In this document: positions 1-64,000 of the stretch, piece by piece
Layout of the letters: every line of letters begins with the position of its first letter
How positions within the stretch are numbered: position 1 is the stretch's first letter
DNA from: Allobosea vaviloviae
GTDB lineage: Bacteria; Pseudomonadota; Alphaproteobacteria; Rhizobiales; Beijerinckiaceae
Assembly (NCBI RefSeq): GCF_001298265.1
Contig: NZ_LGSZ01000048.1
Span: forward strand, 310,001-374,000
DNA length: 64,000 nt
Direction of reading: 5' to 3'
Notes under the pieces: model-generated
Told to the model about the DNA's origin: nothing
What the model saw: only the letters and a program-made list of their open reading frames with translations
Databases searched by the model: none
Program-made: the position numbers and the translations under genes

Positions 1-425
1 CATCTCTCCCTGGTAAAGAAAATGTTAAGTCCCACAGGCAATTGCGAGCCGGCTGCCTGCAGGTCGCGAAGCCTCTGCGGGGGGTGACTCAGGGGAGCCG
101 GCGAAGCGGGATATTGCGGCCCTTCGAGAGCGCCCTGTAAGGTCTTTTTCAACGCCGGGCGGACAGCGATGACCAGCCGGGGTTTCCACAAGATTATCGG
201 TTCTTGGCTCGCGACCTGGAGGTTGGAGGATGCGGCTCTTTGTCTTTTTCTAGCTGAGATGAAGTGCGGCTTCGTCCTGCGACGAGCCTTTCAAGCGTAA
301 TCGATCATATCGGACCGGGAAACCGGCGGACGGATCACGTTCGCGGGAGCCCTTGTCCTTTGACCGGACAGAACAGCTCCGGCCCGGCGGCCACTTTGTG
401 GCCGTCGCGGTCAGGCGCGTAAATT
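1..425. other. dnaA upstream region, no gene seen
   Basis: No convincing reading frame lies in this stretch. A DnaA-box-like TTTCCACA occurs at about 184-191, but I find no cluster of boxes and no AT-rich unwinding element, so it cannot be called a replication origin. A short inverted repeat (GGCCAC and GTGGCC) lies near 388-403, shortly before dnaA. The region presumably carries the dnaA promoter; no clear -35/-10 pair was recognised. Confidence 0.5.
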
Positions 426-1985
426 TTGGAAGAAATGGGGCAAATGATGTTCGAGCGGCAGCAAATGGGCGAAGCGGTGGAGGTTGCGTCGGCGTCGATG
501 GTGGCAGCGCTGGTGGAATCGCGACCGGCTGATTTCGACCCTGAGCCCGCGGGCGCGCTTCAGGCGTCGCCGGTGGAAGCCTGGGACCGCGTGCGGCGGC
601 GTCTGCGGGCGGAGCTTGGCGAGGACGTGTTCTCGAGCTGGTTTGCCCGTGTCGAACTCGGCGACATCGTCGATGGCGTCGCCTACCTCACCGTGCCTAC
701 GCGCTTTCTGAAAAGCTGGCTCGAGGCGCATTATGCCGAGCGGCTGCGTGTCAACTGCATGGCTGAACTGCCTGCCCTCAATGGCGTCATGCTGTCGGTG
801 CGCCAGGTGTCCCGCGACATGTCACAGCAGCCCCCGGCCGAGATCGTCGCCCTGCGCAGCCGGCCGTCGACCGTGACGCCTGCCGAGCCCAGGCCCGCCC
901 AGGCAGGCCGTCAGGCAGAGCCCTGCGAACGGGATCTGGTCGATGCCTGCGGCACGCTGCTCGACCGCCGGATGAACTTCCAGGCCTTCATCGTCGGCAA
1001 GTCGAACCAGCTCGCCTTCGCCGCAGCCGAGCGCATCGCTGCGGCCCCGGCCGGCACCGCGCCCTACAACCCGCTCTACATCCATGCCGGCGTCGGGCTG
1101 GGCAAGACGCATCTGCTGCAGGCGATCGCGCAGGAGGCGCGCAGCCAGGGCAAGCGCGTCGCCTATTTCACCGCAGATCGCTTCATGTACGGCTTCGTCG
1201 CCGCGCTGAAGTCCCAAACGGCGCTGGCTTTCAAGGAAAAGCTGCGCGGCATCGATCTGCTCGTCGTCGACGACGTCCAGTTCATCCAGGGCAAGTCGAT
1301 CCAGCAGGAATTCGGACACACGATCAACGCGCTGATCGACGCCGGCAAGCAGATCGTCGTCGCCGGCGACCGCATGGCCAATGATCTCGAAGCGCTCGAC
1401 GAGCGCATCCGCTCGCGGCTGGGCGGCGGGCTCGTGGTCGAGGTCGGCGATCTCGACGAGGGGCTGCGGGGCAAGATCCTCGCCAACCGGCTGGACACGC
1501 TGCACGCGGCCCATCCGAATTTCCACGTCAACCCCGATGTCGTCACCTATGTCGCCCGCGTCGTCGCCACCAATGGTCGCGATCTGGATGGCGCCGCCAA
1601 CCGCCTGCTCGCCCATGCGACGCTGTCGGGCCAGCCGGTCTCGCTGGAGACCGCAGAAGCCGCGATCCGCGATCTGGTGCGGACGCGCGAGCCACGCCGG
1701 GTGAAGATCGAGGACATCCAGAAACTGGTCGCGACCCGCTACAATGTCAGCCGCGCCGACATCCTCTCGGAGCGCCGCACCGCCGCCGTGGTCAAGCCGC
1801 GCCAGATCGCGATGTATCTGTCCAAGGCACTGACGCCGCGCTCCCTGCCCGAGATCGGCCGACGCTTCGGCGGGCGCGACCACACGACGGTGCTTCATGC
1901 CGTGCGCAAGATCGAAAAGGCGATCACCGAGGATCGTTCGCTGCATGACGAGGTCGATCTGCTGAAGCGCATGCTGCAGGAGTGA
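426..1985 (+). CDS. dnaA: Chromosomal replication initiator protein DnaA
   Basis: DnaA binds origin DnaA boxes, opens the duplex and loads the replicative helicase. The 519-residue protein shows an N-terminal domain I (about 48-130), a linker, an AAA+ core with Walker A GVGLGKTH at about 222-229 and Walker B LLVVDD at about 278-283, and a C-terminal helix-turn-helix with the signature GGRDHTTVLHA that reads the DnaA box. The listed start is TTG at 426; ATG codons at 435, 444 and 447 in the same frame are alternatives, and nothing in the sequence clearly decides between them. The residues before domain I look like a poorly conserved extension. It is followed by dnaN and recF in the same direction, the classical bacterial order. 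Confidence 0.97.
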   Translation: MEEMGQMMFERQQMGEAVEVASASMVAALVESRPADFDPEPAGALQASPVEAWDRVRRRLRAELGEDVFSSWFARVELGDIVDGVAYLTVPTRFLKSWLEAHYAERLRVNCMAELPALNGVMLSVRQVSRDMSQQPPAEIVALRSRPSTVTPAEPRPAQAGRQAEPCERDLVDACGTLLDRRMNFQAFIVGKSNQLAFAAAERIAAAPAGTAPYNPLYIHAGVGLGKTHLLQAIAQEARSQGKRVAYFTADRFMYGFVAALKSQTALAFKEKLRGIDLLVVDDVQFIQGKSIQQEFGHTINALIDAGKQIVVAGDRMANDLEALDERIRSRLGGGLVVEVGDLDEGLRGKILANRLDTLHAAHPNFHVNPDVVTYVARVVATNGRDLDGAANRLLAHATLSGQPVSLETAEAAIRDLVRTREPRRVKIEDIQKLVATRYNVSRADILSERRTAAVVKPRQIAMYLSKALTPRSLPEIGRRFGGRDHTTVLHAVRKIEKAITEDRSLHDEVDLLKRMLQE

Positions 1986-2173
1986 GGATCGACGCTGCTC
2001 CCGATGGGGGCGGCGCTTTTTTCGAGCCTGCGACGTTTGACGGTGCGACCTTTGACTGTGGGCGCAGGCAGCTGCTGCCCTTGCGCCTGCCGCCGGGCTC
2101 CGGCAATGTCGCGGGCCATCCCGCCGCCCGCGCATTCGCTCCGGGCGCCAGCACGCCAGAAGACTCAATCGCG

Positions 2174-3289
2174 ATGAAGGTCACCGTCGAACGTTCCACC
2201 CTGCTGAAGTCGCTGGGCCATGTGCATCGCGTGGTCGAGCGCCGCAACACCATTCCGATCCTGTCGAATCTCCTGCTCAGCGGCACCGACTCCGGCTTGA
2301 AGCTCAAGGCGACCGACCTCGACATCGAGGTTGTGGAAACCGTTGCGGCCGATGTGGCGGAGCCCGGCGCCACGACCGTGCCGGCCCACACGCTCTACGA
2401 CATCGTGCGCAAATTGCCCGACGGCGCCCAGGTCTCGCTCGAAACCACCGGCGAGACCGGGCTCGTGCTGCGCTCGGGCCGCTCGCGCTTCCAGCTCCAG
2501 ACGCTGCCGGAGAGCGATTTCCCCGACATCACCGCGGGCGAAATGGCGCACAGCTTCAAGCTGCCAGCCGGCGAGTTCAAGCGCCTGATCGACAAGACCC
2601 AGTTCGCGATCTCGACCGAAGAGACGCGCTACTACCTCAACGGCATCTATCTCCACACCATCGACGTCGAAGGCCGCCCGGTCCTGCGCGCGGTCGCGAC
2701 CGACGGCCATCGCCTGGCCCGCGTCGATACGGCCGCGCCTGTGGGTTCCGTCGGCATGCCCGGCGTCATCGTGCCCCGCAAGGCGGTGTCCGAGATCCAG
2801 AAGCTGCTGGAGGATGGCGAGAGCGAAGTCACGATCGAACTCTCCGCCACCAAGATCCGCGTCGCCACCGCCGATGTGGTGCTGACCTCCAAGCTGATCG
2901 ACGGCACCTTCCCCGACTACCAGCGCGTCATTCCCTCGGGCAACGACAAGCGCCTGACCGTCGACAGGGGCGATTTCGCCGCATCCGTCGACCGCGTCTC
3001 GACCATCTCGTCGGAGCGTGGCCGGGCGGTGAAGCTGTCCATGGCCGATGGCCGGATGACGCTTTCGGTGACCAATCCCGATTCCGGCTCGGCGACCGAG
3101 GAGATCGAGGTCGATTACGACGCCAGCCCGCTCGATATCGGCTTCAACGCCCGCTATCTGATGGATATCGCCGCCCAGCTCGATGGCGACACCGCCCTGC
3201 TCAAGCTCGCGGATCCGGGCTCGCCGACGGTGATCCAGGACCGCGAGGGGGCCTCGGCGCTCTATGTGCTGATGCCGATGCGCGTCTAG
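2174..3289 (+). CDS. dnaN: DNA polymerase III sliding clamp, beta subunit
   Basis: The ring-shaped clamp tethers DNA polymerase III to DNA and recruits Hda, MutS and ligase. The 371-residue product has the usual family length and begins MKVTVERSTLLKSLGHV, matching the conserved N terminus. It ends with a typical clamp C terminus (LYVLMPMRV). The open frame extends upstream to 1982, but that extra sequence is low complexity and not clamp-like, so the ATG at 2174 is chosen. It lies 188 bases after dnaA and 14 bases before recF. Confidence 0.97.
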   Translation: MKVTVERSTLLKSLGHVHRVVERRNTIPILSNLLLSGTDSGLKLKATDLDIEVVETVAADVAEPGATTVPAHTLYDIVRKLPDGAQVSLETTGETGLVLRSGRSRFQLQTLPESDFPDITAGEMAHSFKLPAGEFKRLIDKTQFAISTEETRYYLNGIYLHTIDVEGRPVLRAVATDGHRLARVDTAAPVGSVGMPGVIVPRKAVSEIQKLLEDGESEVTIELSATKIRVATADVVLTSKLIDGTFPDYQRVIPSGNDKRLTVDRGDFAASVDRVSTISSERGRAVKLSMADGRMTLSVTNPDSGSATEEIEVDYDASPLDIGFNARYLMDIAAQLDGDTALLKLADPGSPTVIQDREGASALYVLMPMRV

Positions 3290-3303
3290 GCGCAAAACGT
3301 GCC

Positions 3304-4431
3304 GTGGCCGCCGTCGCGCGCCTGATCCTGCAGGATTTCCGTTCTTACGAGGCTCTCGATCTGACGATCGGGGGCCACATCATTGCGTTGATCGGCGAGA
3401 ACGGCGCCGGCAAGACCAATATCCTCGAAGCACTGTCGCTGTTCTCGCCCGGCCGGGGCCTGCGCCGGGCCGATCTGGCCGATCTGGCCCGCAAGGATGG
3501 AGACGGCGCGTTTGCCGCCTCGATCGCGCTCGGCGAGGACGGTTCGCGGCTCGGCGTGGGCCTGGGCCCCGCCGATGCAGAGGGCCGGCGCGCGCGGATC
3601 GCGCGGATCGACGGCGCGCCGGCGGGCTCGGCGCTCGCCTTCAGCGAGCATCTGCGTGTCGTCTGGCTGACGCCGGATCTCGACGGGCTGTTTCGCGGTT
3701 CAGCCGGAGACCGCCGCCGCTTCCTCGACCGGTTGGTTCTCGCCGTCGATCCGGTGCATGGCACGCGCTCCAACGCGTTGGAAAAGGCCCTGCGCTCGCG
3801 CAACCGCATCCTGGAGGAAAGCCCCAACCAGACTCAATGGCTCGACGCCATCGAGCGCGAGATCGCTGAGCTCGGCGTGGCCGTCGCTGCCGCGCGGGCC
3901 GAGACGGTGGCGCGTCTCTCGGCGATCATCACGGAGACGCGGGACGAGGGCTCTCCCTTCCCCCATGCCGGCATCGCGCTGTCGGGCGAGATCGACCTGC
4001 TCGTCTCGCGCGGGGCGGCAATCGACGCCGAGGACGGCTACCGAGCGCTGCTGCGCCAGGGCCGCGCCCGCGACCGGGCGGCGGGCCGCACCCTGACCGG
4101 TCCGCAGGCCTCGGACCTCGAGGTCCGTCACGGCCCCAAGGGCATTCCGGCCGGCCAGGGCTCGACCGGGGAGCAGAAGGCCCTGCTGATCGGGCTCGTC
4201 CTCGCCCATGCCAGGCTTGTCGCGGCCATGAGCGGCTTGAGCCCGCTGGTTCTGCTCGACGAGATCGCGGCCCATCTCGACCCGCGCCGACGCGCCGCGC
4301 TTTATGAGGGGCTGACCGCTCTGGGCTGCCAGGTCTGGATGACGGGGGCCGATCCGGCGTTGTTCTCCGAGCTTCCATCAGGGTCGCAGAGGCTGGCGGT
4401 CAGGCCGGGCCAGGTCGAAAGCCTCGATTGA
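3304..4431 (+). CDS. recF: DNA replication and repair protein RecF
   Basis: RecF is an SMC-like ATPase that, with RecO and RecR, loads RecA at single-strand gaps; recR is also in this window (29907-30512). The 375-residue protein has Walker A GENGAGKT at residues 31-38, an ABC-type signature around GSTGEQKALL and Walker B LVLLDEIAAHLD near the C terminus. The start is GTG at 3304, 14 bases after the dnaN stop, so the two genes are probably cotranscribed. Confidence 0.96.
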   Translation: MAAVARLILQDFRSYEALDLTIGGHIIALIGENGAGKTNILEALSLFSPGRGLRRADLADLARKDGDGAFAASIALGEDGSRLGVGLGPADAEGRRARIARIDGAPAGSALAFSEHLRVVWLTPDLDGLFRGSAGDRRRFLDRLVLAVDPVHGTRSNALEKALRSRNRILEESPNQTQWLDAIEREIAELGVAVAAARAETVARLSAIITETRDEGSPFPHAGIALSGEIDLLVSRGAAIDAEDGYRALLRQGRARDRAAGRTLTGPQASDLEVRHGPKGIPAGQGSTGEQKALLIGLVLAHARLVAAMSGLSPLVLLDEIAAHLDPRRRAALYEGLTALGCQVWMTGADPALFSELPSGSQRLAVRPGQVESLD

Positions 4432-4477
4432 GGTCCAGGACTGGCAATCCGCGGCGGCCTCGGGCAAACCCTCACCC

Positions 4478-6316
4478 ATGCCGCATCCCGCCGAATCACA
4501 CGCTCGCGCGATCCTCAAATCCGTCTTCGGCTATGATGATTTTCGCCCCGGCCAGTGGGAGGTGATCGAAGCCGCGCTCGCCGGGCAGGATGTCTTCGCG
4601 GTGATGCCGACGGGCTCCGGCAAATCGATGTGCTACCAGCTCCCGGCGCTGGTCGCAGGCGGGCTGACGCTGGTGGTCTCGCCGCTGATCGCGCTGATGC
4701 GCGACCAGGTCGGGCAGTTGACCCGGGCCGGCGTCGCCGCCGCCTCGCTGAATTCGATGAACAGCGAAAGCGAGGCGGCCGAGGCGTGGGACAGGCTGAA
4801 TGCCGGCGATCTGCGCCTGCTGTTCGTCTCGCCCGAGCGTCTGGCCGGCGAAGGGCTGGTCTCGCGCCTGCGACGGCTCGGCGTGACAAGGCTGGCCATC
4901 GACGAGGCGCATTGCGTCTCGCAATGGGGCCATGACTTCCGGCCAGAATACCGGCTGCTGGCCAAGACGCGCGAGGCCTTGGGTGGCGTGCCGGTGACGG
5001 CGCTGACCGCGACCGCCGATCGGCAGACGCGCGACGACATCGCCCAGCAGCTTTTCCCCAACCCGCCGCATCTGGTGGTGCATTCCTTCGACCGGCCGAA
5101 CCTGAAGCTGTCCTTCGCGCCGAAGGACCAGCCGCGGCGCCAGATCGACGAGTTCCTGCGCAGCCATCGCGGCGGCTCGGGCATCGTCTACTGCTCCTCG
5201 CGCAACCGCACCGAGAAACTGGCCGACGGACTGCGCGAGAAGGGCTGGAACGCCCTGCCCTATCATGCCGGGCTCGATCAAAGCGTGCGCAACCGCAACC
5301 AGGACATCTTCCTGCAGGAGGACGGCGTGGTCGTCTGCGCCACCATCGCCTTCGGCATGGGCATCAACAAGCCCGATGTCCGCTTCGTCGTCCATGCCGA
5401 TATGCCAGGCTCGATCGAGAGCTATTACCAGGAGATCGGCCGTGCCGGCCGTGACGGGCTGAATGCGGATACGCTGACGCTCTACGGCATCGACGACATG
5501 TCCCTGCGCCGCCGCCAGATCGACGAGAAGGCGATCGACGACGAGCGCCGCCGCATCGAGCACAGGCGGCTCAACGCGATGATCGATCTCTGCGAATCGG
5601 CTTTGTGCCGGCGCAGCGCGCTGCTGGCCTATTTCGGCGAGGAGACGCCAAGCTGCCCGCACGGGAATGCGCCGATCCGCTGCGACCTCTGCGGCGCGGA
5701 TGCGCCGGAGCTGGCGGACGCGACGCTCGATGCGCGCAAGCTGCTCTCGGCCGTCGCGCGCTCGGGCCAGCGCTTCGGGGCGGCCCATCTCGCCGACATC
5801 CTAACCGGCACCGCGACGGAGGCCATCCGTCGCCAGAACCATGACGGGCTGAAGACCTTCGGCGTCGGCCAGGACAAGCCCAAGAGCGCCTGGACGGCGC
5901 TGACCCGCAAGCTCTTCGCCGCCGGCGCGCTGGCCGAGGCCAGCGTCGAGCATGGCGGCTTCTGCCTGACGGAGAAGGGCGAGGACATTCTGTTCGGCCG
6001 CGAAACCATCGCGCTGCGTGCCGATCCCCATGTCGATCGCCGCATACGCCGGGCCGGGCGCGAGGCGGCGCGCGCTGACGGTCTCGACGAAGGCACCGCC
6101 GGCCTGTTCGAGCATCTGCGCCAGTTGCGCCTGTCGCTCGCCCGCGAGGAGGGTGTCGCGGCCTATATCATCTTCACCGACCGCACGCTGATCGCCATGG
6201 CGCGCGCGCGGCCCGGGGGGCTGGAGCAGATGCGGGCGATCGAGGGCGTCGGCGAGCGCAAGCTGACGCAATATGGCGAGGCGTTCCTGGAGGCGATCGC
6301 GGGGTTTGCGGGATAA
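4478..6316 (+). CDS. recQ: ATP-dependent DNA helicase RecQ
   Basis: RecQ is a 3'-5' helicase that acts in recombination and at stalled replication forks. The 612-residue protein has helicase motif I (MPTGSGKSMCYQLPA, near residue 47), the DEAH box in AIDEAHCVSQWGHDFRPEY, and motif VI QEIGRAGRDG. Then follow the RecQ C-terminal zinc-binding cysteines (around CRRSALLAYFGEETPSCP and RCDLCG), the winged helix and a C-terminal HRDC domain. It starts 46 bases after recF in the same direction and may share its transcript. It is full length for the family. Confidence 0.96.
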   Translation: MPHPAESHARAILKSVFGYDDFRPGQWEVIEAALAGQDVFAVMPTGSGKSMCYQLPALVAGGLTLVVSPLIALMRDQVGQLTRAGVAAASLNSMNSESEAAEAWDRLNAGDLRLLFVSPERLAGEGLVSRLRRLGVTRLAIDEAHCVSQWGHDFRPEYRLLAKTREALGGVPVTALTATADRQTRDDIAQQLFPNPPHLVVHSFDRPNLKLSFAPKDQPRRQIDEFLRSHRGGSGIVYCSSRNRTEKLADGLREKGWNALPYHAGLDQSVRNRNQDIFLQEDGVVVCATIAFGMGINKPDVRFVVHADMPGSIESYYQEIGRAGRDGLNADTLTLYGIDDMSLRRRQIDEKAIDDERRRIEHRRLNAMIDLCESALCRRSALLAYFGEETPSCPHGNAPIRCDLCGADAPELADATLDARKLLSAVARSGQRFGAAHLADILTGTATEAIRRQNHDGLKTFGVGQDKPKSAWTALTRKLFAAGALAEASVEHGGFCLTEKGEDILFGRETIALRADPHVDRRIRRAGREAARADGLDEGTAGLFEHLRQLRLSLAREEGVAAYIIFTDRTLIAMARARPGGLEQMRAIEGVGERKLTQYGEAFLEAIAGFAG

Positions 6317-6320
6317 GGGT

Positions 6321-6740
6321 TCAGGCCGCTTCCTGAACCTCGACCTCGAAGGTCTTGCCGATCGCCGCCATCGCCGCCTCGATCTGCTCCAGCCGGGACG
6401 CATGATCGAGGCGAAACAGCCGGTCGACCGATTCTCGTTTCCAACCCAACCGACGCGCCAGTTCGGCGCGCGTGATGCCCGCCGATCGAACGGCGCGATA
6501 AAGCTCGATCTTCAAGGTGGTCAGCATCGGCAAACGCACCAGGGTCCCAGCACGATCGGAAGGCGGTATCACCTCGCCATCCGCGATCATGCTCGCCAAC
6601 GCCGTCTCGATCGCATCTTTAGCGTGATGCAGCGCGCGCTCGCGATCCTCGCCGAAGCTTGCGACCATCGGCAGGGAGGGGCAGGTCACGAGCAGGGTGT
6701 CATTGTCGTCGGGTGTCAGTTCGACATGATAAGTCAGCAT
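6321..6740 (-). CDS. hicB: HicB-type antitoxin
   Basis: This is the antitoxin and autorepressor of a HicAB module. The 139-residue protein has an N-terminal degenerate RNase-H-like HicB fold (MLTYHVELTPDDND..., with FGEDRERALHHAKDAIETAL) and a C-terminal helix-turn-helix (SAGITRAELARRLGWKRESVDRLF) suited to operator binding. The reading frame runs back to 7076, but the start is placed at the ATG that overlaps the hicA stop (TGATG), the normal toxin-then-antitoxin order. The palindrome at 6959-6976 is its likely operator. It converges with recQ, four bases apart. Confidence 0.92.
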   Translation of the reverse strand: MLTYHVELTPDDNDTLLVTCPSLPMVASFGEDRERALHHAKDAIETALASMIADGEVIPPSDRAGTLVRLPMLTTLKIELYRAVRSAGITRAELARRLGWKRESVDRLFRLDHASRLEQIEAAMAAIGKTFEVEVQEAA

Positions 6741-6928
6741 CACTTCAACCCCAGTTGTTTCTTGATGGCGTTGACCAGGCCGGTGCCGAGTTCCTTGCGG
6801 CCGCCATGCATCGGGATCTCGGATTTGAACGGCCCGCGTCGTACGACGAGATGGCCAGATCCGCCTCGCTTCGTCTCGAAGGTGCAGCCCTGCGCCACCA
6901 GCCACTTCTTCAGCTCTTGCGCGTTCAT
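6740..6928 (-). CDS. hicA: HicA-type mRNA interferase toxin
   Basis: HicA toxins have a double-stranded-RNA-binding-like fold and cleave mRNA independently of translation. The 62-residue protein has the conserved core: MNAQELKKWLVAQGC, then GSGHLVVRRG with the catalytic histidine in the G-S-G-H motif, then a GRKELGTGLVNAIKKQLGL tail. Length and layout are family-typical. It is the first gene of the minus-strand hicAB operon, divergent from gyrB, and its stop codon overlaps the hicB start by one base. Confidence 0.92.
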   Translation of the reverse strand: MNAQELKKWLVAQGCTFETKRGGSGHLVVRRGPFKSEIPMHGGRKELGTGLVNAIKKQLGLK

Positions 6929-6958
6929 CGAGCCTCACATCGGAACACTGTACCAAAT

Positions 6959-6981
6959 TCAACATTAATGTTGAAGTCAAC
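6959..6981 (-). promoter_or_regulatory. hicAB promoter with palindromic operator
   Basis: An 18-base perfect palindrome, TTCAACATTAATGTTGAA, occupies 6959-6976. On the minus strand it directly follows and overlaps a -35-like TTGACT (6976-6981) and fills the spacer before a weak -10 region (around TTGGTACAGT). Its centre is about 40 bases upstream of the hicA start. This is the expected position for autorepression by the HicB helix-turn-helix, but binding is inferred. Confidence 0.75.
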
Positions 6982-7058
6982 AGATGTGTGATTGCGTTCA
7001 GTACGCACCCACGCGCACGCACGCGTAGGCGCGTGAAAAAGCCGTCTTCACCCCCTAT

Positions 7059-9541
<2,483 letters not shown>

Positions 9542-9598
9542 GGGGTGATGCCTTCAGGATGACGCCGACGCTTCACGACGCAAACAGGGACACCTCTC

Positions 9599-10522
9599 AT
9601 GCGATTGCTCGTGGTGGGAGCCGGCGCGACCGGCGGCTATTTCGGCGCGAGGCTGGCTGCGGCCGGGCGTGACGTCACCTTCCTGCTGCGGCCGGGCCGG
9701 GCCGCGCAGATCCGGGCCGATGGCCTGCGCATCGTCAGCCCGCATGGTGACCTGACGATGGCGCCGGAGATCGTCGAGACCGGCAAGCTCTCCGGCCACT
9801 ACGATGCGATCCTGCTCAGCGTGAAGGCGTTCTCGCTTGCGCCCGCGCTGGAGGATCTTGCCCCGGCGGTCGGCCCCGACACCATGATCATGCCCGTGCT
9901 GAACGGCATGAAGCATGTCGATGCGCTGAAGCGCCGCTTCGGCAGCAAGGCGATCATCGGTGGCGTCTGCCGGATCGCCGGGACGATCGATGCGCAGGGG
10001 CGGATCGTCCAGCTCTCCCCCATGCAGAGCCTGACCTATGGCGAGTTCGACGGTACGGCGAGTGCGCGCATGCAGGCTCTCGACGCCTTGATGCAGGGCG
10101 CGGGCTTCGAGGCGCGGCTGTCGGCCGCGATCGAGCGCGAGATGTGGGAGAAATGGCTGTTCCTGGCCTCGCTGTGTGCCATCACCTGCCTCATGCGCGG
10201 CACGATCGGCGAGGTCGTGGCGGCACCGGGAGGTCTTGCGGTCGCCAACGGCCTGCTCGACGAGATTCTGGCGATCATCCGCGCCGCCGGGGTGCCTCCC
10301 GGCGAGGCGGCTGTCGCGGGCGCTCGCAGCATGCTGACGGCCGAGGGCTCGAACCTGACGCCCTCGCTCTACCGCGATCTCCAGAACGGCTCGTCGATCG
10401 AGGCCGACCAGATCATCGGAGATTTGCTGGTGCGCGGCGAGGCTGCCGGTGTCGCGGCCCCGCTGCTCGCCGCGGTCTATGCGCAGATGTCGATCTATCA
10501 GGCACGGCTGACCGCCGCCTGA
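9599..10522 (+). CDS. panE: 2-dehydropantoate 2-reductase
   Basis: This enzyme reduces ketopantoate to pantoate with NADPH in pantothenate (CoA precursor) synthesis. The 307-residue protein starts with the Rossmann motif GAGATGGYFGARL (residues 7-19) and has the ketopantoate reductase C-terminal helical domain with the catalytic lysine in EMWEKWLF and the substrate-binding SLYRDLQNG segment. It is encoded 57 bases after gyrB. ApbA/PanE family members also include reductases of other 2-oxo acids, so substrate specificity is inferred from overall similarity. Confidence 0.88.
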   Translation: MRLLVVGAGATGGYFGARLAAAGRDVTFLLRPGRAAQIRADGLRIVSPHGDLTMAPEIVETGKLSGHYDAILLSVKAFSLAPALEDLAPAVGPDTMIMPVLNGMKHVDALKRRFGSKAIIGGVCRIAGTIDAQGRIVQLSPMQSLTYGEFDGTASARMQALDALMQGAGFEARLSAAIEREMWEKWLFLASLCAITCLMRGTIGEVVAAPGGLAVANGLLDEILAIIRAAGVPPGEAAVAGARSMLTAEGSNLTPSLYRDLQNGSSIEADQIIGDLLVRGEAAGVAAPLLAAVYAQMSIYQARLTAA

Positions 10523-10532
10523 TGGTGGAAAA

Positions 10533-10556
10533 CCTGACGCCGTGTCCGGCGTCAGG
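10533..10556 (-). terminator. Rho-independent terminator of the chemoreceptor gene
   Basis: A perfect 9-base stem, CCTGACGCC and GGCGTCAGG, is separated by 6 bases. On the minus strand it is followed by TTTT, so it fits best as the terminator of the chemoreceptor gene ending at 10571. It also lies 10 bases after the convergent panE stop and could block readthrough both ways. Confidence 0.75.
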
Positions 10557-10570
10557 TCGCATCCGCTCGG

Positions 10571-12928
10571 TCACGCCGCGCGGCGATGGCTGCCGTGCTG
10601 CTGGTAGGACGACGACGCCCCCGCGCCCTCCTGACCTGTCCTGAAGGCTGCGACGAGGTCGTTGAGCTGCCCGATGCGGGAGGAGAGCGAGGCGGCCGAG
10701 GCTGCGCTCTGCTCGGAGAGTGCGGCGTTTTGCTGGGTCATCTCGTCGAGATGGGCCACAGCCTGGCTCATCTCGTCGATGCCGTTGGCCTGTTCGCCGG
10801 ACGCCGCCGAGATGTCGGCGATGGTGGCGGCGACCTTGCGCGAGGAGGCCAGGATCTGGCTCAGCTGCTCGCCGGCCTGGCGCACCAGCTTGACGCCCTC
10901 GCCGACCTCCAGGTTCGACGACGAGATCAGGCCCGAGATGTCCTTGGCGGCGGCGCTGGAGCGCTGCGCCAGCGTCCGCACCTCCGAGGCCACGACGGCG
11001 AAGCCCTTGCCGGCGTCGCCCGCACGCGCCGCTTCCACCGCCGCGTTCAGCGCCAGCAGGTTGGTCTGGAAGGCGATGTCGTCGATGACACGGATGATGT
11101 CGGAGATCTTCTGCGAGGCGCTCTCGATGCGCGCCATGGCCTCGACAGCCTGGCCGGCGATGGCGCCGCCGCTTTGCGCGGCCTGCATCGCCTCGTTGGC
11201 GATGGCGGCTGCGTCCTTCGAGGCCTGAGCCGAGGCCTTGACCGAGGCTGCGAGCTCTTCGGTCGTGGCGGCGGTCTCCTCCAGCGAGGAGGCCTGCTCC
11301 TCGGTGCGCTTCGACAAATCGTCGGCACCCATGTTGATCTCGCGCGCGGCGAGCCCGACATCGGCCGAGGTCACCTGGATCGTGCGCACCGTCGCGGACA
11401 GACGATCGACCGTGTCGTTGATCGCGCCCTTCAACTCCGCGAACTTGCCGCGATAGGCGGCCTCGACCCGCACCGTCAGGTCGCCCTCGGCTACCGCCGA
11501 CAGCGCCCGGGCGAACTCGCTCGTCGCCGAATCCACCACCGCGTTGATCTCGTTGATGCCCATCACCAGATCGCCGAGCGCACCGCCGACATCGCCGACC
11601 GAGGCCTGGCCGGAGAAATCGCCGTTCTGGGCGGCGGCGACGATGGTCGCGACCTCCGCCAGCAATGTCTGGACATTGGCCGCCTGCTCGCTGTCGGCCA
11701 GCATGGCGAGTTCGCGGTCGCGCCGGTTCGCCTCGAGGGACAGGGCGTTTTCGCGATAGGCCTCGAGCGCGCCGCTCAGGGCGCCGATCTCGTCAGGCGA
11801 GGCGGGGGCCGGGATCTGCTGGGAGAAATCGCCGGCCTGCATCACATCGAGAGCCGACTTCAACGCGACGACGGGCTTGGCGATGCGGCGCTGCATGCCG
11901 CGCCAGCTCGTCACGCAGACCGCCAGCAGCACGGCCAGCAGCGCGCCGATCACCGACAAGCCGATCGAGGCCTGGCTGAGCTTCGACTGCGTCGATGCCG
12001 CCATGTCGTCCAGCGATTGCTCGACGGCACTGACGATCGCCGTGAACGGCGCATTGCACTGTTTCGTCCACTCTTCTGCCGAAATCACCGGACCGGCGCC
12101 CTGGCCGAGGCGGCCGATCAGCTCGTCCATGAAACGGTTCGCCGCCTGAACCTCAGTGGCAGCCACGCCGACCTTGCGCACCAGTTCGGCGCCGACGCCG
12201 GGACGCGCGCTGAGTTGCTGCAACTGAGACACGCCGGCGCTCGAGGCTCCGCGCAGTTCGCCGAGCGCCCGCAACTGGGTGGTTTCGAGCGCCTTGCCGG
12301 AGCCCAGCGCCGGACGAAGCACCGAGCATTGAGAACCGTAGCTGGACCGCACGCGCCAGCCGGCCGCCTTGAACGCCTGCAGATCGGCGAGCACGGGATC
12401 GGCCAGCCGCACGGCATTGGACGTGGCGTCCGAGGCCTTGACGATTGCGGTCTCGATCTCGCCCACGCCGTTGTACCAGGGCATCGTCGCGGCCAGGCTG
12501 CGCTGGGCTTTCGGCTTGCCGGCCTCAGCATGGATGTCGGCCAGCTTGGTCGCGGTCGCCTTCTCCTGACGGACGATGCCGTCGATCAGCGTCTCGCGGT
12601 CAGCGAGATCGGTCGCCCTCAACCGCGCCACGGCATTGGCCAGCTCGGTCTTGCTGGCCTGCTCGACCTTCTGAATGATCGGCTTCGGATCGTCCATGGC
12701 CTGGATCGCGGTTTGCGCCTGGCCACGGTTGCTTCGGATGAGGTTGCCGGCCAGCAGCAGCGCACGGTCGGCCTCGACGAGCTCGGTCAAGCGCATATTG
12801 GTGCGGACATCCGCCAAGGACTGGGTCGCCATATAGGCCAGCGCCCCGACGCCGGGGATGCAGAGGCATGCCATCGTCGCGACGAGGTAGTTCTTGATCG
12901 AGGCGGGGAAGAGCTGCACCGGCACCAT
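10571..12928 (-). CDS. Methyl-accepting chemotaxis protein
   Basis: This is a membrane chemoreceptor that passes ligand signals to CheW/CheA. The roughly 785-residue protein has an N-terminal membrane segment (about residues 13-33), a large helical periplasmic sensor of about 300 residues, a second membrane segment (IGLSVIGALLAVLLAVCV), a HAMP domain with PVVALKSALDVMQAGDFSQQI, and a cytoplasmic signalling domain with the invariant hairpin DDIAFQTNLLALNAAVEAAR. There is no C-terminal CheR-tethering pentapeptide. The ATG at 12928 is chosen; GTG at 12940 is an alternative. The ligand is unknown, and no che genes lie nearby. Confidence 0.93.
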   Translation of the reverse strand: MVPVQLFPASIKNYLVATMACLCIPGVGALAYMATQSLADVRTNMRLTELVEADRALLLAGNLIRSNRGQAQTAIQAMDDPKPIIQKVEQASKTELANAVARLRATDLADRETLIDGIVRQEKATATKLADIHAEAGKPKAQRSLAATMPWYNGVGEIETAIVKASDATSNAVRLADPVLADLQAFKAAGWRVRSSYGSQCSVLRPALGSGKALETTQLRALGELRGASSAGVSQLQQLSARPGVGAELVRKVGVAATEVQAANRFMDELIGRLGQGAGPVISAEEWTKQCNAPFTAIVSAVEQSLDDMAASTQSKLSQASIGLSVIGALLAVLLAVCVTSWRGMQRRIAKPVVALKSALDVMQAGDFSQQIPAPASPDEIGALSGALEAYRENALSLEANRRDRELAMLADSEQAANVQTLLAEVATIVAAAQNGDFSGQASVGDVGGALGDLVMGINEINAVVDSATSEFARALSAVAEGDLTVRVEAAYRGKFAELKGAINDTVDRLSATVRTIQVTSADVGLAAREINMGADDLSKRTEEQASSLEETAATTEELAASVKASAQASKDAAAIANEAMQAAQSGGAIAGQAVEAMARIESASQKISDIIRVIDDIAFQTNLLALNAAVEAARAGDAGKGFAVVASEVRTLAQRSSAAAKDISGLISSSNLEVGEGVKLVRQAGEQLSQILASSRKVAATIADISAASGEQANGIDEMSQAVAHLDEMTQQNAALSEQSAASAASLSSRIGQLNDLVAAFRTGQEGAGASSSYQQHGSHRRAA

Positions 12929-13075
12929 CCTGGTCAACACGGCATGGGCGCACAGTCTTCGATGATGCGGCCCGGCCGAAGAATTCTGACCACAGTATGC
13001 AGCTCGATGATTAATATTCCCTCTTTGTCGGGCAGTGAGCGGTAACCCTACCGCCAGGTTTCAAGGATGCCCTCT

Positions 13076-14020
13076 TCAGCCCGCGCCGAAGACCGACCAG
13101 CCCGTCGCCTCGGCGACCCGTTCCAGCGCCAGGGTGCCGATCTTCGAGTTGCCGCTGGTGTTGAGGCCGGGCGACCAGACCGCGATCGAAGCCCTGCCGG
13201 GCGCGATCGCCAGGATACCACCGCCGACCCCGGACTTGCCAGGCAAGCCGACGCGAAAGGCGAAATCACCCGAGGCGTCGTAATGACCGCAGGTCAGCAT
13301 CAGGGCGTTGATCCTGCGTGCGCGCAGGGCCGAGACGACGCGAGCGCCGGCCCGACCATGGCGTCCGCCATGCATCAGGAAACGGCCGGCCATGGCGAGC
13401 TGCCGGCAATTCATCGCGATGGCGCATTGATGGAAATAGACGCCAAGCGTCAGCTCCGGCGCATGTCTGATATTGCCGAAGGCCTTCATGTAATTGGCCA
13501 GCGCGATGTTGCGGAAACCGGTCGCCTGCTCGGCGCGCGCGACCGCCTCGTCGATGGCGATGGTGTCGTCGTCGGCGAGATAGCGCACGAAGCGCAGCAG
13601 CTCACCGATCGCCACGCGCGGCTCGTGCCCGCCGAGATTGACGTCCGCGACGACGAGCGCGCCGGCATTGATGAAGGGGTTGCGCGGAATGCCCTGCTCG
13701 CGCTCGAGCTGGACGATGGAATTGAACGCCGTGCCCGAAGGCTCGCGCCCGATGCGGTTCCAGAGCGCCTCGCCGACCTTGCCGAGCGCCTGCGTCAGCG
13801 CAAACACCTTCGAGATGCTCTGGATCGAGAAGGGTTCGAGCGCGTCGCCGGCCATGTGGACGGTCCCATCCGCCGTCACGATGCACAGACCGAAATGGCG
13901 CGGATCGATCGCAGCCAGCGGCGGAATATAGGTCGCGACCTCGCCGCGCTCGGGCAGGGCCGCCATCTCGTCTGCGATGTCGGCGACAAGCCGCGCAATG
14001 TCGGTCACGCTGTCTCTCAC
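13076..14020 (-). CDS. glsA: Glutaminase A
   Basis: This enzyme hydrolyses L-glutamine to glutamate and ammonia. The 314-residue protein belongs to the serine-dependent beta-lactamase-like glutaminase family: the catalytic Ser-x-x-Lys is in [10 protein letters not shown], followed by the conserved [11 protein letters not shown] and the C-terminal [11 protein letters not shown] loop. Length is normal for the family. The start is GTG at 14020; a second GTG four codons in is possible. It is followed on the same strand by the chemoreceptor, with about 150 bases between them. Confidence 0.93.
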
Positions 14021-14169
14021 CCCACGGCAGCAGCCAAAACCAAGCCCGAGCGCTTCACGCCGGTCAAGCGCGGCTCAGCCAAGGCCTTTGCAGCAGAGCG
14101 GTTTCAAACCTGGCCAGCGGCTCGGCCCGTTGCCTGCGACCTGGATCCGCAGCCCGGTTCGCGCCTCCG

Positions 14170-14964
14170 TCAAACCGCCTGGCGATAGACCCAAACGCGA
14201 GCGGGAGGAATATTCCGCAGAACCCAGTCCGAGACGAAGGCCTTGAGTCCGGAGCCCTTGCGCGGCAACGGAGACACCACCGAATAGGTGAACTGGATGA
14301 AGGGCGCGCCCTCCGCCAGCAGCGTGAAGGCGTCCTTGCCCAGGGCGGTCCGCATCGCCGGGGGTTGGTTGAACAGGGGCAGGCTCGAGACCACCGCAAT
14401 GGCCTTGCCGTCGAGATGCCCGGCCAGAGTCGTCGACAGGGCGTAGGCATCACCTTCGACCACCGTCGCCTGCGGGAAGCGCTGGCGCAGAAGCTTGCAG
14501 AATTCCGGGCTGTACTCGACCAGGATCAGCCGGTCTTCCCTGACGCCGCGCTCGATCAGCGCTTCGGTGACGGGCCCGGTGCCGGGGCCGATCTCGATGA
14601 CCGGGCCAGGCAAGGCCGGATCGACGAAGGAGGCCATGCGCCGGGCCAGCGCCGGGCCCGACGGCGTCACTGAGCCGGTCCGCATCGGATCGTCGATCCA
14701 AGACTTGATGAAGCGCGCCTCGTCGCCCAGTTTCGTCCGGGCCTCGCTGACGCGCGACCGCAGCTTCTCGGTCTTGCTACGAACCTCGTCCTGGACCTTG
14801 TAGCGCACCGTCGCGACCTTGAGCCGGGCTTCCGCGACGCTGTCGACCAAATCGGCGGCGGTCACCCGCATCTCGTCCTCGATGCGCAGGGCGACACGGG
14901 ACTGCCCGATGCGGGCTGCCAGCGATCGACCATGCGAGGACCGGCTGCGGGTCGTGAGTGACAT
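14170..14964 (-). CDS. pmtA: PmtA-type phospholipid N-methyltransferase
   Basis: PmtA enzymes use S-adenosylmethionine to methylate phosphatidylethanolamine towards phosphatidylcholine at the inner membrane. The SAM-binding motif EIGPGTGPVTEALIERG and the following LVEYSPEF, then the VSSLPLFN and FTYSVVSPLPRKG segments, match the rhizobial PmtA / rRNA-dimethylase-like group. Start ATG 14964 is preceded by AGAGG at good spacing, which favours it over GTG 14985. About 90 residues precede the methyltransferase core and look like a charged helical extension (AEARLKVATVRYKVQDEVRS), longer than I expect for the family. Substrate assignment is by family only. Confidence 0.75.
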   Translation of the reverse strand: MSLTTRSRSSHGRSLAARIGQSRVALRIEDEMRVTAADLVDSVAEARLKVATVRYKVQDEVRSKTEKLRSRVSEARTKLGDEARFIKSWIDDPMRTGSVTPSGPALARRMASFVDPALPGPVIEIGPGTGPVTEALIERGVREDRLILVEYSPEFCKLLRQRFPQATVVEGDAYALSTTLAGHLDGKAIAVVSSLPLFNQPPAMRTALGKDAFTLLAEGAPFIQFTYSVVSPLPRKGSGLKAFVSDWVLRNIPPARVWVYRQAV

Positions 14965-15002
14965 GAAACCTCTGACATCGCCCACGGGACGACCATCACC
15001 TT

Positions 15003-15016
15003 GTAACGAACGTTAC
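15003..15016. promoter_or_regulatory. Inverted repeat upstream of pmtA
   Basis: GTAACG-AA-CGTTAC is a perfect 6-base inverted repeat with a 2-base spacer, centred about 45 bases upstream of the pmtA start. The position suits an operator or an activator site. The binding protein is not recognised; the site is not the TTGAT-type box of an FNR-like regulator. Confidence 0.4.
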
Positions 15017-15086
15017 CTGCGCGTCATATGGGGTCAAGAGTGGTCCGGAGCCAAGTCTTAAATCCCGCGCGCGCGGCCAATCGGCG

Positions 15087-15842
15087 TCAGATCAGCGGTC
15101 TCGGCTCCAATTCCCGCTCGTAGAGCAGGGCCATCCGGGAGGTCAGGCGCGGATTGAGCAAGGTCAGGCGCCCGTCCGACGTCGAGAAAAGACCGGCCTT
15201 GCGCAACCTCGACCAGGTCTTGCTGGTGTGGACCAGCGACAGGCCGAGCGCGTCCGCGAGCTGCTGCTGGGACAGCGGAAAGCGAAAGCTGTTGTCGGCG
15301 ACCAACCCGAGCGCATCGGCCCGCCGATAGAGGGAAATCACCAGCGCGGCGATGCGCTCGCCGGCATTGCGCTGGCCGACCGAGGTCAGGTTCTGGTCGA
15401 TCAGGCTCTCCTCGCGCGAACCGAGCCAGGCGATCTCGTAGGACAGGCTCGGCATCCGCACGAACAGATCCCAGACCCGCTTGCGCGAGAACACGCAGAG
15501 TTCGACCTCGGTGAGCGCCTCGATACCGTGCTGGGCGGCACTCAGAAGGGAAGCCTGCAATCCGACCAGATCGCCGGGCAGTAGGAAGTTCAGGATCTGG
15601 CGGCGACCGTCGGGAAGAAGCTGGTAACGGAAGGCCCAGCCGGCAAACAGGGTATAGAGTTCCGCATCCTCCTGGCCGGGATGGATGATGTCGGCCCCCG
15701 GCGGCAGACGGCGATGCTCGACCTTCATCGACTGGATGAAGCGGACTTCATCGTCGGTCTTGTCCTTGAAGGCGGGCTTCAGCCGGAGCGGGCATGCCAG
15801 GCAGGGCACGCCGTTGCGGCCATGGTGGTCGGTATCCGTCAT
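15087..15842 (-). CDS. Crp/Fnr family transcriptional regulator
   Basis: This is a one-component regulator of about 251 residues with an N-terminal cyclic-nucleotide-binding-like beta roll (LPPGADIIHPGQEDAELYTLFAGWAFRYQLLPDGRRQILNFLLPGDLVGL) and a C-terminal Crp-type winged helix (LSQQQLADALGLSLVHTSKTWSRLRKAGL). The start is set at MTDTDHHGRNGVPCLACPL; the upstream part of the frame to 16037 is not family-like. It has a C-x-x-C pair near the N terminus but not the full four-cysteine pattern of oxygen-sensing FNR, so an Fe-S cluster is doubtful. It is divergent from the ABC transporter gene. Confidence 0.88.
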   Translation of the reverse strand: MTDTDHHGRNGVPCLACPLRLKPAFKDKTDDEVRFIQSMKVEHRRLPPGADIIHPGQEDAELYTLFAGWAFRYQLLPDGRRQILNFLLPGDLVGLQASLLSAAQHGIEALTEVELCVFSRKRVWDLFVRMPSLSYEIAWLGSREESLIDQNLTSVGQRNAGERIAALVISLYRRADALGLVADNSFRFPLSQQQLADALGLSLVHTSKTWSRLRKAGLFSTSDGRLTLLNPRLTSRMALLYERELEPRPLI

Positions 15843-15990
15843 GCCTCGCTCGATCCCCCGGCTCAGACAGTCCAGCGGTCCGCTTCCGTCCGCGATACGA
15901 TCCCAGTCGCAATTGTCCCCTGCGGAGAGCTTTCGCCCAGTTTGGATATCTTTGCCATCGGGCAGCGGAGCATTGCGCGCATTTCCTTGG

Positions 15991-16015
15991 GGAACCGTTG
16001 CTGACGCGGCACGTT
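15991..16015 (+). promoter_or_regulatory. EcfG-type stress promoter of the ABC transporter gene
   Basis: GGAAC (15991-15995), 16 bases, then CGTT (16012-16015): an exact match to the alphaproteobacterial general-stress sigma factor consensus. Transcription would begin near 16022, giving a leader of about 55 bases before the ATG at 16077. EcfG is encoded 5 kb away. Assignment is by motif and position. Confidence 0.8.
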
Positions 16016-16076
16016 GGCTGAAGGCGGCGATCCCCATGTGCGGCGAAGGCAGGCGCCGCCTGGAGTTCCGATTCTG

Positions 16077-17885
16077 ATGACTGAAACGCCGCCCGTTGCC
16101 AAGCGCTCGCGCATGCGGCGTTTTTTTGTCGTGGCCCTCCCGTTCTGGAGCGGCGAGACGCGATGGCGTGCCTGGGGCCTGACGCTCGTCGTTCTGACCT
16201 TCGTCGCCGCGCAGATCGCCACCGCCGTCGGCGTCAACGCCTGGAACCGTCTCTTCTTCGATGCGCTGGAAAAGCGTGACGTGGCGGCCGCCTGGAGCGT
16301 GGCGGCGTGGCTGCCCCTGCTGATCGCGGTGTCGGCACTCACCCTGTCCGCCCTGGTGATCAGCCGGATGCTGCTACAGATGCGCTGGCGCGAATACCTC
16401 ACACGCCGGCTCGCGGGCTGGTGGATCGCGGACCAGCGCTATTATCGGCTGCAATTCGTCGCCAGGGAGCAGGCGGCACCGGAATATCGCATCGCCGAGG
16501 ACGTCCGCCTCGCCATCGAGCCGCTCGTCGAATTCGCGATCGGGCTGATCAGCGCGGCGGTGACGGCCGCGACCTTCGCCGCGATCCTGTGGCATGTCGC
16601 AGGCTCTGCCCGCTTCATGCTGGCGGGCGTCGAGATCGTGATCCCCAGCTACATGGCGCTGGCCGCGATCGGCTATGCGCTCGTCGCCTCGCTCGCCGCC
16701 TATCTGACGGGGCGGCCGCTGGTTGCCAGGATCGCGGCCAAGAACGAGGCCGAAGCCCAGTTTCGCGCCGAGATGACGCGGCTTCGCGAGAACGCCGAAA
16801 GCATCGCGCTGATCCGCGGCGATGCCGACGAGCGCGGCTCAGTGGGCGAGAACTACGGCCGCGTCGTCGCGGCCTGGCTGCGCGTCATCAGGCAGCAGGG
16901 CGTCATCGCCCTCGTGCTCAACACCAATGGCGCGCTCTTCCCGATCGTGCCGCTGCTTCTGATCGCGCCGAAATACCTCTCCGGCGATGTCTCCCTGGGA
17001 GCGGTGATGCAGGTCGTGGCGGCCTTCAGCGCCGTGCAGGCAGCGCTGATCTGGTTCGTCGACAACTTCGTGCGCCTCGCCGAATGGTTCGCCTCGGTCA
17101 CCCGCGTCGACGAGTTGCAGGAGGCTCTGGAAGGGCTCGATGTCGGCACGATCATGGAGGGCGAGACCCATATCGACATGAAGGAGAGTGCCGATGGCGC
17201 GATCCACATCGACAGGCTCTCGATCGCCCACAGCAATGGCAGGGCCGTGATCGCGGACGCGTCGGTTGTGATCGGGCTTGGCGAGAAGGTGCTGATCGTC
17301 GGCGAAAGCGGCACCGGCAAGAGCACACTGATCCGCGCGCTGGCGGGGCTATGGCCCTGGGGTTCCGGTTCGATCGCGCTGCCGGCCGGCAAGTCGCTCG
17401 CCTTCGTGCCACAGAAGCCCTATCTGCCGATCGGGACGCTGCGCACGGTCCTGCTCTATCCCGAGGCCGAAAAGCCGGTGCCGGACCACATCGTCCTCGC
17501 CGCCTTGCGGCGATGCGGCCTGTCCTATCTCGCCAAACGACTCGACGATCAGGACAAGTGGGACCGCATCCTCTCAGGTGGCGAACGTCAGCGCGTCGCT
17601 TTTGCCCGTCTCGTCATCCAGCGGCCCGACATCATCATCATGGATGAGGCGACCTCGGCCCTCGACGAGGACAGCCAGAACGCATTGCTTGGTCTGTTCG
17701 AGGCCGAACTCGCTCACGCGACGGTCATCAGCGTCGGCCATCGCCCTGGGCTGGAGGACTTCCACGACCGCAAGATCACGCTGGAGAAGCGCCATGCCGG
17801 CGCCCATCTGAGCTCACGCCGTCTTGGCAAATCGCTGTGGCGCCTGTTCAAGACCAGGATCGCCGCCAATGACGAGGCGGCCTGA
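16077..17885 (+). CDS. ABC transporter, fused permease and ATPase (YddA/SbmA-like)
   Basis: The 602-residue half-transporter has an N-terminal membrane domain of the SbmA/BacA/YddA class (helices from about residue 20 to 340; NAWNRLFFDALEKRD is typical) and a C-terminal ATPase with Walker A GESGTGKST, signature LSGGERQRVAFARL and Walker B IIIMDEATSALDE. It probably works as a homodimer in the inner membrane. Relatives import peptides or vitamin B12-like compounds; the substrate here is unknown. The ATG at 16077 fits the alignment better than the earlier frame start at 16014. An exact EcfG promoter upstream suggests general-stress induction. Confidence 0.9.
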   Translation: MTETPPVAKRSRMRRFFVVALPFWSGETRWRAWGLTLVVLTFVAAQIATAVGVNAWNRLFFDALEKRDVAAAWSVAAWLPLLIAVSALTLSALVISRMLLQMRWREYLTRRLAGWWIADQRYYRLQFVAREQAAPEYRIAEDVRLAIEPLVEFAIGLISAAVTAATFAAILWHVAGSARFMLAGVEIVIPSYMALAAIGYALVASLAAYLTGRPLVARIAAKNEAEAQFRAEMTRLRENAESIALIRGDADERGSVGENYGRVVAAWLRVIRQQGVIALVLNTNGALFPIVPLLLIAPKYLSGDVSLGAVMQVVAAFSAVQAALIWFVDNFVRLAEWFASVTRVDELQEALEGLDVGTIMEGETHIDMKESADGAIHIDRLSIAHSNGRAVIADASVVIGLGEKVLIVGESGTGKSTLIRALAGLWPWGSGSIALPAGKSLAFVPQKPYLPIGTLRTVLLYPEAEKPVPDHIVLAALRRCGLSYLAKRLDDQDKWDRILSGGERQRVAFARLVIQRPDIIIMDEATSALDEDSQNALLGLFEAELAHATVISVGHRPGLEDFHDRKITLEKRHAGAHLSSRRLGKSLWRLFKTRIAANDEAA

Positions 17886-17946
17886 GCCTGCAGGCTCGCT
17901 CGCGTCGATGTGATCGGGGCTCGCCGGCCGCCCGGCCTCCCAAAAT

Positions 17947-17971
17947 GGAACCCTCTCGGCGTCCTTGCGTT
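17947..17971 (+). promoter_or_regulatory. EcfG-type stress promoter of the 92-aa protein gene
   Basis: GGAAC (17947-17951), 16 bases, CGTT (17968-17971), an exact consensus match. It lies 53 bases upstream of the ATG at 18024, in the intergenic region after the ABC transporter gene. Confidence 0.82.
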
Positions 17972-18023
17972 AACTCCTCACAAGCCGGCCGTTCTTGCCC
18001 GGCATAGGCGACGGGAGAGACAG

Positions 18024-18302
18024 ATGTTTGCTAACAGCTTTGCCCCCATCAAGCGCGCCGGCCTTTTCTTCGGATTCATGGGCGCCGCTGTTTTCGCGCT
18101 CACTCTCGGCTCCGGCTTGCAGGAGACCAACCGCGACAGCTCCGCTGCGGTTGCCCAGGCCAAGATCGAGCACAATCTTCCGTCCGACATCCGCCTTGCA
18201 GCGGTCAATCCGTCGCAGCGCTCGGTCGGCGTGACCCGTCGCGCCATCGGCGGCTCGCAGCAGGCGATGCTGTCGACAGCCAGCGGCGTCGTGACCCGCT
18301 GA
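18024..18302 (+). CDS. Small membrane-anchored or secreted protein, unknown function
   Basis: I do not recognise a family. The 92-residue protein has one hydrophobic segment (about residues 11-30, AGLFFGFMGAAVFALTLGSG) that could be a signal anchor or uncleaved signal peptide, followed by a polar tail rich in Ser, Ala and Gln (HNLPSDIRLAAVNPSQRSVGVTRRAIGG). The start ATG has GGGAGAG just upstream; the longer frame from 17910 is rejected because it would begin upstream of the stress promoter. The exact EcfG promoter and the terminator at 18390-18416 make this a discrete, stress-controlled unit. Confidence 0.75.
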   Translation: MFANSFAPIKRAGLFFGFMGAAVFALTLGSGLQETNRDSSAAVAQAKIEHNLPSDIRLAAVNPSQRSVGVTRRAIGGSQQAMLSTASGVVTR

Positions 18303-18389
18303 GAAAATCGCGCGTCATCAACCGCTGACCGGGAACAATCATGCCGGTGTCGCATTCATCTGACGATGTACCCCTCGCATCGCACTTCA

Positions 18390-18416
18390 AAGCCGCCTTC
18401 GGGCGGCTTGTTTTTT
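18390..18416 (+). terminator. Rho-independent terminator
   Basis: An 8-base perfect stem, AAGCCGCC and GGCGGCTT, closes a TTCG tetraloop and is followed by GTTTTTT. It lies 88 bases after the 92-aa gene and ends its transcript before the transglutaminase gene. Confidence 0.9.
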
Positions 18417-18470
18417 GTCGCGCCCCGCGGCTGATCAGGGCGGGAGCGCTTCTGCCACCGGAAACGACCC

Positions 18471-19349
18471 ATGTATCTGCGTATTCGGCATTCGACGACC
18501 TACAGCTATGGCGGCCCTGTGCAGTTCGGACCGCACCGGCTGATGCTGCGCCCACGTGACAGTTTCGACCTGCGCGTCGTCGATACGGCGCTGTCGATCT
18601 CGCCTCAGGCGCGGTTGCGCTGGATGCACGACGTCTACGGCAATTCGGTCGCGGTCGCCCATTTCGACGCGCCTGCCGATCAACTCGACATCGTCAGCGA
18701 ACTGCTGATCCAGCGTTTCGGCTCCGCCTTGCCGCGAACGGATGTAGAGCCGATGACGGCCGTCACAGCTGTGGTCTACAGCGATAGCGAGAGGATCGTT
18801 CTCCAGCCCTATCTCGATGCGGCGGCCGCCGACCCCGACGGCGTGCTCGAGCAGTGGCTGAGCGACTTCCGCAATCGGCTCGGCAGCGGGTCCGGTCACC
18901 TGCTGCGCGACCTCGCGCATGCGATCTATACGAGCCTCAGCTATTCCGTGCGCTATGACGAGGGCACTCAACACCCCGCCGATACGCTTCTCCAGCAGGC
19001 GGGCTCATGCCGCGACTATGCCTGGCTGTTCATCGAGCTCGCCCGACGCATGGGCTTCGCCTCGCGCTTCGTCACCGGCTACATCCATGACCGGACGCCC
19101 AATGCGGCCGGGCTGGTCTCGACGGTCGGCCTGACGCATGCCTGGGCCGACGTCTTCATTCCCGGCGACGGCTGGGTCGAGTTCGATCCGACCAACGACC
19201 TCGTCGCCGACCGCCAACTGCTGCGGGTCGCGGTCTCGCGTGTCCCGGAGGATGCCTCGCCCGTGTCGGGCAGCTTCACCGGGCTGCCCGGCTCCTTCCT
19301 GGGGCTGGGTGTCGGCGTCACCATCGAGACCGTCGAGGAGCCGAGCTGA
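18471..19349 (+). CDS. Transglutaminase-like cysteine protein
   Basis: The 292-residue protein has the bacterial transglutaminase N-terminal beta domain (MYLRIRHSTTYSYGGPV...) followed by a transglutaminase-like core with the catalytic Cys in GSCRDYAWLFIELARRMG, the His in THAWADVF and the Asp in VEFDPTND, so the triad is intact. No signal peptide is seen, so it is probably cytoplasmic. Relatives include peptidases as well as cross-linking enzymes; the substrate is unknown. It is located next to the stress-response operon with which it converges, and it has no convincing EcfG promoter of its own. Confidence 0.88.
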   Translation: MYLRIRHSTTYSYGGPVQFGPHRLMLRPRDSFDLRVVDTALSISPQARLRWMHDVYGNSVAVAHFDAPADQLDIVSELLIQRFGSALPRTDVEPMTAVTAVVYSDSERIVLQPYLDAAAADPDGVLEQWLSDFRNRLGSGSGHLLRDLAHAIYTSLSYSVRYDEGTQHPADTLLQQAGSCRDYAWLFIELARRMGFASRFVTGYIHDRTPNAAGLVSTVGLTHAWADVFIPGDGWVEFDPTNDLVADRQLLRVAVSRVPEDASPVSGSFTGLPGSFLGLGVGVTIETVEEPS

Positions 19350-19377
19350 GCGGCTCCGGGATCTCCGCCCGGGCCGC
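19350..19377. terminator. Stem-loop between convergent genes
   Basis: GCGGCTCCGGG and CCCGGGCCGC can pair in about 10 base pairs with one bulge, right at the transglutaminase stop codon. There is no T tract, so terminator function is only suggested by its position between convergent genes. Confidence 0.35.
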
Positions 19378-19413
19378 CGATCGCGGAAGGCATCCGCGCA
19401 AGGCCCTTTACGA

Positions 19414-21069
19414 TCAGACGTTGTGCCTGACGTGCCAGCTGCCGAGCCTGCGGCCTTCGGCGGGCTCCACCTGCACGGCTTCGATCTGTGCCACCAGGCC
19501 TGCAAAGATCTTGGGCGGCTCGCTCGGCGCGATCTCGCGATCCGCCTCGAGCGTGATCGCGATCGTCGATGCATCGACATCCCGCACGATGATTGTGAGA
19601 CTGACTCCGGGTGTGGTGCGCAGCATGCGCGAGGCCACGTCCACGACCAGGAAGCCGAGCGGTATGATCCGGTCGACCGACAGCGTCGCTTCCGTCTCGA
19701 GCCGGCTCGAGACCCATTGGTCGCGACGACGGATGAGATTGTCGATCATCGCGACCACATCCTCGATGAACAGGTCGACGCGCACCGGCTGCATTTCGCC
19801 ATCCGCCAGCGTAAAGCGATACGCAGCGGACAGAACGTGGACACGGCATTCCGCATCGGCCAACGCGAGTCTCGCTTCGTCGCGATAATCGCGCTTGGTC
19901 AAGCCGATATAGCTCTGCACGACCTGCAGGCTGTTCTTCACCCGGTGATGCAGTTCGCGCACGAGGAAGCGGTTGTCGTCCAGCGCGGTCTGGAGCCGCC
20001 GCTGGCGTACCTCCTGCTCGTCCACCATGGTATTGAAGGCTTCGGCGACGCTGCGGATGTCGGCCGGCATGTCCTCCGCGATGACCGCCCGGGCGTTGGG
20101 ATGGGTCGAACGGGCCCGCGCAGTGGCCTCGATACCACGCAGCCACACGACGCAATGCCGATCGATCGCGCGCAGATAGACGATGCAGAGCAGCAGCAGA
20201 GTCAGGAGCGGAGCGAAAAGCAGGACGAGGAACTGGACCCGCGCCGCGCGGGCCGGCGCCTCATCGAAGCTGGCGATGACATAAAGGTCGGGCTCCGCCA
20301 CCAACTGCGCCGCATAGGTCCGCATTCCGCCCGTGCGGCTTGGCGCCTCCCAGCGGATCTGGCCCGGCGGGACAACCTCCTCGCGCGGCAGCCAGGCATC
20401 CTCGTCGCTCTTCGTGCTGTTTCGACTGGTAACGACCGTGCCGCCGCTCGAGATGAGTGCGACCTTCATGCCTTCGCCGGCTTCACCGAGATCGAAAACC
20501 TGATCGAGCAGCTGCGGATCGACGAGAAGGAGCGCTTCCTGCAAGACCGTCGCCGGATCCGGGTTCCTGGTATAGATCGCCAGATAGCGGCGCTCCGCCA
20601 GCGTCACGTAGTCATAGCGAATCTGGGCGAGTTCAGCGCCGCCCCACACCTTGACCGGGGGCAAGCTTTTCAGCCGGGCAGAGGCAGCAACCAGGTCCGC
20701 GACCGTCAGGCCCGGATCGAGCGAGACCGCGCAAGCCCTGCCGGCATTCGTCAATACATGAAAGGCGCGATAGCCCTGAACCTGCTGCAGCAGGGCTCGA
20801 CCGGAGACGGCGCAATCAGCGTCCCCGCCGCTCGTGCTTGCAATCACGGTCCCGGTCGCGAGCAACGAACGCAGCGCACCACGATACCAGACGCGGGTGC
20901 GTACCGCGAAGCCGTCCGCGGCCCGCGCCTGGGACACCTCGATGGCGGCGATCACGGTGCGATAGGTCGTGAGCGCGGCCAGCGCGGTCAGGCACGCGAT
21001 CGGCAAGGCGATCGCCACCAGAAGCGCGAGAAGTCGTCCTCGAACGGTCTTGAAGCGCGCGAGGCGCAT
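19414..21069 (-). CDS. HWE/HisKA_2-type sensor kinase with degenerate ATPase domain
   Basis: The 551-residue membrane protein has two hydrophobic segments (about residues 12-35 and a second after the sensor, VQFLVLLFAPLLTLLLLCIVYL) flanking a periplasmic domain of about 230 residues, a HAMP-like stretch, then the HisKA_2 histidine box VRELHHRVKNSLQVVQSYI (about 370-388). The ATP-binding domain looks eroded: the N-box position reads LGFLVVDVASRML without the usual Glu and Asn, and I find no DNGxG motif. It is the third gene of a nepR-ecfG-kinase operon; its start overlaps the ecfG stop (TGATG). A phosphatase or adaptor role towards PhyR, as known for Sphingomonas PhyP, is an inference. Confidence 0.88.
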   Translation of the reverse strand: MRLARFKTVRGRLLALLVAIALPIACLTALAALTTYRTVIAAIEVSQARAADGFAVRTRVWYRGALRSLLATGTVIASTSGGDADCAVSGRALLQQVQGYRAFHVLTNAGRACAVSLDPGLTVADLVAASARLKSLPPVKVWGGAELAQIRYDYVTLAERRYLAIYTRNPDPATVLQEALLLVDPQLLDQVFDLGEAGEGMKVALISSGGTVVTSRNSTKSDEDAWLPREEVVPPGQIRWEAPSRTGGMRTYAAQLVAEPDLYVIASFDEAPARAARVQFLVLLFAPLLTLLLLCIVYLRAIDRHCVVWLRGIEATARARSTHPNARAVIAEDMPADIRSVAEAFNTMVDEQEVRQRRLQTALDDNRFLVRELHHRVKNSLQVVQSYIGLTKRDYRDEARLALADAECRVHVLSAAYRFTLADGEMQPVRVDLFIEDVVAMIDNLIRRRDQWVSSRLETEATLSVDRIIPLGFLVVDVASRMLRTTPGVSLTIIVRDVDASTIAITLEADREIAPSEPPKIFAGLVAQIEAVQVEPAEGRRLGSWHVRHNV

Positions 21070-21629
21070 CAGAGTCCGACGATTTCGGAGCCGACCCTTT
21101 GCATCGCGGCCGCACTCTTGCGATCGGGTCCGAGGTCATCGAGGCTCCCGATCGACAAGAGTTCGGCGAGTTTCGTGCGAGCGCGGTTGACCCGGCTCTT
21201 GATCGTGCCGATCGCGACGCCGCAGATCTCGGCCGTCTCCTCATAGGACAGGCCCGTCGCGCCAACCATGATCAGCACCTCGCGCTGCTCCTCCGGCAAT
21301 TTCGCCAGGGCCTTGCGGAAGTCGGCCAGGTCGAGATGGCTTTCCTGGTTGCCGTGCGTCGCCATGCGTTCGGCATAGGTCCCCTCGCTGTCCTGCACCT
21401 CCCGACCGCGCTTGCGATAGAGCGAATAATAGGTGTTGCGAAGGATCGTGAACAACCAGGCGCGCAGGCTGGTGCCAGGCTCGAATTTCTCCGAGTTGCC
21501 CCAGGCCTTCAGCAGCGTGTCCTGAACGAGATCATCGGCCAGTTGCATCGAGCCCGACAGCGAAGCAGCGAAGGCCCGCAGGTTCGGAATCTCCTTGATG
21601 AGGCCGTCCTTGAACTCACTTGCGCTCAT
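21069..21629 (-). CDS. ecfG: General stress response sigma factor EcfG
   Basis: This ECF sigma factor directs RNA polymerase to GGAAC/CGTT promoters. The 186-residue protein has region 2 (LADDLVQDTLLKAWGN; LRAWLFTILRNTYYSLYRKRGRE) and region 4 (LPEEQREVLIMVGATGLSYEETAEICGVAIGTIKSRVNRARTKL). Its identity as EcfG rests on the neighbouring nepR and phyR. Its start lies inside the end of nepR (14-base overlap) and its stop overlaps the kinase start, so expression is translationally coupled. In the known cascade NepR sequesters it until phosphorylated PhyR captures NepR. Confidence 0.95.
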   Translation of the reverse strand: MSASEFKDGLIKEIPNLRAFAASLSGSMQLADDLVQDTLLKAWGNSEKFEPGTSLRAWLFTILRNTYYSLYRKRGREVQDSEGTYAERMATHGNQESHLDLADFRKALAKLPEEQREVLIMVGATGLSYEETAEICGVAIGTIKSRVNRARTKLAELLSIGSLDDLGPDRKSAAAMQRVGSEIVGL

Positions 21630-21831
21630 CTGGGAATGCTCCGACGGCGCGATGTTCGGTTGCCTCGAGTTGGGCGAGCAGAACCAGAAACTTGTCCGGT
21701 ACCGGCGCGTTGACGATGTCGTCGTAATGCGCCTTCAGCGAGCGACCGATGGACTCCTGCACCTTCGGATCAAGCATCAGTTCGCTCTCCCCCCCGTCGG
21801 AATCGTCCATCGCCGTATCTGCGTCGCTCAT
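21616..21831 (-). CDS. nepR: Anti-sigma factor NepR
   Basis: NepR is a small alpha-helical anti-sigma factor that binds either EcfG or the sigma-like domain of phosphorylated PhyR. The 71-residue protein contains the conserved core IGRSLKAHYDDIVNAPVPDKF followed by LLAQLE, with an acidic N terminus. It is the first gene of the minus-strand operon, overlaps ecfG by 14 bases and is divergent from phyR, which is the standard arrangement in Hyphomicrobiales. An EcfG-type promoter variant lies about 110 bases upstream, giving positive autoregulation. Confidence 0.95.
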   Translation of the reverse strand: MSDADTAMDDSDGGESELMLDPKVQESIGRSLKAHYDDIVNAPVPDKFLVLLAQLEATEHRAVGAFPDERK

Positions 21832-21940
21832 GTCAGCCCTCGCACAAAAACCAGGCCTGCTTTTCCAGCGGGTCCCGTCATCCTACTCACCCAAGTCCGG
21901 ATGCCAGCGATGGGCGATACCGACACTCGTACTCCCCTTC

Positions 21941-21965
21941 AACAGGGTTCCACCCAGAAAGTTCC
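21941..21965 (-). promoter_or_regulatory. EcfG-type promoter of nepR-ecfG (variant -10)
   Basis: On the minus strand GGAAC (21965-21961) is followed after 16 bases by TGTT (21944-21941), one base off the CGTT consensus. Its position upstream of nepR matches the autoregulated promoter known for this locus in other alphaproteobacteria. A second GGAAC at 21951-21947 has no matching -10. Confidence 0.65.
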
Positions 21966-22044
21966 AGCGTCCGCGAAAAATAAATCGCTTGTCAGCAGGC
22001 CCCGCCGGATGCTCATTTCCGGCACGTTTCAAGAGGACATATCT

Positions 22045-22845
22045 ATGTCGATTGCCAAGGAAATTGCGCCGCATTTGCCCTATTTGCGCCGTTTCGCACG
22101 CGCCTTGACGGGCACGCAGAACAGCGGCGACGCCTATGTCGTGGCGATGCTGGAGGCGCTGGTGCTCGACCCCAGCGCTTTCCCGCGCGATCTCAACCCG
22201 AGGATCGGTCTCTATCGCACCTTCCTCAAGCTCTGGTCCTCGGTCGGCCTCAATACGGCCGAGTCCGGCACCGCAGCGTCGCTCAATCACTCCCCGGTGG
22301 AGCGCAACCTAGAGGCGCTGACCCCGCGTCCGCGTCAGGCGTTCCTGCTGCGCACGGTCGAAGGGTTCTCGATCGACGAGGTCGCGAGCATCATGGACGT
22401 GTCTGCGGCGGATGCCGCCGGCCTCGTCCAGACCGCGGGCCAGGAGATCGCCGAACAGGTCGCGACGGATGTCCTGATCATCGAGGACGAGCCGATCATC
22501 GCGCTCGACATCGAAACCATGGTCGAGGAACTCGGCCATACCGTCACCGGCGTGGCCCGTACCCAGCGCGAGGCCATCGCGCTCGTCGCCAAGAAGCGTC
22601 CCGGACTCGTCCTGGCGGATATCCAGCTGGCCGACGGCAGCTCCGGCCTCGATGCGGTCAACGAAATTCTCGCCTCCATCGACGTGCCGGTGATCTTCAT
22701 CACCGCCTATCCGGAGCGGCTGCTCACGGGCGACCGGCCGGAGCCGGCCTTCCTGATCACCAAGCCGTTCCAGCCCGAGGCTGTGAAGGCTGCGATCAGC
22801 CAGGCGCTGTTCTTCGACAGGCGCGCCGGCCGCAAGGCCGCCTGA
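22045..22845 (+). CDS. phyR: General stress response regulator PhyR
   Basis: PhyR is a two-domain anti-anti-sigma factor. The 266-residue protein has an N-terminal EcfG-like sigma mimic domain (residues 1-130; PRPRQAFLLRTVEGFSIDEVA) and a C-terminal receiver (about 142-262) with acidic E147/D148, phosphoacceptor D192 (LADIQLADG), T220 and K240 (LITKPF). Phosphorylation exposes the mimic to bind NepR and free EcfG. The ATG at 22045 has AGAGGA upstream; the frame extends to 21595, but that part overlaps nepR and is not PhyR-like. A strong terminator follows. Confidence 0.96.
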   Translation: MSIAKEIAPHLPYLRRFARALTGTQNSGDAYVVAMLEALVLDPSAFPRDLNPRIGLYRTFLKLWSSVGLNTAESGTAASLNHSPVERNLEALTPRPRQAFLLRTVEGFSIDEVASIMDVSAADAAGLVQTAGQEIAEQVATDVLIIEDEPIIALDIETMVEELGHTVTGVARTQREAIALVAKKRPGLVLADIQLADGSSGLDAVNEILASIDVPVIFITAYPERLLTGDRPEPAFLITKPFQPEAVKAAISQALFFDRRAGRKAA

Positions 22846-22896
22846 CCCTGCTGCATTCGGGCATCTCTCACGCCCGTCTCCATTCCCGGGAATCCG

Positions 22897-22926
22897 GCCT
22901 GCGGTGCCTTGCGCCGCGGGCTTTTT
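22897..22926 (+). terminator. Rho-independent terminator of phyR
   Basis: GCCTGCGG and CCGCGGGC pair over 8 bases (one G-U), with a 9-base loop and a following TTTTT. It lies 52 bases after the phyR stop. Confidence 0.88.
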
Positions 22927-23008
22927 CAGGTGTGACCTTCGGTTCGGGATCGCCTCTGGCGATCCGCTCAGTCTGTCGATGTGTCCGACAGAGAACACAT
23001 CGCGCCCT

Positions 23009-23035
23009 CGGAACCGGACCACGGCATCCGCGTTC
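23009..23035. promoter_or_regulatory. EcfG-type promoter, readable on both strands
   Basis: On the plus strand GGAAC (23009-23013), 16 bases, CGTT (23030-23033) is an exact match, 60 bases before the 54-aa gene. Because the motif is partly palindromic (GGAAC ... GTTCC), the minus strand also reads GGAAC (23035-23031), 16 bases, GGTT (23014-23011), another accepted variant. The plus-strand reading has a clear target gene; the minus-strand reading has none that I can see. Confidence 0.8.
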
Positions 23036-23093
23036 CATCGGCGGGTAATATCCAAAAGAAGCGTCGGTTCGGCATCTGGGAGGGTGTGAAGCC

Positions 23094-23258
23094 ATGGCCA
23101 TGACGTTCCTCGCAGCGGTGGTCACCGCGACGTCGATCGCGGCAGCCCTGTTCGGCGGGCTGGTGCAGCAAGGCGCGCTTGTGTCGGAGGTTTTGTCGCT
23201 CGGCCTTGCCGGCGTCACCGCGATTGCAGTTGCAAGCGCATCGGCGCTCGACAGCTGA
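23094..23258 (+). CDS. 54-aa hydrophobic protein under stress promoter
   Basis: The frame encodes 54 residues, starting MAMTFLAAVVTATSIAAALF and ending ASASALDS, almost entirely Ala, Val, Leu, Thr and Gly. It probably forms one or two membrane segments. No family is recognised. Support for a real gene: GGAGG lies 10 bases before the ATG, an exact EcfG promoter lies 60 bases upstream, and the phyR terminator isolates it from phyR. It is likely an inner-membrane stress protein, with function unknown. The extensin-like gene follows and may be cotranscribed. Confidence 0.65.
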   Translation: MAMTFLAAVVTATSIAAALFGGLVQQGALVSEVLSLGLAGVTAIAVASASALDS

Positions 23259-23386
23259 CCCTGCTCCAAATCAGGCGACGAGCGGGGCGCAGGACGGCGC
23301 GAGGCGTCCTCCTGCGCGCCACGGCGATATGTGGAGGCCTTGCGCTTGCATCCCTTGGCTGCGGCAACGAAGCGGCCTCCCGTCCG

Positions 23387-24145
23387 GTGCTCGCCGTCGA
23401 AGCGCCTTTGCCGCCGCGCCGCCCACCCAGTCTTCCACCGACGCGGCCTGTCGCGCCCGAATTGCCGCCCGCAATCCAAGCACCTGGAGCTGAACCCGCG
23501 AGCAAACCGGCGGCAGAATCGTCTCCGGAGCAGAAAAACTCTGGCGAGCCAAACGCTGCCGCCGCGCCCGGTGCAAGTTGCGTGGAGGCGTTGGTGGCCA
23601 TTCATGGCAGCGGCGTGCGCGCAACCGAGATCAAGCCCGGTCACGACGCGGCCTGTTCCGTCGTCGATCCCGTCGTGGTCGAGGCTCTGACCGTGAGAGC
23701 AGGGAGCGTGTCGGTGCGGACCAGCCTACAGCCGCCGGCGACCTTGAGCTGCACCATGGCGAAGGCCGTCGCGCTATGGCTCGAGACGAGCGTCCAACCG
23801 TTGGCGAAAGGCTATTTCGCTCGCGAACTGACCGAACTGCGGGTGGGTGGCGGCCACGAATGCCGTCGCCGCAACAGATCGACGAATGGGCCACTCAGTG
23901 AGCATTCGACCGGGCAGGCCCTCGATATCTTCGCGTTCGTGACCGGAGACGGCAAAGCGGATGAAACGGTTGTGGTCGAGAAACCTCACGATGCGACGCA
24001 GGAACGCTTCCTTGCGGCAATCAGGCAGTCGGCCTGCGGCGCCTTCATGACCAGCCTGGGCCCAGGTTCGGATGCCGCCCACGCCAATCACCTGCATGTC
24101 GACATCCAGCCGAGACGCTCGGCCTCAAGTCGCTTCTGCCAATAG
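23387..24145 (+). CDS. Extensin-like family protein, probable cell-wall peptidase
   Basis: The C-terminal 180 residues match the extensin-like domain family: CVEALVAIHGSGVRATEI, ATLSCTMAKAVALWLE, GHECRRRN and the motifs SEHSTGQALDIF and HANHLHVDI. The last two resemble the zinc-binding SxHxxGxAxD and HxH motifs of M15 peptidoglycan peptidases, so wall remodelling is plausible. The N-terminal 65 residues are a Pro/Ala-rich linker. The start shown is GTG 23387. The same frame continues upstream without a stop into a lipoprotein-signal-like stretch (ATAICGGLALASLGC) but has no ATG, GTG or TTG there, so the true start is uncertain (CTG 23312 is possible). Confidence 0.8.
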   Translation: MLAVEAPLPPRRPPSLPPTRPVAPELPPAIQAPGAEPASKPAAESSPEQKNSGEPNAAAAPGASCVEALVAIHGSGVRATEIKPGHDAACSVVDPVVVEALTVRAGSVSVRTSLQPPATLSCTMAKAVALWLETSVQPLAKGYFARELTELRVGGGHECRRRNRSTNGPLSEHSTGQALDIFAFVTGDGKADETVVVEKPHDATQERFLAAIRQSACGAFMTSLGPGSDAAHANHLHVDIQPRRSASSRFCQ

Positions 24146-24156
24146 CGCTCCAGGTC

Positions 24157-24185
24157 GAGCCTGAGCCTCGTATCGGCTCAGGCTC
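24157..24185. terminator. Bidirectional hairpin between convergent genes
   Basis: GAGCCTGAGCC and GGCTCAGGCTC form a perfect 11-base stem with a 7-base loop. It starts 11 bases after the extensin-like gene and covers the stop codon of the convergent 87-aa gene. There is no strong T tract. Confidence 0.6.
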
Positions 24186-24441
24186 CGGCGAGAACGACGG
24201 TCAAAAGCTCGTGCCGTATGGGCTTCTGAAGAGGTCCCGGCGCGTGGATGTCGGGAGGTTGAATCGCGGCGTCGTGGAATCGCAGCGTCGTGGCCGGCCT
24301 CCGCGCCGCCATCACGGCGAGCGCCGCCTCACGGGGGAAGCCGTTCCCGATCAAGTCCTCCAGCTCCCAGAACGGCGGGGCATCGGCGCCACCAGACATG
24401 GGCAGCGGCGAGGTCTGAATGGCGGCTTGGCTCTGGCTCAC
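24178..24441 (-). CDS. 87-aa protein of unknown function, stress promoter
   Basis: I do not recognise the family. The predicted protein starts at GTG 24441 (MSQSQAAIQTSPLPMSGGADAPPFWELEDLIGNGF...) and has a helical middle (REAALAVMAARR); it is soluble with no signal peptide. The frame is open back to an ATG at 24552, but an exact EcfG promoter lies inside that extension with its transcription start near 24471, so the shorter form is preferred; AAAGG and GGGGG lie upstream of the GTG. Third-position GC is high throughout, as in real genes here. It is divergent from the DUF992 gene and converges on the extensin-like gene. Confidence 0.6.
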   Translation of the reverse strand: MSQSQAAIQTSPLPMSGGADAPPFWELEDLIGNGFPREAALAVMAARRPATTLRFHDAAIQPPDIHAPGPLQKPIRHELLTVVLAGA

Positions 24442-24477
24442 GATCCCCCGGCCTTTCCCATGCGACGGTGACGTTCC

Positions 24478-24502
24478 AACGCAACGGACGTTAACCAGTT
24501 CC
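24478..24502 (-). promoter_or_regulatory. EcfG-type stress promoter of the 87-aa gene
   Basis: On the minus strand GGAAC (24502-24498), 16 bases, CGTT (24481-24478), an exact match, about 37 bases before the GTG start at 24441. It is back to back with the plus-strand site at 24512-24536, with 9 bases between the two -35 elements. Confidence 0.78.
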
Positions 24503-24511
24503 AGCTTGCGC

Positions 24512-24536
24512 GGAACTGTGGTCCCTGTACGGCGTT
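24512..24536 (+). promoter_or_regulatory. EcfG-type stress promoter of the DUF992 gene
   Basis: GGAAC (24512-24516), 16 bases, CGTT (24533-24536), an exact match 30 bases before the ATG at 24567. Start of transcription is expected near 24543. Confidence 0.82.
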
Positions 24537-24566
24537 TGATCGTCACCTTCATGTCAGGAGCTCCAG

Positions 24567-25070
24567 ATGAACATTCGCCATTCGCGGCCGGTCCTCGCTG
24601 CTGTTGTCGCTGCAGTGGGCTTTCTGGTTTCAACCGCTCCCTCTTTCGCCCAGTCCGGCCCGCCGACGGGCCGCCTGACTTGCAATGTCGGCGGCGGCCT
24701 CGGTCTGGTCGTGACATCCCAGCGGCCGATGAACTGCACCTTCACGCCGCGTCGCGGACCTGCGCAGCGCTATGTCGGCGTCGTCAGGAATTTCGGCCTC
24801 GATCTCGGGACGATCCGCAGCAGCACCATGTCATGGCGGGTGTACGGCCCCTATGCCCGCGCGCCGCTCGGGGCACTCTCGGGACAGTATGCGGGCGCGA
24901 CGGCCGGTGCCTCGGCCGGCGTCGGCGGCAGCGCGAACCTGCTGGTCGGCGGCAACAACAACGAGGTCACGCTCCAGCCGCTGTCTCTTCAAGGGTCGCG
25001 CGGCGTGAATGTCGCGCTCGGCGTAACCGGATTCGAGCTGAACCTGGTCCGGCCCGGCCGGCGTCGCTAA
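24567..25070 (+). CDS. DUF992 family secreted protein
   Basis: The 167-residue protein has a clear signal peptide (MNIRHSRPVLAAVVAAVGFLVSTAPSFA, cleavage about residue 28) and a DUF992 domain that begins GRLTCNVGGGLGLVVTSQRPMNCTF and includes YGPYARAPLGALSGQYAGATAGASAG and a C-terminal FELNL. The two conserved cysteines (LTCNV and MNCTF) may form a periplasmic disulfide. The family function is unknown and it is mostly alphaproteobacterial. AGGAG lies 6 bases before the ATG. An exact EcfG promoter 30 bases upstream marks it as a general-stress protein. Confidence 0.88.
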   Translation: MNIRHSRPVLAAVVAAVGFLVSTAPSFAQSGPPTGRLTCNVGGGLGLVVTSQRPMNCTFTPRRGPAQRYVGVVRNFGLDLGTIRSSTMSWRVYGPYARAPLGALSGQYAGATAGASAGVGGSANLLVGGNNNEVTLQPLSLQGSRGVNVALGVTGFELNLVRPGRRR

Positions 25071-25167
25071 CCGCTGCGCGGCCGCCTGCGATCCTATCCC
25101 GGGGTTACCGTTTGCTAACCTTGTTGCATCTCATTTGACGTAAAACAGGCTGCTTTTGGTACCCTCA

Positions 25168-25192
25168 GGAACCTCGCGATCCCGCTAACGTT
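25168..25192 (+). promoter_or_regulatory. EcfG-type stress promoter of the response regulator gene
   Basis: GGAAC (25168-25172), 16 bases, CGTT (25189-25192), an exact match 50 bases upstream of the ATG at 25243. Confidence 0.82.
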
Positions 25193-25242
25193 GTCCAGTC
25201 GATACGTTGTTGGGTTCAAAACTGGAAAGGCAGCGGCAGTCG

Positions 25243-25620
25243 ATGTCTGATATCCGCGTCCTGATCGTCGAAGACGACCCGTTCATCGCCATGGACATCG
25301 AGTCCGCGGTGGCAGAGCAGCTCGGCACCCGGGCTGAGCTGATCGTCGTCGAATCCCTCACGCAGGCCCGCCACATCTGTGCGTCGAAGCTATCCTGCGC
25401 GCTTTTGGATATCGATGTGGTGGGCGGCAAGACGTTCGACGTCGCAGCGAACCTGCTGCGGAACGGGACGCCGTTCGCCTTCGTGTCGGGGTCGACCCCC
25501 ACCGATGTGCCTGAAGACCTGCGTACCGTGCGCTTCCTGCGCAAGCCGTTCTCGACGCAGGAAATCGCGCGCTTCGTCTCGGATGCTGTCGCGGCATCCC
25601 AGAACCCGTCGAGCGCCTAA
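25243..25620 (+). CDS. Single-domain response regulator, FAT GUY-like
   Basis: The 125-residue protein is a receiver domain only: acidic E10/D11/D12 (IVEDDPF), phosphoacceptor D56 (CALLDIDV), S82 in place of the usual Thr, and K101 (FLRKPF). The segment PFAFVSG resembles the PFxFATG motif of FAT GUY single-domain regulators, such as SdrG, which act in the general stress response phosphorelay. The exact EcfG promoter upstream fits this. The start at 25243 is chosen because the receiver begins there. Its stop codon overlaps that of the convergent VOC gene. The histidine kinase or phosphotransfer partner is not known. Confidence 0.88.
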   Translation: MSDIRVLIVEDDPFIAMDIESAVAEQLGTRAELIVVESLTQARHICASKLSCALLDIDVVGGKTFDVAANLLRNGTPFAFVSGSTPTDVPEDLRTVRFLRKPFSTQEIARFVSDAVAASQNPSSA

Positions 25621-26489
25621 GGCGCCCGCAGAACCAGCCGGTTGCCCCACGGGTCGGCGATCGCGGCGCCGTCAGCCGTTTCAGCGCCGCCGGCCGCGAG
25701 CATGCGTCCGCGCATCGTTTCGAAATCCTCCCGGTCGCGGGCAACCAGTTCAAAAGACGCAAGCCCCGCTTCGCCAGCCTGGCGCGGAGCTGCGCCCCGG
25801 CTGTTCCAGACATTGCCGGCGATATGGTGGTGATAGCCGCCACTCGCCATGAAGCTGGCGCCGGGATAGCGAACCATCAGGTCGAAACCGAGAACGCCGA
25901 CATAGAAGCTCTCGGCCTCTGCGGTGTCGCCGACGCGAAGGTGGATGTGGCCGACCCGCGTCCCGCTCGGCATGCCGGCATAGGCGCCAGCGCGGGCTTC
26001 GGCGAGCAATGCTTCCAGATCGAGGCGCTCGGTCGCCATCTTGATCGCGCCGTCACGACGCGGCCAGTCGGCGCGCGGGCGGTCGCGATAGATCTCGATG
26101 CCGTTCCCCTCCGGATCGGAGAGATAGAGCGCTTCGCTGACGAGATGGTCCGAGGCTCCCTCGAGCGGGAGGCGCGTCGCCGCGGCATGCCCGATCCAGT
26201 CGGCGAGATCGGCGCGCGACGGCAGCAGGATCGCGGTGTGGAACAGTCCCGCCGGCGATGTCGGACGCATCGCGCCCTGTTCGAGCCGCACCAGCACCTG
26301 CCCATCGACGCCCAGCGTCGCGACACCGGCGCCGGTCTCGATCAGGGTCAGGCCGATCGCATCGCGATAGAAGGCGGTCAGAGCGGGCAGATCGTGCACG
26401 CGCAGCGTCACCGCCCCGATATGGAAGGGCGCATCGAGCGCTTCCAGATTGACCGGCGTCTTCATCTTGCTGTCCTGGACCGCGATCAT
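25617..26489 (-). CDS. Two-domain VOC family protein, CatE-like
   Basis: The 290-residue protein contains two vicinal-oxygen-chelate halves: FHIGAVTLRVHDLPALTAFYRDAIGL with YLSDPEGNGIEIYRDRP, and VGHIHLRVGDTAEAESFYVGVLGFDL with YHHHIAGNVW. This resembles the CatE/YfiE catechol 2,3-dioxygenase group, with His and Glu as metal ligands. The start ATG at 26489 follows GGGAGG. The reaction is not certain: glyoxalase, dioxygenase and thiol transferase members share the fold. It lies downstream of the FAD oxidoreductase gene on the same strand (118 bases between) and may be in one transcript with it. Confidence 0.83.
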   Translation of the reverse strand: MIAVQDSKMKTPVNLEALDAPFHIGAVTLRVHDLPALTAFYRDAIGLTLIETGAGVATLGVDGQVLVRLEQGAMRPTSPAGLFHTAILLPSRADLADWIGHAAATRLPLEGASDHLVSEALYLSDPEGNGIEIYRDRPRADWPRRDGAIKMATERLDLEALLAEARAGAYAGMPSGTRVGHIHLRVGDTAEAESFYVGVLGFDLMVRYPGASFMASGGYHHHIAGNVWNSRGAAPRQAGEAGLASFELVARDREDFETMRGRMLAAGGAETADGAAIADPWGNRLVLRAP

Positions 26490-26607
26490 GGCAGCCTCCC
26501 TCGTTCGCGGCGTCGAGCCGCATCGCCGATAGATGCGCCTTGAGGGCGGGCTTGTCTGCCCCGGCTTCCGCAAGATCGAGATTGCGCCGTCGCAATCCCG
26601 AGGCGGT

Positions 26608-27849
26608 TCAGAGCTTTGCGGGGTCGGGCCTGTCAATGGCGAAATGCCTGAACCAGGGGGCGTCCTCGCCGGCAACAAGCGCGCCGATCATGCGCGAGGC
26701 GAGAAAGCTGAAGGTGATCCCGTTCCCGCCATAGCCATAGGCCGCGAGCATGCGGGGCCTGCCCGGGACGCGCCCGATCAGCGGCAATCCATCGACCGTC
26801 TGTCCGAAGGCACCCGACCAGGCATGGCCGAGCGTCGGCTCGGCGCCCGGCAGCAGCGCGCGCAGCTTGCCGAGAAGCGCCTGCGTCTTTTCCGGCCCGA
26901 GGCTTTGACGGGTGTCGGGATCGTCGGTGTCCTCATCCTCGCCGCCGAGCACGATGCGGCCGTCAGTGGTCGTGCGGCAATAGATGTAATCCTCCGAGGC
27001 TTCCCAGACGAGGGCCGGGCCGGGCCAGAGAACCTGCGGCGCCTGCGGCAGTGTCGCGATCGCCCAGCTCGAGGCGACGCGATGCAAGTCGCTGTCGACG
27101 CAATCTGGCATGACATAGCCCGTCGCCAGCACGACATGGCCGGCCTCGATCGTGCGGCCGCCGGAGAGCCTGACGGCAGCGCTGGCCGTCGTCGAGTCGA
27201 AGGCGACCGCCTCGTCCCGGATCAGCCGCGCCCCGCGCCCGGCCGCGACATGCAGGAGCGCATGGCACAGGCTCAAGGGATCGGCCTCGGCCGAACCCGG
27301 CGACACGATCGCCGCCGCCCGGTCGAAGCCGAAGGCCCCGAGCAGCGTCGCATGATCGAGCAATGTGCCGGGCAGGCCGGCCTTCTCGCGCAAGCTCCAT
27401 TCGTCGCGCAATTCGCGCGGGCCGACCTCGCCGGCCGCGAGATAGACGGTGTCGCGCGCGAAAAAGGCGCAGCCCAGTGCCAGTTGCGCGATCCGCTCGC
27501 GCAGACCCTCGACCGCCTTGAAGCTGCGGCGATAGACATCGGCGGCCGTCTTGAACCCGTAGAGTTCGGTGAGCCGGCGCAAGGGCAGATCGATCTCCCA
27601 TTGCAGCATCGCCGTGCTGGCGGCGGTGCTGCCGAAGCCTTCGCGCTCGCGATCGACCAGCACGACGTCCAGGCCGCGCGCGGTCAGATGCTCGGCTGCG
27701 AGCGCTCCGGTGATGCCTCCGCCGACGATGACGACGTCGCAGCGGATGTCGCGGTCGAGGCCTTCGCTCGTCGTCCGCGGCGGACCCGCGAGCCAGGGGC
27801 CGCGGCCGCTGCGCAGATCGTCCTGGCGCGTGCTGTCGGGGTCGAGCAT
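26608..27849 (-). CDS. FAD-dependent oxidoreductase (DAO family)
   Basis: The 413-residue flavoprotein has the dinucleotide-binding motif VVIVGGGITGALAAEHL (about residues 39-55) followed by the FAD ribose acid in VVLVDRE, a STAASTAMLQWEID segment, and a C-terminal FAD contact VDGLPLIGRVPGRP with YGYGGNGITFS. It resembles glycine/D-amino acid oxidase-type enzymes that oxidise amines. The substrate is unknown. There is no signal peptide. It lies 81 bases downstream of the BrkB gene on the same strand. Confidence 0.86.
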   Translation of the reverse strand: MLDPDSTRQDDLRSGRGPWLAGPPRTTSEGLDRDIRCDVVIVGGGITGALAAEHLTARGLDVVLVDREREGFGSTAASTAMLQWEIDLPLRRLTELYGFKTAADVYRRSFKAVEGLRERIAQLALGCAFFARDTVYLAAGEVGPRELRDEWSLREKAGLPGTLLDHATLLGAFGFDRAAAIVSPGSAEADPLSLCHALLHVAAGRGARLIRDEAVAFDSTTASAAVRLSGGRTIEAGHVVLATGYVMPDCVDSDLHRVASSWAIATLPQAPQVLWPGPALVWEASEDYIYCRTTTDGRIVLGGEDEDTDDPDTRQSLGPEKTQALLGKLRALLPGAEPTLGHAWSGAFGQTVDGLPLIGRVPGRPRMLAAYGYGGNGITFSFLASRMIGALVAGEDAPWFRHFAIDRPDPAKL

Positions 27850-27930
27850 GTCAAGAACTCCTCGGATCGCGCGGGATGGTGGAATCGTCCGGGCGCGACG
27901 GACGGGAGGCCAAGGCGGTCGAAGGCCGTA

Positions 27931-28977
27931 TCAGCTGGCCGGAGGGCCGATCGTGTCCGCCATCCTGGCACCACGCCGGCCGAGCGGCTTCGGGCGACCC
28001 GTGGTCGTGTCGTGAGCGGTCTGGTGTTCGAGCTCCGCATTGAGCTCGGCGCCGCCGAGCACGATCATCGCCGATAGCCAAAGCCAGGTCATGAACACGA
28101 CGACGGTGGCGAGCGAGCCATAGGTGGCGGTGTAATTGCCGAGCGTGCCGACATACCAGGAGAAGGCGAAGGACGCTGCCGCCCAGAGCAGAGCGGCCGC
28201 GACAGCGCCAGGCATCACCCAGACGAAGCGGGCGCGCTGGCGGCTCGGCCCGATCCAGTACAGGCAGGCGATCGACAGCGTCGCGATGATGAAGAAGGAC
28301 GGCCAGCGCACCAGACGGATCAACCGTTCGAGCTCGTAGGCGAAGGGAAACAGCGCCGTGACCACGGGCAGGCTGGCGATGATGGTCAACGCCGCCACCA
28401 GCAGCACCACGCCGCTGATCGTGGTCGCCAGCGAGATGATGTTGAGCTTCAGGAAGCTGCGCTTCTCCTGCTCGCGATAGATGATGTTGAGCGCGTCGAA
28501 CACCGCCTTCACCGCCGCATTGGCCGACCAGGCCGCCACCAGGAAGCTGATCAGGAACGTCAGCGACAGGGCCGAGACGTTCTGGCCTGCCAGCCGCATC
28601 GCCTGTTCGTGGATCAGCTCGCGCGCGGCTTGCGGGAACACCGTCGTCACCGCGTCGAGCTGTTCGGCGATGGTCGCGGGGTCGGTCAGGTAGCGGTAGA
28701 TCGTCACCAGCAGCGAAAGCGCCGGCACCAGCGACAACAGCGTGAAGAAGGCAACCGCGCCGGCAAGCGAGCTGATCCGGTTGTCGGCGACGTTGCCGGC
28801 GAAGCGCAGCAGCACGTCCTTCCAGCCGAGCCAGGGCATCTGCAGCGGCGTTTTTGCCATGCGCCCGCGCGCCGCCTGGCGTCTTTCACGGGTCAGGCGC
28901 CGCGTCACCACCTCGGAGACATAACCCAGCGCGACGCCGACGCCGGCCGCACCCGTGATCCGTTTCAGGAGGGACAT
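27931..28977 (-). CDS. YihY/BrkB family inner-membrane protein
   Basis: The 348-residue protein has about six membrane helices: AVAFFTLLSLVPALSLLVTI, LSLTFLISFLVAAWSANAAVKAVFDALN, ISGVVLLVAALTIIASLPVV, FFIIATLSIACLYW, MPGAVAAALLWAAASFAF and ATVVVFMTWLWLSAMIVLGGAELNAELE. The last matches the family's conserved C-terminal signature. Function is unclear: relatives were mis-annotated as RNase BN, and some are linked to envelope stress or virulence. A variant EcfG site upstream suggests stress control, and the FAD oxidoreductase and VOC genes may follow in the same transcript. Confidence 0.9.
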   Translation of the reverse strand: MSLLKRITGAAGVGVALGYVSEVVTRRLTRERRQAARGRMAKTPLQMPWLGWKDVLLRFAGNVADNRISSLAGAVAFFTLLSLVPALSLLVTIYRYLTDPATIAEQLDAVTTVFPQAARELIHEQAMRLAGQNVSALSLTFLISFLVAAWSANAAVKAVFDALNIIYREQEKRSFLKLNIISLATTISGVVLLVAALTIIASLPVVTALFPFAYELERLIRLVRWPSFFIIATLSIACLYWIGPSRQRARFVWVMPGAVAAALLWAAASFAFSWYVGTLGNYTATYGSLATVVVFMTWLWLSAMIVLGGAELNAELEHQTAHDTTTGRPKPLGRRGARMADTIGPPAS

Positions 28978-29029
28978 TCAGGATCGTCTCCGCTGCCGCG
29001 TCCAGCCTCGCGCGGCGGCACCGCGATGC

Positions 29030-29054
29030 AACATCAGTCTGGCGCGAATGTTCC
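29030..29054 (-). promoter_or_regulatory. Possible EcfG-type promoter of the BrkB gene
   Basis: On the minus strand GGAAC (29054-29050), 16 bases, TGTT (29033-29030). The -10 differs by one base from CGTT, exactly as in the nepR promoter. It lies 53 bases upstream of the BrkB start. Confidence 0.55.
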
Positions 29055-29173
29055 CCGCGCCAGTGCCGCAGAAGCGACCTTAGCCGATCGTTAACCTTAA
29101 TGCTTTCTGATCATGGTCATCACGATGCGTCTGAAAGCGCATCGAACAGTTTCGTTCAGAGTAGAGAGACGCG

Positions 29174-29902
29174 ATGGCAACGCAGCATCTCAAGGCCGGC
29201 CTGGCGAGCCTTCTTGTCCTCTGCGGCAGCATGCTGGGCGCAGCACCGGCTGGCGCTGCCGACCTTCCCTCCTCCAGGCTGCTGCCTCCCGCGCCAGCGC
29301 TGCCGTCCTTCTATTCCTGGACCGGCATCTATCTCGGCGTGCAGGCTGGCTATGTCTGGGGCCAGGACCGGACCCGCTTCTCCGACACGTTGGGACGCGC
29401 CTTCAACGGCGCCGCGTTCCGCCAGAGTTCCGATTCCGCGCTGGGCGGCGCCCATGCCGGCTTCAACTACCAGGCCGGCAGCATCGTCTTCGGCATCGAG
29501 GGTGATGTCGAGGCGCTCGATGCCAACGCGACGTTGATCGCACCGGGAATCGCCGCGCGCATCGGGCGCGACTGGCAGGCCTCGGTGCGCGGGCGCGTCG
29601 GCTTCGCCCTCGACCGCTTCATGATCTACGCCACCGGCGGCGCGGCCTTCACCGATTTCGATTACAGCCTTCAGAATACCGCGACGGGGTTGGCGGAGAG
29701 CGCGACGCGCTCGGCGACCGGCTGGACCGGCGGCGCCGGCGTCAATTTCGCCTATACCGACAACCTGATCCTCGGCGCCGAATACCGCTATACCGATTTC
29801 GGCAAGGTCAACGAGACCGGGCGCGGACCGCTGCTCGGGCTGGCCGTGCGCCACGAGCCGACGACGCATGCCCTGCGCGTCAGCGCCGGCTACAAGTTCT
29901 AA
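29174..29902 (+). CDS. Outer-membrane beta-barrel protein (Omp25/31-like)
   Basis: The 242-residue protein has a signal peptide (cleavage near GAAPAGAADLP, residue 29) and an 8-stranded porin-like barrel: SWTGIYLGVQAGYVWG, HAGFNYQAGSIVFGIEGDVE, SVRGRVGFALDRFMIYATGGAAF, TGGAGVNFAYTDNLILGAEYRYTDFG and a C-terminal strand ending SAGYKF with terminal Phe, the BAM recognition residue. This is the common rhizobial/Brucella Omp25-31 family, with a structural or permeability role in the outer membrane. It is divergent from brkB and converges with recR, five bases apart. Confidence 0.92.
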   Translation: MATQHLKAGLASLLVLCGSMLGAAPAGAADLPSSRLLPPAPALPSFYSWTGIYLGVQAGYVWGQDRTRFSDTLGRAFNGAAFRQSSDSALGGAHAGFNYQAGSIVFGIEGDVEALDANATLIAPGIAARIGRDWQASVRGRVGFALDRFMIYATGGAAFTDFDYSLQNTATGLAESATRSATGWTGGAGVNFAYTDNLILGAEYRYTDFGKVNETGRGPLLGLAVRHEPTTHALRVSAGYKF

Positions 29903-29906
29903 CGGC

Positions 29907-30512
29907 CTAGAAGCCGGTGCGCTGGCGGATCGCGGCGGCGAGCGTGCCGTCGTCGAGATAATCGAGCTCCCCGCCGACCGGCACGCCATGGGCGAGCTTC
30001 GTCACCTTCAGCGGCAGATGCGCCAGCAGATCGGTGATGAAATGCGCCGTGGTCTGGCCGTCGACGGTGGCGCTGAGTGCCAGGATGATCTCCCGCATAG
30101 CCGGATCGGACGCACGCGCCACCAGCGCGTCGAGGGTGAGATGCTCGGGCCTGATGCCGTCGAGCGCCGAGAGCACGCCGCCGAGCACATGATAGCGGCC
30201 CGCCACCGCCCCCGAGCGCTCCAGCGCCCAGAGATCGCCGATATCGGCGACGACGACGATGAGGCTGTCGTCGCGGCGCGGGTCGGCGCAGAGCGAGCAG
30301 GGGTCGCTGGTGTCGACATTGCCGCAGGTCGAGCAGACGACGATGCGCTCGCGCGCAACTGCCATCGCCTCGGCCAGCGGCCCCAGCAGGGCCTCGCGCT
30401 TCTTGACGAGATGCAACGCGGCGCGTCGGGCTGAACGCGGCCCGAGGCCAGGCAGCTTGGCAAGCAGCTGGATCAGCCGCTCGATCTCGGGGCCGGCAAT
30501 GGCGCGGGACAT
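29907..30512 (-). CDS. recR: Recombination mediator RecR
   Basis: RecR works with RecF and RecO to load RecA on gapped DNA. The 201-residue protein has the helix-hairpin-helix ([24 protein letters not shown]), the zinc finger [16 protein letters not shown] and a TOPRIM domain ([17 protein letters not shown]). It is full length. It is the last gene of a dnaX-ybaB-recR minus-strand group, with a long inverted repeat separating it from ybaB. Confidence 0.96.
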
Positions 30513-30523
30513 GGTTCTACCCT

Positions 30524-30653
30524 GTCATTCCGGGGCGGCCGCAGGCCGAACCCGGAACCCACGACCGGGCGAGCCCCTTGGTAGGCGTGCCTGCGATCCC
30601 GCTCGCCCGGTCGTGGGTTCCGGGTTCTTCGCTGCGCGAAGCTCCGGAATGAC
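30524..30653. repeat. Long palindromic intergenic repeat
   Basis: Perfect 25-base arms (30549-30573 and 30602-30626) flank a 28-base centre, and outer 10-base arms GTCATTCCGG (30524-30533) and CCGGAATGAC (30644-30653) extend the symmetry. The element fills most of the ybaB-recR gap. It looks like a REP/BIME-type intergenic repeat; copies elsewhere in the genome cannot be seen from here. Transcribed, it would form a large hairpin that could reduce recR expression relative to ybaB and dnaX. Confidence 0.8.
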
Positions 30654-30674
30654 AACCGTCGGCGTGGTGGATCA

Positions 30675-30995
30675 TCAGAACAGCTTCATGCCGGGCGGGA
30701 TCGGCAGGCCCTTGGTGATCTCGGCCATGCGCTCTTGCATCACACGGTCGGCCTTGTTGCGGGCGTCGCTGCTGGCCGCGACGATCAGGTCCTCGAGGAT
30801 CTCGCGCTCGTCGGCGACCATCAGGGCAGGGTCGATCTTCACCGCCTTGAGCGCGCCCTTGGCCGTCATCGTCACCGTGACCATGCCGCCTCCGGCCGCG
30901 CCCTCGACCTCGATGGTATCCAGCTCGGCCTGAACATTGGCCATCTTCTGCTGCATGTCCTGCGCCTGCTTCATCAGGCCCATCATGTCGCGCAT
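30675..30995 (-). CDS. YbaB/EbfC family nucleoid-associated protein
   Basis: This is a small DNA-binding protein, usually encoded between dnaX and recR, that forms a dimer bound along the nucleoid. The 106-residue product has the family pattern: MGLMKQAQDMQQKMANVQAELDTIEVEG, then the central beta sheet GGGMVTVTMTAKGALKAVKIDPAL and a C-terminal helix ending GLPIPPGMKLF. The ATG at 30995 has GGGAG upstream and the usual N terminus; the longer frame to 31160 overlaps dnaX and is rejected. It lies 37 bases after dnaX. Confidence 0.94.
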   Translation of the reverse strand: MRDMMGLMKQAQDMQQKMANVQAELDTIEVEGAAGGGMVTVTMTAKGALKAVKIDPALMVADEREILEDLIVAASSDARNKADRVMQERMAEITKGLPIPPGMKLF

Positions 30996-31032
30996 CGGTG
31001 CGTCTCCCTTTGAATCTCGGAAATCCGGAAGC

Positions 31033-32901
31033 TCAGAAATCGATTCCGTCGAAATCCGGCTCGCTGTCGTCGAAGAGCGGCTCGCCATCCGGCAGATACT
31101 CGTTCTCCAGCGCAGGCGTCGCAGGCGTGTCGGCTTCCGCCGCGCGCGGATCACGCACATCGACGATGCGCGCGCCCGGAAAGCGCTCCAGGACAGCCTT
31201 CACGGCCGGGTGCGAAGCGGCATCGCTCTCGCGCCGGCCCTTCACGGCCTCGGCCTGCTCGCGCAGCGTCGCCCCACCCTCGGCATTGACCACCGCGACC
31301 ATCCAGGTCTGGCCGGTCCATTCCTTCAGGCGGCGCGACAGGTCGGTCGCGACCGTGCGCGATGCGCTTGAGCCCAAGGCGAACTCGATCCGCCCCTGCT
31401 CGAAGCGAACCGGGCGGACATCGCGCTCCAGCGCGAGCTTCAGCGTGATGTCGCGATGCTGCGAGGCCAGCGCAACGACGTCCTCCAGCGAGGCCACCAT
31501 CACGGCAGCTTGCGCCTGGGCGCGCGGCGCGGCCGCCATCTCGGGCATTGGATTGGCGCTGGCGAGGATCGGCCGCGCGGCGAGCGCGGTGTTGCCGCCG
31601 CCGGATGGCGGGCGCGGCGCCGATGGCATGCCCTGGCCGCCGCCGACGCTTCCCGAGCCGTCGCGCAGCATCTTCAGCGCTTCGTCGGGGGTCGGCAGGT
31701 CGGCGGCATGAGCCAGCCGCACCAGCACCATTTCGGCCGCCATGATCGGCCGGTCGGCCTGCTTCACCTCGGCGAGGCCCTTCAGCAGCATCTGCCAGGT
31801 GCGGGCCAGCACGCGGATCGACAGGCGCTGGGCAAAATCGCCGCCACGCACCCGCTCCGCCTGGGCGAGGCTGTTGTCCTTGACCGCGTCGGGCACGAGC
31901 TTGAGGCGCGTCACCAGATGGGTGAACTCGGCGAGGTCGCCCAGCACCACGCTCGGGTCGGCGCCGGCATCGTATTGCGCCCTGAGTTCGCCGAGCGCGG
32001 CCGCGATGTCGCCCTTCATCACCGCCTCGAACAGATCGATGACGCGCGCCCGGTCTGCCAGCCCGAGCATGGTTCGGACTTCGTCTAGCGTGATCGGGCC
32101 CGCAGCATGGGCGATCGCCTGGTCGAGGATCGAAAGGCAGTCGCGGGCCGATCCCTCGCCGGCCCGCGCAACGGCGGCCAACGCCTCGTCGTCGGCCTCG
32201 ATGCCCTCCTGCCGGCAGATATTGGCGAGATATGGCAGCATGACTCCCGTATCGATGCGGCGCAAATCGAAGCGCTGGCAGCGCGACAGCACCGTCACCG
32301 GGACCTTGCGGATCTCGGTCGTCGCGAAGATGAAGCGCGCATGCGGCGGCGGCTCCTCCAGCGTCTTCAGGAAGGCGTTGAAGGCCCCCGTCGAGAGCAT
32401 GTGCACCTCGTCGACGATATAGACCTTGTAGCGCGCCGAGACCGGCGCGTAGCGCACCGCGTCGTTGATCTGGCGGATGTTGTCGACGCCGTTGTTGGAA
32501 GCCGCGTCGATCTCCTGCACGTCGATGTGCCGACCCTCGATGATCTCCTTGCAGTGGATGCCGAACTCCCGGAGATCGGTCGTCGGGCCGCCGCCGCCAT
32601 CGGGCGTCTGGTAGTTCAGGGCGCGGGCGAGAATGCGGGCGGTCGTGGTCTTGCCGACACCGCGCACGCCGGTCAGCATCCAGGCCTGCGGAATGCGCCC
32701 GGCTGCGAACGCATTGGTGAGCGTGCGCACCATCGCATCCTGGCCGATCAGGTCGCCGAAATGCGCGGGGCGGTATTTGCGCGCCAGCACGCGATAGGGC
32801 GAAGCGGCGGACATCGCCACAGGCACAGCAACGGGCGCCGGGTCGAAACCGGCGAAGCCCGGCTCGTCGGCGGGGGGGCTTGCGTTCGTGTCGTCGCTCA
32901 T
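31033..32901 (-). CDS. dnaX: DNA polymerase III subunit gamma/tau
   Basis: DnaX forms the core of the clamp loader. The 622-residue protein has AAA+ Walker A GVRGVGKTTTARIL, Walker B VYIVDEVHMLS, sensor 1 and a Pro/Ala-rich C-terminal tau-like region with a DUF3646-type end. The zinc knuckle is reduced to a single Cys (EFGIHCKEIIEGRHIDV), as I recall is usual in alphaproteobacteria. No programmed frameshift site was looked for in detail. The SRP RNA gene lies just upstream on the same strand. Confidence 0.96.
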   Translation of the reverse strand: MSDDTNASPPADEPGFAGFDPAPVAVPVAMSAASPYRVLARKYRPAHFGDLIGQDAMVRTLTNAFAAGRIPQAWMLTGVRGVGKTTTARILARALNYQTPDGGGGPTTDLREFGIHCKEIIEGRHIDVQEIDAASNNGVDNIRQINDAVRYAPVSARYKVYIVDEVHMLSTGAFNAFLKTLEEPPPHARFIFATTEIRKVPVTVLSRCQRFDLRRIDTGVMLPYLANICRQEGIEADDEALAAVARAGEGSARDCLSILDQAIAHAAGPITLDEVRTMLGLADRARVIDLFEAVMKGDIAAALGELRAQYDAGADPSVVLGDLAEFTHLVTRLKLVPDAVKDNSLAQAERVRGGDFAQRLSIRVLARTWQMLLKGLAEVKQADRPIMAAEMVLVRLAHAADLPTPDEALKMLRDGSGSVGGGQGMPSAPRPPSGGGNTALAARPILASANPMPEMAAAPRAQAQAAVMVASLEDVVALASQHRDITLKLALERDVRPVRFEQGRIEFALGSSASRTVATDLSRRLKEWTGQTWMVAVVNAEGGATLREQAEAVKGRRESDAASHPAVKAVLERFPGARIVDVRDPRAAEADTPATPALENEYLPDGEPLFDDSEPDFDGIDF

Positions 32902-33012
32902 CGGTCTGGTTTGGCGGTTCGCCGCGTGGGGGTCAACGCCCGTTTCCGGGGAGACGCCCGCAGTCTGGCAGGAGCGTCCGGCCGGAGCGCTGGGACTGGC
33001 GCGCTTTGCAAA

Positions 33013-33110
33013 GGTGGGAGGCTGGACGAAGACCCGTTCGGTCTCGTTAGGGCTGCTTCCTTCCGGACCTGACCCGGTTGGCGAGTGAGACGTCCCTCGC
33101 CAACCTCCCG
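33013..33110 (-). ncRNA. ffs: Signal recognition particle RNA (small, 4.5S-type)
   Basis: The minus strand carries the conserved SRP RNA domain IV core: GGTCAGGTCCGGAAGGAAGC, with the tetraloop and the asymmetric loop that binds Ffh. The ends pair (GGGAGG near the 5' end with GCCTCCC near the 3' end) to close a single long hairpin of about 98 nucleotides. Exact ends are estimated from the pairing and the promoter at 33116-33144. Location directly upstream of dnaX is common in this order. Confidence 0.93.
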
Positions 33111-33115
33111 GCCGC

Positions 33116-33144
33116 TATATCGGGGATAAGGCCGGGAAGCGCAA
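33116..33144 (-). promoter_or_regulatory. Promoter of the SRP RNA gene
   Basis: On the minus strand TTGCGC (33144-33139), 17 bases, GATATA (33121-33116). This resembles a sigma-70 promoter and would start transcription at about 33109, matching the first paired bases of the RNA. Confidence 0.6.
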
Positions 33145-33221
33145 GCGCGCCCTGGCGGACCGCGCGGCAAAATTCGCCGCGAAGCTTCGTCGCAGGCGTG
33201 GCCTTCGCCGCGAGTTCGTCA

Positions 33222-33250
33222 TTGACTTGGATCGGGCCATCCGTCATAAG
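33222..33250 (+). promoter_or_regulatory. Probable sigma-70 promoter of rpmH-rnpA
   Basis: TTGACT (33222-33227), 17-base spacer, CATAAG (33245-33250). The 5' leader to rpmH would be about 113 bases. No riboswitch or attenuator was recognised in it. Confidence 0.55.
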
Positions 33251-33369
33251 CCCGCGACTTGCGCTACCCCCAGCGGGCGGCGCGGAACCTTTCGCATGAC
33301 AGGCTCGGATGGCCACGCTTCTCACGGGAAGCCGCGACCGCCGCGCTGACAGGGCCCCGGAGACGGACG

Positions 33370-33504
33370 ATGAAGAGAACCTATCAACCCAGCAAGCTGG
33401 TTCGCAAGCGCCGCCACGGCTACCGCGCCCGCATGGCGACGACCGGCGGCCGCAAGGTCATCGCCGCTCGCCGCGCCCACGGCCGCAAGAAGCTCTCGGC
33501 CTGA
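33370..33504 (+). CDS. rpmH: 50S ribosomal protein L34
   Basis: The 44-residue, very basic protein reads [18 protein letters not shown] and ends GRKKLSA, a complete L34. The in-frame extension upstream to 33259 is not L34-like. It is immediately followed by rnpA, the universal order. Confidence 0.97.
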
Positions 33505-33556
33505 GCCACAGGCGCGTGATCACCGCGCGCCTTTTGCAGAAGACTGGCCAATCGCC

Positions 33557-33979
33557 ATGCGCCTCGCCCGTCTGAAGCAACGCAAGCAGTTTTTGGCGGC
33601 GGCCGATCACGGCCGCCGTTTTCGTTCGTCCGCATTCACCGTTCAGGTGCGTGATGCCGAGGCAGACGAAGCGCGCGAGCCTGCCGGCCTGCGCCTCGGC
33701 CTGACCGCGTCGCGAAAGGTCGGCAACGCCGTCAAGCGCAACCGCATTCGCCGACGCCTGCGCGTCGCGGCGGCGGAGGCACTCGCCGCCCAGGCCGACC
33801 GGCGCTGCGACGTCGTCATCGTCGCGCGGCCCGAGACGCTTTCTGCCGGCTTCCGCCTCCTGGTCAGCGAACTGTCCATCGCCATCGATCGCGCCCGCCC
33901 GGCGGGGCCGGGCCGAAAGCCTCGTTCGTCAGGCAAGCCCGACACGGCCCGCGTCCGTGCGGCCCGCCAACCATCCTAG
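33557..33979 (+). CDS. rnpA: Ribonuclease P protein component
   Basis: This is the protein cofactor of RNase P, which trims tRNA 5' ends. The 140-residue protein has the family signature GLTASRKVGNAVKRNRIRRRLR plus an N-terminal RLKQRKQFLAAADHGRRF and a C-terminal basic Pro-rich tail somewhat longer than usual. It lies 52 bases after rpmH and 52 bases before yidC, probably one operon. Confidence 0.96.
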   Translation: MRLARLKQRKQFLAAADHGRRFRSSAFTVQVRDAEADEAREPAGLRLGLTASRKVGNAVKRNRIRRRLRVAAAEALAAQADRRCDVVIVARPETLSAGFRLLVSELSIAIDRARPAGPGRKPRSSGKPDTARVRAARQPS

Positions 33980-34031
33980 AGCCCTGAATCCCTAAAGCCC
34001 GACGGGGCGTGAGCGAGATCTGTTTTCCATC

Positions 34032-35918
34032 ATGATGAAAGAAGACAACCGCAATCTGCTTCTGGCGATCACGCTCTCCGTGGTCGTGCTGCTCGGCTGG
34101 CAGTACTTCTACGGCGTGCCGCAGATGGAAAAGCAGAAGCAGGTCGCGCAGCAGAACCAGCAGGCGACCAGCCAGACGCCGGCTCCCGGCACGGGGGCGG
34201 CTCCTGCACCCTCGAGCGTGCCGGGCCAGTCCGCGACGACATCCGTCCCGGGCAGTGTGCCGGCGACCCCGGTGGCGGGAACCCGCGAGCAGGCGCTGGC
34301 CGCCAGCCCGCGCATCCGCATCGACACGCCCCGGATCGCCGGCTCGATCTCGCTCACCGGCGCGCGCATCGACGACATCTCGCTCAAGGCGTTCCGCGAG
34401 ACGGTGGATCCCAACAGCCCGATCATCGTGCTGCTCTCGCCGCTGGGCAGCCCCAATGGCTACTACACCGATTTCGGATGGGTCGCGGCGCCGGGCACCA
34501 GCGTGCCGCTGCCGAACGCGACGACGGTCTGGACTCCCGACGCCCAGGTGCTCACGCCGGCCAAGCCGCTGACGCTGACCTGGGATAACGGCCAGGGCCT
34601 GCTCTTCCGCCGCATCGTCACCGTCGACGAGAACGCGATGTTCCAGATCAAGGACGAGGTCGAGAACAAGGGGGCAGCCGGCGTCACGCTGTTTCCCTAT
34701 GCGCAGGTCGTCCGTCACGGCCGCCCGCCGACGCTGGGCTATTACGTGCTGCATGAGGGCCTGATCGGCGTTCTCGGCGAACAGGGCCTGCAGGAATTCA
34801 CCTACGACCATGTCGACAAGGAGCCGCTGCTCTCGGCCGGCACCAATGGCCGCGTCTGGAAGGACGTCACCGGCGGCTTCGTGGGGATCACCGACAAGTA
34901 CTGGGCCGCTACGGTCGTGCCGGACCAGTCGCGCAAATATGAGGGCCGCTTCTCCTCGGTGCAGACCGGCAGCAGCCGCGCCTATCAGGCCGATTTCCTG
35001 GCCGAAGCCGTGACGGTCGCCCCCGGCGCTGCTGCCACGAGCACGGCGCGCCTGTTCGCCGGCGCCAAGGAAGTCGCCGCCATCAACGGCTATGAGCGCG
35101 ACCTCGGCATCAAGCGCTTCGACCTGCTGATCGACTGGGGCTGGTTCTACTTCATCACCAAGCCGATGTTTTTCCTGCTCGACTGGATCTACAAGCATGT
35201 CGGCAATTTCGGCATCGCGATCCTGATCGTCACGCTGCTGCTGAAGGGCGTCTTCTTCCCGCTCGCCAGCAAGTCCTACGCCTCGATGGCGAAGATGAAG
35301 GCGATGCAGCCGGAGATGCTGGCGCTGCGCGAGCGCTATGCCGACGACAAGATGAAGCAGCAGCAGGCTCTGATGGAGCTGTACAAGACCCAGAAGATCA
35401 ACCCGCTCGCCGGCTGCTGGCCGGTGCTGGTGCAAATCCCGGTGTTCTTCGCGCTTTACAAGATCCTTTTCATCACCATCGAGATGCGGCACGCGCCGTT
35501 CTTCGGCTGGATCCGCGATCTCGCCGCGCCCGATCCGACGAACCTGTTCAATCTGTTCGGCCTCATTCCCTTCACGCCGCCGTCGGTGCTGCATCTCGGC
35601 CTGTGGCCGATCATCATGGGCATCACGATGTTCGTGCAGATGAAGATGAACCCGGAGCCGCCGGATCCGGTGCAGAAGATGATGTTCACCTGGATGCCGG
35701 TGTTCTTCACCTTCCTGCTCGGCTCGTTCCCGGCCGGCCTGGTGATCTACTGGAGCTGGAACAACCTGCTCTCGGTGACCCAGCAGGGCTACATCATGCG
35801 CAAGCACGGCGTGAAGATCGAGCTGTTCGACAACATCAAGAGCATGTTCGGCAAGAAACCGGACCCTGCCGCGGCCGTGCCCACGCCGGGCAAGCCCGCC
35901 AACAGCAACAAGAAATAA
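34032..35918 (+). CDS. yidC: Membrane protein insertase YidC
   Basis: YidC inserts and folds inner-membrane proteins alone or with SecYEG. The 628-residue protein has an N-terminal signal anchor ([21 protein letters not shown]), a Pro/Ala/Thr-rich linker, the large periplasmic beta-sandwich domain (about 85-350) and five C-terminal core helices, including [20 protein letters not shown], the hydrophilic-groove arginine region and [23 protein letters not shown]. It is a typical Gram-negative YidC. Two adjacent ATG codons (34032, 34035) could serve as start. Confidence 0.97.
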
Positions 35919-35923
35919 GCGAA

Positions 35924-35972
35924 TGGCGAGTGGCGAATGGAAAGGTGATCTTCCCATTCGCCACTCGCCATC
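35924..35972. repeat. Inverted repeat of GGCGAATGG units after yidC
   Basis: ATGGCGAGTGGCGAATGG (35924-35941) is matched by its exact reverse complement at 35955-35972, with 13 bases between. Each arm is itself made of near-repeats of GCGAATG/GCGAGTG, and another CCATTCGCC follows at 35977-35985. It begins 5 bases after the yidC stop. It could act as a transcript-end hairpin; such GCGAATxGCGAGT repeats look like a dispersed intergenic family. Confidence 0.75.
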
Positions 35973-35987
35973 TCGCCATTCGCCCTC

Positions 35988-36614
35988 ATGCCCCTTCCAG
36001 ACCCGCTCACGCGCCACCCGATTCCCGGCTGGAAGGGCACCGCCTTCCTCAAGGCGATCGTCGATCACCCGCTGATCGAGGTCGGCGACTACAGCTATTA
36101 CGACGACTCGCGCGGCCCCGAGCATTTCGTCGCCCGCTGCGTGCGCTACCATTTCGACTTTGTCGGCGACCGGCTGATCATCGGCAAATTCGTGGCGATC
36201 GCCCAAGCCGCGCAGTTCGTCATGAACGGCGCCAACCACCCGATGTCAGGCTTCTCGACCTACCCGTTCCAGATGTTCGGCATCGAGGGCGCGCCAAACG
36301 TCACCGACCAGCCCCATCGCGGCGACACGCGCATCGGCAACGATGTCTGGATCGGTCGCGAGGCGGTGATCATGCCCGGCGTCACCATCGGCGACGGCGC
36401 CATCATCGGTACACGCGCGCAGGTCGCCAAGGACGTGCCGCCCTATGCGATCGTCGTCGGCAATCCCGGCCGCGTCGTCAGGATGCGCTTTCCCGACGAG
36501 GTCGTCTCCGCACTGCTGACGATCGCCTGGTGGGACTGGGACACGGAGAAGATCGGCCGCAATGTCGCGGCGATCGCGGGCGCGGACATCGACGCGCTGC
36601 GCGCCGCCGTGTAG
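35988..36614 (+). CDS. Vat/CatB-type xenobiotic acetyltransferase homologue
   Basis: The 208-residue protein is a left-handed beta-helix hexapeptide-repeat acetyltransferase of the CatB/Vat group: [45 protein letters not shown] with the catalytic His in GANH, and the repeats [26 protein letters not shown]. Family members acetylate chloramphenicol or streptogramin A, but many chromosomal homologues have other substrates, so resistance cannot be inferred. It sits between yidC and engB, which are usually adjacent, and appears to be an insertion in that operon. Confidence 0.87.
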
Positions 36615-36624
36615 GCGTAGGACC

Positions 36625-37290
36625 ATGACCACGAGCACGACGACACCCTTCACCGACGACGAGATCGAATCCGCCCGCAAGCTCTTCGAGGGGCCGTGGG
36701 ATTTCGTCTGGGCCTCGACCCATGTCGACGACCTGCCGACGATGGTGGGCCACGAGATCGCCTTTGCCGGCCGCTCCAATGTCGGCAAGTCGAGCCTGAT
36801 CAACGCCGTGACGCGCCGCAACGCGCTGGCGCGGACCTCGCACACGCCCGGCCGCACGCAGCAGCTCAACTTCTTCCGCCAGGTCGGCGGCGACGAGCGG
36901 CTCACCATCGTCGACATGCCCGGCTATGGCTACGCGGCGGTGGGCCGCGCCAAGGTCGCCTCCTGGACCAACCTGATCCACGAATATCTGCGCGGCCGGC
37001 CCAATCTGATGCGGGTCTATCTGCTGATCGACGCGCGCCATGGCCTCAAGGACGTCGACAACGCCGTGCTCGAGACGCTCGACAAGGCGGCGATGTCCTA
37101 TCAGGTCGTGCTGACCAAGGGCGACGCGATCAAGCAGGCCGACCAGCAGTTCATGTGCGAGGCGACCTATGACGAGATCAAGCGCCGGCCGGCCGCCTTC
37201 CCCGAGGTGCTGCTGACCTCGAGCGAGACCGGCCTGGGGATTCCCGAACTACGCGCCGCCGTCGGGCGCGTGCTGGCGGAGCGCAGCTGA
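36625..37290 (+). CDS. engB: Ribosome biogenesis GTPase EngB (YsxC/YihA)
   Basis: EngB is a GTPase needed for late 50S subunit assembly. The 221-residue protein has G1 AGRSNVGKSSLIN, G2 region HTPGRTQQLNFF, G3 DMPGYGYA and G4 LTKGD, all in order. The ATG at 36625 is used; the frame start at 36562 lies within the preceding gene. It is 10 bases after the acetyltransferase gene. Confidence 0.95.
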   Translation: MTTSTTTPFTDDEIESARKLFEGPWDFVWASTHVDDLPTMVGHEIAFAGRSNVGKSSLINAVTRRNALARTSHTPGRTQQLNFFRQVGGDERLTIVDMPGYGYAAVGRAKVASWTNLIHEYLRGRPNLMRVYLLIDARHGLKDVDNAVLETLDKAAMSYQVVLTKGDAIKQADQQFMCEATYDEIKRRPAAFPEVLLTSSETGLGIPELRAAVGRVLAERS

Positions 37291-37409
37291 GAGGCGGCTG
37301 ACGCAGGATCGGCCACCAAATCTTTACATCGGCTGTGCAGGGTGAGTGGCACGCTGCGGGGACGCTTGGCCTGATGCCCTGGCCACCCCGGCGGGCCGGG
37401 GGAGCCTTC

Positions 37410-38651
37410 ATGTTGTCATCGATCCGCGTTCACTCATTCGCCGCGCTGCTGGCGACGACCTTGACGCTGGGCCTCCCGGCCCTCGCCCAGACGGCGGCCC
37501 TGGTTCCGACGGCTCCGGCCGCGTCTGCGCCAATCAAGGTGTCGTCAGGCATCCAGTACGAACTGATCGGGCGCTGGGACGTCGCCAAGCTCAACCAGAT
37601 CCTGACCACCGACACGCCGACATTCGCCGGCATCACCGTCGCCTATTCGCCGGCGCGCAACGCCGTGAAGCTCTACCGCGTGAGCTATCCGTCGGTCGTG
37701 CCCGAGCAGGGCAACCGGCCGATCACCGCCACCGGCCTGCTGGCGGTTCCCGACACCGCCGACACCACTTTCCCGATGGTCTCCTACCAGCACGGCACGG
37801 TCTACGGGAAGGAACAGGTTCCCTCCTTCCCCGAGCAGTCGCCCGAAACGCAGCTGATGATCGCCCAGTTCGCCGGGCAAGGTTATCTCGTCACCGGGGC
37901 CGATTATTTCGGCATGGGCGCCTCGAAGGAGCCGGAGGGCTACCTCGTCAAGGGCAGCCACCAGCAGGCGACCTACGACATGGTCGTGGCCAGCCGCGCC
38001 GTGCTCGCCGATCTCAAGCTCGCCGACAGCAAGCTCTTCCTCAGCGGCTGGTCGCAGGGCGGCTTCGTCACGCTCGCCATGCTGGAGAGGCTTGAGGCCG
38101 TCGGCATGCCCGTGAAGGCCGCAACCACCGCCAGCGCGCCCGCCGATGCCTTCGCCGCCTTCAACGGATTCCTGAATTTCCCGCGCAAGATCGACGCGAA
38201 CTGGATCACGACGATCTTCATCCTCAACGTGTTCTCCTTCGAGAACTACCACAACATGCCCGGCCTCGCCCGCGCGCTCCTGACCGACGAGACCTACGAG
38301 ATTTCGCGCAAAGCCTATCTGCGCGAGCCCTTCGACCAGAACGCCGTGCCGACCGACCTGCGCAAGCTGATCCGGCCGGAGTATTTCGACGCCCAGTTCT
38401 TCGCCAACTCGGCCTATGGCCGGCTGGTGGCGCAGACCAGCGCCTATCGCTGGGTGATCAAGACGCCGGTGCGGACCTATTACGGCCTGACCGACGAGGC
38501 GATCCGCATCGAAATCGGCCAGCTGCCGATGACCTATCAAAAGGCGATCGGCAACGGCACCGTCGAGGCGGTGCCGACTGGCGACACGAGCCATCGCGGC
38601 ACTTTCGCCACGGCCGTGCCGCAGTGGAAGGCCTGGTTCGACGGGCAGTGA
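37410..38651 (+). CDS. Secreted lipase-like alpha/beta hydrolase
   Basis: The 413-residue protein has a signal peptide (MLSSIRVHSFAALLATTLTLGLPALAQ, cleavage about residue 27) and an alpha/beta-hydrolase fold with the nucleophile elbow GWSQGG, an oxyanion-region HGTVYG and a C-terminal SHRG histidine. It resembles the secretory lipase group. The start at 37410 is supported by GGAG five bases upstream and by the signal peptide. It is predicted periplasmic or extracellular; the substrate is unknown. Confidence 0.83.
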   Translation: MLSSIRVHSFAALLATTLTLGLPALAQTAALVPTAPAASAPIKVSSGIQYELIGRWDVAKLNQILTTDTPTFAGITVAYSPARNAVKLYRVSYPSVVPEQGNRPITATGLLAVPDTADTTFPMVSYQHGTVYGKEQVPSFPEQSPETQLMIAQFAGQGYLVTGADYFGMGASKEPEGYLVKGSHQQATYDMVVASRAVLADLKLADSKLFLSGWSQGGFVTLAMLERLEAVGMPVKAATTASAPADAFAAFNGFLNFPRKIDANWITTIFILNVFSFENYHNMPGLARALLTDETYEISRKAYLREPFDQNAVPTDLRKLIRPEYFDAQFFANSAYGRLVAQTSAYRWVIKTPVRTYYGLTDEAIRIEIGQLPMTYQKAIGNGTVEAVPTGDTSHRGTFATAVPQWKAWFDGQ

Positions 38652-38667
38652 GCGGAAATTCGGGCAA

Positions 38668-39435
38668 ATGAGAGGATCGCGACCCACACGTCTGCCGGCT
38701 CCTTTCCTCAAGCGGGTTTGGCTCGACGAGGACAAGGTCGCCGATCCTTCGCTCTATCCGTTTTGTCTGCCCTTCCTGGCGCGCGGCTTTGAACTGGGCT
38801 TTGACCGCGCGATCACGATCATCGTCGGCGAGAACGGGACCGGGAAATCGACACTGCTGGAAGGCATCGCCGCGCTCGCCGGTTATGACGAGGCGGGCGG
38901 CGGCAAGGGCTACCGGCCGGTCGACCATTCGAGGGCCATCGAAGCGATGGGAGGGGCCCTCGGCGACGCCTTGCGCGCGAGCTGGCTGCCCAAGATCACC
39001 AGCGGCTGGTTCTTCCGAGCCGAGAGCTTCTTCTCGGTGGCGCGCTATCTCGACGAGGCGGCTTTAGACGATCCAATGGGGCCGCCGCCCCCGGACTTTC
39101 TGTCCCATTCCCACGGCGAAGGATTTCTGCGCTTTTTCGAGGAGCGCTGCAGGCGGCAGGGCTTCTTCATTTTCGACGAGCCGGAATCAGCACTGTCGCC
39201 GGCACGTCAGATGACGTTCCTCAAGCTGCTGCAGCGGATCGAGCGGGCGGGACACACGCAGGTGATCATGGCGACCCATTCCCCGATGCTGATGGCGTTT
39301 CCCGGAGCGCGCCTGCTCGGCCTGTCGAAATACGGGCTGGATCCGATCGCGCTGGAGGACACCGCCCATTTCCGCATCATGCGCGAGTTTTGTGCCGATC
39401 CCGCCGGGTTCGTCGAACTCGCGATCGAGGACTGA
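38668..39435 (+). CDS. AAA/ABC-type ATPase of the predicted-ATPase family
   Basis: The 255-residue protein is a stand-alone ABC-like ATPase: Walker A VGENGTGKSTLLEGIAAL, a signature-like FLSHSHGEGFLRFFEERC and Walker B GFFIFDEPESALSPARQ with the His switch in IMATHSPML. It has no membrane domain and no transporter partner next to it. Members of this group (COG3910-like) have no well-established role; it may be related to DNA or RNA handling. It lies one base before the DUF423 gene. Confidence 0.82.
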   Translation: MRGSRPTRLPAPFLKRVWLDEDKVADPSLYPFCLPFLARGFELGFDRAITIIVGENGTGKSTLLEGIAALAGYDEAGGGKGYRPVDHSRAIEAMGGALGDALRASWLPKITSGWFFRAESFFSVARYLDEAALDDPMGPPPPDFLSHSHGEGFLRFFEERCRRQGFFIFDEPESALSPARQMTFLKLLQRIERAGHTQVIMATHSPMLMAFPGARLLGLSKYGLDPIALEDTAHFRIMREFCADPAGFVELAIED

Positions 39436-39436
39436 G

Positions 39437-39805
39437 ATGACCGCAGCGAAGATCCATCTCTTCCTGGCCGCCCTGATGGGGCTGTCCGGTGTGGCGCTGC
39501 TCGCCGCGGCTGCGCATGTCACGGGCACGACCAATGTCCAGACAGCCGGGCAGATGCTGATGTTTCACGCGCCGTTGGTCTTCGGCGCGACAGCCGCCCG
39601 CAAGGCCGGCTTTCTGGCCGATCTCCTGGCGCGCATAGCCCTCTCGCTCATCATCGCCGGCGTCGCGCTCTTCGCCGCGGACCTTTCGCGCCGGGGCTTT
39701 TCCAGCGAGGCGCTGTTCCCGCGCGCCGCCCCGATCGGCGGCTTTGCGATGCTGGGCGGCTGGCTGCTGCTGGCGTTGTCGGCACTGTTCGCCAAGCGCG
39801 CGTGA
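39437..39805 (+). CDS. DUF423 family membrane protein (YgdD-like)
   Basis: The 122-residue protein has four hydrophobic helices: IHLFLAALMGLSGVALLAAAAH, QMLMFHAPLVFGATAA, LLARIALSLIIAGVALFAADL and PIGGFAMLGGWLLLALSALFA. This is the DUF423 pattern, and function is unknown. The ATG lies one base after the ATPase stop codon, so the pair is translationally coupled. Confidence 0.85.
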   Translation: MTAAKIHLFLAALMGLSGVALLAAAAHVTGTTNVQTAGQMLMFHAPLVFGATAARKAGFLADLLARIALSLIIAGVALFAADLSRRGFSSEALFPRAAPIGGFAMLGGWLLLALSALFAKRA

Positions 39806-39825
39806 TCGTTTTCGTATTACGGATA

Positions 39826-39854
39826 TTGACGTTTGGCCTGATTGCATCTAGCCT
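39826..39854 (+). promoter_or_regulatory. Promoter of brnTA
   Basis: TTGACG (39826-39831), 17-base spacer, TAGCCT (39849-39854). The -10 ends only 8 bases before the brnT ATG, so the transcript would have almost no leader. An imperfect inverted repeat, TTCGT-ATT-ACGGA (39811-39823), precedes the -35 and may be an operator. Confidence 0.55.
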
Positions 39855-39862
39855 GCGTAGGA

Positions 39863-40135
39863 ATGGAGATCACGTATCACCCGGCCAAGCGCGATGCGAC
39901 GCTGGAGGAACGCGGTCTCGATTTCGCCGATGCTGCCAAAGTGTTCGCTGGCAGGAAGGCCACGATGCGAGACGATCGCCGGGACTATGGAGAAGATCGC
40001 TTCCAGACCTATGGGATGCTCGATGGCCGTGTCGTTATGGTCGTCTGGACGCCACGCCCGCCAGCTCGGCACGTGATATCAATGAGGTATTGCCATGAAG
40101 ACGAAGCGGAGCAAGCCCGAGCCGCTTTTCGTTGA
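39863..40135 (+). CDS. brnT: BrnT-type ribonuclease toxin
   Basis: BrnT toxins are RelE-fold ribonucleases that inhibit translation. The 90-residue protein has the family pattern MEITYHPAKRDATLEERGLDFADAAKVF, RDDRRDYGEDRFQTYGMLDGRVVMVVWTPR and a C-terminal [16 protein letters not shown] with the conserved Arg. The start is set at MEIT (39863). The antitoxin brnA overlaps its end by 41 bases. Toxin-first order is usual for BrnTA. Confidence 0.9.
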   Translation: MEITYHPAKRDATLEERGLDFADAAKVFAGRKATMRDDRRDYGEDRFQTYGMLDGRVVMVVWTPRPPARHVISMRYCHEDEAEQARAAFR

Positions 40136-40376
40136 CCCCGACGATGCTCCACCCTGGACCGCCGAGCAATTTGCGCGCGCCGAGATTTCCGACGGCGACA
40201 CGATCATCCGTCCAGCGCAGGGCACTTTAACGCGCCCGCCCGGCCGGCCCAAGTTGGCCGACGCCAAACAGGTCGTGACTTTGCGTCTCCCACCAAGCCT
40301 GATCGAGCGTTACAAGCGCGAGGGCACGGACTGGCGCGCACGCATGGCAGACGCGATCAAAAAGGCGGCCGGCTGA
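40095..40376 (+). CDS. brnA: BrnA-type antitoxin
   Basis: The 93-residue antitoxin has the acidic N-terminal toxin-binding part ([22 protein letters not shown]) and a C-terminal ribbon-helix-helix ([28 protein letters not shown]). It binds BrnT and represses the brnTA promoter in known systems. It overlaps brnT, so the pair is coupled. Confidence 0.9.
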
Positions 40377-40477
40377 ACCGCTTCACGCGCCCCGGCCCGG
40401 CTTCCGCTGCGCCCGATCTTCCGCTAGAAGCCGCACCCGGCGCGGTTGCCTCGCGCGCCATCGCGGAGCTTCGACCG

Positions 40478-41374
40478 ATGATCAACCCCGCCCATCTGAC
40501 GCCGTCGCAATCGGCCGACCTCCTCGTCCAAGCGCTGCCGCATATGCAGCGCTACGATCAGGAGATCATCGTGATCAAATATGGCGGCAACGCCATGGGC
40601 GATGCCGCCACCGCCGAGGATTTCGCCGAGGACGTCGTCCTGCTCGAGCAATCGGGGCTCAAGCCCGTCGTGTGCCATGGCGGTGGGCCGCAGATCGCGC
40701 GCATGCTCGGGAAGCTCGGCATCCAATCCGAGTTCAAGCAGGGGCTGCGCGTCACCGACGCCGCCACCGTCGACGTCGTCGAGATGGTCCTCGCCGGCTC
40801 GGTCAACAAGGAGATCGTCGGCTATATCTCGCGCGAGGGCGGCAAGGCGATCGGGCTGTGCGGCAAGGACGGCAACATGGTCACCGCCCGCAAGGTGACG
40901 CGCACCATCGTCGATCCCGATTCCAAGATCGAGGAGGTGCTCGATCTCGGCTTCGTCGGCGAGCCCGACAAGGTCGATACCTCCGTGCTCGATTCCGTGC
41001 TCAAGGCCGAACTGATCCCAGTGCTGGCGCCGGTCTGCGCGGCGGCCGACGGCCAGACCTACAACGTCAACGCCGACACCTTCGCGGGCGCCATCGCGGG
41101 CGCGCTCAACGCCAAGCGCCTGCTGCTGCTCACCGACGTGCCGGGCGTCCTGACCAAGGACAAGGTGCTGATCCCCGAATTGACGGTCGAGGAGTGCCGG
41201 CGCCTGATCGCCGACGGCACGATCTCGGGCGGCATGATCCCCAAAATCGAGACCTGCATCTACGCGCTGGAAAAGGGCGTCGAGGCGGTGGTCATCCTCG
41301 ACGGCAAGGTGCCCCATGCCGTGCTGATCGAGCTCTTCACCGATACCGGCTCGGGCACGATCATCCGGCGGTAG
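40478..41374 (+). CDS. argB: Acetylglutamate kinase
   Basis: ArgB phosphorylates N-acetylglutamate, the second step of arginine synthesis. The 298-residue protein has the amino-acid kinase motifs [23 protein letters not shown], the acetylglutamate-binding [18 protein letters not shown] and the C-terminal LLTDVPGVL and IPKIETC. An N-terminal segment ([11 protein letters not shown]) is typical of the arginine-inhibited hexameric form. It is encoded about 100 bases after the BrnTA pair. Confidence 0.96.
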
Positions 41375-41388
41375 GAACGCCTCCGATT

Positions 41389-41467
41389 CGTCATTGCGAG
41401 CGCAGCGAAGCAATCCAGGGCCGTTGAGCGAGACCTCCTGGATTGCTTCGCTGCGCTCGCAATGACG
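41389..41467. repeat. 31-base-arm inverted repeat after argB
   Basis: Perfect 31-base arms (41389-41419 and 41437-41467), beginning CGTCATTGCGAGCG, flank a 17-base loop. A transcript would form a very stable hairpin 14 bases after argB. The outer GTCATT/AATGAC ends are the same as in the repeat at 30524-30653. It is probably a dispersed intergenic palindrome family that may also end or protect the argB mRNA. Confidence 0.85.
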
Positions 41468-41552
41468 GAGGCCGGCTTCACGACGGTCTCGGCCGTTAAC
41501 CGCTAGCAGAACTCTTGCATGTCAGGATCGGCTCGCCACATGAGTCCGTCCG

Positions 41553-42293
41553 ATGAACACGCACGCCGCCATTCCTGCCGACGCCCCACCCGTCGCGACC
41601 CCGCCGCTCCAGGTGGCGGCGTTCGCGCATGTCGACCACTGGGTCTTCGACCTCGACAACACGCTCTATTCGCATGAGAGCCGGGTCTGGCCGCAGGTCA
41701 ATCAGCGCATCACGCTGTTCCTGCAGGAGCTGTTCGGGCTCGACGGCCTCTCCTCCCACGCGCTGCGGAACTACTACTACCATCGCTACGGCACGACCCT
41801 GAACGGGTTGATGGTCGAGCATGATGTCGATCCCGACGACTTCCTCGACTTCGCCCACGACGTCGACCTCAGCCTGCTCGAGCCCGACCCGGCACTCGGC
41901 GTGGCGATCGCGGCGCTGCCCGGGCGAAAGCTCATCCTGACCAACGGCTCGGTCGGCCATGCCCGCAATGTGGCCGGCAAGCTCGGCATCCTCGAGCATT
42001 TCGAGGATGTCTTCGACATCGTCGCGGCCGGCTTCACGCCCAAGCCGGAGCGCTCGACCTATGAGCTGTTTTTGGCCAAGCACTCCGTCGATCCGGGCCG
42101 GGCGGCGATGTTCGAGGATATCGAGAAGAACCTGATCGTGCCGAGCGCCTTGGGCATGAAGACGGTCCTGATCATCCCGCGAACACCCGATCCCTTCCGC
42201 GAGGCCTGGGAACAGGCGGCGATCGAGGCCGGACATGTGCATCACGTCACCTCGGACCTGACCGGCTTCCTGACACCGCTGGCGCGCAACTAG
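41553..42293 (+). CDS. HAD-family pyrimidine 5'-nucleotidase
   Basis: The 246-residue protein carries the HAD motifs: motif I WVFDLDNTLYSHES with the nucleophile Asp, motif II LTNGSVGH, motif III Lys in FTPKPERSTY and motif IV MFEDIEKN. It resembles the SDT1/PPN1-like pyrimidine 5'-nucleotidases that dephosphorylate UMP or CMP. Position after argB is conserved in related genomes as I recall. The first 25 residues are a Pro-rich extension. Confidence 0.86.
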   Translation: MNTHAAIPADAPPVATPPLQVAAFAHVDHWVFDLDNTLYSHESRVWPQVNQRITLFLQELFGLDGLSSHALRNYYYHRYGTTLNGLMVEHDVDPDDFLDFAHDVDLSLLEPDPALGVAIAALPGRKLILTNGSVGHARNVAGKLGILEHFEDVFDIVAAGFTPKPERSTYELFLAKHSVDPGRAAMFEDIEKNLIVPSALGMKTVLIIPRTPDPFREAWEQAAIEAGHVHHVTSDLTGFLTPLARN

Positions 42294-42352
42294 CGCCCAC
42301 TGCAGCAAAGCCGTTCTTCTTTACGGAAGCGACGCAGGATGATACGCCATCG

Positions 42353-42368
42353 GTTCGTTATAACGAAC
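42353..42368. promoter_or_regulatory. Perfect 16-base palindrome upstream of metZ
   Basis: GTTCGTTATAACGAAC is fully symmetric and ends 17 bases before the metZ ATG. It is a strong operator candidate, located where a bound protein would block transcription or initiation. I do not recognise the regulator; methionine regulators of the SahR/SamR kind are one possibility. Confidence 0.6.
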
Positions 42369-42385
42369 GCTTTGGAGCTTTCATC

Positions 42386-43582
42386 ATGTCGGCATTCGAC
42401 GGCGGCGCGGCCAGCCTTCATCCCGAGACGCGTCTCGTCCATGCCGGCACGATGCGGTCGCAGTTCGGCGAGACATCCGAAGCGCTCTTCCTGACGCAGG
42501 GCCATGTCTATGACAGCGCCGAGCAGGCCGAGGCGCGTTTCCTGAACAAGGATCCCGGCTTCCAATATGCCCGCTTCTCAAACCCGACGGTTGCCATGCT
42601 GGAAGCCCGCATGGCCGCCTTCGAGGGCGCCGAGGCCTGTCGCGCCACCGCCACCGGCATGGCGGCCGTCACCGCCGCGATCATGGGGCAGGTCCGCCAG
42701 GGCGATCATGTCGTCGCGGCGCAGGCGCTGTTCGGCTCCTGTCGCTATGTCGTCGAGGAGCATCTGCCGCGTTATGGCGTGACCTCGACACTGGTCGACG
42801 GGCCCGACATCGACGCCTGGCGCGCGGCGGTGACGCCCCAGACCAAGGTGTTCTTCCTGGAAAGCCCGTCCAACCCGACGCTGGAGGTGATCGACATCGC
42901 CGCCGTCGCCGCGCTGGCGAAAGAGGTCGGCGCGACGCTGGTCGTCGACAATGTCTTCGCCACGCCGCTGTTCCAGCGCCCGCTGCAACTTGGTGCCGAT
43001 TGCGTCGTCTACTCCGCGACCAAGCACATCGACGGCCAGGGCCGCTGTCTCGGCGGGCTGATCCTGGCCTCGCAGGCCTTCATCGAGACCCATGTGCAGA
43101 CCTATCTGCGCCAGACCGGCCCTGCGATCTCGCCTTTCAATGCCTGGGTGATGCTGAAGGCGCTGGAGACCCTGCCGCTGCGCGTGCGCCAGCAGGCGCA
43201 TAACGCGGGAATCGTCGCAAACTGGCTGGCGACGCAGCCCAAGCTGCCGAAGGTCATCTTCCCGGGCCTGAAGTCCCATCCCCAGGCCGACATCATCGCC
43301 CGGCAGATGACCGGCCCCTCGACGCTGGTCGCTTTCGAGGTCGAAGGCGGCAAGGCCGGCGCCTTCCGCTTCCTCAATGGCCTCAAGCTGATCCGCATCT
43401 CCAACAATCTCGGCGACGCCAAGAGCCTGATCGTCCATCCGGCGACGACGACACATCAGCGCTTCTCGCCGGAGATCCGCGCCAGCATGGGCATCTCGGA
43501 AGGCCTGATCCGCCTCTCCGTCGGCCTCGAACACGCCGACGACCTCGTCGCCGATTTGGCGGCGGCACTGGCGGGGGTTTGA
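42386..43582 (+). CDS. metZ: O-succinylhomoserine sulfhydrylase
   Basis: MetZ makes homocysteine from O-succinylhomoserine and sulfide in methionine synthesis. The 398-residue PLP enzyme of the Cys/Met-metabolism family has YARFSNPTVAMLEARMAAFEGAE, the cofactor-binding DNVFATPLFQRPLQLGAD and the PLP lysine in SATKHIDGQGR. Sequence resemblance to rhizobial MetZ is clear; O-acetylhomoserine use cannot be ruled out. It has its own palindrome-containing promoter region. Confidence 0.9.
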   Translation: MSAFDGGAASLHPETRLVHAGTMRSQFGETSEALFLTQGHVYDSAEQAEARFLNKDPGFQYARFSNPTVAMLEARMAAFEGAEACRATATGMAAVTAAIMGQVRQGDHVVAAQALFGSCRYVVEEHLPRYGVTSTLVDGPDIDAWRAAVTPQTKVFFLESPSNPTLEVIDIAAVAALAKEVGATLVVDNVFATPLFQRPLQLGADCVVYSATKHIDGQGRCLGGLILASQAFIETHVQTYLRQTGPAISPFNAWVMLKALETLPLRVRQQAHNAGIVANWLATQPKLPKVIFPGLKSHPQADIIARQMTGPSTLVAFEVEGGKAGAFRFLNGLKLIRISNNLGDAKSLIVHPATTTHQRFSPEIRASMGISEGLIRLSVGLEHADDLVADLAAALAGV

Positions 43583-43599
43583 GAGTCGAGCGCCACCGC

Positions 43600-43675
43600 G
43601 TCATTCTCGGGCGGAGCGCAGCGCAGACCCGAGAATCTCCGGCAAGAGATGCTCGGGTCTGCGCCCGAGCATGAC
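43600..43675. repeat. Palindromic intergenic repeat between metZ and hisB
   Basis: Outer arms GTCATTCTCGGGC (43600-43612) and GCCCGAGCATGAC (43663-43675) pair with one mismatch. Inner arms around GCAGACCCGAG and CTCGGGTCTGC pair perfectly. It has the same GTCAT...ATGAC borders as the repeats at 30524 and 41389. Confidence 0.75.
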
Positions 43676-43753
43676 GGAGCCTGGCCTCGGCCATGGCCTT
43701 CGCTTGCCTCGCCTGCTAAAGCCTCGCGAATTGCTCGTGAAACAGAGGCCACC

Positions 43754-44341
43754 ATGCGTTCTGGCGAAGTGAAGCGCCGTACCAACGAGACCGATATCGC
43801 GGTCTCGCTCGTGCTGGACGGCACCGGCAAGGCAGAGATTTCGTCCGGCGTCGGCTTCTTCGACCATATGCTCGACCTGTTCGCACGGCATTCGCTGATC
43901 GACCTCAAGGTCGCGGTGAAAGGCGACACCCATATCGACGACCACCACTCGGTCGAGGACACCGGCATCGCGCTCGGCGAAGCCCTGAAGCAGGCGCTCG
44001 GCGATAAGAAGGGCATCCGGCGTTATGCCGATATCCACCTGCCGATGGACGAGACGCTGACGCGCGTCGCCGTGGACGTCTCCGGTCGGCCCTTCCTCGT
44101 CTTCCGGACGCGGTTCGCGGCGCAGAAGATCGGCACCTTCGACACCGAGCTGGTGCGCGAGTTCTTCCAGGCCTTCGCCATGAATGCCGGCATCACGCTG
44201 CATGTCGAAACGCTTTACGGCGACAACGCCCATCATATCGCCGAGAGCTGCTTCAAGGGTCTGGCGCGAGCGCTGCGCGCGGCGCTCGAAGTCGATCCGC
44301 GCGAGGGCGGCCGCGTGCCCTCGACCAAGGGCGCGCTCTGA
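43754..44341 (+). CDS. hisB: Imidazoleglycerol-phosphate dehydratase
   Basis: HisB removes water from imidazoleglycerol phosphate in histidine synthesis. The 195-residue protein has the metal-binding pairs [14 protein letters not shown] and [17 protein letters not shown], later repeated as [16 protein letters not shown]. It is the monofunctional dehydratase, without a phosphatase domain. The start at 43754 gives the standard N terminus. It begins a hisB-DUF2628-hisH-hisA cluster. Confidence 0.96.
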
Positions 44342-44352
44342 AAGGGTCGATC

Positions 44353-44835
44353 ATGGCATTCTACACGGTGATGATCCCGCCGCCGGGCTCCGGCGGACCG
44401 CGCGACGAGATCGAGCAGGCGCGGCTGCTGCCCGAGACCTTCACCTGGGCGGCGTTCATTTTCGGCGGGCTCTGGCTGCTCGGCAGGCGACTCTGGCTGG
44501 CGACGCTGATCTACGGCCTGCTCTGGGGCGCGCTGTTCTATGCCGGCAGCCAGTTCGGCATGACGCGTGGCGCGCTGTTGATCGCGCATTGGACGATCGC
44601 GATCTTCCTTGGGCTGGAAGGCCACAACCTGATCGCCCGCAAGCTGGCGCGCCAGGGCTGGCGTCTGGCCGATGTCGTCGAGGCCCGCGATCTGGCCGAG
44701 GCCGAACGGCGCTATTTCGAGCGTGCGCTGGCCGGCGAAGCGATGCCGCCGCGCCTGCCGCTGCCGCCCGCGCGTCCGCAGCCCGTCGGGCCGGTGCCGA
44801 TCATCGGGCTCTTTCCCGAGGCGCGGGGCCGATGA
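44353..44835 (+). CDS. DUF2628 family membrane protein
   Basis: The 160-residue protein starts [11 protein letters not shown], then has a short cytoplasmic part and three close hydrophobic segments ([57 protein letters not shown]) followed by a charged, Pro-rich tail. Function is unknown, yet the gene is conserved between hisB and hisH in Hyphomicrobiales. Its stop overlaps the hisH start (ATGA). Confidence 0.88.
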
Positions 44836-45488
44836 GCCAGTCGGTCGTCATCATCGACTACGGCTCGGGAAATCTGCACTCGGCCGCCAAGGCCTTCGAG
44901 CGCGCCGCGCTCGAATCCGGCATCGCCTCGACCATCCGCGTCACCAGCGACACCGATGAGGTTCGCGCGGCCGACCGTATCGTGCTGCCGGGCGTCGGCG
45001 CCTTCGCCGATTGCCGTCGCGGACTCGATGCCGTGCCCGGCATGGTCGAGGTGCTGGAGGAGGTGGTGCGCGGCAAGGGCCGGCCCTTCCTCGGCATCTG
45101 CGTCGGCATGCAGCTTCTCGCCTCGCGCGGGCTCGAACATACGGTCACGCCCGGCCTCGGCTGGATTCCCGGCGATGTCACGCTGATCGTTCCCGAGGGC
45201 AAGGGGCTCAAGATCCCGCATATGGGCTGGAACACGCTGGGCCAACAGAACGAGCACGCCCTGCTCGACGGCATCGCGACCGGCCCGGACGGCCTGCACG
45301 CCTATTTCGTCCATTCCTACGCGCTGTCCGCGCAGAGGCCGGCCGACGTGATCGCCGTGACCGATCATGGCGGCCCCGTCACCGCAATGGTCGGCCACGA
45401 CAACATCGCCGGAACGCAGTTCCACCCCGAGAAGAGCCAGACGCTCGGACTCAGGCTGATCGCCAATTTCCTGGGATGGACGCCGTGA
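44832..45488 (+). CDS. hisH: Imidazole glycerol phosphate synthase, glutaminase subunit HisH
   Basis: HisH supplies ammonia to HisF for ring closure. The 218-residue class I glutamine amidotransferase has [16 protein letters not shown], the nucleophile in [10 protein letters not shown] and the His-Glu pair in TQFHPEKSQ. It overlaps DUF2628 and hisA by four bases at each end, so translation is coupled. Its partner hisF is not in this window. Confidence 0.96.
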
Positions 45489-46216
45489 TCCTCTTCCCCG
45501 CCATCGATCTCAAGCACGGTCAGTGCGTGCGCCTGAAGCAGGGCGACATGGACCGGGCGACGGTCTTCAACGACGATCCCGCGGCACAGGCAGCGGCCTT
45601 CGAGGGGCAGGGCTTCCAGTGGCTGCATGTCGTCGATCTCGACGGCGCCTTCGCCGGCAAGCCGATGAATGCGGCAGCCGTCGAGGCGATTTTGAAGCGC
45701 GTCGCCTTCCCGGTTCAGCTCGGCGGCGGCATTCGCGACCTCGGGACGGTCGAGGGCTGGCTGTCCAAGGGCGTTGCCCGCGTCATCATCGGCACGGCCG
45801 CCGTGCGCGACCCCGCCTTCGTGCGCGCGGCGGCGAAGGCATTTCCGGGCCAGGTCGCGGTCGGCATCGATGCGCGCGACGGCTTCGTCGCGGTCGAGGG
45901 CTGGGCCGAAACCTCGGCGCTGGCCGCCGACGATCTCGGCCGGCGCTTCGAGGATGCCGGCGTGGCGGCGATCGTCTACACCGACATTGCCCGCGACGGC
46001 ATGCTCCAGGGCATCAACTGGGAGGGCACGATCGCGCTTGCCAAGGCGCTGACCATCCCCGTCATCGCCTCGGGGGGGCTCGCCTCCATGGCCGACATCG
46101 AGCGGCTGATGGCACCCGATGCCGCGATCCTCGAAGGCGCCATCACCGGCCGCGCGCTCTATGACGGGCGCATCGACCCCGCCGCCGCGCTGGAGCGGCT
46201 GGCGCGCGCGGCCTGA
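45485..46216 (+). CDS. hisA: HisA, ProFAR isomerase
   Basis: HisA is the BBM-II isomerase of histidine synthesis, a TIM barrel. The 243-residue protein begins with the catalytic Asp in [16 protein letters not shown] and has the second catalytic Asp in [13 protein letters not shown], with phosphate-binding GGGIRDL and ASGGLASM. The GTG at 45485 (GTGA overlap with the hisH stop) gives the standard N terminus; the ATG at 45476 would add three residues. hisF and hisE do not follow, as they usually do. Confidence 0.95.
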
Positions 46217-46249
46217 GCGGCCAGAGGCCACCCAGGCTCCAGCCTGCCC

Positions 46250-47833
46250 TCAGCTCTTGCGGATGTTGGTGAAGACCGGCACGCCCTTCAGCATCCCGGT
46301 CAGGTTCTTGCGATACGCCACCGGCTGGAAATACTGACCCGCCGGCACGAAGGGCACGTCCTTCAGCGCCTGAAGCTGGAGATCGCGCGCGATCGTCTTC
46401 TGCTCCGCGAGATCGCCGGCGGTGAGCCATTTGTCGCGCAGCGCCTCGATCGCAGGGCTGTCGGGCCAGCCGGTCGCTCCCTTGGCGCCATTGGCACGCA
46501 AGGGTGTGTTGGTCGCCGGCGTCGCCAGGTCGAGCCCCGACCAATAGGTGACGTAGCAGCTCCAGCCGCCCTCCTCGACAGGTCCGCGCTTGGCGATGCG
46601 CTGGATCACCGTGCCCCAGTCGGCCGGCACGAAATCAACGTTCATGCCGATCTTGCGCATCATCTCGGCCGCGACCTCGCAGACGGCGCTGATGCGGGCG
46701 ACGTCCTGGCCGGACAGGAAGACGACGCGCTCGCCCTTGTAGCCGGCCTCGATGAGCTCCTTCTTGAGGGCGCCATAGTCGGAGGACGAGCCGATCGCCT
46801 CCAGCCCGGCCTCGCTCGCCATCTCGGAGACGGCGCCGAAGAAGCCGGTCCGGTCCTTCCAGAGCGAACTGTCCGCGCCCGCGACGGCCTGCATGCATTC
46901 GGTCTGGTTCAACCCCTTGAGGATGACGCGCCGCACCGCCGGATTGTCGAAGGGCGGCTGCGTGTGATTGAGCCGGACCTGGCCGCACCAGCCGAACGGG
47001 TCTTTGATCTCGACGACGATGTCGCGATTGGCCTTCAGCACCGGAAGCAGGTCGATCAAGGGCTGCTCGACCCAGTCGACGGCGCCGGACTGAAGGGCCG
47101 CCGCAGCGGTCGCTGCGTCCGGGATGACCTGGAACTCGACGCGGTCGACATGCGCGGTGCGGGCTCCGGCCGTGAAGCTCGGCGTGCCCTGACGCGGCAC
47201 GTAGGCAGCATGCCTGGCATAGATGTGCCTCGCGCCGGGAACGCGCTCGCCCATGACATAGCTGAACGGCCCGCTGCCGATCGCCTCGGGGATCTGCTTG
47301 AACGGATCGGTCAGCGCCAGCCGCTCCGGCATCATCACCGGGATCAGCGAGCTCGGCCGGGCCAGCGCATGCGCCAGCAGCGGGAAGGGCCGCTTCAGCC
47401 GGAAGACGATGGTGCGGTCGTCGGCCGCCACGATCTCGTCGGTCGCCGCCATCACCGCCTGGCCGAAGGCATCGCGCACGCCCCAGCGCTTGAGGCTGGC
47501 GACGCAGTCGCGCGCCAGCACCTTCGTGCCGTCGTGGAAGACGAGGCCAGGCCGCAGCGTCAGCGTCCAGCGCTTGCCGCCATCCTCGACGAGATGGCCC
47601 TCGACCATCTGCGGCTGCGGCTGCAGGTTCTCGTCGAGCCCGAACAGCGTGTCGAAGACCAGCAGCGCATGGGTGCGCGTCGCATAGGCCGTCGTCCAGA
47701 TCGGATCGATGATCGCGACATCGGCATAGGGCACGAAACGCAGCACGTTGTTGCCCTGGCCGAGCGCCAGGCTCGGTGCGGCGAGCAGGGCCGAGGCAGC
47801 GGCTGAGGTCTTGAGGAAACGACGGCGATCCAT
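46250..47833 (-). CDS. ABC transporter solute-binding protein, family 5 (Tat-exported)
   Basis: The 527-residue protein has a twin-arginine signal (MDRRRFLKTSAAASALLAAPSLALG) and a family 5 peptide/nickel-type binding domain (TRTHALLVFDTLFGLDENLQPQP, W/TLTLRPGLVFHDG, YVTYWSGLD). The ligand is unknown. The start at 47833 has GGAG upstream. No permease or ATPase genes are adjacent, so its transporter partners must be elsewhere. It converges with hisA with 33 bases between. Confidence 0.9.
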   Translation of the reverse strand: MDRRRFLKTSAAASALLAAPSLALGQGNNVLRFVPYADVAIIDPIWTTAYATRTHALLVFDTLFGLDENLQPQPQMVEGHLVEDGGKRWTLTLRPGLVFHDGTKVLARDCVASLKRWGVRDAFGQAVMAATDEIVAADDRTIVFRLKRPFPLLAHALARPSSLIPVMMPERLALTDPFKQIPEAIGSGPFSYVMGERVPGARHIYARHAAYVPRQGTPSFTAGARTAHVDRVEFQVIPDAATAAAALQSGAVDWVEQPLIDLLPVLKANRDIVVEIKDPFGWCGQVRLNHTQPPFDNPAVRRVILKGLNQTECMQAVAGADSSLWKDRTGFFGAVSEMASEAGLEAIGSSSDYGALKKELIEAGYKGERVVFLSGQDVARISAVCEVAAEMMRKIGMNVDFVPADWGTVIQRIAKRGPVEEGGWSCYVTYWSGLDLATPATNTPLRANGAKGATGWPDSPAIEALRDKWLTAGDLAEQKTIARDLQLQALKDVPFVPAGQYFQPVAYRKNLTGMLKGVPVFTNIRKS

Positions 47834-47908
47834 GGGCAGAACTCCAGCAGGCGGAAACGCGCTTTCAAGCACGGCTCGTGCCAGCCGCTGCCCTGGAACG
47901 GTGCCCGC

Positions 47909-48751
47909 CTACAGCATCGGCAGCGAGCGCGGCTTGGGACCACGCGGACAGGCGGTGTCGATCCGGGCGAGCTCGCCTTCCGTCAGCGCCAGATGCAGCG
48001 CTCCCGCATTGTCCTCGACATGGGCCATGCCAGCCGCCTTCGGGATGGCGAAGACGGTGGCGCGCCGCGTCAGGAAGGCGAGCGCCACCTGGCGGGCGGT
48101 CGCGCCATGGCTCGCGGCGATCTCGCCGAGAACCCGGCCCGCAGCGCTCCCGGGAGAGGGAAAGTCGTCATGGCCGAACGGGCTGTAGGCGGTGACGGCG
48201 ACGCCGTTGCGTTCGCACCAGGGGATCACGGCATGTTCGATGGCGCGTTCGCGCAGATGGTAGAGCACCTGATTGCAGGCGATCGCGCCCGGACCTGCCG
48301 CGGCCAGCGCCTCGTCGAGGTCGTCGACGTCGAAATTGCTGACGCCCCAGGACAGGATCTTGCCCTCGGCCTTCAGCCCCTCGAAGGCGGCGAAGGTTTC
48401 CGCCAGGGGGTGCGGACCGCGCCAGTGCAGGAGATAGCAGTCGAGCCGGTCGGTCTTCAGATGGCGCAGAGAGCGCTCGCAGGCAGCGCGGGTGCCGGTC
48501 TTCGAGGCGTTGTGCGGCAGCACCTTCGAGACCAGGAAGGTCTCGTTCCGGCGCCCCGCGATGGCCTCGCCGACGATCGCCTCGGAGCGGCCGTCGCCAT
48601 ACATCTCCGCCGTGTCGATATGGCTGAGGCCGAGATCGAGCCCGCGCCGCAACGCCGCCACGGCCGCGCGCTTGTCGCCCTGCTCGATATACCAGCTGCC
48701 CTGGCCGATGGTGGCGATCTCGCGGCCGGTCGGTCCGAATGGCCTCGTCAT
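47909..48751 (-). CDS. Aldo/keto reductase
   Basis: The 280-residue NADPH-dependent TIM-barrel oxidoreductase has the catalytic Asp and Tyr in SHIDTAEMYGDG, the Lys in LVSKVLP, the His in YLLHWRG, and GVSNFDVDDL and NQVLYHL. It resembles the 2,5-diketo-D-gluconate reductase-like group; the physiological substrate is unknown. The start ATG at 48751 is chosen over the longer frame to 48814. It is divergent from the Phd/VapC pair. Confidence 0.88.
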   Translation of the reverse strand: MTRPFGPTGREIATIGQGSWYIEQGDKRAAVAALRRGLDLGLSHIDTAEMYGDGRSEAIVGEAIAGRRNETFLVSKVLPHNASKTGTRAACERSLRHLKTDRLDCYLLHWRGPHPLAETFAAFEGLKAEGKILSWGVSNFDVDDLDEALAAAGPGAIACNQVLYHLRERAIEHAVIPWCERNGVAVTAYSPFGHDDFPSPGSAAGRVLGEIAASHGATARQVALAFLTRRATVFAIPKAAGMAHVEDNAGALHLALTEGELARIDTACPRGPKPRSLPML

Positions 48752-48801
48752 TATCCATTCCCTCGGCTGCTCGTTGCCAGTTCGATCGACACTCTTCCAA
48801 G

Positions 48802-48823
48802 AATGTAGAAACATCTCTACATT
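48802..48823. promoter_or_regulatory. Inverted repeat operator of phd-vapC
   Basis: AATGTAGA (48802-48809) and TCTACATT (48816-48823) form perfect 8-base arms with a 6-base centre. It lies 35 bases upstream of the antitoxin ATG and is the likely autorepression site of the Phd-like antitoxin. Confidence 0.65.
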
Positions 48824-48858
48824 ATAGGTCGGTCTCGTACACTAGAGGAGGTTTGCCG

Positions 48859-49116
48859 ATGCAAACCACGCTCTCCAGCCGCGAATTCAATCAGGACACC
48901 GGCAAGGCCAAGAAGGCGGCACATGACGGCCCGGTGTTTATCACCGACCGTGGTCGGCCCTCGCATGTGCTGCTCTCCATCGAGGATTACCGAAAGCTGT
49001 CATCGAAGGGCATGACTCTGGCAGAGGCCCTCGCCGATCCAAGGCCGGAAGCGGATTTCGAGTTCGATCCTCCGAGGCTACGCGGGTTCAGCTTCACGCC
49101 CGCAGATTTCGAGTGA
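48859..49116 (+). CDS. Phd/YefM-type antitoxin
   Basis: The 85-residue protein has the Phd fold: SSREFNQDTGKAKKAAHDGPVFITDRGRPSHVLLSIEDYRKL, then an acidic C-terminal toxin-binding tail (EADFEFDPPRLRGFSFTPADFE). The start ATG has AGGAGG upstream, so the longer frame is not used. It is the first gene of a toxin-antitoxin pair and its stop overlaps the toxin start (TGATG). Confidence 0.92.
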   Translation: MQTTLSSREFNQDTGKAKKAAHDGPVFITDRGRPSHVLLSIEDYRKLSSKGMTLAEALADPRPEADFEFDPPRLRGFSFTPADFE

Positions 49117-49538
49117 TGTTCCTGCTCGACACCAATGTGATCTCGGAACTGCGCCGCAAGAACCAGTTCGATGCGAATGTCTACGCTTGGTCGCAGGCTG
49201 TTCCCCTCGAGAGCCTTTATGTGTCGGTCGTCACGGTGATGGAGATCGAACAGGGGATTCTTCTTGTGGGGCGCCGTGATCATCGGCAGGCCGGCGCTCT
49301 CCGATCATGGATGACCGAGCAGTTCCTGCCCCGGTTCGCGGAGCGGGTCCTGGCCTTCGATACCGTTGCCGCTCTTCGCTGTGCCGCAATGCATGTTCCC
49401 GATCCGAAGCCTGATCGAGACAGTATGATTGCGGCGACCGCTTCCGTTCATGGTCTGACGGTCGCAACGCGGAACGTCAGGGATTTCGAGGCCTGCGGAG
49501 TACCCGTCTTCAATCCGTGGCTCTACGCGTCGCCCTGA
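49116..49538 (+). CDS. VapC-type PIN domain toxin (FitB-like)
   Basis: This is a PIN-domain ribonuclease toxin of 140 residues. The acidic metal ligands are in FLLDTNVISEL, TVMEIEQGI and DSMIAATASVHGLTVATRNVRDF. PIN toxins cleave tRNA or other RNA when freed from the antitoxin. The Phd-type antitoxin plus FitB-like PIN toxin is a common combination. It ends 7 bases before folC, which converges. Confidence 0.93.
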   Translation: MFLLDTNVISELRRKNQFDANVYAWSQAVPLESLYVSVVTVMEIEQGILLVGRRDHRQAGALRSWMTEQFLPRFAERVLAFDTVAALRCAAMHVPDPKPDRDSMIAATASVHGLTVATRNVRDFEACGVPVFNPWLYASP

Positions 49539-49545
49539 GATACCT

Positions 49546-50868
49546 TCACGCCGGCAGCGTCCCGTTCGCCGACAGCACCTCACCCGCCAGATACAGCGAG
49601 CCGCAGATCAGGATGCGCGGCGGGGCCGACCAGTCGCGCACCGCGATCTCGCGCAGCGCCTGCTCGACCGATCCCGAGACCTCCGCATCGAGCCCGGCGG
49701 CACGCGCCAGCCCTGCGACCTCCTCGGCCGGACGGGCGACGAGCTGGTTCTGGATCGGCACGGCGAAGAGCAGCTGCGCCAGCCCCTTGAAGTGGCCGAG
49801 CGTCGCCCTGGCGTCCTTGGTCGAAAGCAGGCCGGCGATCATCACCAGCGGCGCCGGATTGCGGTCGGCGAGATCGGCCATGGCCTGGGCCAGCACGCGC
49901 CCGCCATCGGGGTTGTGGCCGCCATCGAGCCAGAGTTCCGCACGACCGGGCACGAGCTCGGCGAGCTTGCCGCGCGCCAGCCTCTGCAGCCGCGCCGGCC
50001 AGTCGGCATTGAGCATGCCTTGCTCGAAAGCCCGCGCGGGCAGCCCGCCATAGCCGGCAGCGCGCAAGCCTGCGATCGCCGTGCCGGCATTGACATGCTG
50101 GTGGCGGCCGGAGAGGCGCGGGAGGGGCAGATCGAGCAGCCCGTCGCCATCCTCATAGACCAGTCGTCCGCCATCCTCATGGACGTTGAAATCCTGGGCG
50201 CCGATCAGGATCTTCGAGGCGCCGACGCGTTCGGCCGCGGCCTCCAGGACCGCCGTCGGTTCCGGCTCCTGCGGGGCGATCACAGCCGGGGCGCCGCGCT
50301 TGAAGATGCCGGCCTTCTCGGCCGCGATCTTGGTGACGCTGTCGCCGAGATATTCGGAATGATCGAGCGAGACCGGCGTCACCACCGTGCAGGCCGGGTT
50401 GGCGATGACGTTGGTCGCATCGAAGCGCCCGCCGAGGCCGACTTCGAGCAGCACGACATCGGCCTTGTGCTCGGCGAACAGCAGGAACGCGACCACCGTG
50501 GTGATCTCGAAGAAGGTGATCTGGTCGCCGGCATTGGCGCGCTCGCAACGTTCGAGCGCCTCAACCAGCACGGCCTCGTCGACGAAGCGGCCGCCGCCCG
50601 CCGCGCCGAGCCTGATGCGCTCATGGAAGCGCACCAGATGCGGCGAGGTGTAGACATGGACGCGCAATCCCGCCGCTTCGAGGATCGCCCGCATGAAGGC
50701 GATGGTCGAACCCTTGCCATTGGTGCCGGCGACATGGATGACCGGCGGCAGGCGCTTCTGCGGATCGCCGAGGCGTTCCAGCAGCGTCAGGATGCGCCCG
50801 AGCGAGAGATCGATCAGCTTGGGGTGCAGCGCCAGAAGGCGTGCCAGCACCGTATCGGACGAACCCAT
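49546..50868 (-). CDS. folC: Bifunctional folylpolyglutamate/dihydrofolate synthase
   Basis: FolC adds L-glutamate to dihydropteroate and to folates. The 440-residue Mur ligase-like protein has the P-loop VIHVAGTNGKGSTIAF, the metal-binding LEVGLGGRFDATNVI and the C-terminal domain DGGHNPDGGRVLAQAM. It is full length. It lies 17 bases after accD on the same strand, the conserved accD-folC order. Confidence 0.96.
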   Translation of the reverse strand: MGSSDTVLARLLALHPKLIDLSLGRILTLLERLGDPQKRLPPVIHVAGTNGKGSTIAFMRAILEAAGLRVHVYTSPHLVRFHERIRLGAAGGGRFVDEAVLVEALERCERANAGDQITFFEITTVVAFLLFAEHKADVVLLEVGLGGRFDATNVIANPACTVVTPVSLDHSEYLGDSVTKIAAEKAGIFKRGAPAVIAPQEPEPTAVLEAAAERVGASKILIGAQDFNVHEDGGRLVYEDGDGLLDLPLPRLSGRHQHVNAGTAIAGLRAAGYGGLPARAFEQGMLNADWPARLQRLARGKLAELVPGRAELWLDGGHNPDGGRVLAQAMADLADRNPAPLVMIAGLLSTKDARATLGHFKGLAQLLFAVPIQNQLVARPAEEVAGLARAAGLDAEVSGSVEQALREIAVRDWSAPPRILICGSLYLAGEVLSANGTLPA

Positions 50869-50885
50869 GCCCCCACGCCGCCTTG

Positions 50886-51788
50886 TCAGACGGCTTCGGC
50901 GACGGGCTGGGGCGGCAAGGCGGGCGTGGCTGTGCCCGGCGCAGGCTGCTTCGTCAGCAGCCGGCCGAGACGCGCCAGGGTCTCCGGCAGGTCGTGGCGA
51001 TGCACGACCATGTCGACCATGCCGTGATCCTTGAGATATTCGGCGCGCTGGAATCCGTCGGGCAGCTTCTCGCGGATGGTCTGCTCGATGACGCGCGGGC
51101 CGGCAAAGCCGATCAGCGCGCCGGGCTCGGCGATGTGGATGTCGCCGAGCATGGCGTAGGAGGCGGTCACGCCGCCGGTCGTCGGGTTCGTCAGCACGAC
51201 GATATAGGGCAGGCGGGCCTTGCGCAGCATGCGGACCGCCACCGTCGTGCGCGCCAGTTGCATCAGGGAGAGGATGCCCTCCTGCATCCGGGCCCCGCCG
51301 GAGGCGGCGAAGACGACATAGGGCGTCTTCTTCTCGAGCGCGGTCTCGGCGCCCTTGATGAAGGCCTCGCCGGCGGCCATGCCGAGCGAACCGCCCATGA
51401 AGTGGAAATCCTGCACCGCAATGGTGAGAGCAAAGCCCTTCACCCGGCCGTAGCCGACCTTGAAGGCATCCTGGGCCCCGGTCTTGGTGCGGGCGTCCCT
51501 GAGCCGGTCGATATAGCGCTTCTCGTCACGGAACTTCAGCGGATCGGCCGCGACTTCGGGCAACGGCACATCGAGCCATTTGCCCTCGTCGAAGGTCAGG
51601 CGCAGCCGGTCCTGCGCGGTGACGCGCATGTGGTGGTCGGAGCCGGGAATGACGAAGCCGTTGGCCTCGACATCCTTGTGGAAGACCATCTGCCCGGAAT
51701 CGGGGCACTTGATCCAGAGATTCTCGGGGCTCTCGCGCTTGAACAGCGTCTTGATGCGCGGCCGGACGACTTCGGAAATCCAGTTCAT
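50886..51788 (-). CDS. accD: Acetyl-CoA carboxylase carboxyltransferase subunit beta
   Basis: AccD, with AccA, transfers carboxyl from carboxybiotin to acetyl-CoA to start fatty acid synthesis. The 300-residue protein has the crotonase-like core ([62 protein letters not shown]). The N-terminal zinc finger keeps only one of four cysteines ([16 protein letters not shown]), which as I recall is usual in alphaproteobacteria. Confidence 0.96.
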
Positions 51789-51838
51789 GGATCGACCTTT
51801 ACGATTTGGGCGCGGATGCCGCGCCGGAGCGGCAGCCC

Positions 51839-52699
51839 TCAGGCCGCCGCCTTCGCGACCGAGCGGATGCCGGCGGCAAGCTCGGAAACCAGCGAGGTGA
51901 CAGCTGAAACCGTCTTTTCCGTGGCTTTGCCATCGGCATCCAGCGAAAGCCGGACCCGCTCGACCAAGGCCGAGCCGACGACGACGCCGTCGGCGCCCTT
52001 GGCGATGGTGGCCGCATCCTGCGCCGTCTTGACGCCGAAGCCGACGGCAACCGGCAGATCGGTATGGCGCTTGATGCGGGCAACCGCATCGCCGACCGCA
52101 TCGTAATTGGTGATGGTGCCCCCGGTGATGCCGGTCACCGAGACATAGTAGACGAAGCCCGAGGTGTTCTGGAGCACCTTGGGCAGCCGCACCTCGTCGG
52201 TGGTCGGCGTCGCCAGGCGAATGAAGCTGAGGCCCGCAGCCAGCGCCGGCAGGCATAGCTCGACATCCTCCTCCGGCGGCAGGTCGACGACGATCAGGCC
52301 ATCGACGCCGGCCTTCCGCGCATCCTGCAGGAAGCGTTCGACGCCGTAGATATAGATCGGGTTGTAGTAGCCCATCAGCACGATCGGCGTGTCGTGGCCC
52401 TTGGCACGAAACTCCGCGACCATGGCCAGCGTCTTCTTCAGCGTCTGGCCGGCATGCAGCGCGCGCTGGCCGGCGAGCTGAACCGGGATGCCGTCCGCCA
52501 TCGGATCGGTGAAGGGCACGCCGAGCTCGATCAGGTCGGCGCCGGCTGCGGGCAGCGCGGCGAGGATCGCGCTCGAGGTCCCGAAATCGGGATCGCCCGC
52601 CGTGATGAAGGTCACGAGGGCGGCGCGGCCCTCGCTGGCGCAAGCCTGGAAACGGGCCTGGATGCGAGCCTGGCCGGTGGCGGTATGGGTGTCGGTCAT
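51839..52699 (-). CDS. trpA: Tryptophan synthase alpha subunit
   Basis: TrpA cleaves indole-3-glycerol phosphate to indole, which is channelled to TrpB. The 286-residue TIM barrel has the catalytic Glu in [16 protein letters not shown], the catalytic Asp in [11 protein letters not shown] and the phosphate-binding [10 protein letters not shown]. The ATG at 52699 is used; ATG at 52717 would add six residues. trpB and trpF, which usually precede trpA, are not next to it: hrpB lies there on the other strand. Confidence 0.95.
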
Positions 52700-52794
52700 G
52701 AGCTGAGCGGTTAGCATGACGCGCGCGGGCTGGCGAGAGGGTTGCACGCACAGCGCTTGCGTGGCGCGGCAGGCTGCGTCACATCCCGCAGGCG

Positions 52795-55293
52795 ATGCGC
52801 GCCTTCGACACCCCACTTCCGATCGACGCCGTCCTCGGCGACCTCGCGGCCGCCCTGCGCGCCGGCCCCAACGCCGTGCTCGTCGCCCCGCCCGGCGCCG
52901 GCAAGACCACGCGCGTACCGCTGGCCCTGCTCGACGAACCCTGGACCAAAGGCGGCAAGCTGATCGTGCTGGAGCCGCGCCGGCTGGCGGCGCGCGGCGC
53001 GGCCAACCGCATGGCGCAGACGCTGGGCGAACGTGTCGGTGAGACGGTGGGCCTGCGCGTCCGGTTGGGATCGAAGATCGGCCCGAAGACGCGCATCGAG
53101 GTGGTGACCGAGGGCGTCTTCGCCCGGATGATCCTCGACGACCCCGCGCTGGAGGGCATCGCCGCCGTGCTCTTCGACGAGTTCCATGAACGCTCGCTCG
53201 ATGCCGATTTCGGGCTGGCGCTGGCGCTCGATGCGCAGGGCGGCCTGCGCGAGGATCTGCGGATCCTGGTGATGTCGGCGACGCTGGACGGCGCGCGTGT
53301 CGCAAGACTTCTGGGTGAGGCTCCGGTGATCGAGAGCCAGGGCCGGGCCTACCCCGTCGAGACGCGCTATCTCGGCCGCGAGCCGCTGAAGCGCATCGAG
53401 GACCAGGTCACTGATGCCGTGCTCCTGGCGCTGAACGAGCAGCCCGGCTCGCAACTCGTCTTCCTGCCGGGACAGGGCGAGATCAGGCGTGTCGAGGAGC
53501 GGTTGCGCGAGCGCATCCGGGATGCAAGCGTCGAGATCGCACCGCTCTATGGCGCGCTCGACCAGGCCGAGCAGGACCGCGCCGTGCTGCCCGCCCCGCC
53601 CGGCCGCCGCAAAATCGTGCTGGCGACCGCCATCGCCGAGACCTCGCTGACGATCGAGGGCGTGCGGGTGGTGATCGATTCCGGCCTCGCCCGCATCCCC
53701 GTCTACGAGCCCGATCTCGGCGTGACGCGACTGGAGACGCGCCGCGCCAGCCGCGCCGCATCCGATCAGCGCCGGGGCCGCGCCGGCCGCACCGAGCCCG
53801 GCATCTGCTACCGCCTGTGGGAGGAGGCCGGCAACGGTGCGCTGGAGGCCTTCGCACGGCCGGAGATCATCTCCGCCGATCTCGCTCCCCTGCTGCTCGA
53901 CTGCGCCGCCTGGGGCGTTTCCGATCCCACGACGCTCGCCTTCCTCGATCCGCCGCCCGCGCCCGCCCTCAAGGAGGCGCGCAGTCTCTTGAACAGCATC
54001 GGTGCGCTGGATGGCGATGGCCGGATCACGCCGGAAGGTCGCACGCTGCAGACCCTGCCGCTGCCGCCGCGTCTCGCCCGCATGGTCGTCGTCGCCGCGC
54101 GTTACGGGCAGGCCGCCGAGGCCGCCATGCTGGCCGCGATCCTGGTCGAGCGCGGATTGGGCGGCGATGCGCCCGATCTGGCGGAGCGGCTGGAGCGCTT
54201 CGCGCGCGAGCGTGGCGGCCGCGCCGCCGACATGCGCCGCCTCGCCGAAGGCTGGGCGCGCGCGGCGCAGCAGGCGGCAGGGCCGCAGTTGGCAGGCGAG
54301 GCTCTGGCGCCGGGCCTGCTGCTCGCCTTCGCCTATCCCGACCGCATCGCCAAGGCGCGCAACCCAGGCTCGGGACAATACCTCCTCGCCAATGGCCGCG
54401 GCGCCACGATCGAGCCCGCGCAGCGGCTGGCGCGCGAGAGCCATATCGTCGTGGCCGAGATGACCGGCGCCGCCCAGCAATCGCGCATTCTGTCGGCTGC
54501 TCCGATCGCGGAGGGGGCGATCGCCTGGCTGGTCGGCAACGGCTTGTCGTCCTTCGCGATCGAGGAGCGCAGCGAGACCAGTTTCGACCGCACCGCCCGC
54601 GCGCTCCGCGTCCGGGCGATCCGGCGCTATGGCGCGCTCAGCCTGTCGGAACGGCCGCTGCCGGCCGAGGCGTCGGCGGCCAATGCCGATATCCTCGCTC
54701 GGGGCATCGCGGGGCTCGGCATCGCGCTGCTGCCCTGGACGAAAGCGCAGCGGCAATTGCGCGAGCGCGTCGATTTCCTGCGCCGGGCGGAGTTGGAGCA
54801 GGGCTGGCCCGACCTGTCGGATGAGGGGCTTGCCACGGCGTCGGACCTCTGGCTCGCGCAGCATGTCGTCGGCCGCGCGTCGCTGGAGGCGATCCAGCCG
54901 GGCGATCTCGACGCCGCGCTGAGCGCATTGCTGCCCTGGGAGATGAAGCGCCGGCTCGACAGCGAGGCGCCGACCCATTTCACCGCGCCGACCGGCTCCA
55001 GCCTCGCCGTCGACTACGCCGCCGAGGCCGGGCCGACGATCTCGGTGCGGGTGCAGGAACTCTTCGGGTTGTCGAAGCATCCGGCGCTCGCCGGCGGAAG
55101 GGTGCCGCTGGTGCTGGAACTGCTTTCGCCTGGCCACAAACCCGTCCAGATCACCCGCGACCTGCCGGGCTTCTGGCGCGGCTCATGGGCCGCCGTGAAA
55201 TCCGAGATGAAAGGCCGCTACCCGCGCCATCCCTGGCCCGACGACCCCGCCGCCGCGCCGCCGACGACCCGGGCCAAGCCGCGCGGGACGTGA
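52795..55293 (+). CDS. hrpB: ATP-dependent helicase HrpB
   Basis: HrpB is a DExH-box helicase of unclear role. The 832-residue protein has motif [19 protein letters not shown], motif [15 protein letters not shown], motif III MSATLDG and motif [14 protein letters not shown], then the helicase-associated domains and the HrpB C-terminal domain. It is full length. It is divergent from trpA and followed by a ParDE pair. Confidence 0.94.
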
Positions 55294-55351
55294 GGCTGCG
55301 GCTGGATGCGAGAGCCGGCCGGTGCTATTCTCTGGCCGAGGAGAAAACCAC

Positions 55352-55633
55352 ATGGGCCTGACCTCGCTGACCATCACCCTTCCCGACGACATGGCGCAGG
55401 CGCTGAAGGACAGGGTAGCGTCCGGAGAGTATGCGTCGGAGAGCGAGGCGATCTGCGACAGCCTGCGCCAGCTCGATATTCTCGATCTCGACGACACAAC
55501 CCTGCTCGCGGCGGTCAAACCCGGATACGACGCCTATCTCGCGGATCCGGGCCGCGCCCTCCCAGCCGAAGAAGTCTTCGACGGACTGGCCGCGCGCTAT
55601 CGCACCCGTAAGCAGCACCAGACCAGCAAATGA
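55352..55633 (+). CDS. parD: ParD-type antitoxin
   Basis: The 93-residue protein begins with a ribbon-helix-helix (TSLTITLPDDMAQALKDRVASGEYASESEAICDSLRQL), the ParD/CopG DNA-binding fold, followed by an acidic linker that binds the toxin. The start at 55352 has GAGGAG upstream. It overlaps the toxin gene by four bases (ATGA). Confidence 0.92.
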   Translation: MGLTSLTITLPDDMAQALKDRVASGEYASESEAICDSLRQLDILDLDDTTLLAAVKPGYDAYLADPGRALPAEEVFDGLAARYRTRKQHQTSK

Positions 55634-55947
55634 GGCGATTCGACCTCGTCTTCCTGCCGGAAGCGAGGGACGATCTCGATTCACTCTATGCTTGGATCGC
55701 CGACCAGAGTGGCGAGCGTGTCGCCGACCACTTCATCGCGCGCCTGCGGTCATTCTGCTTCAATCTAACGTTCGCGCCTGAACGCGGCCAACGACGCGAC
55801 GAGCTTCTGCCGGGCCTGCGCCTCATCGGCTGTCGCCGACGCGCCACGATCGCTTTCACCATCCGGAGGGACGCGGTCGTGATCCTTCGCATCGCCTATC
55901 GCGGGCGCGATGTCGATGCGTTGTTTGCACCGGCCGCACGGCCCTGA
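55630..55947 (+). CDS. parE: ParE-type toxin
   Basis: The 105-residue RelE/ParE-superfamily protein reads FDLVFLPEARDDLDSLYAWIADQSGERVADHFIARL, then GLRLIGCRRRATIAFTIRRDAVVILRIAYRGRD. ParE toxins of this type usually target DNA gyrase; that role is from the family. It is translationally coupled to parD. It converges with the DUF1194 gene. Confidence 0.92.
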   Translation: MRRFDLVFLPEARDDLDSLYAWIADQSGERVADHFIARLRSFCFNLTFAPERGQRRDELLPGLRLIGCRRRATIAFTIRRDAVVILRIAYRGRDVDALFAPAARP

Positions 55948-55953
55948 TCAGTC

Positions 55954-56772
55954 TCAATTCCCCATCCGGTCGCGCCATTGCCGCTCTCCGGCGAGGCAGG
56001 TGGCGTTGTTGCCGCCCGTGGCCTGCGCCTTCTGCACCAAAGCCTCGCCGTCACGAGGCATCTCGGCGATCTCGCGGATCAGTTTGGTGCGCGTCGCATC
56101 GACGAACTGGTGGCGTTCGCGAATCGGGATCACGAAGGCGCCGATGCCGGTGACGACGCAATCCTTGTAGTAGATGTCGAGATTGTCGATGTCGAAATAG
56201 CTCGCCTGCTTCAGCATCACCGGCAGGCCGTTGATGCTGATGCCCTTCGCGGCGGCCTCGTCGCGGGCAATAGTGACCGAACGCCCATCATTGTTGGCGC
56301 CGTCGCCGGAGATGTCGATGACCTTGCGAAGCGGCGTGACATTGGCCTGCTCCAGCAACTGGACGCCGAGGTCGATCGCCGCCGAGATCGAGGTTCGGCG
56401 GCCTCGGCGCGTCTGCGCCTCGCCGAGTTCCTCCGCGAAGGCCATGGCGGACTGGGGCGTATCGATAATGGTCCAGGGCTTGACGATGTGCTGGAAATGG
56501 CCGCCGGCCCATTCGAAATAGGTCACCGCGATCTTGCCGATCGCGCCCTTGCCGATGGCGTCGTGCAACTGCTTCGAGCGGAACGCCTCGATATAGCCGT
56601 TGCGCTGCAAGGCGAGCTCGTCGAGATCCATCGAGAACGACACGTCGACCGCGAGCACCAGCGCGACATCGACCTCCTCGGGCGGGGTCGTGGCCTGCTG
56701 GGCGTTGGAGGCCGCACCGGTCCATAGACCCGCTGCCGCCAGACTCAAGAGACCGTACAGCCAACGCCGCAT
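55954..56772 (-). CDS. DUF1194 family secreted vWA-like protein
   Basis: The 272-residue protein has a signal peptide (MRRWLYGLLSLAAAGLWTGAASNAQ) and a von Willebrand factor A-like domain with the MIDAS motif DVSFSMD, followed by RRGRRTSISAAIDLGVQLLEQ and DISGDGANNDGR. The later residues GNNATCLAGERQWRDRM are typical of DUF1194. Function is unknown; it is probably a periplasmic metal-dependent binding protein. ATG 56772 has GGAGG at 5-base spacing, so it is preferred to ATG 56787. Confidence 0.88.
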   Translation of the reverse strand: MRRWLYGLLSLAAAGLWTGAASNAQQATTPPEEVDVALVLAVDVSFSMDLDELALQRNGYIEAFRSKQLHDAIGKGAIGKIAVTYFEWAGGHFQHIVKPWTIIDTPQSAMAFAEELGEAQTRRGRRTSISAAIDLGVQLLEQANVTPLRKVIDISGDGANNDGRSVTIARDEAAAKGISINGLPVMLKQASYFDIDNLDIYYKDCVVTGIGAFVIPIRERHQFVDATRTKLIREIAEMPRDGEALVQKAQATGGNNATCLAGERQWRDRMGN

Positions 56773-56856
56773 CGCCACCTCCGTCATCTTATCGCAACGG
56801 AAGTGTGCGCCCGCTTTCGATTCGTTCCAAGGGCGAATACTGGGCAGCGGCGCCGA

Positions 56857-58955
<2,099 letters not shown>

Positions 58956-59079
58956 CTAAATGGGCTGCTGCAGTCCAGTTCCGGCGCGCTCGCGTGAAAT
59001 GAGCATTTGACAGCGCCGCCTGCCCCGACTAACGGACGCGCCTGCTTTTCAGAACATGAATGATTGAAGGTCCGACGCA

Positions 59080-59478
59080 GTGGCGAAACCGGAACTTGGA
59101 ACGAAGCGTGTCGACCCGGTGACGGGCCGCAAATTCTACGACCTGAACAAGGACCCGATCGTCTCGCCTTACACGGGACAATCCTATCCGCGTTCGGTGT
59201 TCGAGCCGCAGGCGAAGGCGGCTGCCGCCGTCGCGGCCAAGCCCGCCGATGACGAGGATGAGGTCGAGGCTGCCGACGAGGCGGTCGAGCTCGTCTCGCT
59301 CGACGAGGCCGATGCCGAGGCGAGCGAGAAGGAAGCCGTCGTCACCAGCGAGGACGACATCGAGGTCGAAGACGATGTCGCGCCCGATGATGACACCTTC
59401 CTGGAAGAAGACGAGGAAGGCGACGACGACGTCGCCGACCTGATCGATGGCGACATCGAGGGTGACGAGGACGTCTGA
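59080..59478 (+). CDS. TIGR02300 family protein
   Basis: The 132-residue protein has a short conserved N-terminal domain (LGTKRVDPVTGRKFYDLNKDPIVSPYTG) and then a long, highly acidic tail (DDEDEVEAADEAVELVSLDEAD; EDEEGDDDVADLIDGD). This is the alphaproteobacterial TIGR02300 family, of unknown function; the N-terminal part lacks the Cys of a zinc ribbon. The start is GTG 59080. It lies divergent to aroA, the conserved position, and upstream of tRNA-Ala. Confidence 0.88.
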   Translation: MAKPELGTKRVDPVTGRKFYDLNKDPIVSPYTGQSYPRSVFEPQAKAAAAVAAKPADDEDEVEAADEAVELVSLDEADAEASEKEAVVTSEDDIEVEDDVAPDDDTFLEEDEEGDDDVADLIDGDIEGDEDV

Positions 59479-59652
59479 AACCGTCCACAGGCGGGCGCAA
59501 AAAGCGGGCCCTAAAGAGAATGACGACCAGGCGACAATCGGCGCTTGAGTCTTCCGCCGCTCCCGCCTATAGAGCGCTTCGCCGCTGACGCAGCGACCGG
59601 GCGCCGATCCAAACCATCGCCAGATGGCGAGCGGAACGGAACCGGAAAGACC

Positions 59653-59677
59653 CCGGCTGACCCCCAAGATCAGCCGG
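59653..59677 (+). other. Hairpin upstream of tRNA-Ala
   Basis: CCGGCTGA and TCAGCCGG form a perfect 8-base stem with a 9-base loop, ending 9 bases before the tRNA. There is no T tract. It may separate the tRNA transcript from upstream transcription. Confidence 0.4.
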
Positions 59678-59686
59678 TTGAGACGT

Positions 59687-59762
<76 letters not shown>

Positions 59763-59793
59763 TCTCCACCCTCAGCAATTCCGTCGGTCATGC

Positions 59794-59823
59794 AGGGCGC
59801 CTTTTGGGGCGCCCTTTGTTTTT
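59794..59823 (+). terminator. Rho-independent terminator of tRNA-Ala
   Basis: AGGGCGCC and GGCGCCCT form a perfect 8-base stem with a 6-base loop, followed by TTGTTTTT. It lies 31 bases after the tRNA. Confidence 0.9.
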
Positions 59824-60110
59824 CGGTGCGGGCCTGCCGCTCTGTCCGTTTGGGGGAGCCGTCCTGGCCGGCCCTCGGGTAACCTTATCGACATCCGCTC
59901 GACCTGCGCGGCAGCATCGGTTGCAACATCATCGGGAAGTACGCCCGGGATTGGCCGCGCGAATCTCGGCGGCAATCGCCGCCCCGGTAGCCTTTGGGAG
60001 GTTTGAAGACCGGGGCGGCGAGGTTTGAGCCACGAGGCTTGCGACTCGTACATCTGTCGGCCCAGCCGACCGACAGGTTCACGCTGGACCGCAAATATTT
60101 CCGACCCGCA
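59824..60110. other. Intergenic region, no gene seen
   Basis: No supported gene. The only clear structure is an 11-base perfect inverted repeat, GCCGCCCCGGT (59978-59988) and ACCGGGGCGGC (60009-60019), with a 20-base loop and no T tract. Frames on either strand lack homology and a ribosome binding site. Confidence 0.6.
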
Positions 60111-60899
60111 TCACGCCACCCGCTCCAGTCCGACGTCGAACGGCGTCAGCGCCACCGCACCCGTGCGGATGCTGACCAGCGTGTTGCAGGGCAGGGCCTG
60201 CCAGCAATCGCGCGATGCGTCGACCGGCTCCGAGGCGACGACGACGCTCTCGCCGCGATCGCAGAGGTAAAGGCTCGGTGGGCGCGAATCGGAGGACCAG
60301 CGCACCGCGTGGATCGTGTCGCCGTCGGCGATCGCCGCAGCGCAGCGCAGCGGCTCCTGCGTGCCGGACTGGCGCATCAGGTCGAGGGCATCGCCAAGAG
60401 CGGAGGCCAGTGCCGCGCCTGGCGCAAGCCCGCTCTCGATGCGCGCCAAGGTGAGCAGGAACAGCGCTTCGGAATCGGTCGTGCCGACCCGGGCCGAATA
60501 GAGCGAGTCGGGAATCAGCGCCTCGAGCCTGCGCCGGATCAGGCCATAGCCGCCGATCTGGCCGTTATGCATGAAGAGGTGCCGGCCATGGGCGAAGGGG
60601 TGGCAATTGGCCCGTGTCGTCGCCGTGCCGGTCGCGGCCCGGACATGGGCGAAGAACAGATGCGAACGCACCTGCCGCGCGATCGACAAGAGGTTCTCGT
60701 CGGACCAGGCGGGACGGACCTCGCGATACTGGCCGGGCTCGGGCCTGTCGCCATACCAGCCCACGCCGAATCCGTCGCCATTGGTGCCCGTCTTGGCCTC
60801 CGTCGCATGCAGCGACTGGTGGATCAGCGAATGGCAGGGCGCGGCGACGAGGTCCTCGAGGAAGACCGGAACGCCGGAATAGGCAAGGAAACGGCACAT
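60111..60899 (-). CDS. Class II glutamine amidotransferase (YafJ-like)
   Basis: The 262-residue protein is an N-terminal nucleophile amidotransferase: Cys2 in MCRFLAYSG becomes the nucleophile after Met removal, with GDGFGVGWYG, HVRAATGTATTRANCHPF and FMHNGQIGGY forming the glutaminase site. It is a stand-alone domain; relatives include YafJ and EgtC, and no egt genes are seen here. The acceptor substrate is unknown. Confidence 0.9.
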   Translation of the reverse strand: MCRFLAYSGVPVFLEDLVAAPCHSLIHQSLHATEAKTGTNGDGFGVGWYGDRPEPGQYREVRPAWSDENLLSIARQVRSHLFFAHVRAATGTATTRANCHPFAHGRHLFMHNGQIGGYGLIRRRLEALIPDSLYSARVGTTDSEALFLLTLARIESGLAPGAALASALGDALDLMRQSGTQEPLRCAAAIADGDTIHAVRWSSDSRPPSLYLCDRGESVVVASEPVDASRDCWQALPCNTLVSIRTGAVALTPFDVGLERVA

Positions 60900-61097
60900 G
60901 TACGGTGTCCGAATCAGGCGCGGCGGATGCCGCGTCGAGAAGATTATTCTCTGATCGTGAACAACGACACAACGCAGGGCAGCCGCCCGGACGGCCGGCG
61001 GTTGCGGGTCCTATAGCCGTCGTATAACCCTCCTTGCCAAGGGGATGGCGGAAAGACCGCCGAACATGGCGGCACGCATGCTGGGATTGGGCTGGGG

Positions 61098-62522
61098 ATG
61101 GCTTTGACAATCGGTCTGAAGCGGATCGGCGTGGTCGTCGCCGGCTGTCTGGCTTCGAGCGCGGCGCTCGCCGCCGGAGATATCGGCGGGGCGACGCTCG
61201 GCGTCGCCTGGGCATTGCCCTTCGCCGGCATGCTGCTGTCGATCGCGCTCGGGCCGGTCCTGTTTCCGCATCTGTGGGAGCTGAACTACGGGAAGTTCGC
61301 GGCTTTCTGGGCCATGCTGGTGCTGGTTCCGCTGGTGCTGTTTCGCGGTTTCGATCCGACGCTGGGCGCGCTGCTGCACACCGGCCTGCTCGACTACGTT
61401 CCCTTCATCATTCTGCTCTTCGCCCTGTTCACGATCGCCGGCGGCATCCTGATCATGGGCAATTTGCACGGGACGCCTGCAACCAACACCGTCCTGCTGG
61501 CGATCGGAACCGTGCTGGCGAGCTTCGTGGGAACGACCGGCGCGTCGATCATCATGATCCGCCCGGTGTTGCGCGCCAATGATTCCCGCCGCCACAACGT
61601 CCATGTCGTGGTGTTCTTCATCTTCCTGGTCTCGAACATCGGCGGCTCGCTGACGCCGCTGGGCGATCCGCCGCTCTTCCTCGGCTTCCTGCGCGGCGTC
61701 TCCTTCTTCTGGACGACGACGCATCTGCTGCCCGAGACCGCCTTCGCCGTCGCCGCGCTGCTGGCTCTGTTCTTTGCGCTCGACAGCTGGCTCTACCGCA
61801 AGGACGAAGGCCTGCCGCCTCTCAAGGATCCGACGCCCGATCGTGCCATCAAGCTCTACGGCAAGGTCAATATCGCGCTGCTGGGCGGCGTCATCCTCGC
61901 CATCCTGATGTCGGCGAGCTGGAAGCCGGGCATCGTCTTCGACGTGCGCGGCATCCAAGTCGAGCTGCAGAACCTCGTGCGCGACGTGATCCTGCTGGCG
62001 CTGGCCGGGATTTCGCTCAAGCTGACGCCTGGCCCCGTGCGCGCCGGCAACGAGTTCAGCTGGGGCCCGATCAAGGAGGTCGCCAAGCTCTTCGCCGGCA
62101 TCTTTGTCTGCATGATCCCGGTTCTGGCGATGCTTCAGGCCGGCCGGGATGGCGCCTTCGCTTCGCTCGTCGCGCTCGTCAGCAACCCCGACGGCAGCGC
62201 CAATACGGTCGCCTATTTCTGGCTGACCGGTATCCTGTCGTCGTTCCTCGACAACGCGCCGACCTATCTGGTCTTCTTCCAGCTGGCGGGGGGCGATCCC
62301 GTGCAGTTGATGACGACCGGCGCGCTGACGCTGACGGCGATCTCGGCCGGCGCCGTCTTCATGGGCGCCAACAGCTATATCGGAAACGCGCCAAACTTCA
62401 TGGTCTACGCCATCGCCAAGGACCGCAAGGTCGCGATGCCGAGCTTCTTCGGCTACATGCTCTGGTCAGGCGCGATCCTGATCCCGCTGTTCCTGCTGCA
62501 GACGGTGATCTTCTTCCGGTAG
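61098..62522 (+). CDS. NhaD/CitMHS-like sodium-proton antiporter family protein
   Basis: The 474-residue inner-membrane protein has a signal-like first segment (VVVAGCLASSAALAAG) and about ten hydrophobic helices. The motifs SNIGGSLTPLGDPPLFLGFLRG and SSFLDNAPTYLVFFQLAGG are characteristic of the ion transporter superfamily that includes NhaD and ArsB. It is probably a Na+/H+ antiporter or carboxylate transporter; ion specificity is inferred from family only. It is divergent from the amidotransferase gene. Confidence 0.85.
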   Translation: MALTIGLKRIGVVVAGCLASSAALAAGDIGGATLGVAWALPFAGMLLSIALGPVLFPHLWELNYGKFAAFWAMLVLVPLVLFRGFDPTLGALLHTGLLDYVPFIILLFALFTIAGGILIMGNLHGTPATNTVLLAIGTVLASFVGTTGASIIMIRPVLRANDSRRHNVHVVVFFIFLVSNIGGSLTPLGDPPLFLGFLRGVSFFWTTTHLLPETAFAVAALLALFFALDSWLYRKDEGLPPLKDPTPDRAIKLYGKVNIALLGGVILAILMSASWKPGIVFDVRGIQVELQNLVRDVILLALAGISLKLTPGPVRAGNEFSWGPIKEVAKLFAGIFVCMIPVLAMLQAGRDGAFASLVALVSNPDGSANTVAYFWLTGILSSFLDNAPTYLVFFQLAGGDPVQLMTTGALTLTAISAGAVFMGANSYIGNAPNFMVYAIAKDRKVAMPSFFGYMLWSGAILIPLFLLQTVIFFR

Positions 62523-62528
62523 GCCGAT

Positions 62529-62559
62529 CGGGGCCGCCGGTTTGGCCGGCGAGGCCCCG
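62529..62559. terminator. Hairpin between convergent genes
   Basis: CGGGGCC (62529-62535) and GGCCCCG (62553-62559) pair, with an inner GCCGG/CCGGC stem. It lies between the convergent antiporter and PHB depolymerase genes. It has no T tract. Confidence 0.45.
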
Positions 62560-62567
62560 TCGATTGC

Positions 62568-63884
62568 TCAGCCCGCGACCTTCAATGCCTTGCGCGCATC
62601 GGTCGCGCTCGTCTCGCGGCGGCCCTTGGCAGCTTCCATGTCGAGGCTGACCATGAAGTCCGAGATGCGCGGGGCGATCTCGGAGCGGAAGCGCGAGCCG
62701 TTGAAGACGCCGTAATGGCCGACGCCCTTCTGAAGATAATGCACGCGCTTGTCGTCGGGGATGTTCGCGCACAGATCGTGAGCGGCCTGCGTCTGGCCGA
62801 CGCCGGAGATGTCGTCATTTTCGCCTTCGACCGTCATCAGGGCGACGCGGCGGATTGCCGTGCAGTCGACCGGCTTGTCGCGATGCATCATGGTGCCCTT
62901 CGGCAGGCCATGCTCGATGAAGACGGTCTCGACCGTCTGGAGATAGAACTCGGCGGTCAGGTCCATCACCGCGAGATATTCGTCGTAGAAGTCGCGATGC
63001 TTCTCGGCGGAGTCGCCGTCGCCCCGGATCAGATGCTTGAACATGTCGTGATGGGCCGTGACATGGCGGTCGAGATTCATCGCCATGAAGCCCGAGAGCT
63101 GCAGAAAGCCGGGATAGACCTTCCGGAACGCTCCCTGCAGCGGGAACGGTACGGTGGTGATGCAATTGCTGCGGAACCAGTCGATGCCGCGATCCATCGC
63201 GAGCTTGTTGACCGCAGTCGGCGAGCGGCGCGTGTCGATCGGCCCGCCCATCAACGTCATCGAGCGGGGCGCGCAAGGATCGGCCTCGGCCTCCATGCGG
63301 GCGATGGCGGCGAGCACCGGCACGGCAGGCTGGCAGACCGCCATGACATGCGTCTCCGGGCCCAGCATCTGCAGCATGGCGATGACGTAGTCGATATAGT
63401 CGTCGAGATCGAAGCGTCCGGCGGAGAGCGGCACGACGCGGGCATCGGTCCAGTCGGTGATGTAGACCTCATGCCCGGGCAGGAAGGCCTCGACCGTGCC
63501 GCGCAGCAGCGTGGCGTAGTGGCCCGACATCGGCGCGACCAGCAGCACCTTCGGCTGCGGCTTGCGGCGACCCTCGATCTTGCGGTCGAAATAGACCAGC
63601 CTGCCGAAGGGGCGCTCCCAGACGACGCGCTCCTCGACCGCTGTCTTGACGCCGTTGATCGTCGTCTCGGAGAGACCGAAGGCCGGCTTGCCATACCGTC
63701 GCGTGGTGCGCTCGAAGAGCTCGCAGGAGGCCGCGATTGTGCGGCCCATCGGCGTATAGCTCAGCGGATTGGCGGGGTTCTTGAAGGCCAGATGCATTGC
63801 ATCCGACATGCCCCTGGCGGGGCTGAGCAGCATGTGAACTGCTTCGAAGGCATGGTAGGCGAACGACATGGGAGCCCCATTCAT
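62568..63884 (-). CDS. phaZ: Intracellular polyhydroxybutyrate depolymerase
   Basis: PhaZ degrades stored PHB granules to release carbon. The 438-residue protein matches the intracellular PHA depolymerase family: N-terminal NPANPLSYTPMGRTIAASCELFERTTR, VLLVAPMSGHYATLLRGTVEAFLPGHEVYITDW, the nucleophile region HVMAVCQPAVPVLAAIA (Cys in place of Ser), RFDLDDYIDYV, EGENDDISGVGQTQAAHDLC and the C-terminal GHYGVFNGSRF. ATG 63869 five codons in is an alternative start. Confidence 0.93.
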   Translation of the reverse strand: MNGAPMSFAYHAFEAVHMLLSPARGMSDAMHLAFKNPANPLSYTPMGRTIAASCELFERTTRRYGKPAFGLSETTINGVKTAVEERVVWERPFGRLVYFDRKIEGRRKPQPKVLLVAPMSGHYATLLRGTVEAFLPGHEVYITDWTDARVVPLSAGRFDLDDYIDYVIAMLQMLGPETHVMAVCQPAVPVLAAIARMEAEADPCAPRSMTLMGGPIDTRRSPTAVNKLAMDRGIDWFRSNCITTVPFPLQGAFRKVYPGFLQLSGFMAMNLDRHVTAHHDMFKHLIRGDGDSAEKHRDFYDEYLAVMDLTAEFYLQTVETVFIEHGLPKGTMMHRDKPVDCTAIRRVALMTVEGENDDISGVGQTQAAHDLCANIPDDKRVHYLQKGVGHYGVFNGSRFRSEIAPRISDFMVSLDMEAAKGRRETSATDARKALKVAG

Positions 63885-64000
63885 GCTGTGTCAGAGTCCT
63901 TCTGGCGCCGCAGCATCCGATGCCGCGCCGCAATAGAACGCACCGTATGCCTAATTTGTTCTCATTCAACCCTGCAAAGGGCTAAGAATTCCCGCCGACG
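63885..64000. other. phaZ upstream region
   Basis: No gene is seen. On the minus strand a weak TTGAAT, 16 bases, TACGGT pair could be the phaZ promoter. The window ends here. Confidence 0.4.

Follow-up and report, generated by a model that had tools for sequence, protein, structure and literature searches.

A histidine kinase homologue with a degenerate ATP site at the nepR-ecfG-phyR locus of Allobosea vaviloviae and its probable role as a PhyT-type phosphotransferase

The nepR-ecfG-phyR locus and its sensor protein

We analysed a stretch of 64,000 nucleotides of the Allobosea vaviloviae genome (contig NZ_LGSZ01000048.1, positions 310,001 to 374,000), called the window below, around the gene of a sensor protein of the general stress response, here called HK. 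As listed in Table 1, the gene order is nepR-ecfG-HK with HK as the last gene and phyR divergent, and the stop codon of ecfG overlaps the start codon of HK by one base (TGATG), in agreement with the initial annotation, which had placed the protein in the nepR-ecfG operon. The two sequence stretches quoted in that annotation, VRELHHRVKNSLQVVQSYI and LGFLVVDVASRML, are both present in the 551-residue ORF. A further ORF of 702 residues (19138-21246), antisense to the HK gene, was regarded as an artefact of high G+C content.

Table 1. Genes, protein domains and promoter-like boxes of the stress locus (window positions)
Feature	Position	Strand	Basis and remarks
HK, PhyT-type sensor protein	19414..21069	-	ORF, 551 aa; Pfam HisKA_2; NCBIfam PhyK model
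HK periplasmic dCache-like sensor, about residues 36-278	20236..20964	-	AlphaFold pLDDT 85; predicted
HK DHp domain, residues 367-442	19744..19971	-	HisKA_2 match; phospho-acceptor His375 at 19945-19947
HK CA-like domain, residues 443-551	19417..19743	-	Bergerat-like fold predicted; lid, N-box Asn, G1 and G2 boxes lacking
HK N-box remnant, residues 470-484 (PLGFLVVDVASRMLR)	19618..19662	-	alignment with intact kinases
ecfG, general stress sigma factor	21069..21629	-	Pfam Sigma70_r2 and Sigma70_r4_2
nepR, anti-sigma factor	21616..21831	-	Pfam NepR, E 5.5e-14
EcfG-type promoter-like box of nepR-ecfG-HK	21941..21965	-	GGAAC-N16-TGTT, one base off the SGTT form
phyR	22045..22845	+	PhyR_sigma2, PhyR_sigma-like, Response_reg; start codon read from sequence
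EcfG-type box upstream of the DUF992 gene (24567-25070)	24512..24536
EcfG-type promoter-like box 5' of the regulator	25168..25192	+	GGAAC-N16-CGTT
SdrG-like single-domain response regulator (candidate phosphate donor for HK)	25243..25620	+	PDB match; start codon read from sequence

HK is composed of a dCache-like periplasmic sensor, a linker, a HisKA_2-type DHp domain and a degenerate CA-like domain, in this order, and Pfam matched HisKA_2 with an E-value of 4.7e-11 and HWE_HK more weakly. The 16 contig loci closest to HK (65-86% identity) comprise 13 named Bosea and three named 'Rhizobiales bacterium', which assigns the window to Bosea. For residue counts we used a Bosea-group set of 61 sequences, the window and 60 others, after one sequence with a split frame (L278) and one with N-terminal Ns (L227) had been dropped. 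The phospho-acceptor His375 is kept in 61 of 61, so the histidine box is intact as had been claimed at the outset. All 61 sequences likewise carry the DHp motif E372-L-x-H375-R-V-K-N, with H at position 374 in 59 of them and N in two, and with it the HRxxN motif found in proteins of the PhyT/PhyP type.

Loss of the ATP site in a conserved CA-like domain

Aligned with intact kinases, HK has Asp477 at the position of the N-box Glu (Asp in 57 of the 61 Bosea-group sequences, Glu kept in 4) and Arg481 at the position of the N-box Asn (57 sequences have Arg and 4 have Ala); no G1 or G2 glycine is left in HK, and the DxGxG box is gone. HK thus lacks the N-box Asn and the G1/G2 glycines by which an active HWE/HisKA_2 kinase is recognized. 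Since the exchange of the Glu is conservative, the decisive losses are those of the Asn and the glycine boxes. The initial annotation had described an N box without Glu and Asn and with no DNGxG box following it, which was correct, the one refinement being that the Glu is replaced by a similar residue. One reference alignment (A3) contained 34 of 36 listed references, and another (A4) 24 of 32 listed ones plus the window. Pfam detected no HATPase family in HK up to E 10, nor in any of the cytoplasmic parts of 30 family homologs at E 0.01; in a set of 16 proteins, consisting of 8 of these family homologs and 8 intact kinases encoded in the window's own genome, HATPase_c_2 matched 7 and HATPase_c matched 4. 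Asp466, Arg467, Ile469, Pro470, Gly472, Leu483, Asp510, Gly524, Leu525, Gln528 and Ala531 do not vary among the 61 Bosea-group sequences, which gives the CA-like domain a distinct signature.

Structure prediction for the cytoplasmic part (residues 302-551; pLDDT 90, 35 sequences) placed a Bergerat-like domain next to the DHp helices; at the site of the lid, the secondary-structure line shows no more than a short link. The best structural match of this model was the EL346 histidine kinase (Z 16.7, 164 residues, 3.6 A), and the CA-like domain matched the ATP-binding domain of PrrB (Z 13.6, 118 residues, 2.3 A), isolated ATP-binding domains scoring at Z about 13.5; ChpT and Spo0B were not among the structure matches listed, which excludes nothing. 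The alignment and the C-terminal model, both of which the initial annotation had proposed, give a predicted Bergerat-like fold in which the ATP-site residues and the lid are missing. Sequence and predicted structure lend good support to the accompanying suggestion that HK may not autophosphorylate.

In the N-terminal part, two long helices are predicted to flank the dCache-like domain, consistent with a membrane anchor and a periplasmic sensor, and the sensor model matched dCache ligand-binding domains at Z about 15. Pfam assigned no family to the HK sensor, and among 25 members one had a weak CSS-motif match (0.027). Two cysteines of the sensor are conserved, Cys86 in 59 and Cys113 in 61 of the 61 Bosea-group sequences; in a wider set of 25, Cys113 is invariant and Cys86 is present in at least 90%.

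Median dN/dS, calculated by the simple Nei-Gojobori method from 1781 of 1830 pairs with synonymous changes near saturation, was 0.54 for the sensor of HK, 0.24 for the linker, 0.065 for the DHp domain and 0.39 for the CA-like domain; an intact CHASE3 kinase, described below, gave 0.40 for its sensor, 0.071 for its DHp domain and 0.29 for its CA domain. With every HK median below 0.6, the CA-like domain is under purifying selection. Because, in addition, the loss is common to the window and the 60 other Bosea-group sequences, sequencing error, a pseudogene or chance can be ruled out as its cause. The ATPase-dead appearance of HK is thereby confirmed as a real and conserved feature. As a separate observation, HK is split into two frames at L278 (genome G208), the single such genome among the 67 of the genus.

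Distribution of the loss among relatives

A family search matched at least 66 of 149 genomes at 1e-8, and not one of the 30 loci listed, the window's own included, keeps the N-box Asn. Glycine occupies the first G1 column in three of these 30 homologs and the second in three others, never both, and a G2 column in one. A simple motif search found an ecfG- or nepR-like ORF near 28 of the 30; the exceptions are L011 and also L017, which lies at the end of its contig. Of the 80 named contig loci, 37 have both ecfG and nepR in the vicinity, and none of these keeps the Asn, compared with 2 of 3 that have ecfG only and 39 of 40 that lack ecfG; L088, the single Asn-less locus among these 40, has a phyR-like match nearby. 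The family, named and genus loci overlap in species, and their counts are not additive. In the genome of the window itself, all 8 other HWE/HisKA_2 kinases keep the N-box Asn, and their cytoplasmic parts are 12-21% identical to that of HK; a broken kinase on contig 23 (L051, L052) was left out of this count of intact kinases. The same contig carries, at 13000-21000 (L285), a broken HWE kinase fragment together with a regulator-like stretch with stops.

In a sample drawn from the whole class, at least 60 of 337 genomes matched at 1e-12, and the best 29 non-window loci were read. Fifteen of them are ecfG-linked, with the site intact in eight, the Asn kept but G1 lost in three and the Asn lost in four; at L287 and L306, which have nepR but no ecfG nearby, the Asn is missing too. 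A class-wide loss of the ATP site is ruled out by the eight intact loci. Whether relatives share the loss, as the initial annotation had asked, is thus answered in the affirmative for the family sample, whereas at the level of the class the loss is not general. At five ecfG-linked loci (L289, L314, L315, L092 and L109), the Asn is kept and G1 is partly lost, possibly an intermediate state.

A tree of 61 chosen rows, built by a quick method from linker and DHp columns without the CA domain and containing some long branches, required three changes for the loss of the ATP site, two of which were forced by starred branches. The 62 rows offered for it comprised 19 family loci out of 30, 15 named loci out of 80, 24 class loci out of 29 and four of the eight other kinases of the window's genome, and any row with too short a linker was removed. 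Of the rows with a lost site, 33 fell into one starred group, mostly Hyphomicrobiales as judged by the named rows and including Kiloniellaceae; L292, L294 and L297 formed a separate starred group, and L106 lay among the partial rows. A single loss for all Asn-less HKs fits poorly with a tree that needs three changes, so the losses may be separate. The loss is old.

A single-domain regulator, a CHASE3 kinase and EcfG-type promoter boxes near phyR

About 2.4 kb beyond phyR lies a gene for a single-domain response regulator, the two best PDB matches of which were SdrG (5ieb, E 6.5e-8) and Sma0114 (E 4e-7). Its residues E10, D11, D12, D56, S82 and K101 are kept in 56 of 56 other Bosea-group regulators. 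When SdrG was used as query on the same genome, it matched a regulator on contig 58 best (7.8e-9), then the PhyR receiver (1.5e-8) and then the regulator near phyR (1.3e-7), and in place of PFXFATG[G/Y], the motif of FAT GUY regulators according to a reference title in PMC6599016, the latter reads PFAFVSGS. Two more single-domain regulators occur among HWE kinases on contigs 58 (L283) and 12 (L284).

The order HK-ecfG-nepR, divergent phyR, an optional extensin-like gene, DUF992 and the regulator was found at 57 of 63 loci (62 fetched and the window), which are not independent because this cluster conservation lies within one genus. At the remaining six the regulator is off the locus, being on another contig in two (L238, L258) and missing in four that have a divergent HK. 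Among 67 genomes of the genus, HK is present in 63 and the regulator, at 1e-15, in 60, one of which (G084) has the match within a 564-aa ORF at another site. Each of the 59 genomes with a window-type HK also has the regulator; the other eight without such a regulator, four with a divergent HK (38-40% identity) and four with no HK, may represent one or a few lineages. At 46 of the 57 loci, a match to a CHASE3-HisKA_2-HATPase kinase lies 23 to 148 bp from the regulator match; this spot is taken by a glyoxalase gene in 10 of the other 11, window included, and by neither gene in one. The N box, G1 and G2 of the CHASE3 kinase are intact in 47 of 47, and its likely ortholog in the genome of the window is located about 39 kb away with 61% identity.

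A consensus close to GGAAC-N16/17-SGTT is given for EcfG in PMC4814048, where EcfG-dependent promoters are described for both divergent units. We found GGAAC-N16/17-SGTT upstream of the regulator at 56 of 57 loci, of DUF992 at 47 of 59 and of nepR at 36 of 63, rising to 57 of 57, 48 of 59 and 61 of 63 when any base was allowed before GTT; as these are related loci, the counts measure conservation and are not independent trials. The SGTT form was found upstream of phyR at 0 of 63 loci, of the CHASE3 kinase at 0 of 46 and of HK itself at 1 of 63, and a looser GAAC form upstream of phyR (interval 21832-22044 in the window) at 6 of 63. At the regulator, 89 sham motifs matched a mean of 0.9 of 57 loci, the highest, GGAAC with TTG, reaching 29 of 57, which seems to reflect the true motif in a shifted register. 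The spacing of the boxes is almost wholly 16 or 17, and with spacers of 15 to 18 the window contains 8 sites versus 2.1 expected, a number reached by 0 of 100 shuffles. The DUF992 gene is probably part of the stress regulon. A scan for sigma-70 promoters over 19000-26700 returned no promoter-like site, and terminator-like sites were no more frequent there than in shuffles. Two further observations concern the neighbourhood: a transglutaminase-like gene next to HK (18471-19349) has an EcfG-type box, with the first G optional, at 23 of 46 loci and none in the window, and positions 23010-23036 of the window match the EcfG-type box on both strands.

Comparison with PhyT and PhyK

PhyP of Sphingomonas melonis was initially reported to be a negative regulator; on re-testing it had no PhyR phosphatase activity in vitro and was renamed PhyT, which passes phosphate from SdrG to PhyR in a relay Pak-SdrG-PhyT-PhyR and forms a complex with PhyR, a phosphatase mode in vivo being left possible by the authors (PMC5898713). 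HK resembles PhyT of strain Fr1 in its location at the phyR locus, its predicted membrane anchor and periplasmic sensor, its HRxxN motif and its degenerate ATPase domain, a likeness drawn from the described features of PhyT. By locus, architecture, motif and degenerate ATPase domain, HK is of the PhyT (formerly PhyP) type. The initial annotation had offered two roles, dephosphorylation of PhyR as by PhyP and the relaying of signals from other kinases; the comparison with PhyP is out of date because the later re-test did not confirm the earlier reading, and it is the relay role that is better supported.

The NCBIfam PhyK model (NF051872) matched residues 21-478 of HK, sensor included, with E 1e-35, at 123 bits versus the cut-off of 750 for a PhyK equivalog. 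PhyK of Caulobacter crescentus serves as the phosphotransferase that links MrrA and PhyR, showed no autokinase activity even though its ATP site is conserved, and requires a periplasmic cysteine for function (PMC5964349). PhyK thus keeps a conserved CA domain, whereas HK has lost those residues. Bab1_1673, which is located at its GSR locus (PMC4438053), Rpal_4707, RsiC and also LovK are listed as PhyP-type GSR proteins (PMC5898713). HK shares this PhyP-type label with them by description. ChpT and Spo0B are soluble relay proteins of other pathways. Described as phosphotransferases derived from histidine kinases (PMC5898713), they are like HK in that the DHp domain is kept and kinase function is lost.

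A proposed phosphorelay and alternative roles of HK

Taken as a whole, it is probable, in our judgement, that HK serves as a PhyT-type histidine phosphotransferase and PhyR tether and not as a kinase. In the proposed relay, upstream HWE/HisKA_2 kinases, one of which would be the CHASE3-HisKA_2 kinase adjoining the regulator in most Bosea, would phosphorylate a single-domain regulator, probably the SdrG-like one near phyR. The phosphorylated regulator would in turn phosphorylate His375 of the HK dimer, HK would pass the phosphoryl group on to PhyR, and PhyR~P would bind NepR, so that EcfG is freed. Unphosphorylated HK would hold PhyR at the membrane and limit activation, and transfer of phosphate may be gated by the dCache sensor and its two cysteines. 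Every phosphotransfer step, the tethering of PhyR and the identity of the donor are inferred. What we observed is the loss of the ATP site with an intact His, purifying selection, conservation of operon and cluster, and an EcfG-type box upstream of both the nepR operon and the regulator gene. Locus and promoter make the regulator near phyR a probable candidate donor, its orthology to SdrG being ambiguous. Against the relay stand the better matches of SdrG to the contig-58 regulator and the PhyR receiver, the deviation from the FAT GUY motif, and the lack of an adjoining CHASE3 kinase at the regulator of the window and of 9 relatives.

It is unlikely that HK is mainly a negative regulator, acting as a PhyR~P phosphatase or by pure sequestration of PhyR with no activating relay. 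DHp domains can act as phosphatases, which counts for such a role. The first description of PhyP and the PhyT-PhyR complex in S. melonis also speak for it, but PhyT was without phosphatase activity in vitro (PMC5898713), and the presence of His375 in 61 of 61 sequences together with a regulator in the same locus fits transfer better than binding alone. We consider it still less likely, indeed very unlikely, that HK is the pseudokinase subunit of a heterodimer in which an intact partner kinase, and not a regulator, phosphorylates His375 in trans through its CA domain; eight kinases with an intact N box are available in the same genome as partners, but the low identity of their cytoplasmic parts to HK and the use of single-domain regulators by both PhyT and PhyK (PMC5898713, PMC5964349) argue against it.

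That HK is a kinase with an unusual nucleotide site appears highly improbable: the predicted Bergerat-like fold and the invariant Asp510 would be in keeping with it, but neither the Asn nor the glycines of G1 nor the G2 box is left, a short link is predicted in place of the lid, and even PhyK, with its site conserved, showed no autokinase activity (PMC5964349). The split gene in 1 of the 67 genus genomes would suit a decaying gene without function, an explanation that the presence of HK in 63 of the 67 and a median dN/dS below 0.6 in every domain leave with hardly any probability at all.

Returning to the phosphotransferase reading of HK, sdrG and the kinase genes are scattered in S. melonis (PMC5898713), whereas in Bosea the regulator lies near phyR and in most cases the kinase does too. 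We tentatively suggest that most Bosea may have a nearly complete, dedicated four-step relay in one cluster, comprising the CHASE3-HisKA_2 kinase, the regulator, the ATPase-dead dCache phosphotransferase and PhyR, in which EcfG-type promoters on the regulator and on the phosphotransferase operon might form a feedback loop and the periplasmic cysteine pair might provide a second input at the relay step. New here are the SdrG-like regulator near phyR (57/63 loci), its EcfG-type box (56/57) and the adjoining CHASE3 kinase (46/57); we found no description of the Bosea cluster among the open-licence papers searched. Whether PhyT-type proteins outside Sphingomonas act as relays was left open in the Discussion of PMC5898713, and the Bosea locus, which sets candidate donor, transferase and target side by side, makes this question directly testable. 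More generally, ATPase-dead kinases at a stress locus exemplify the conversion of a sensor kinase into a relay protein, and the ecfG-linked relatives, with ATP sites that are intact, partly lost or lost, constitute an evolutionary series.
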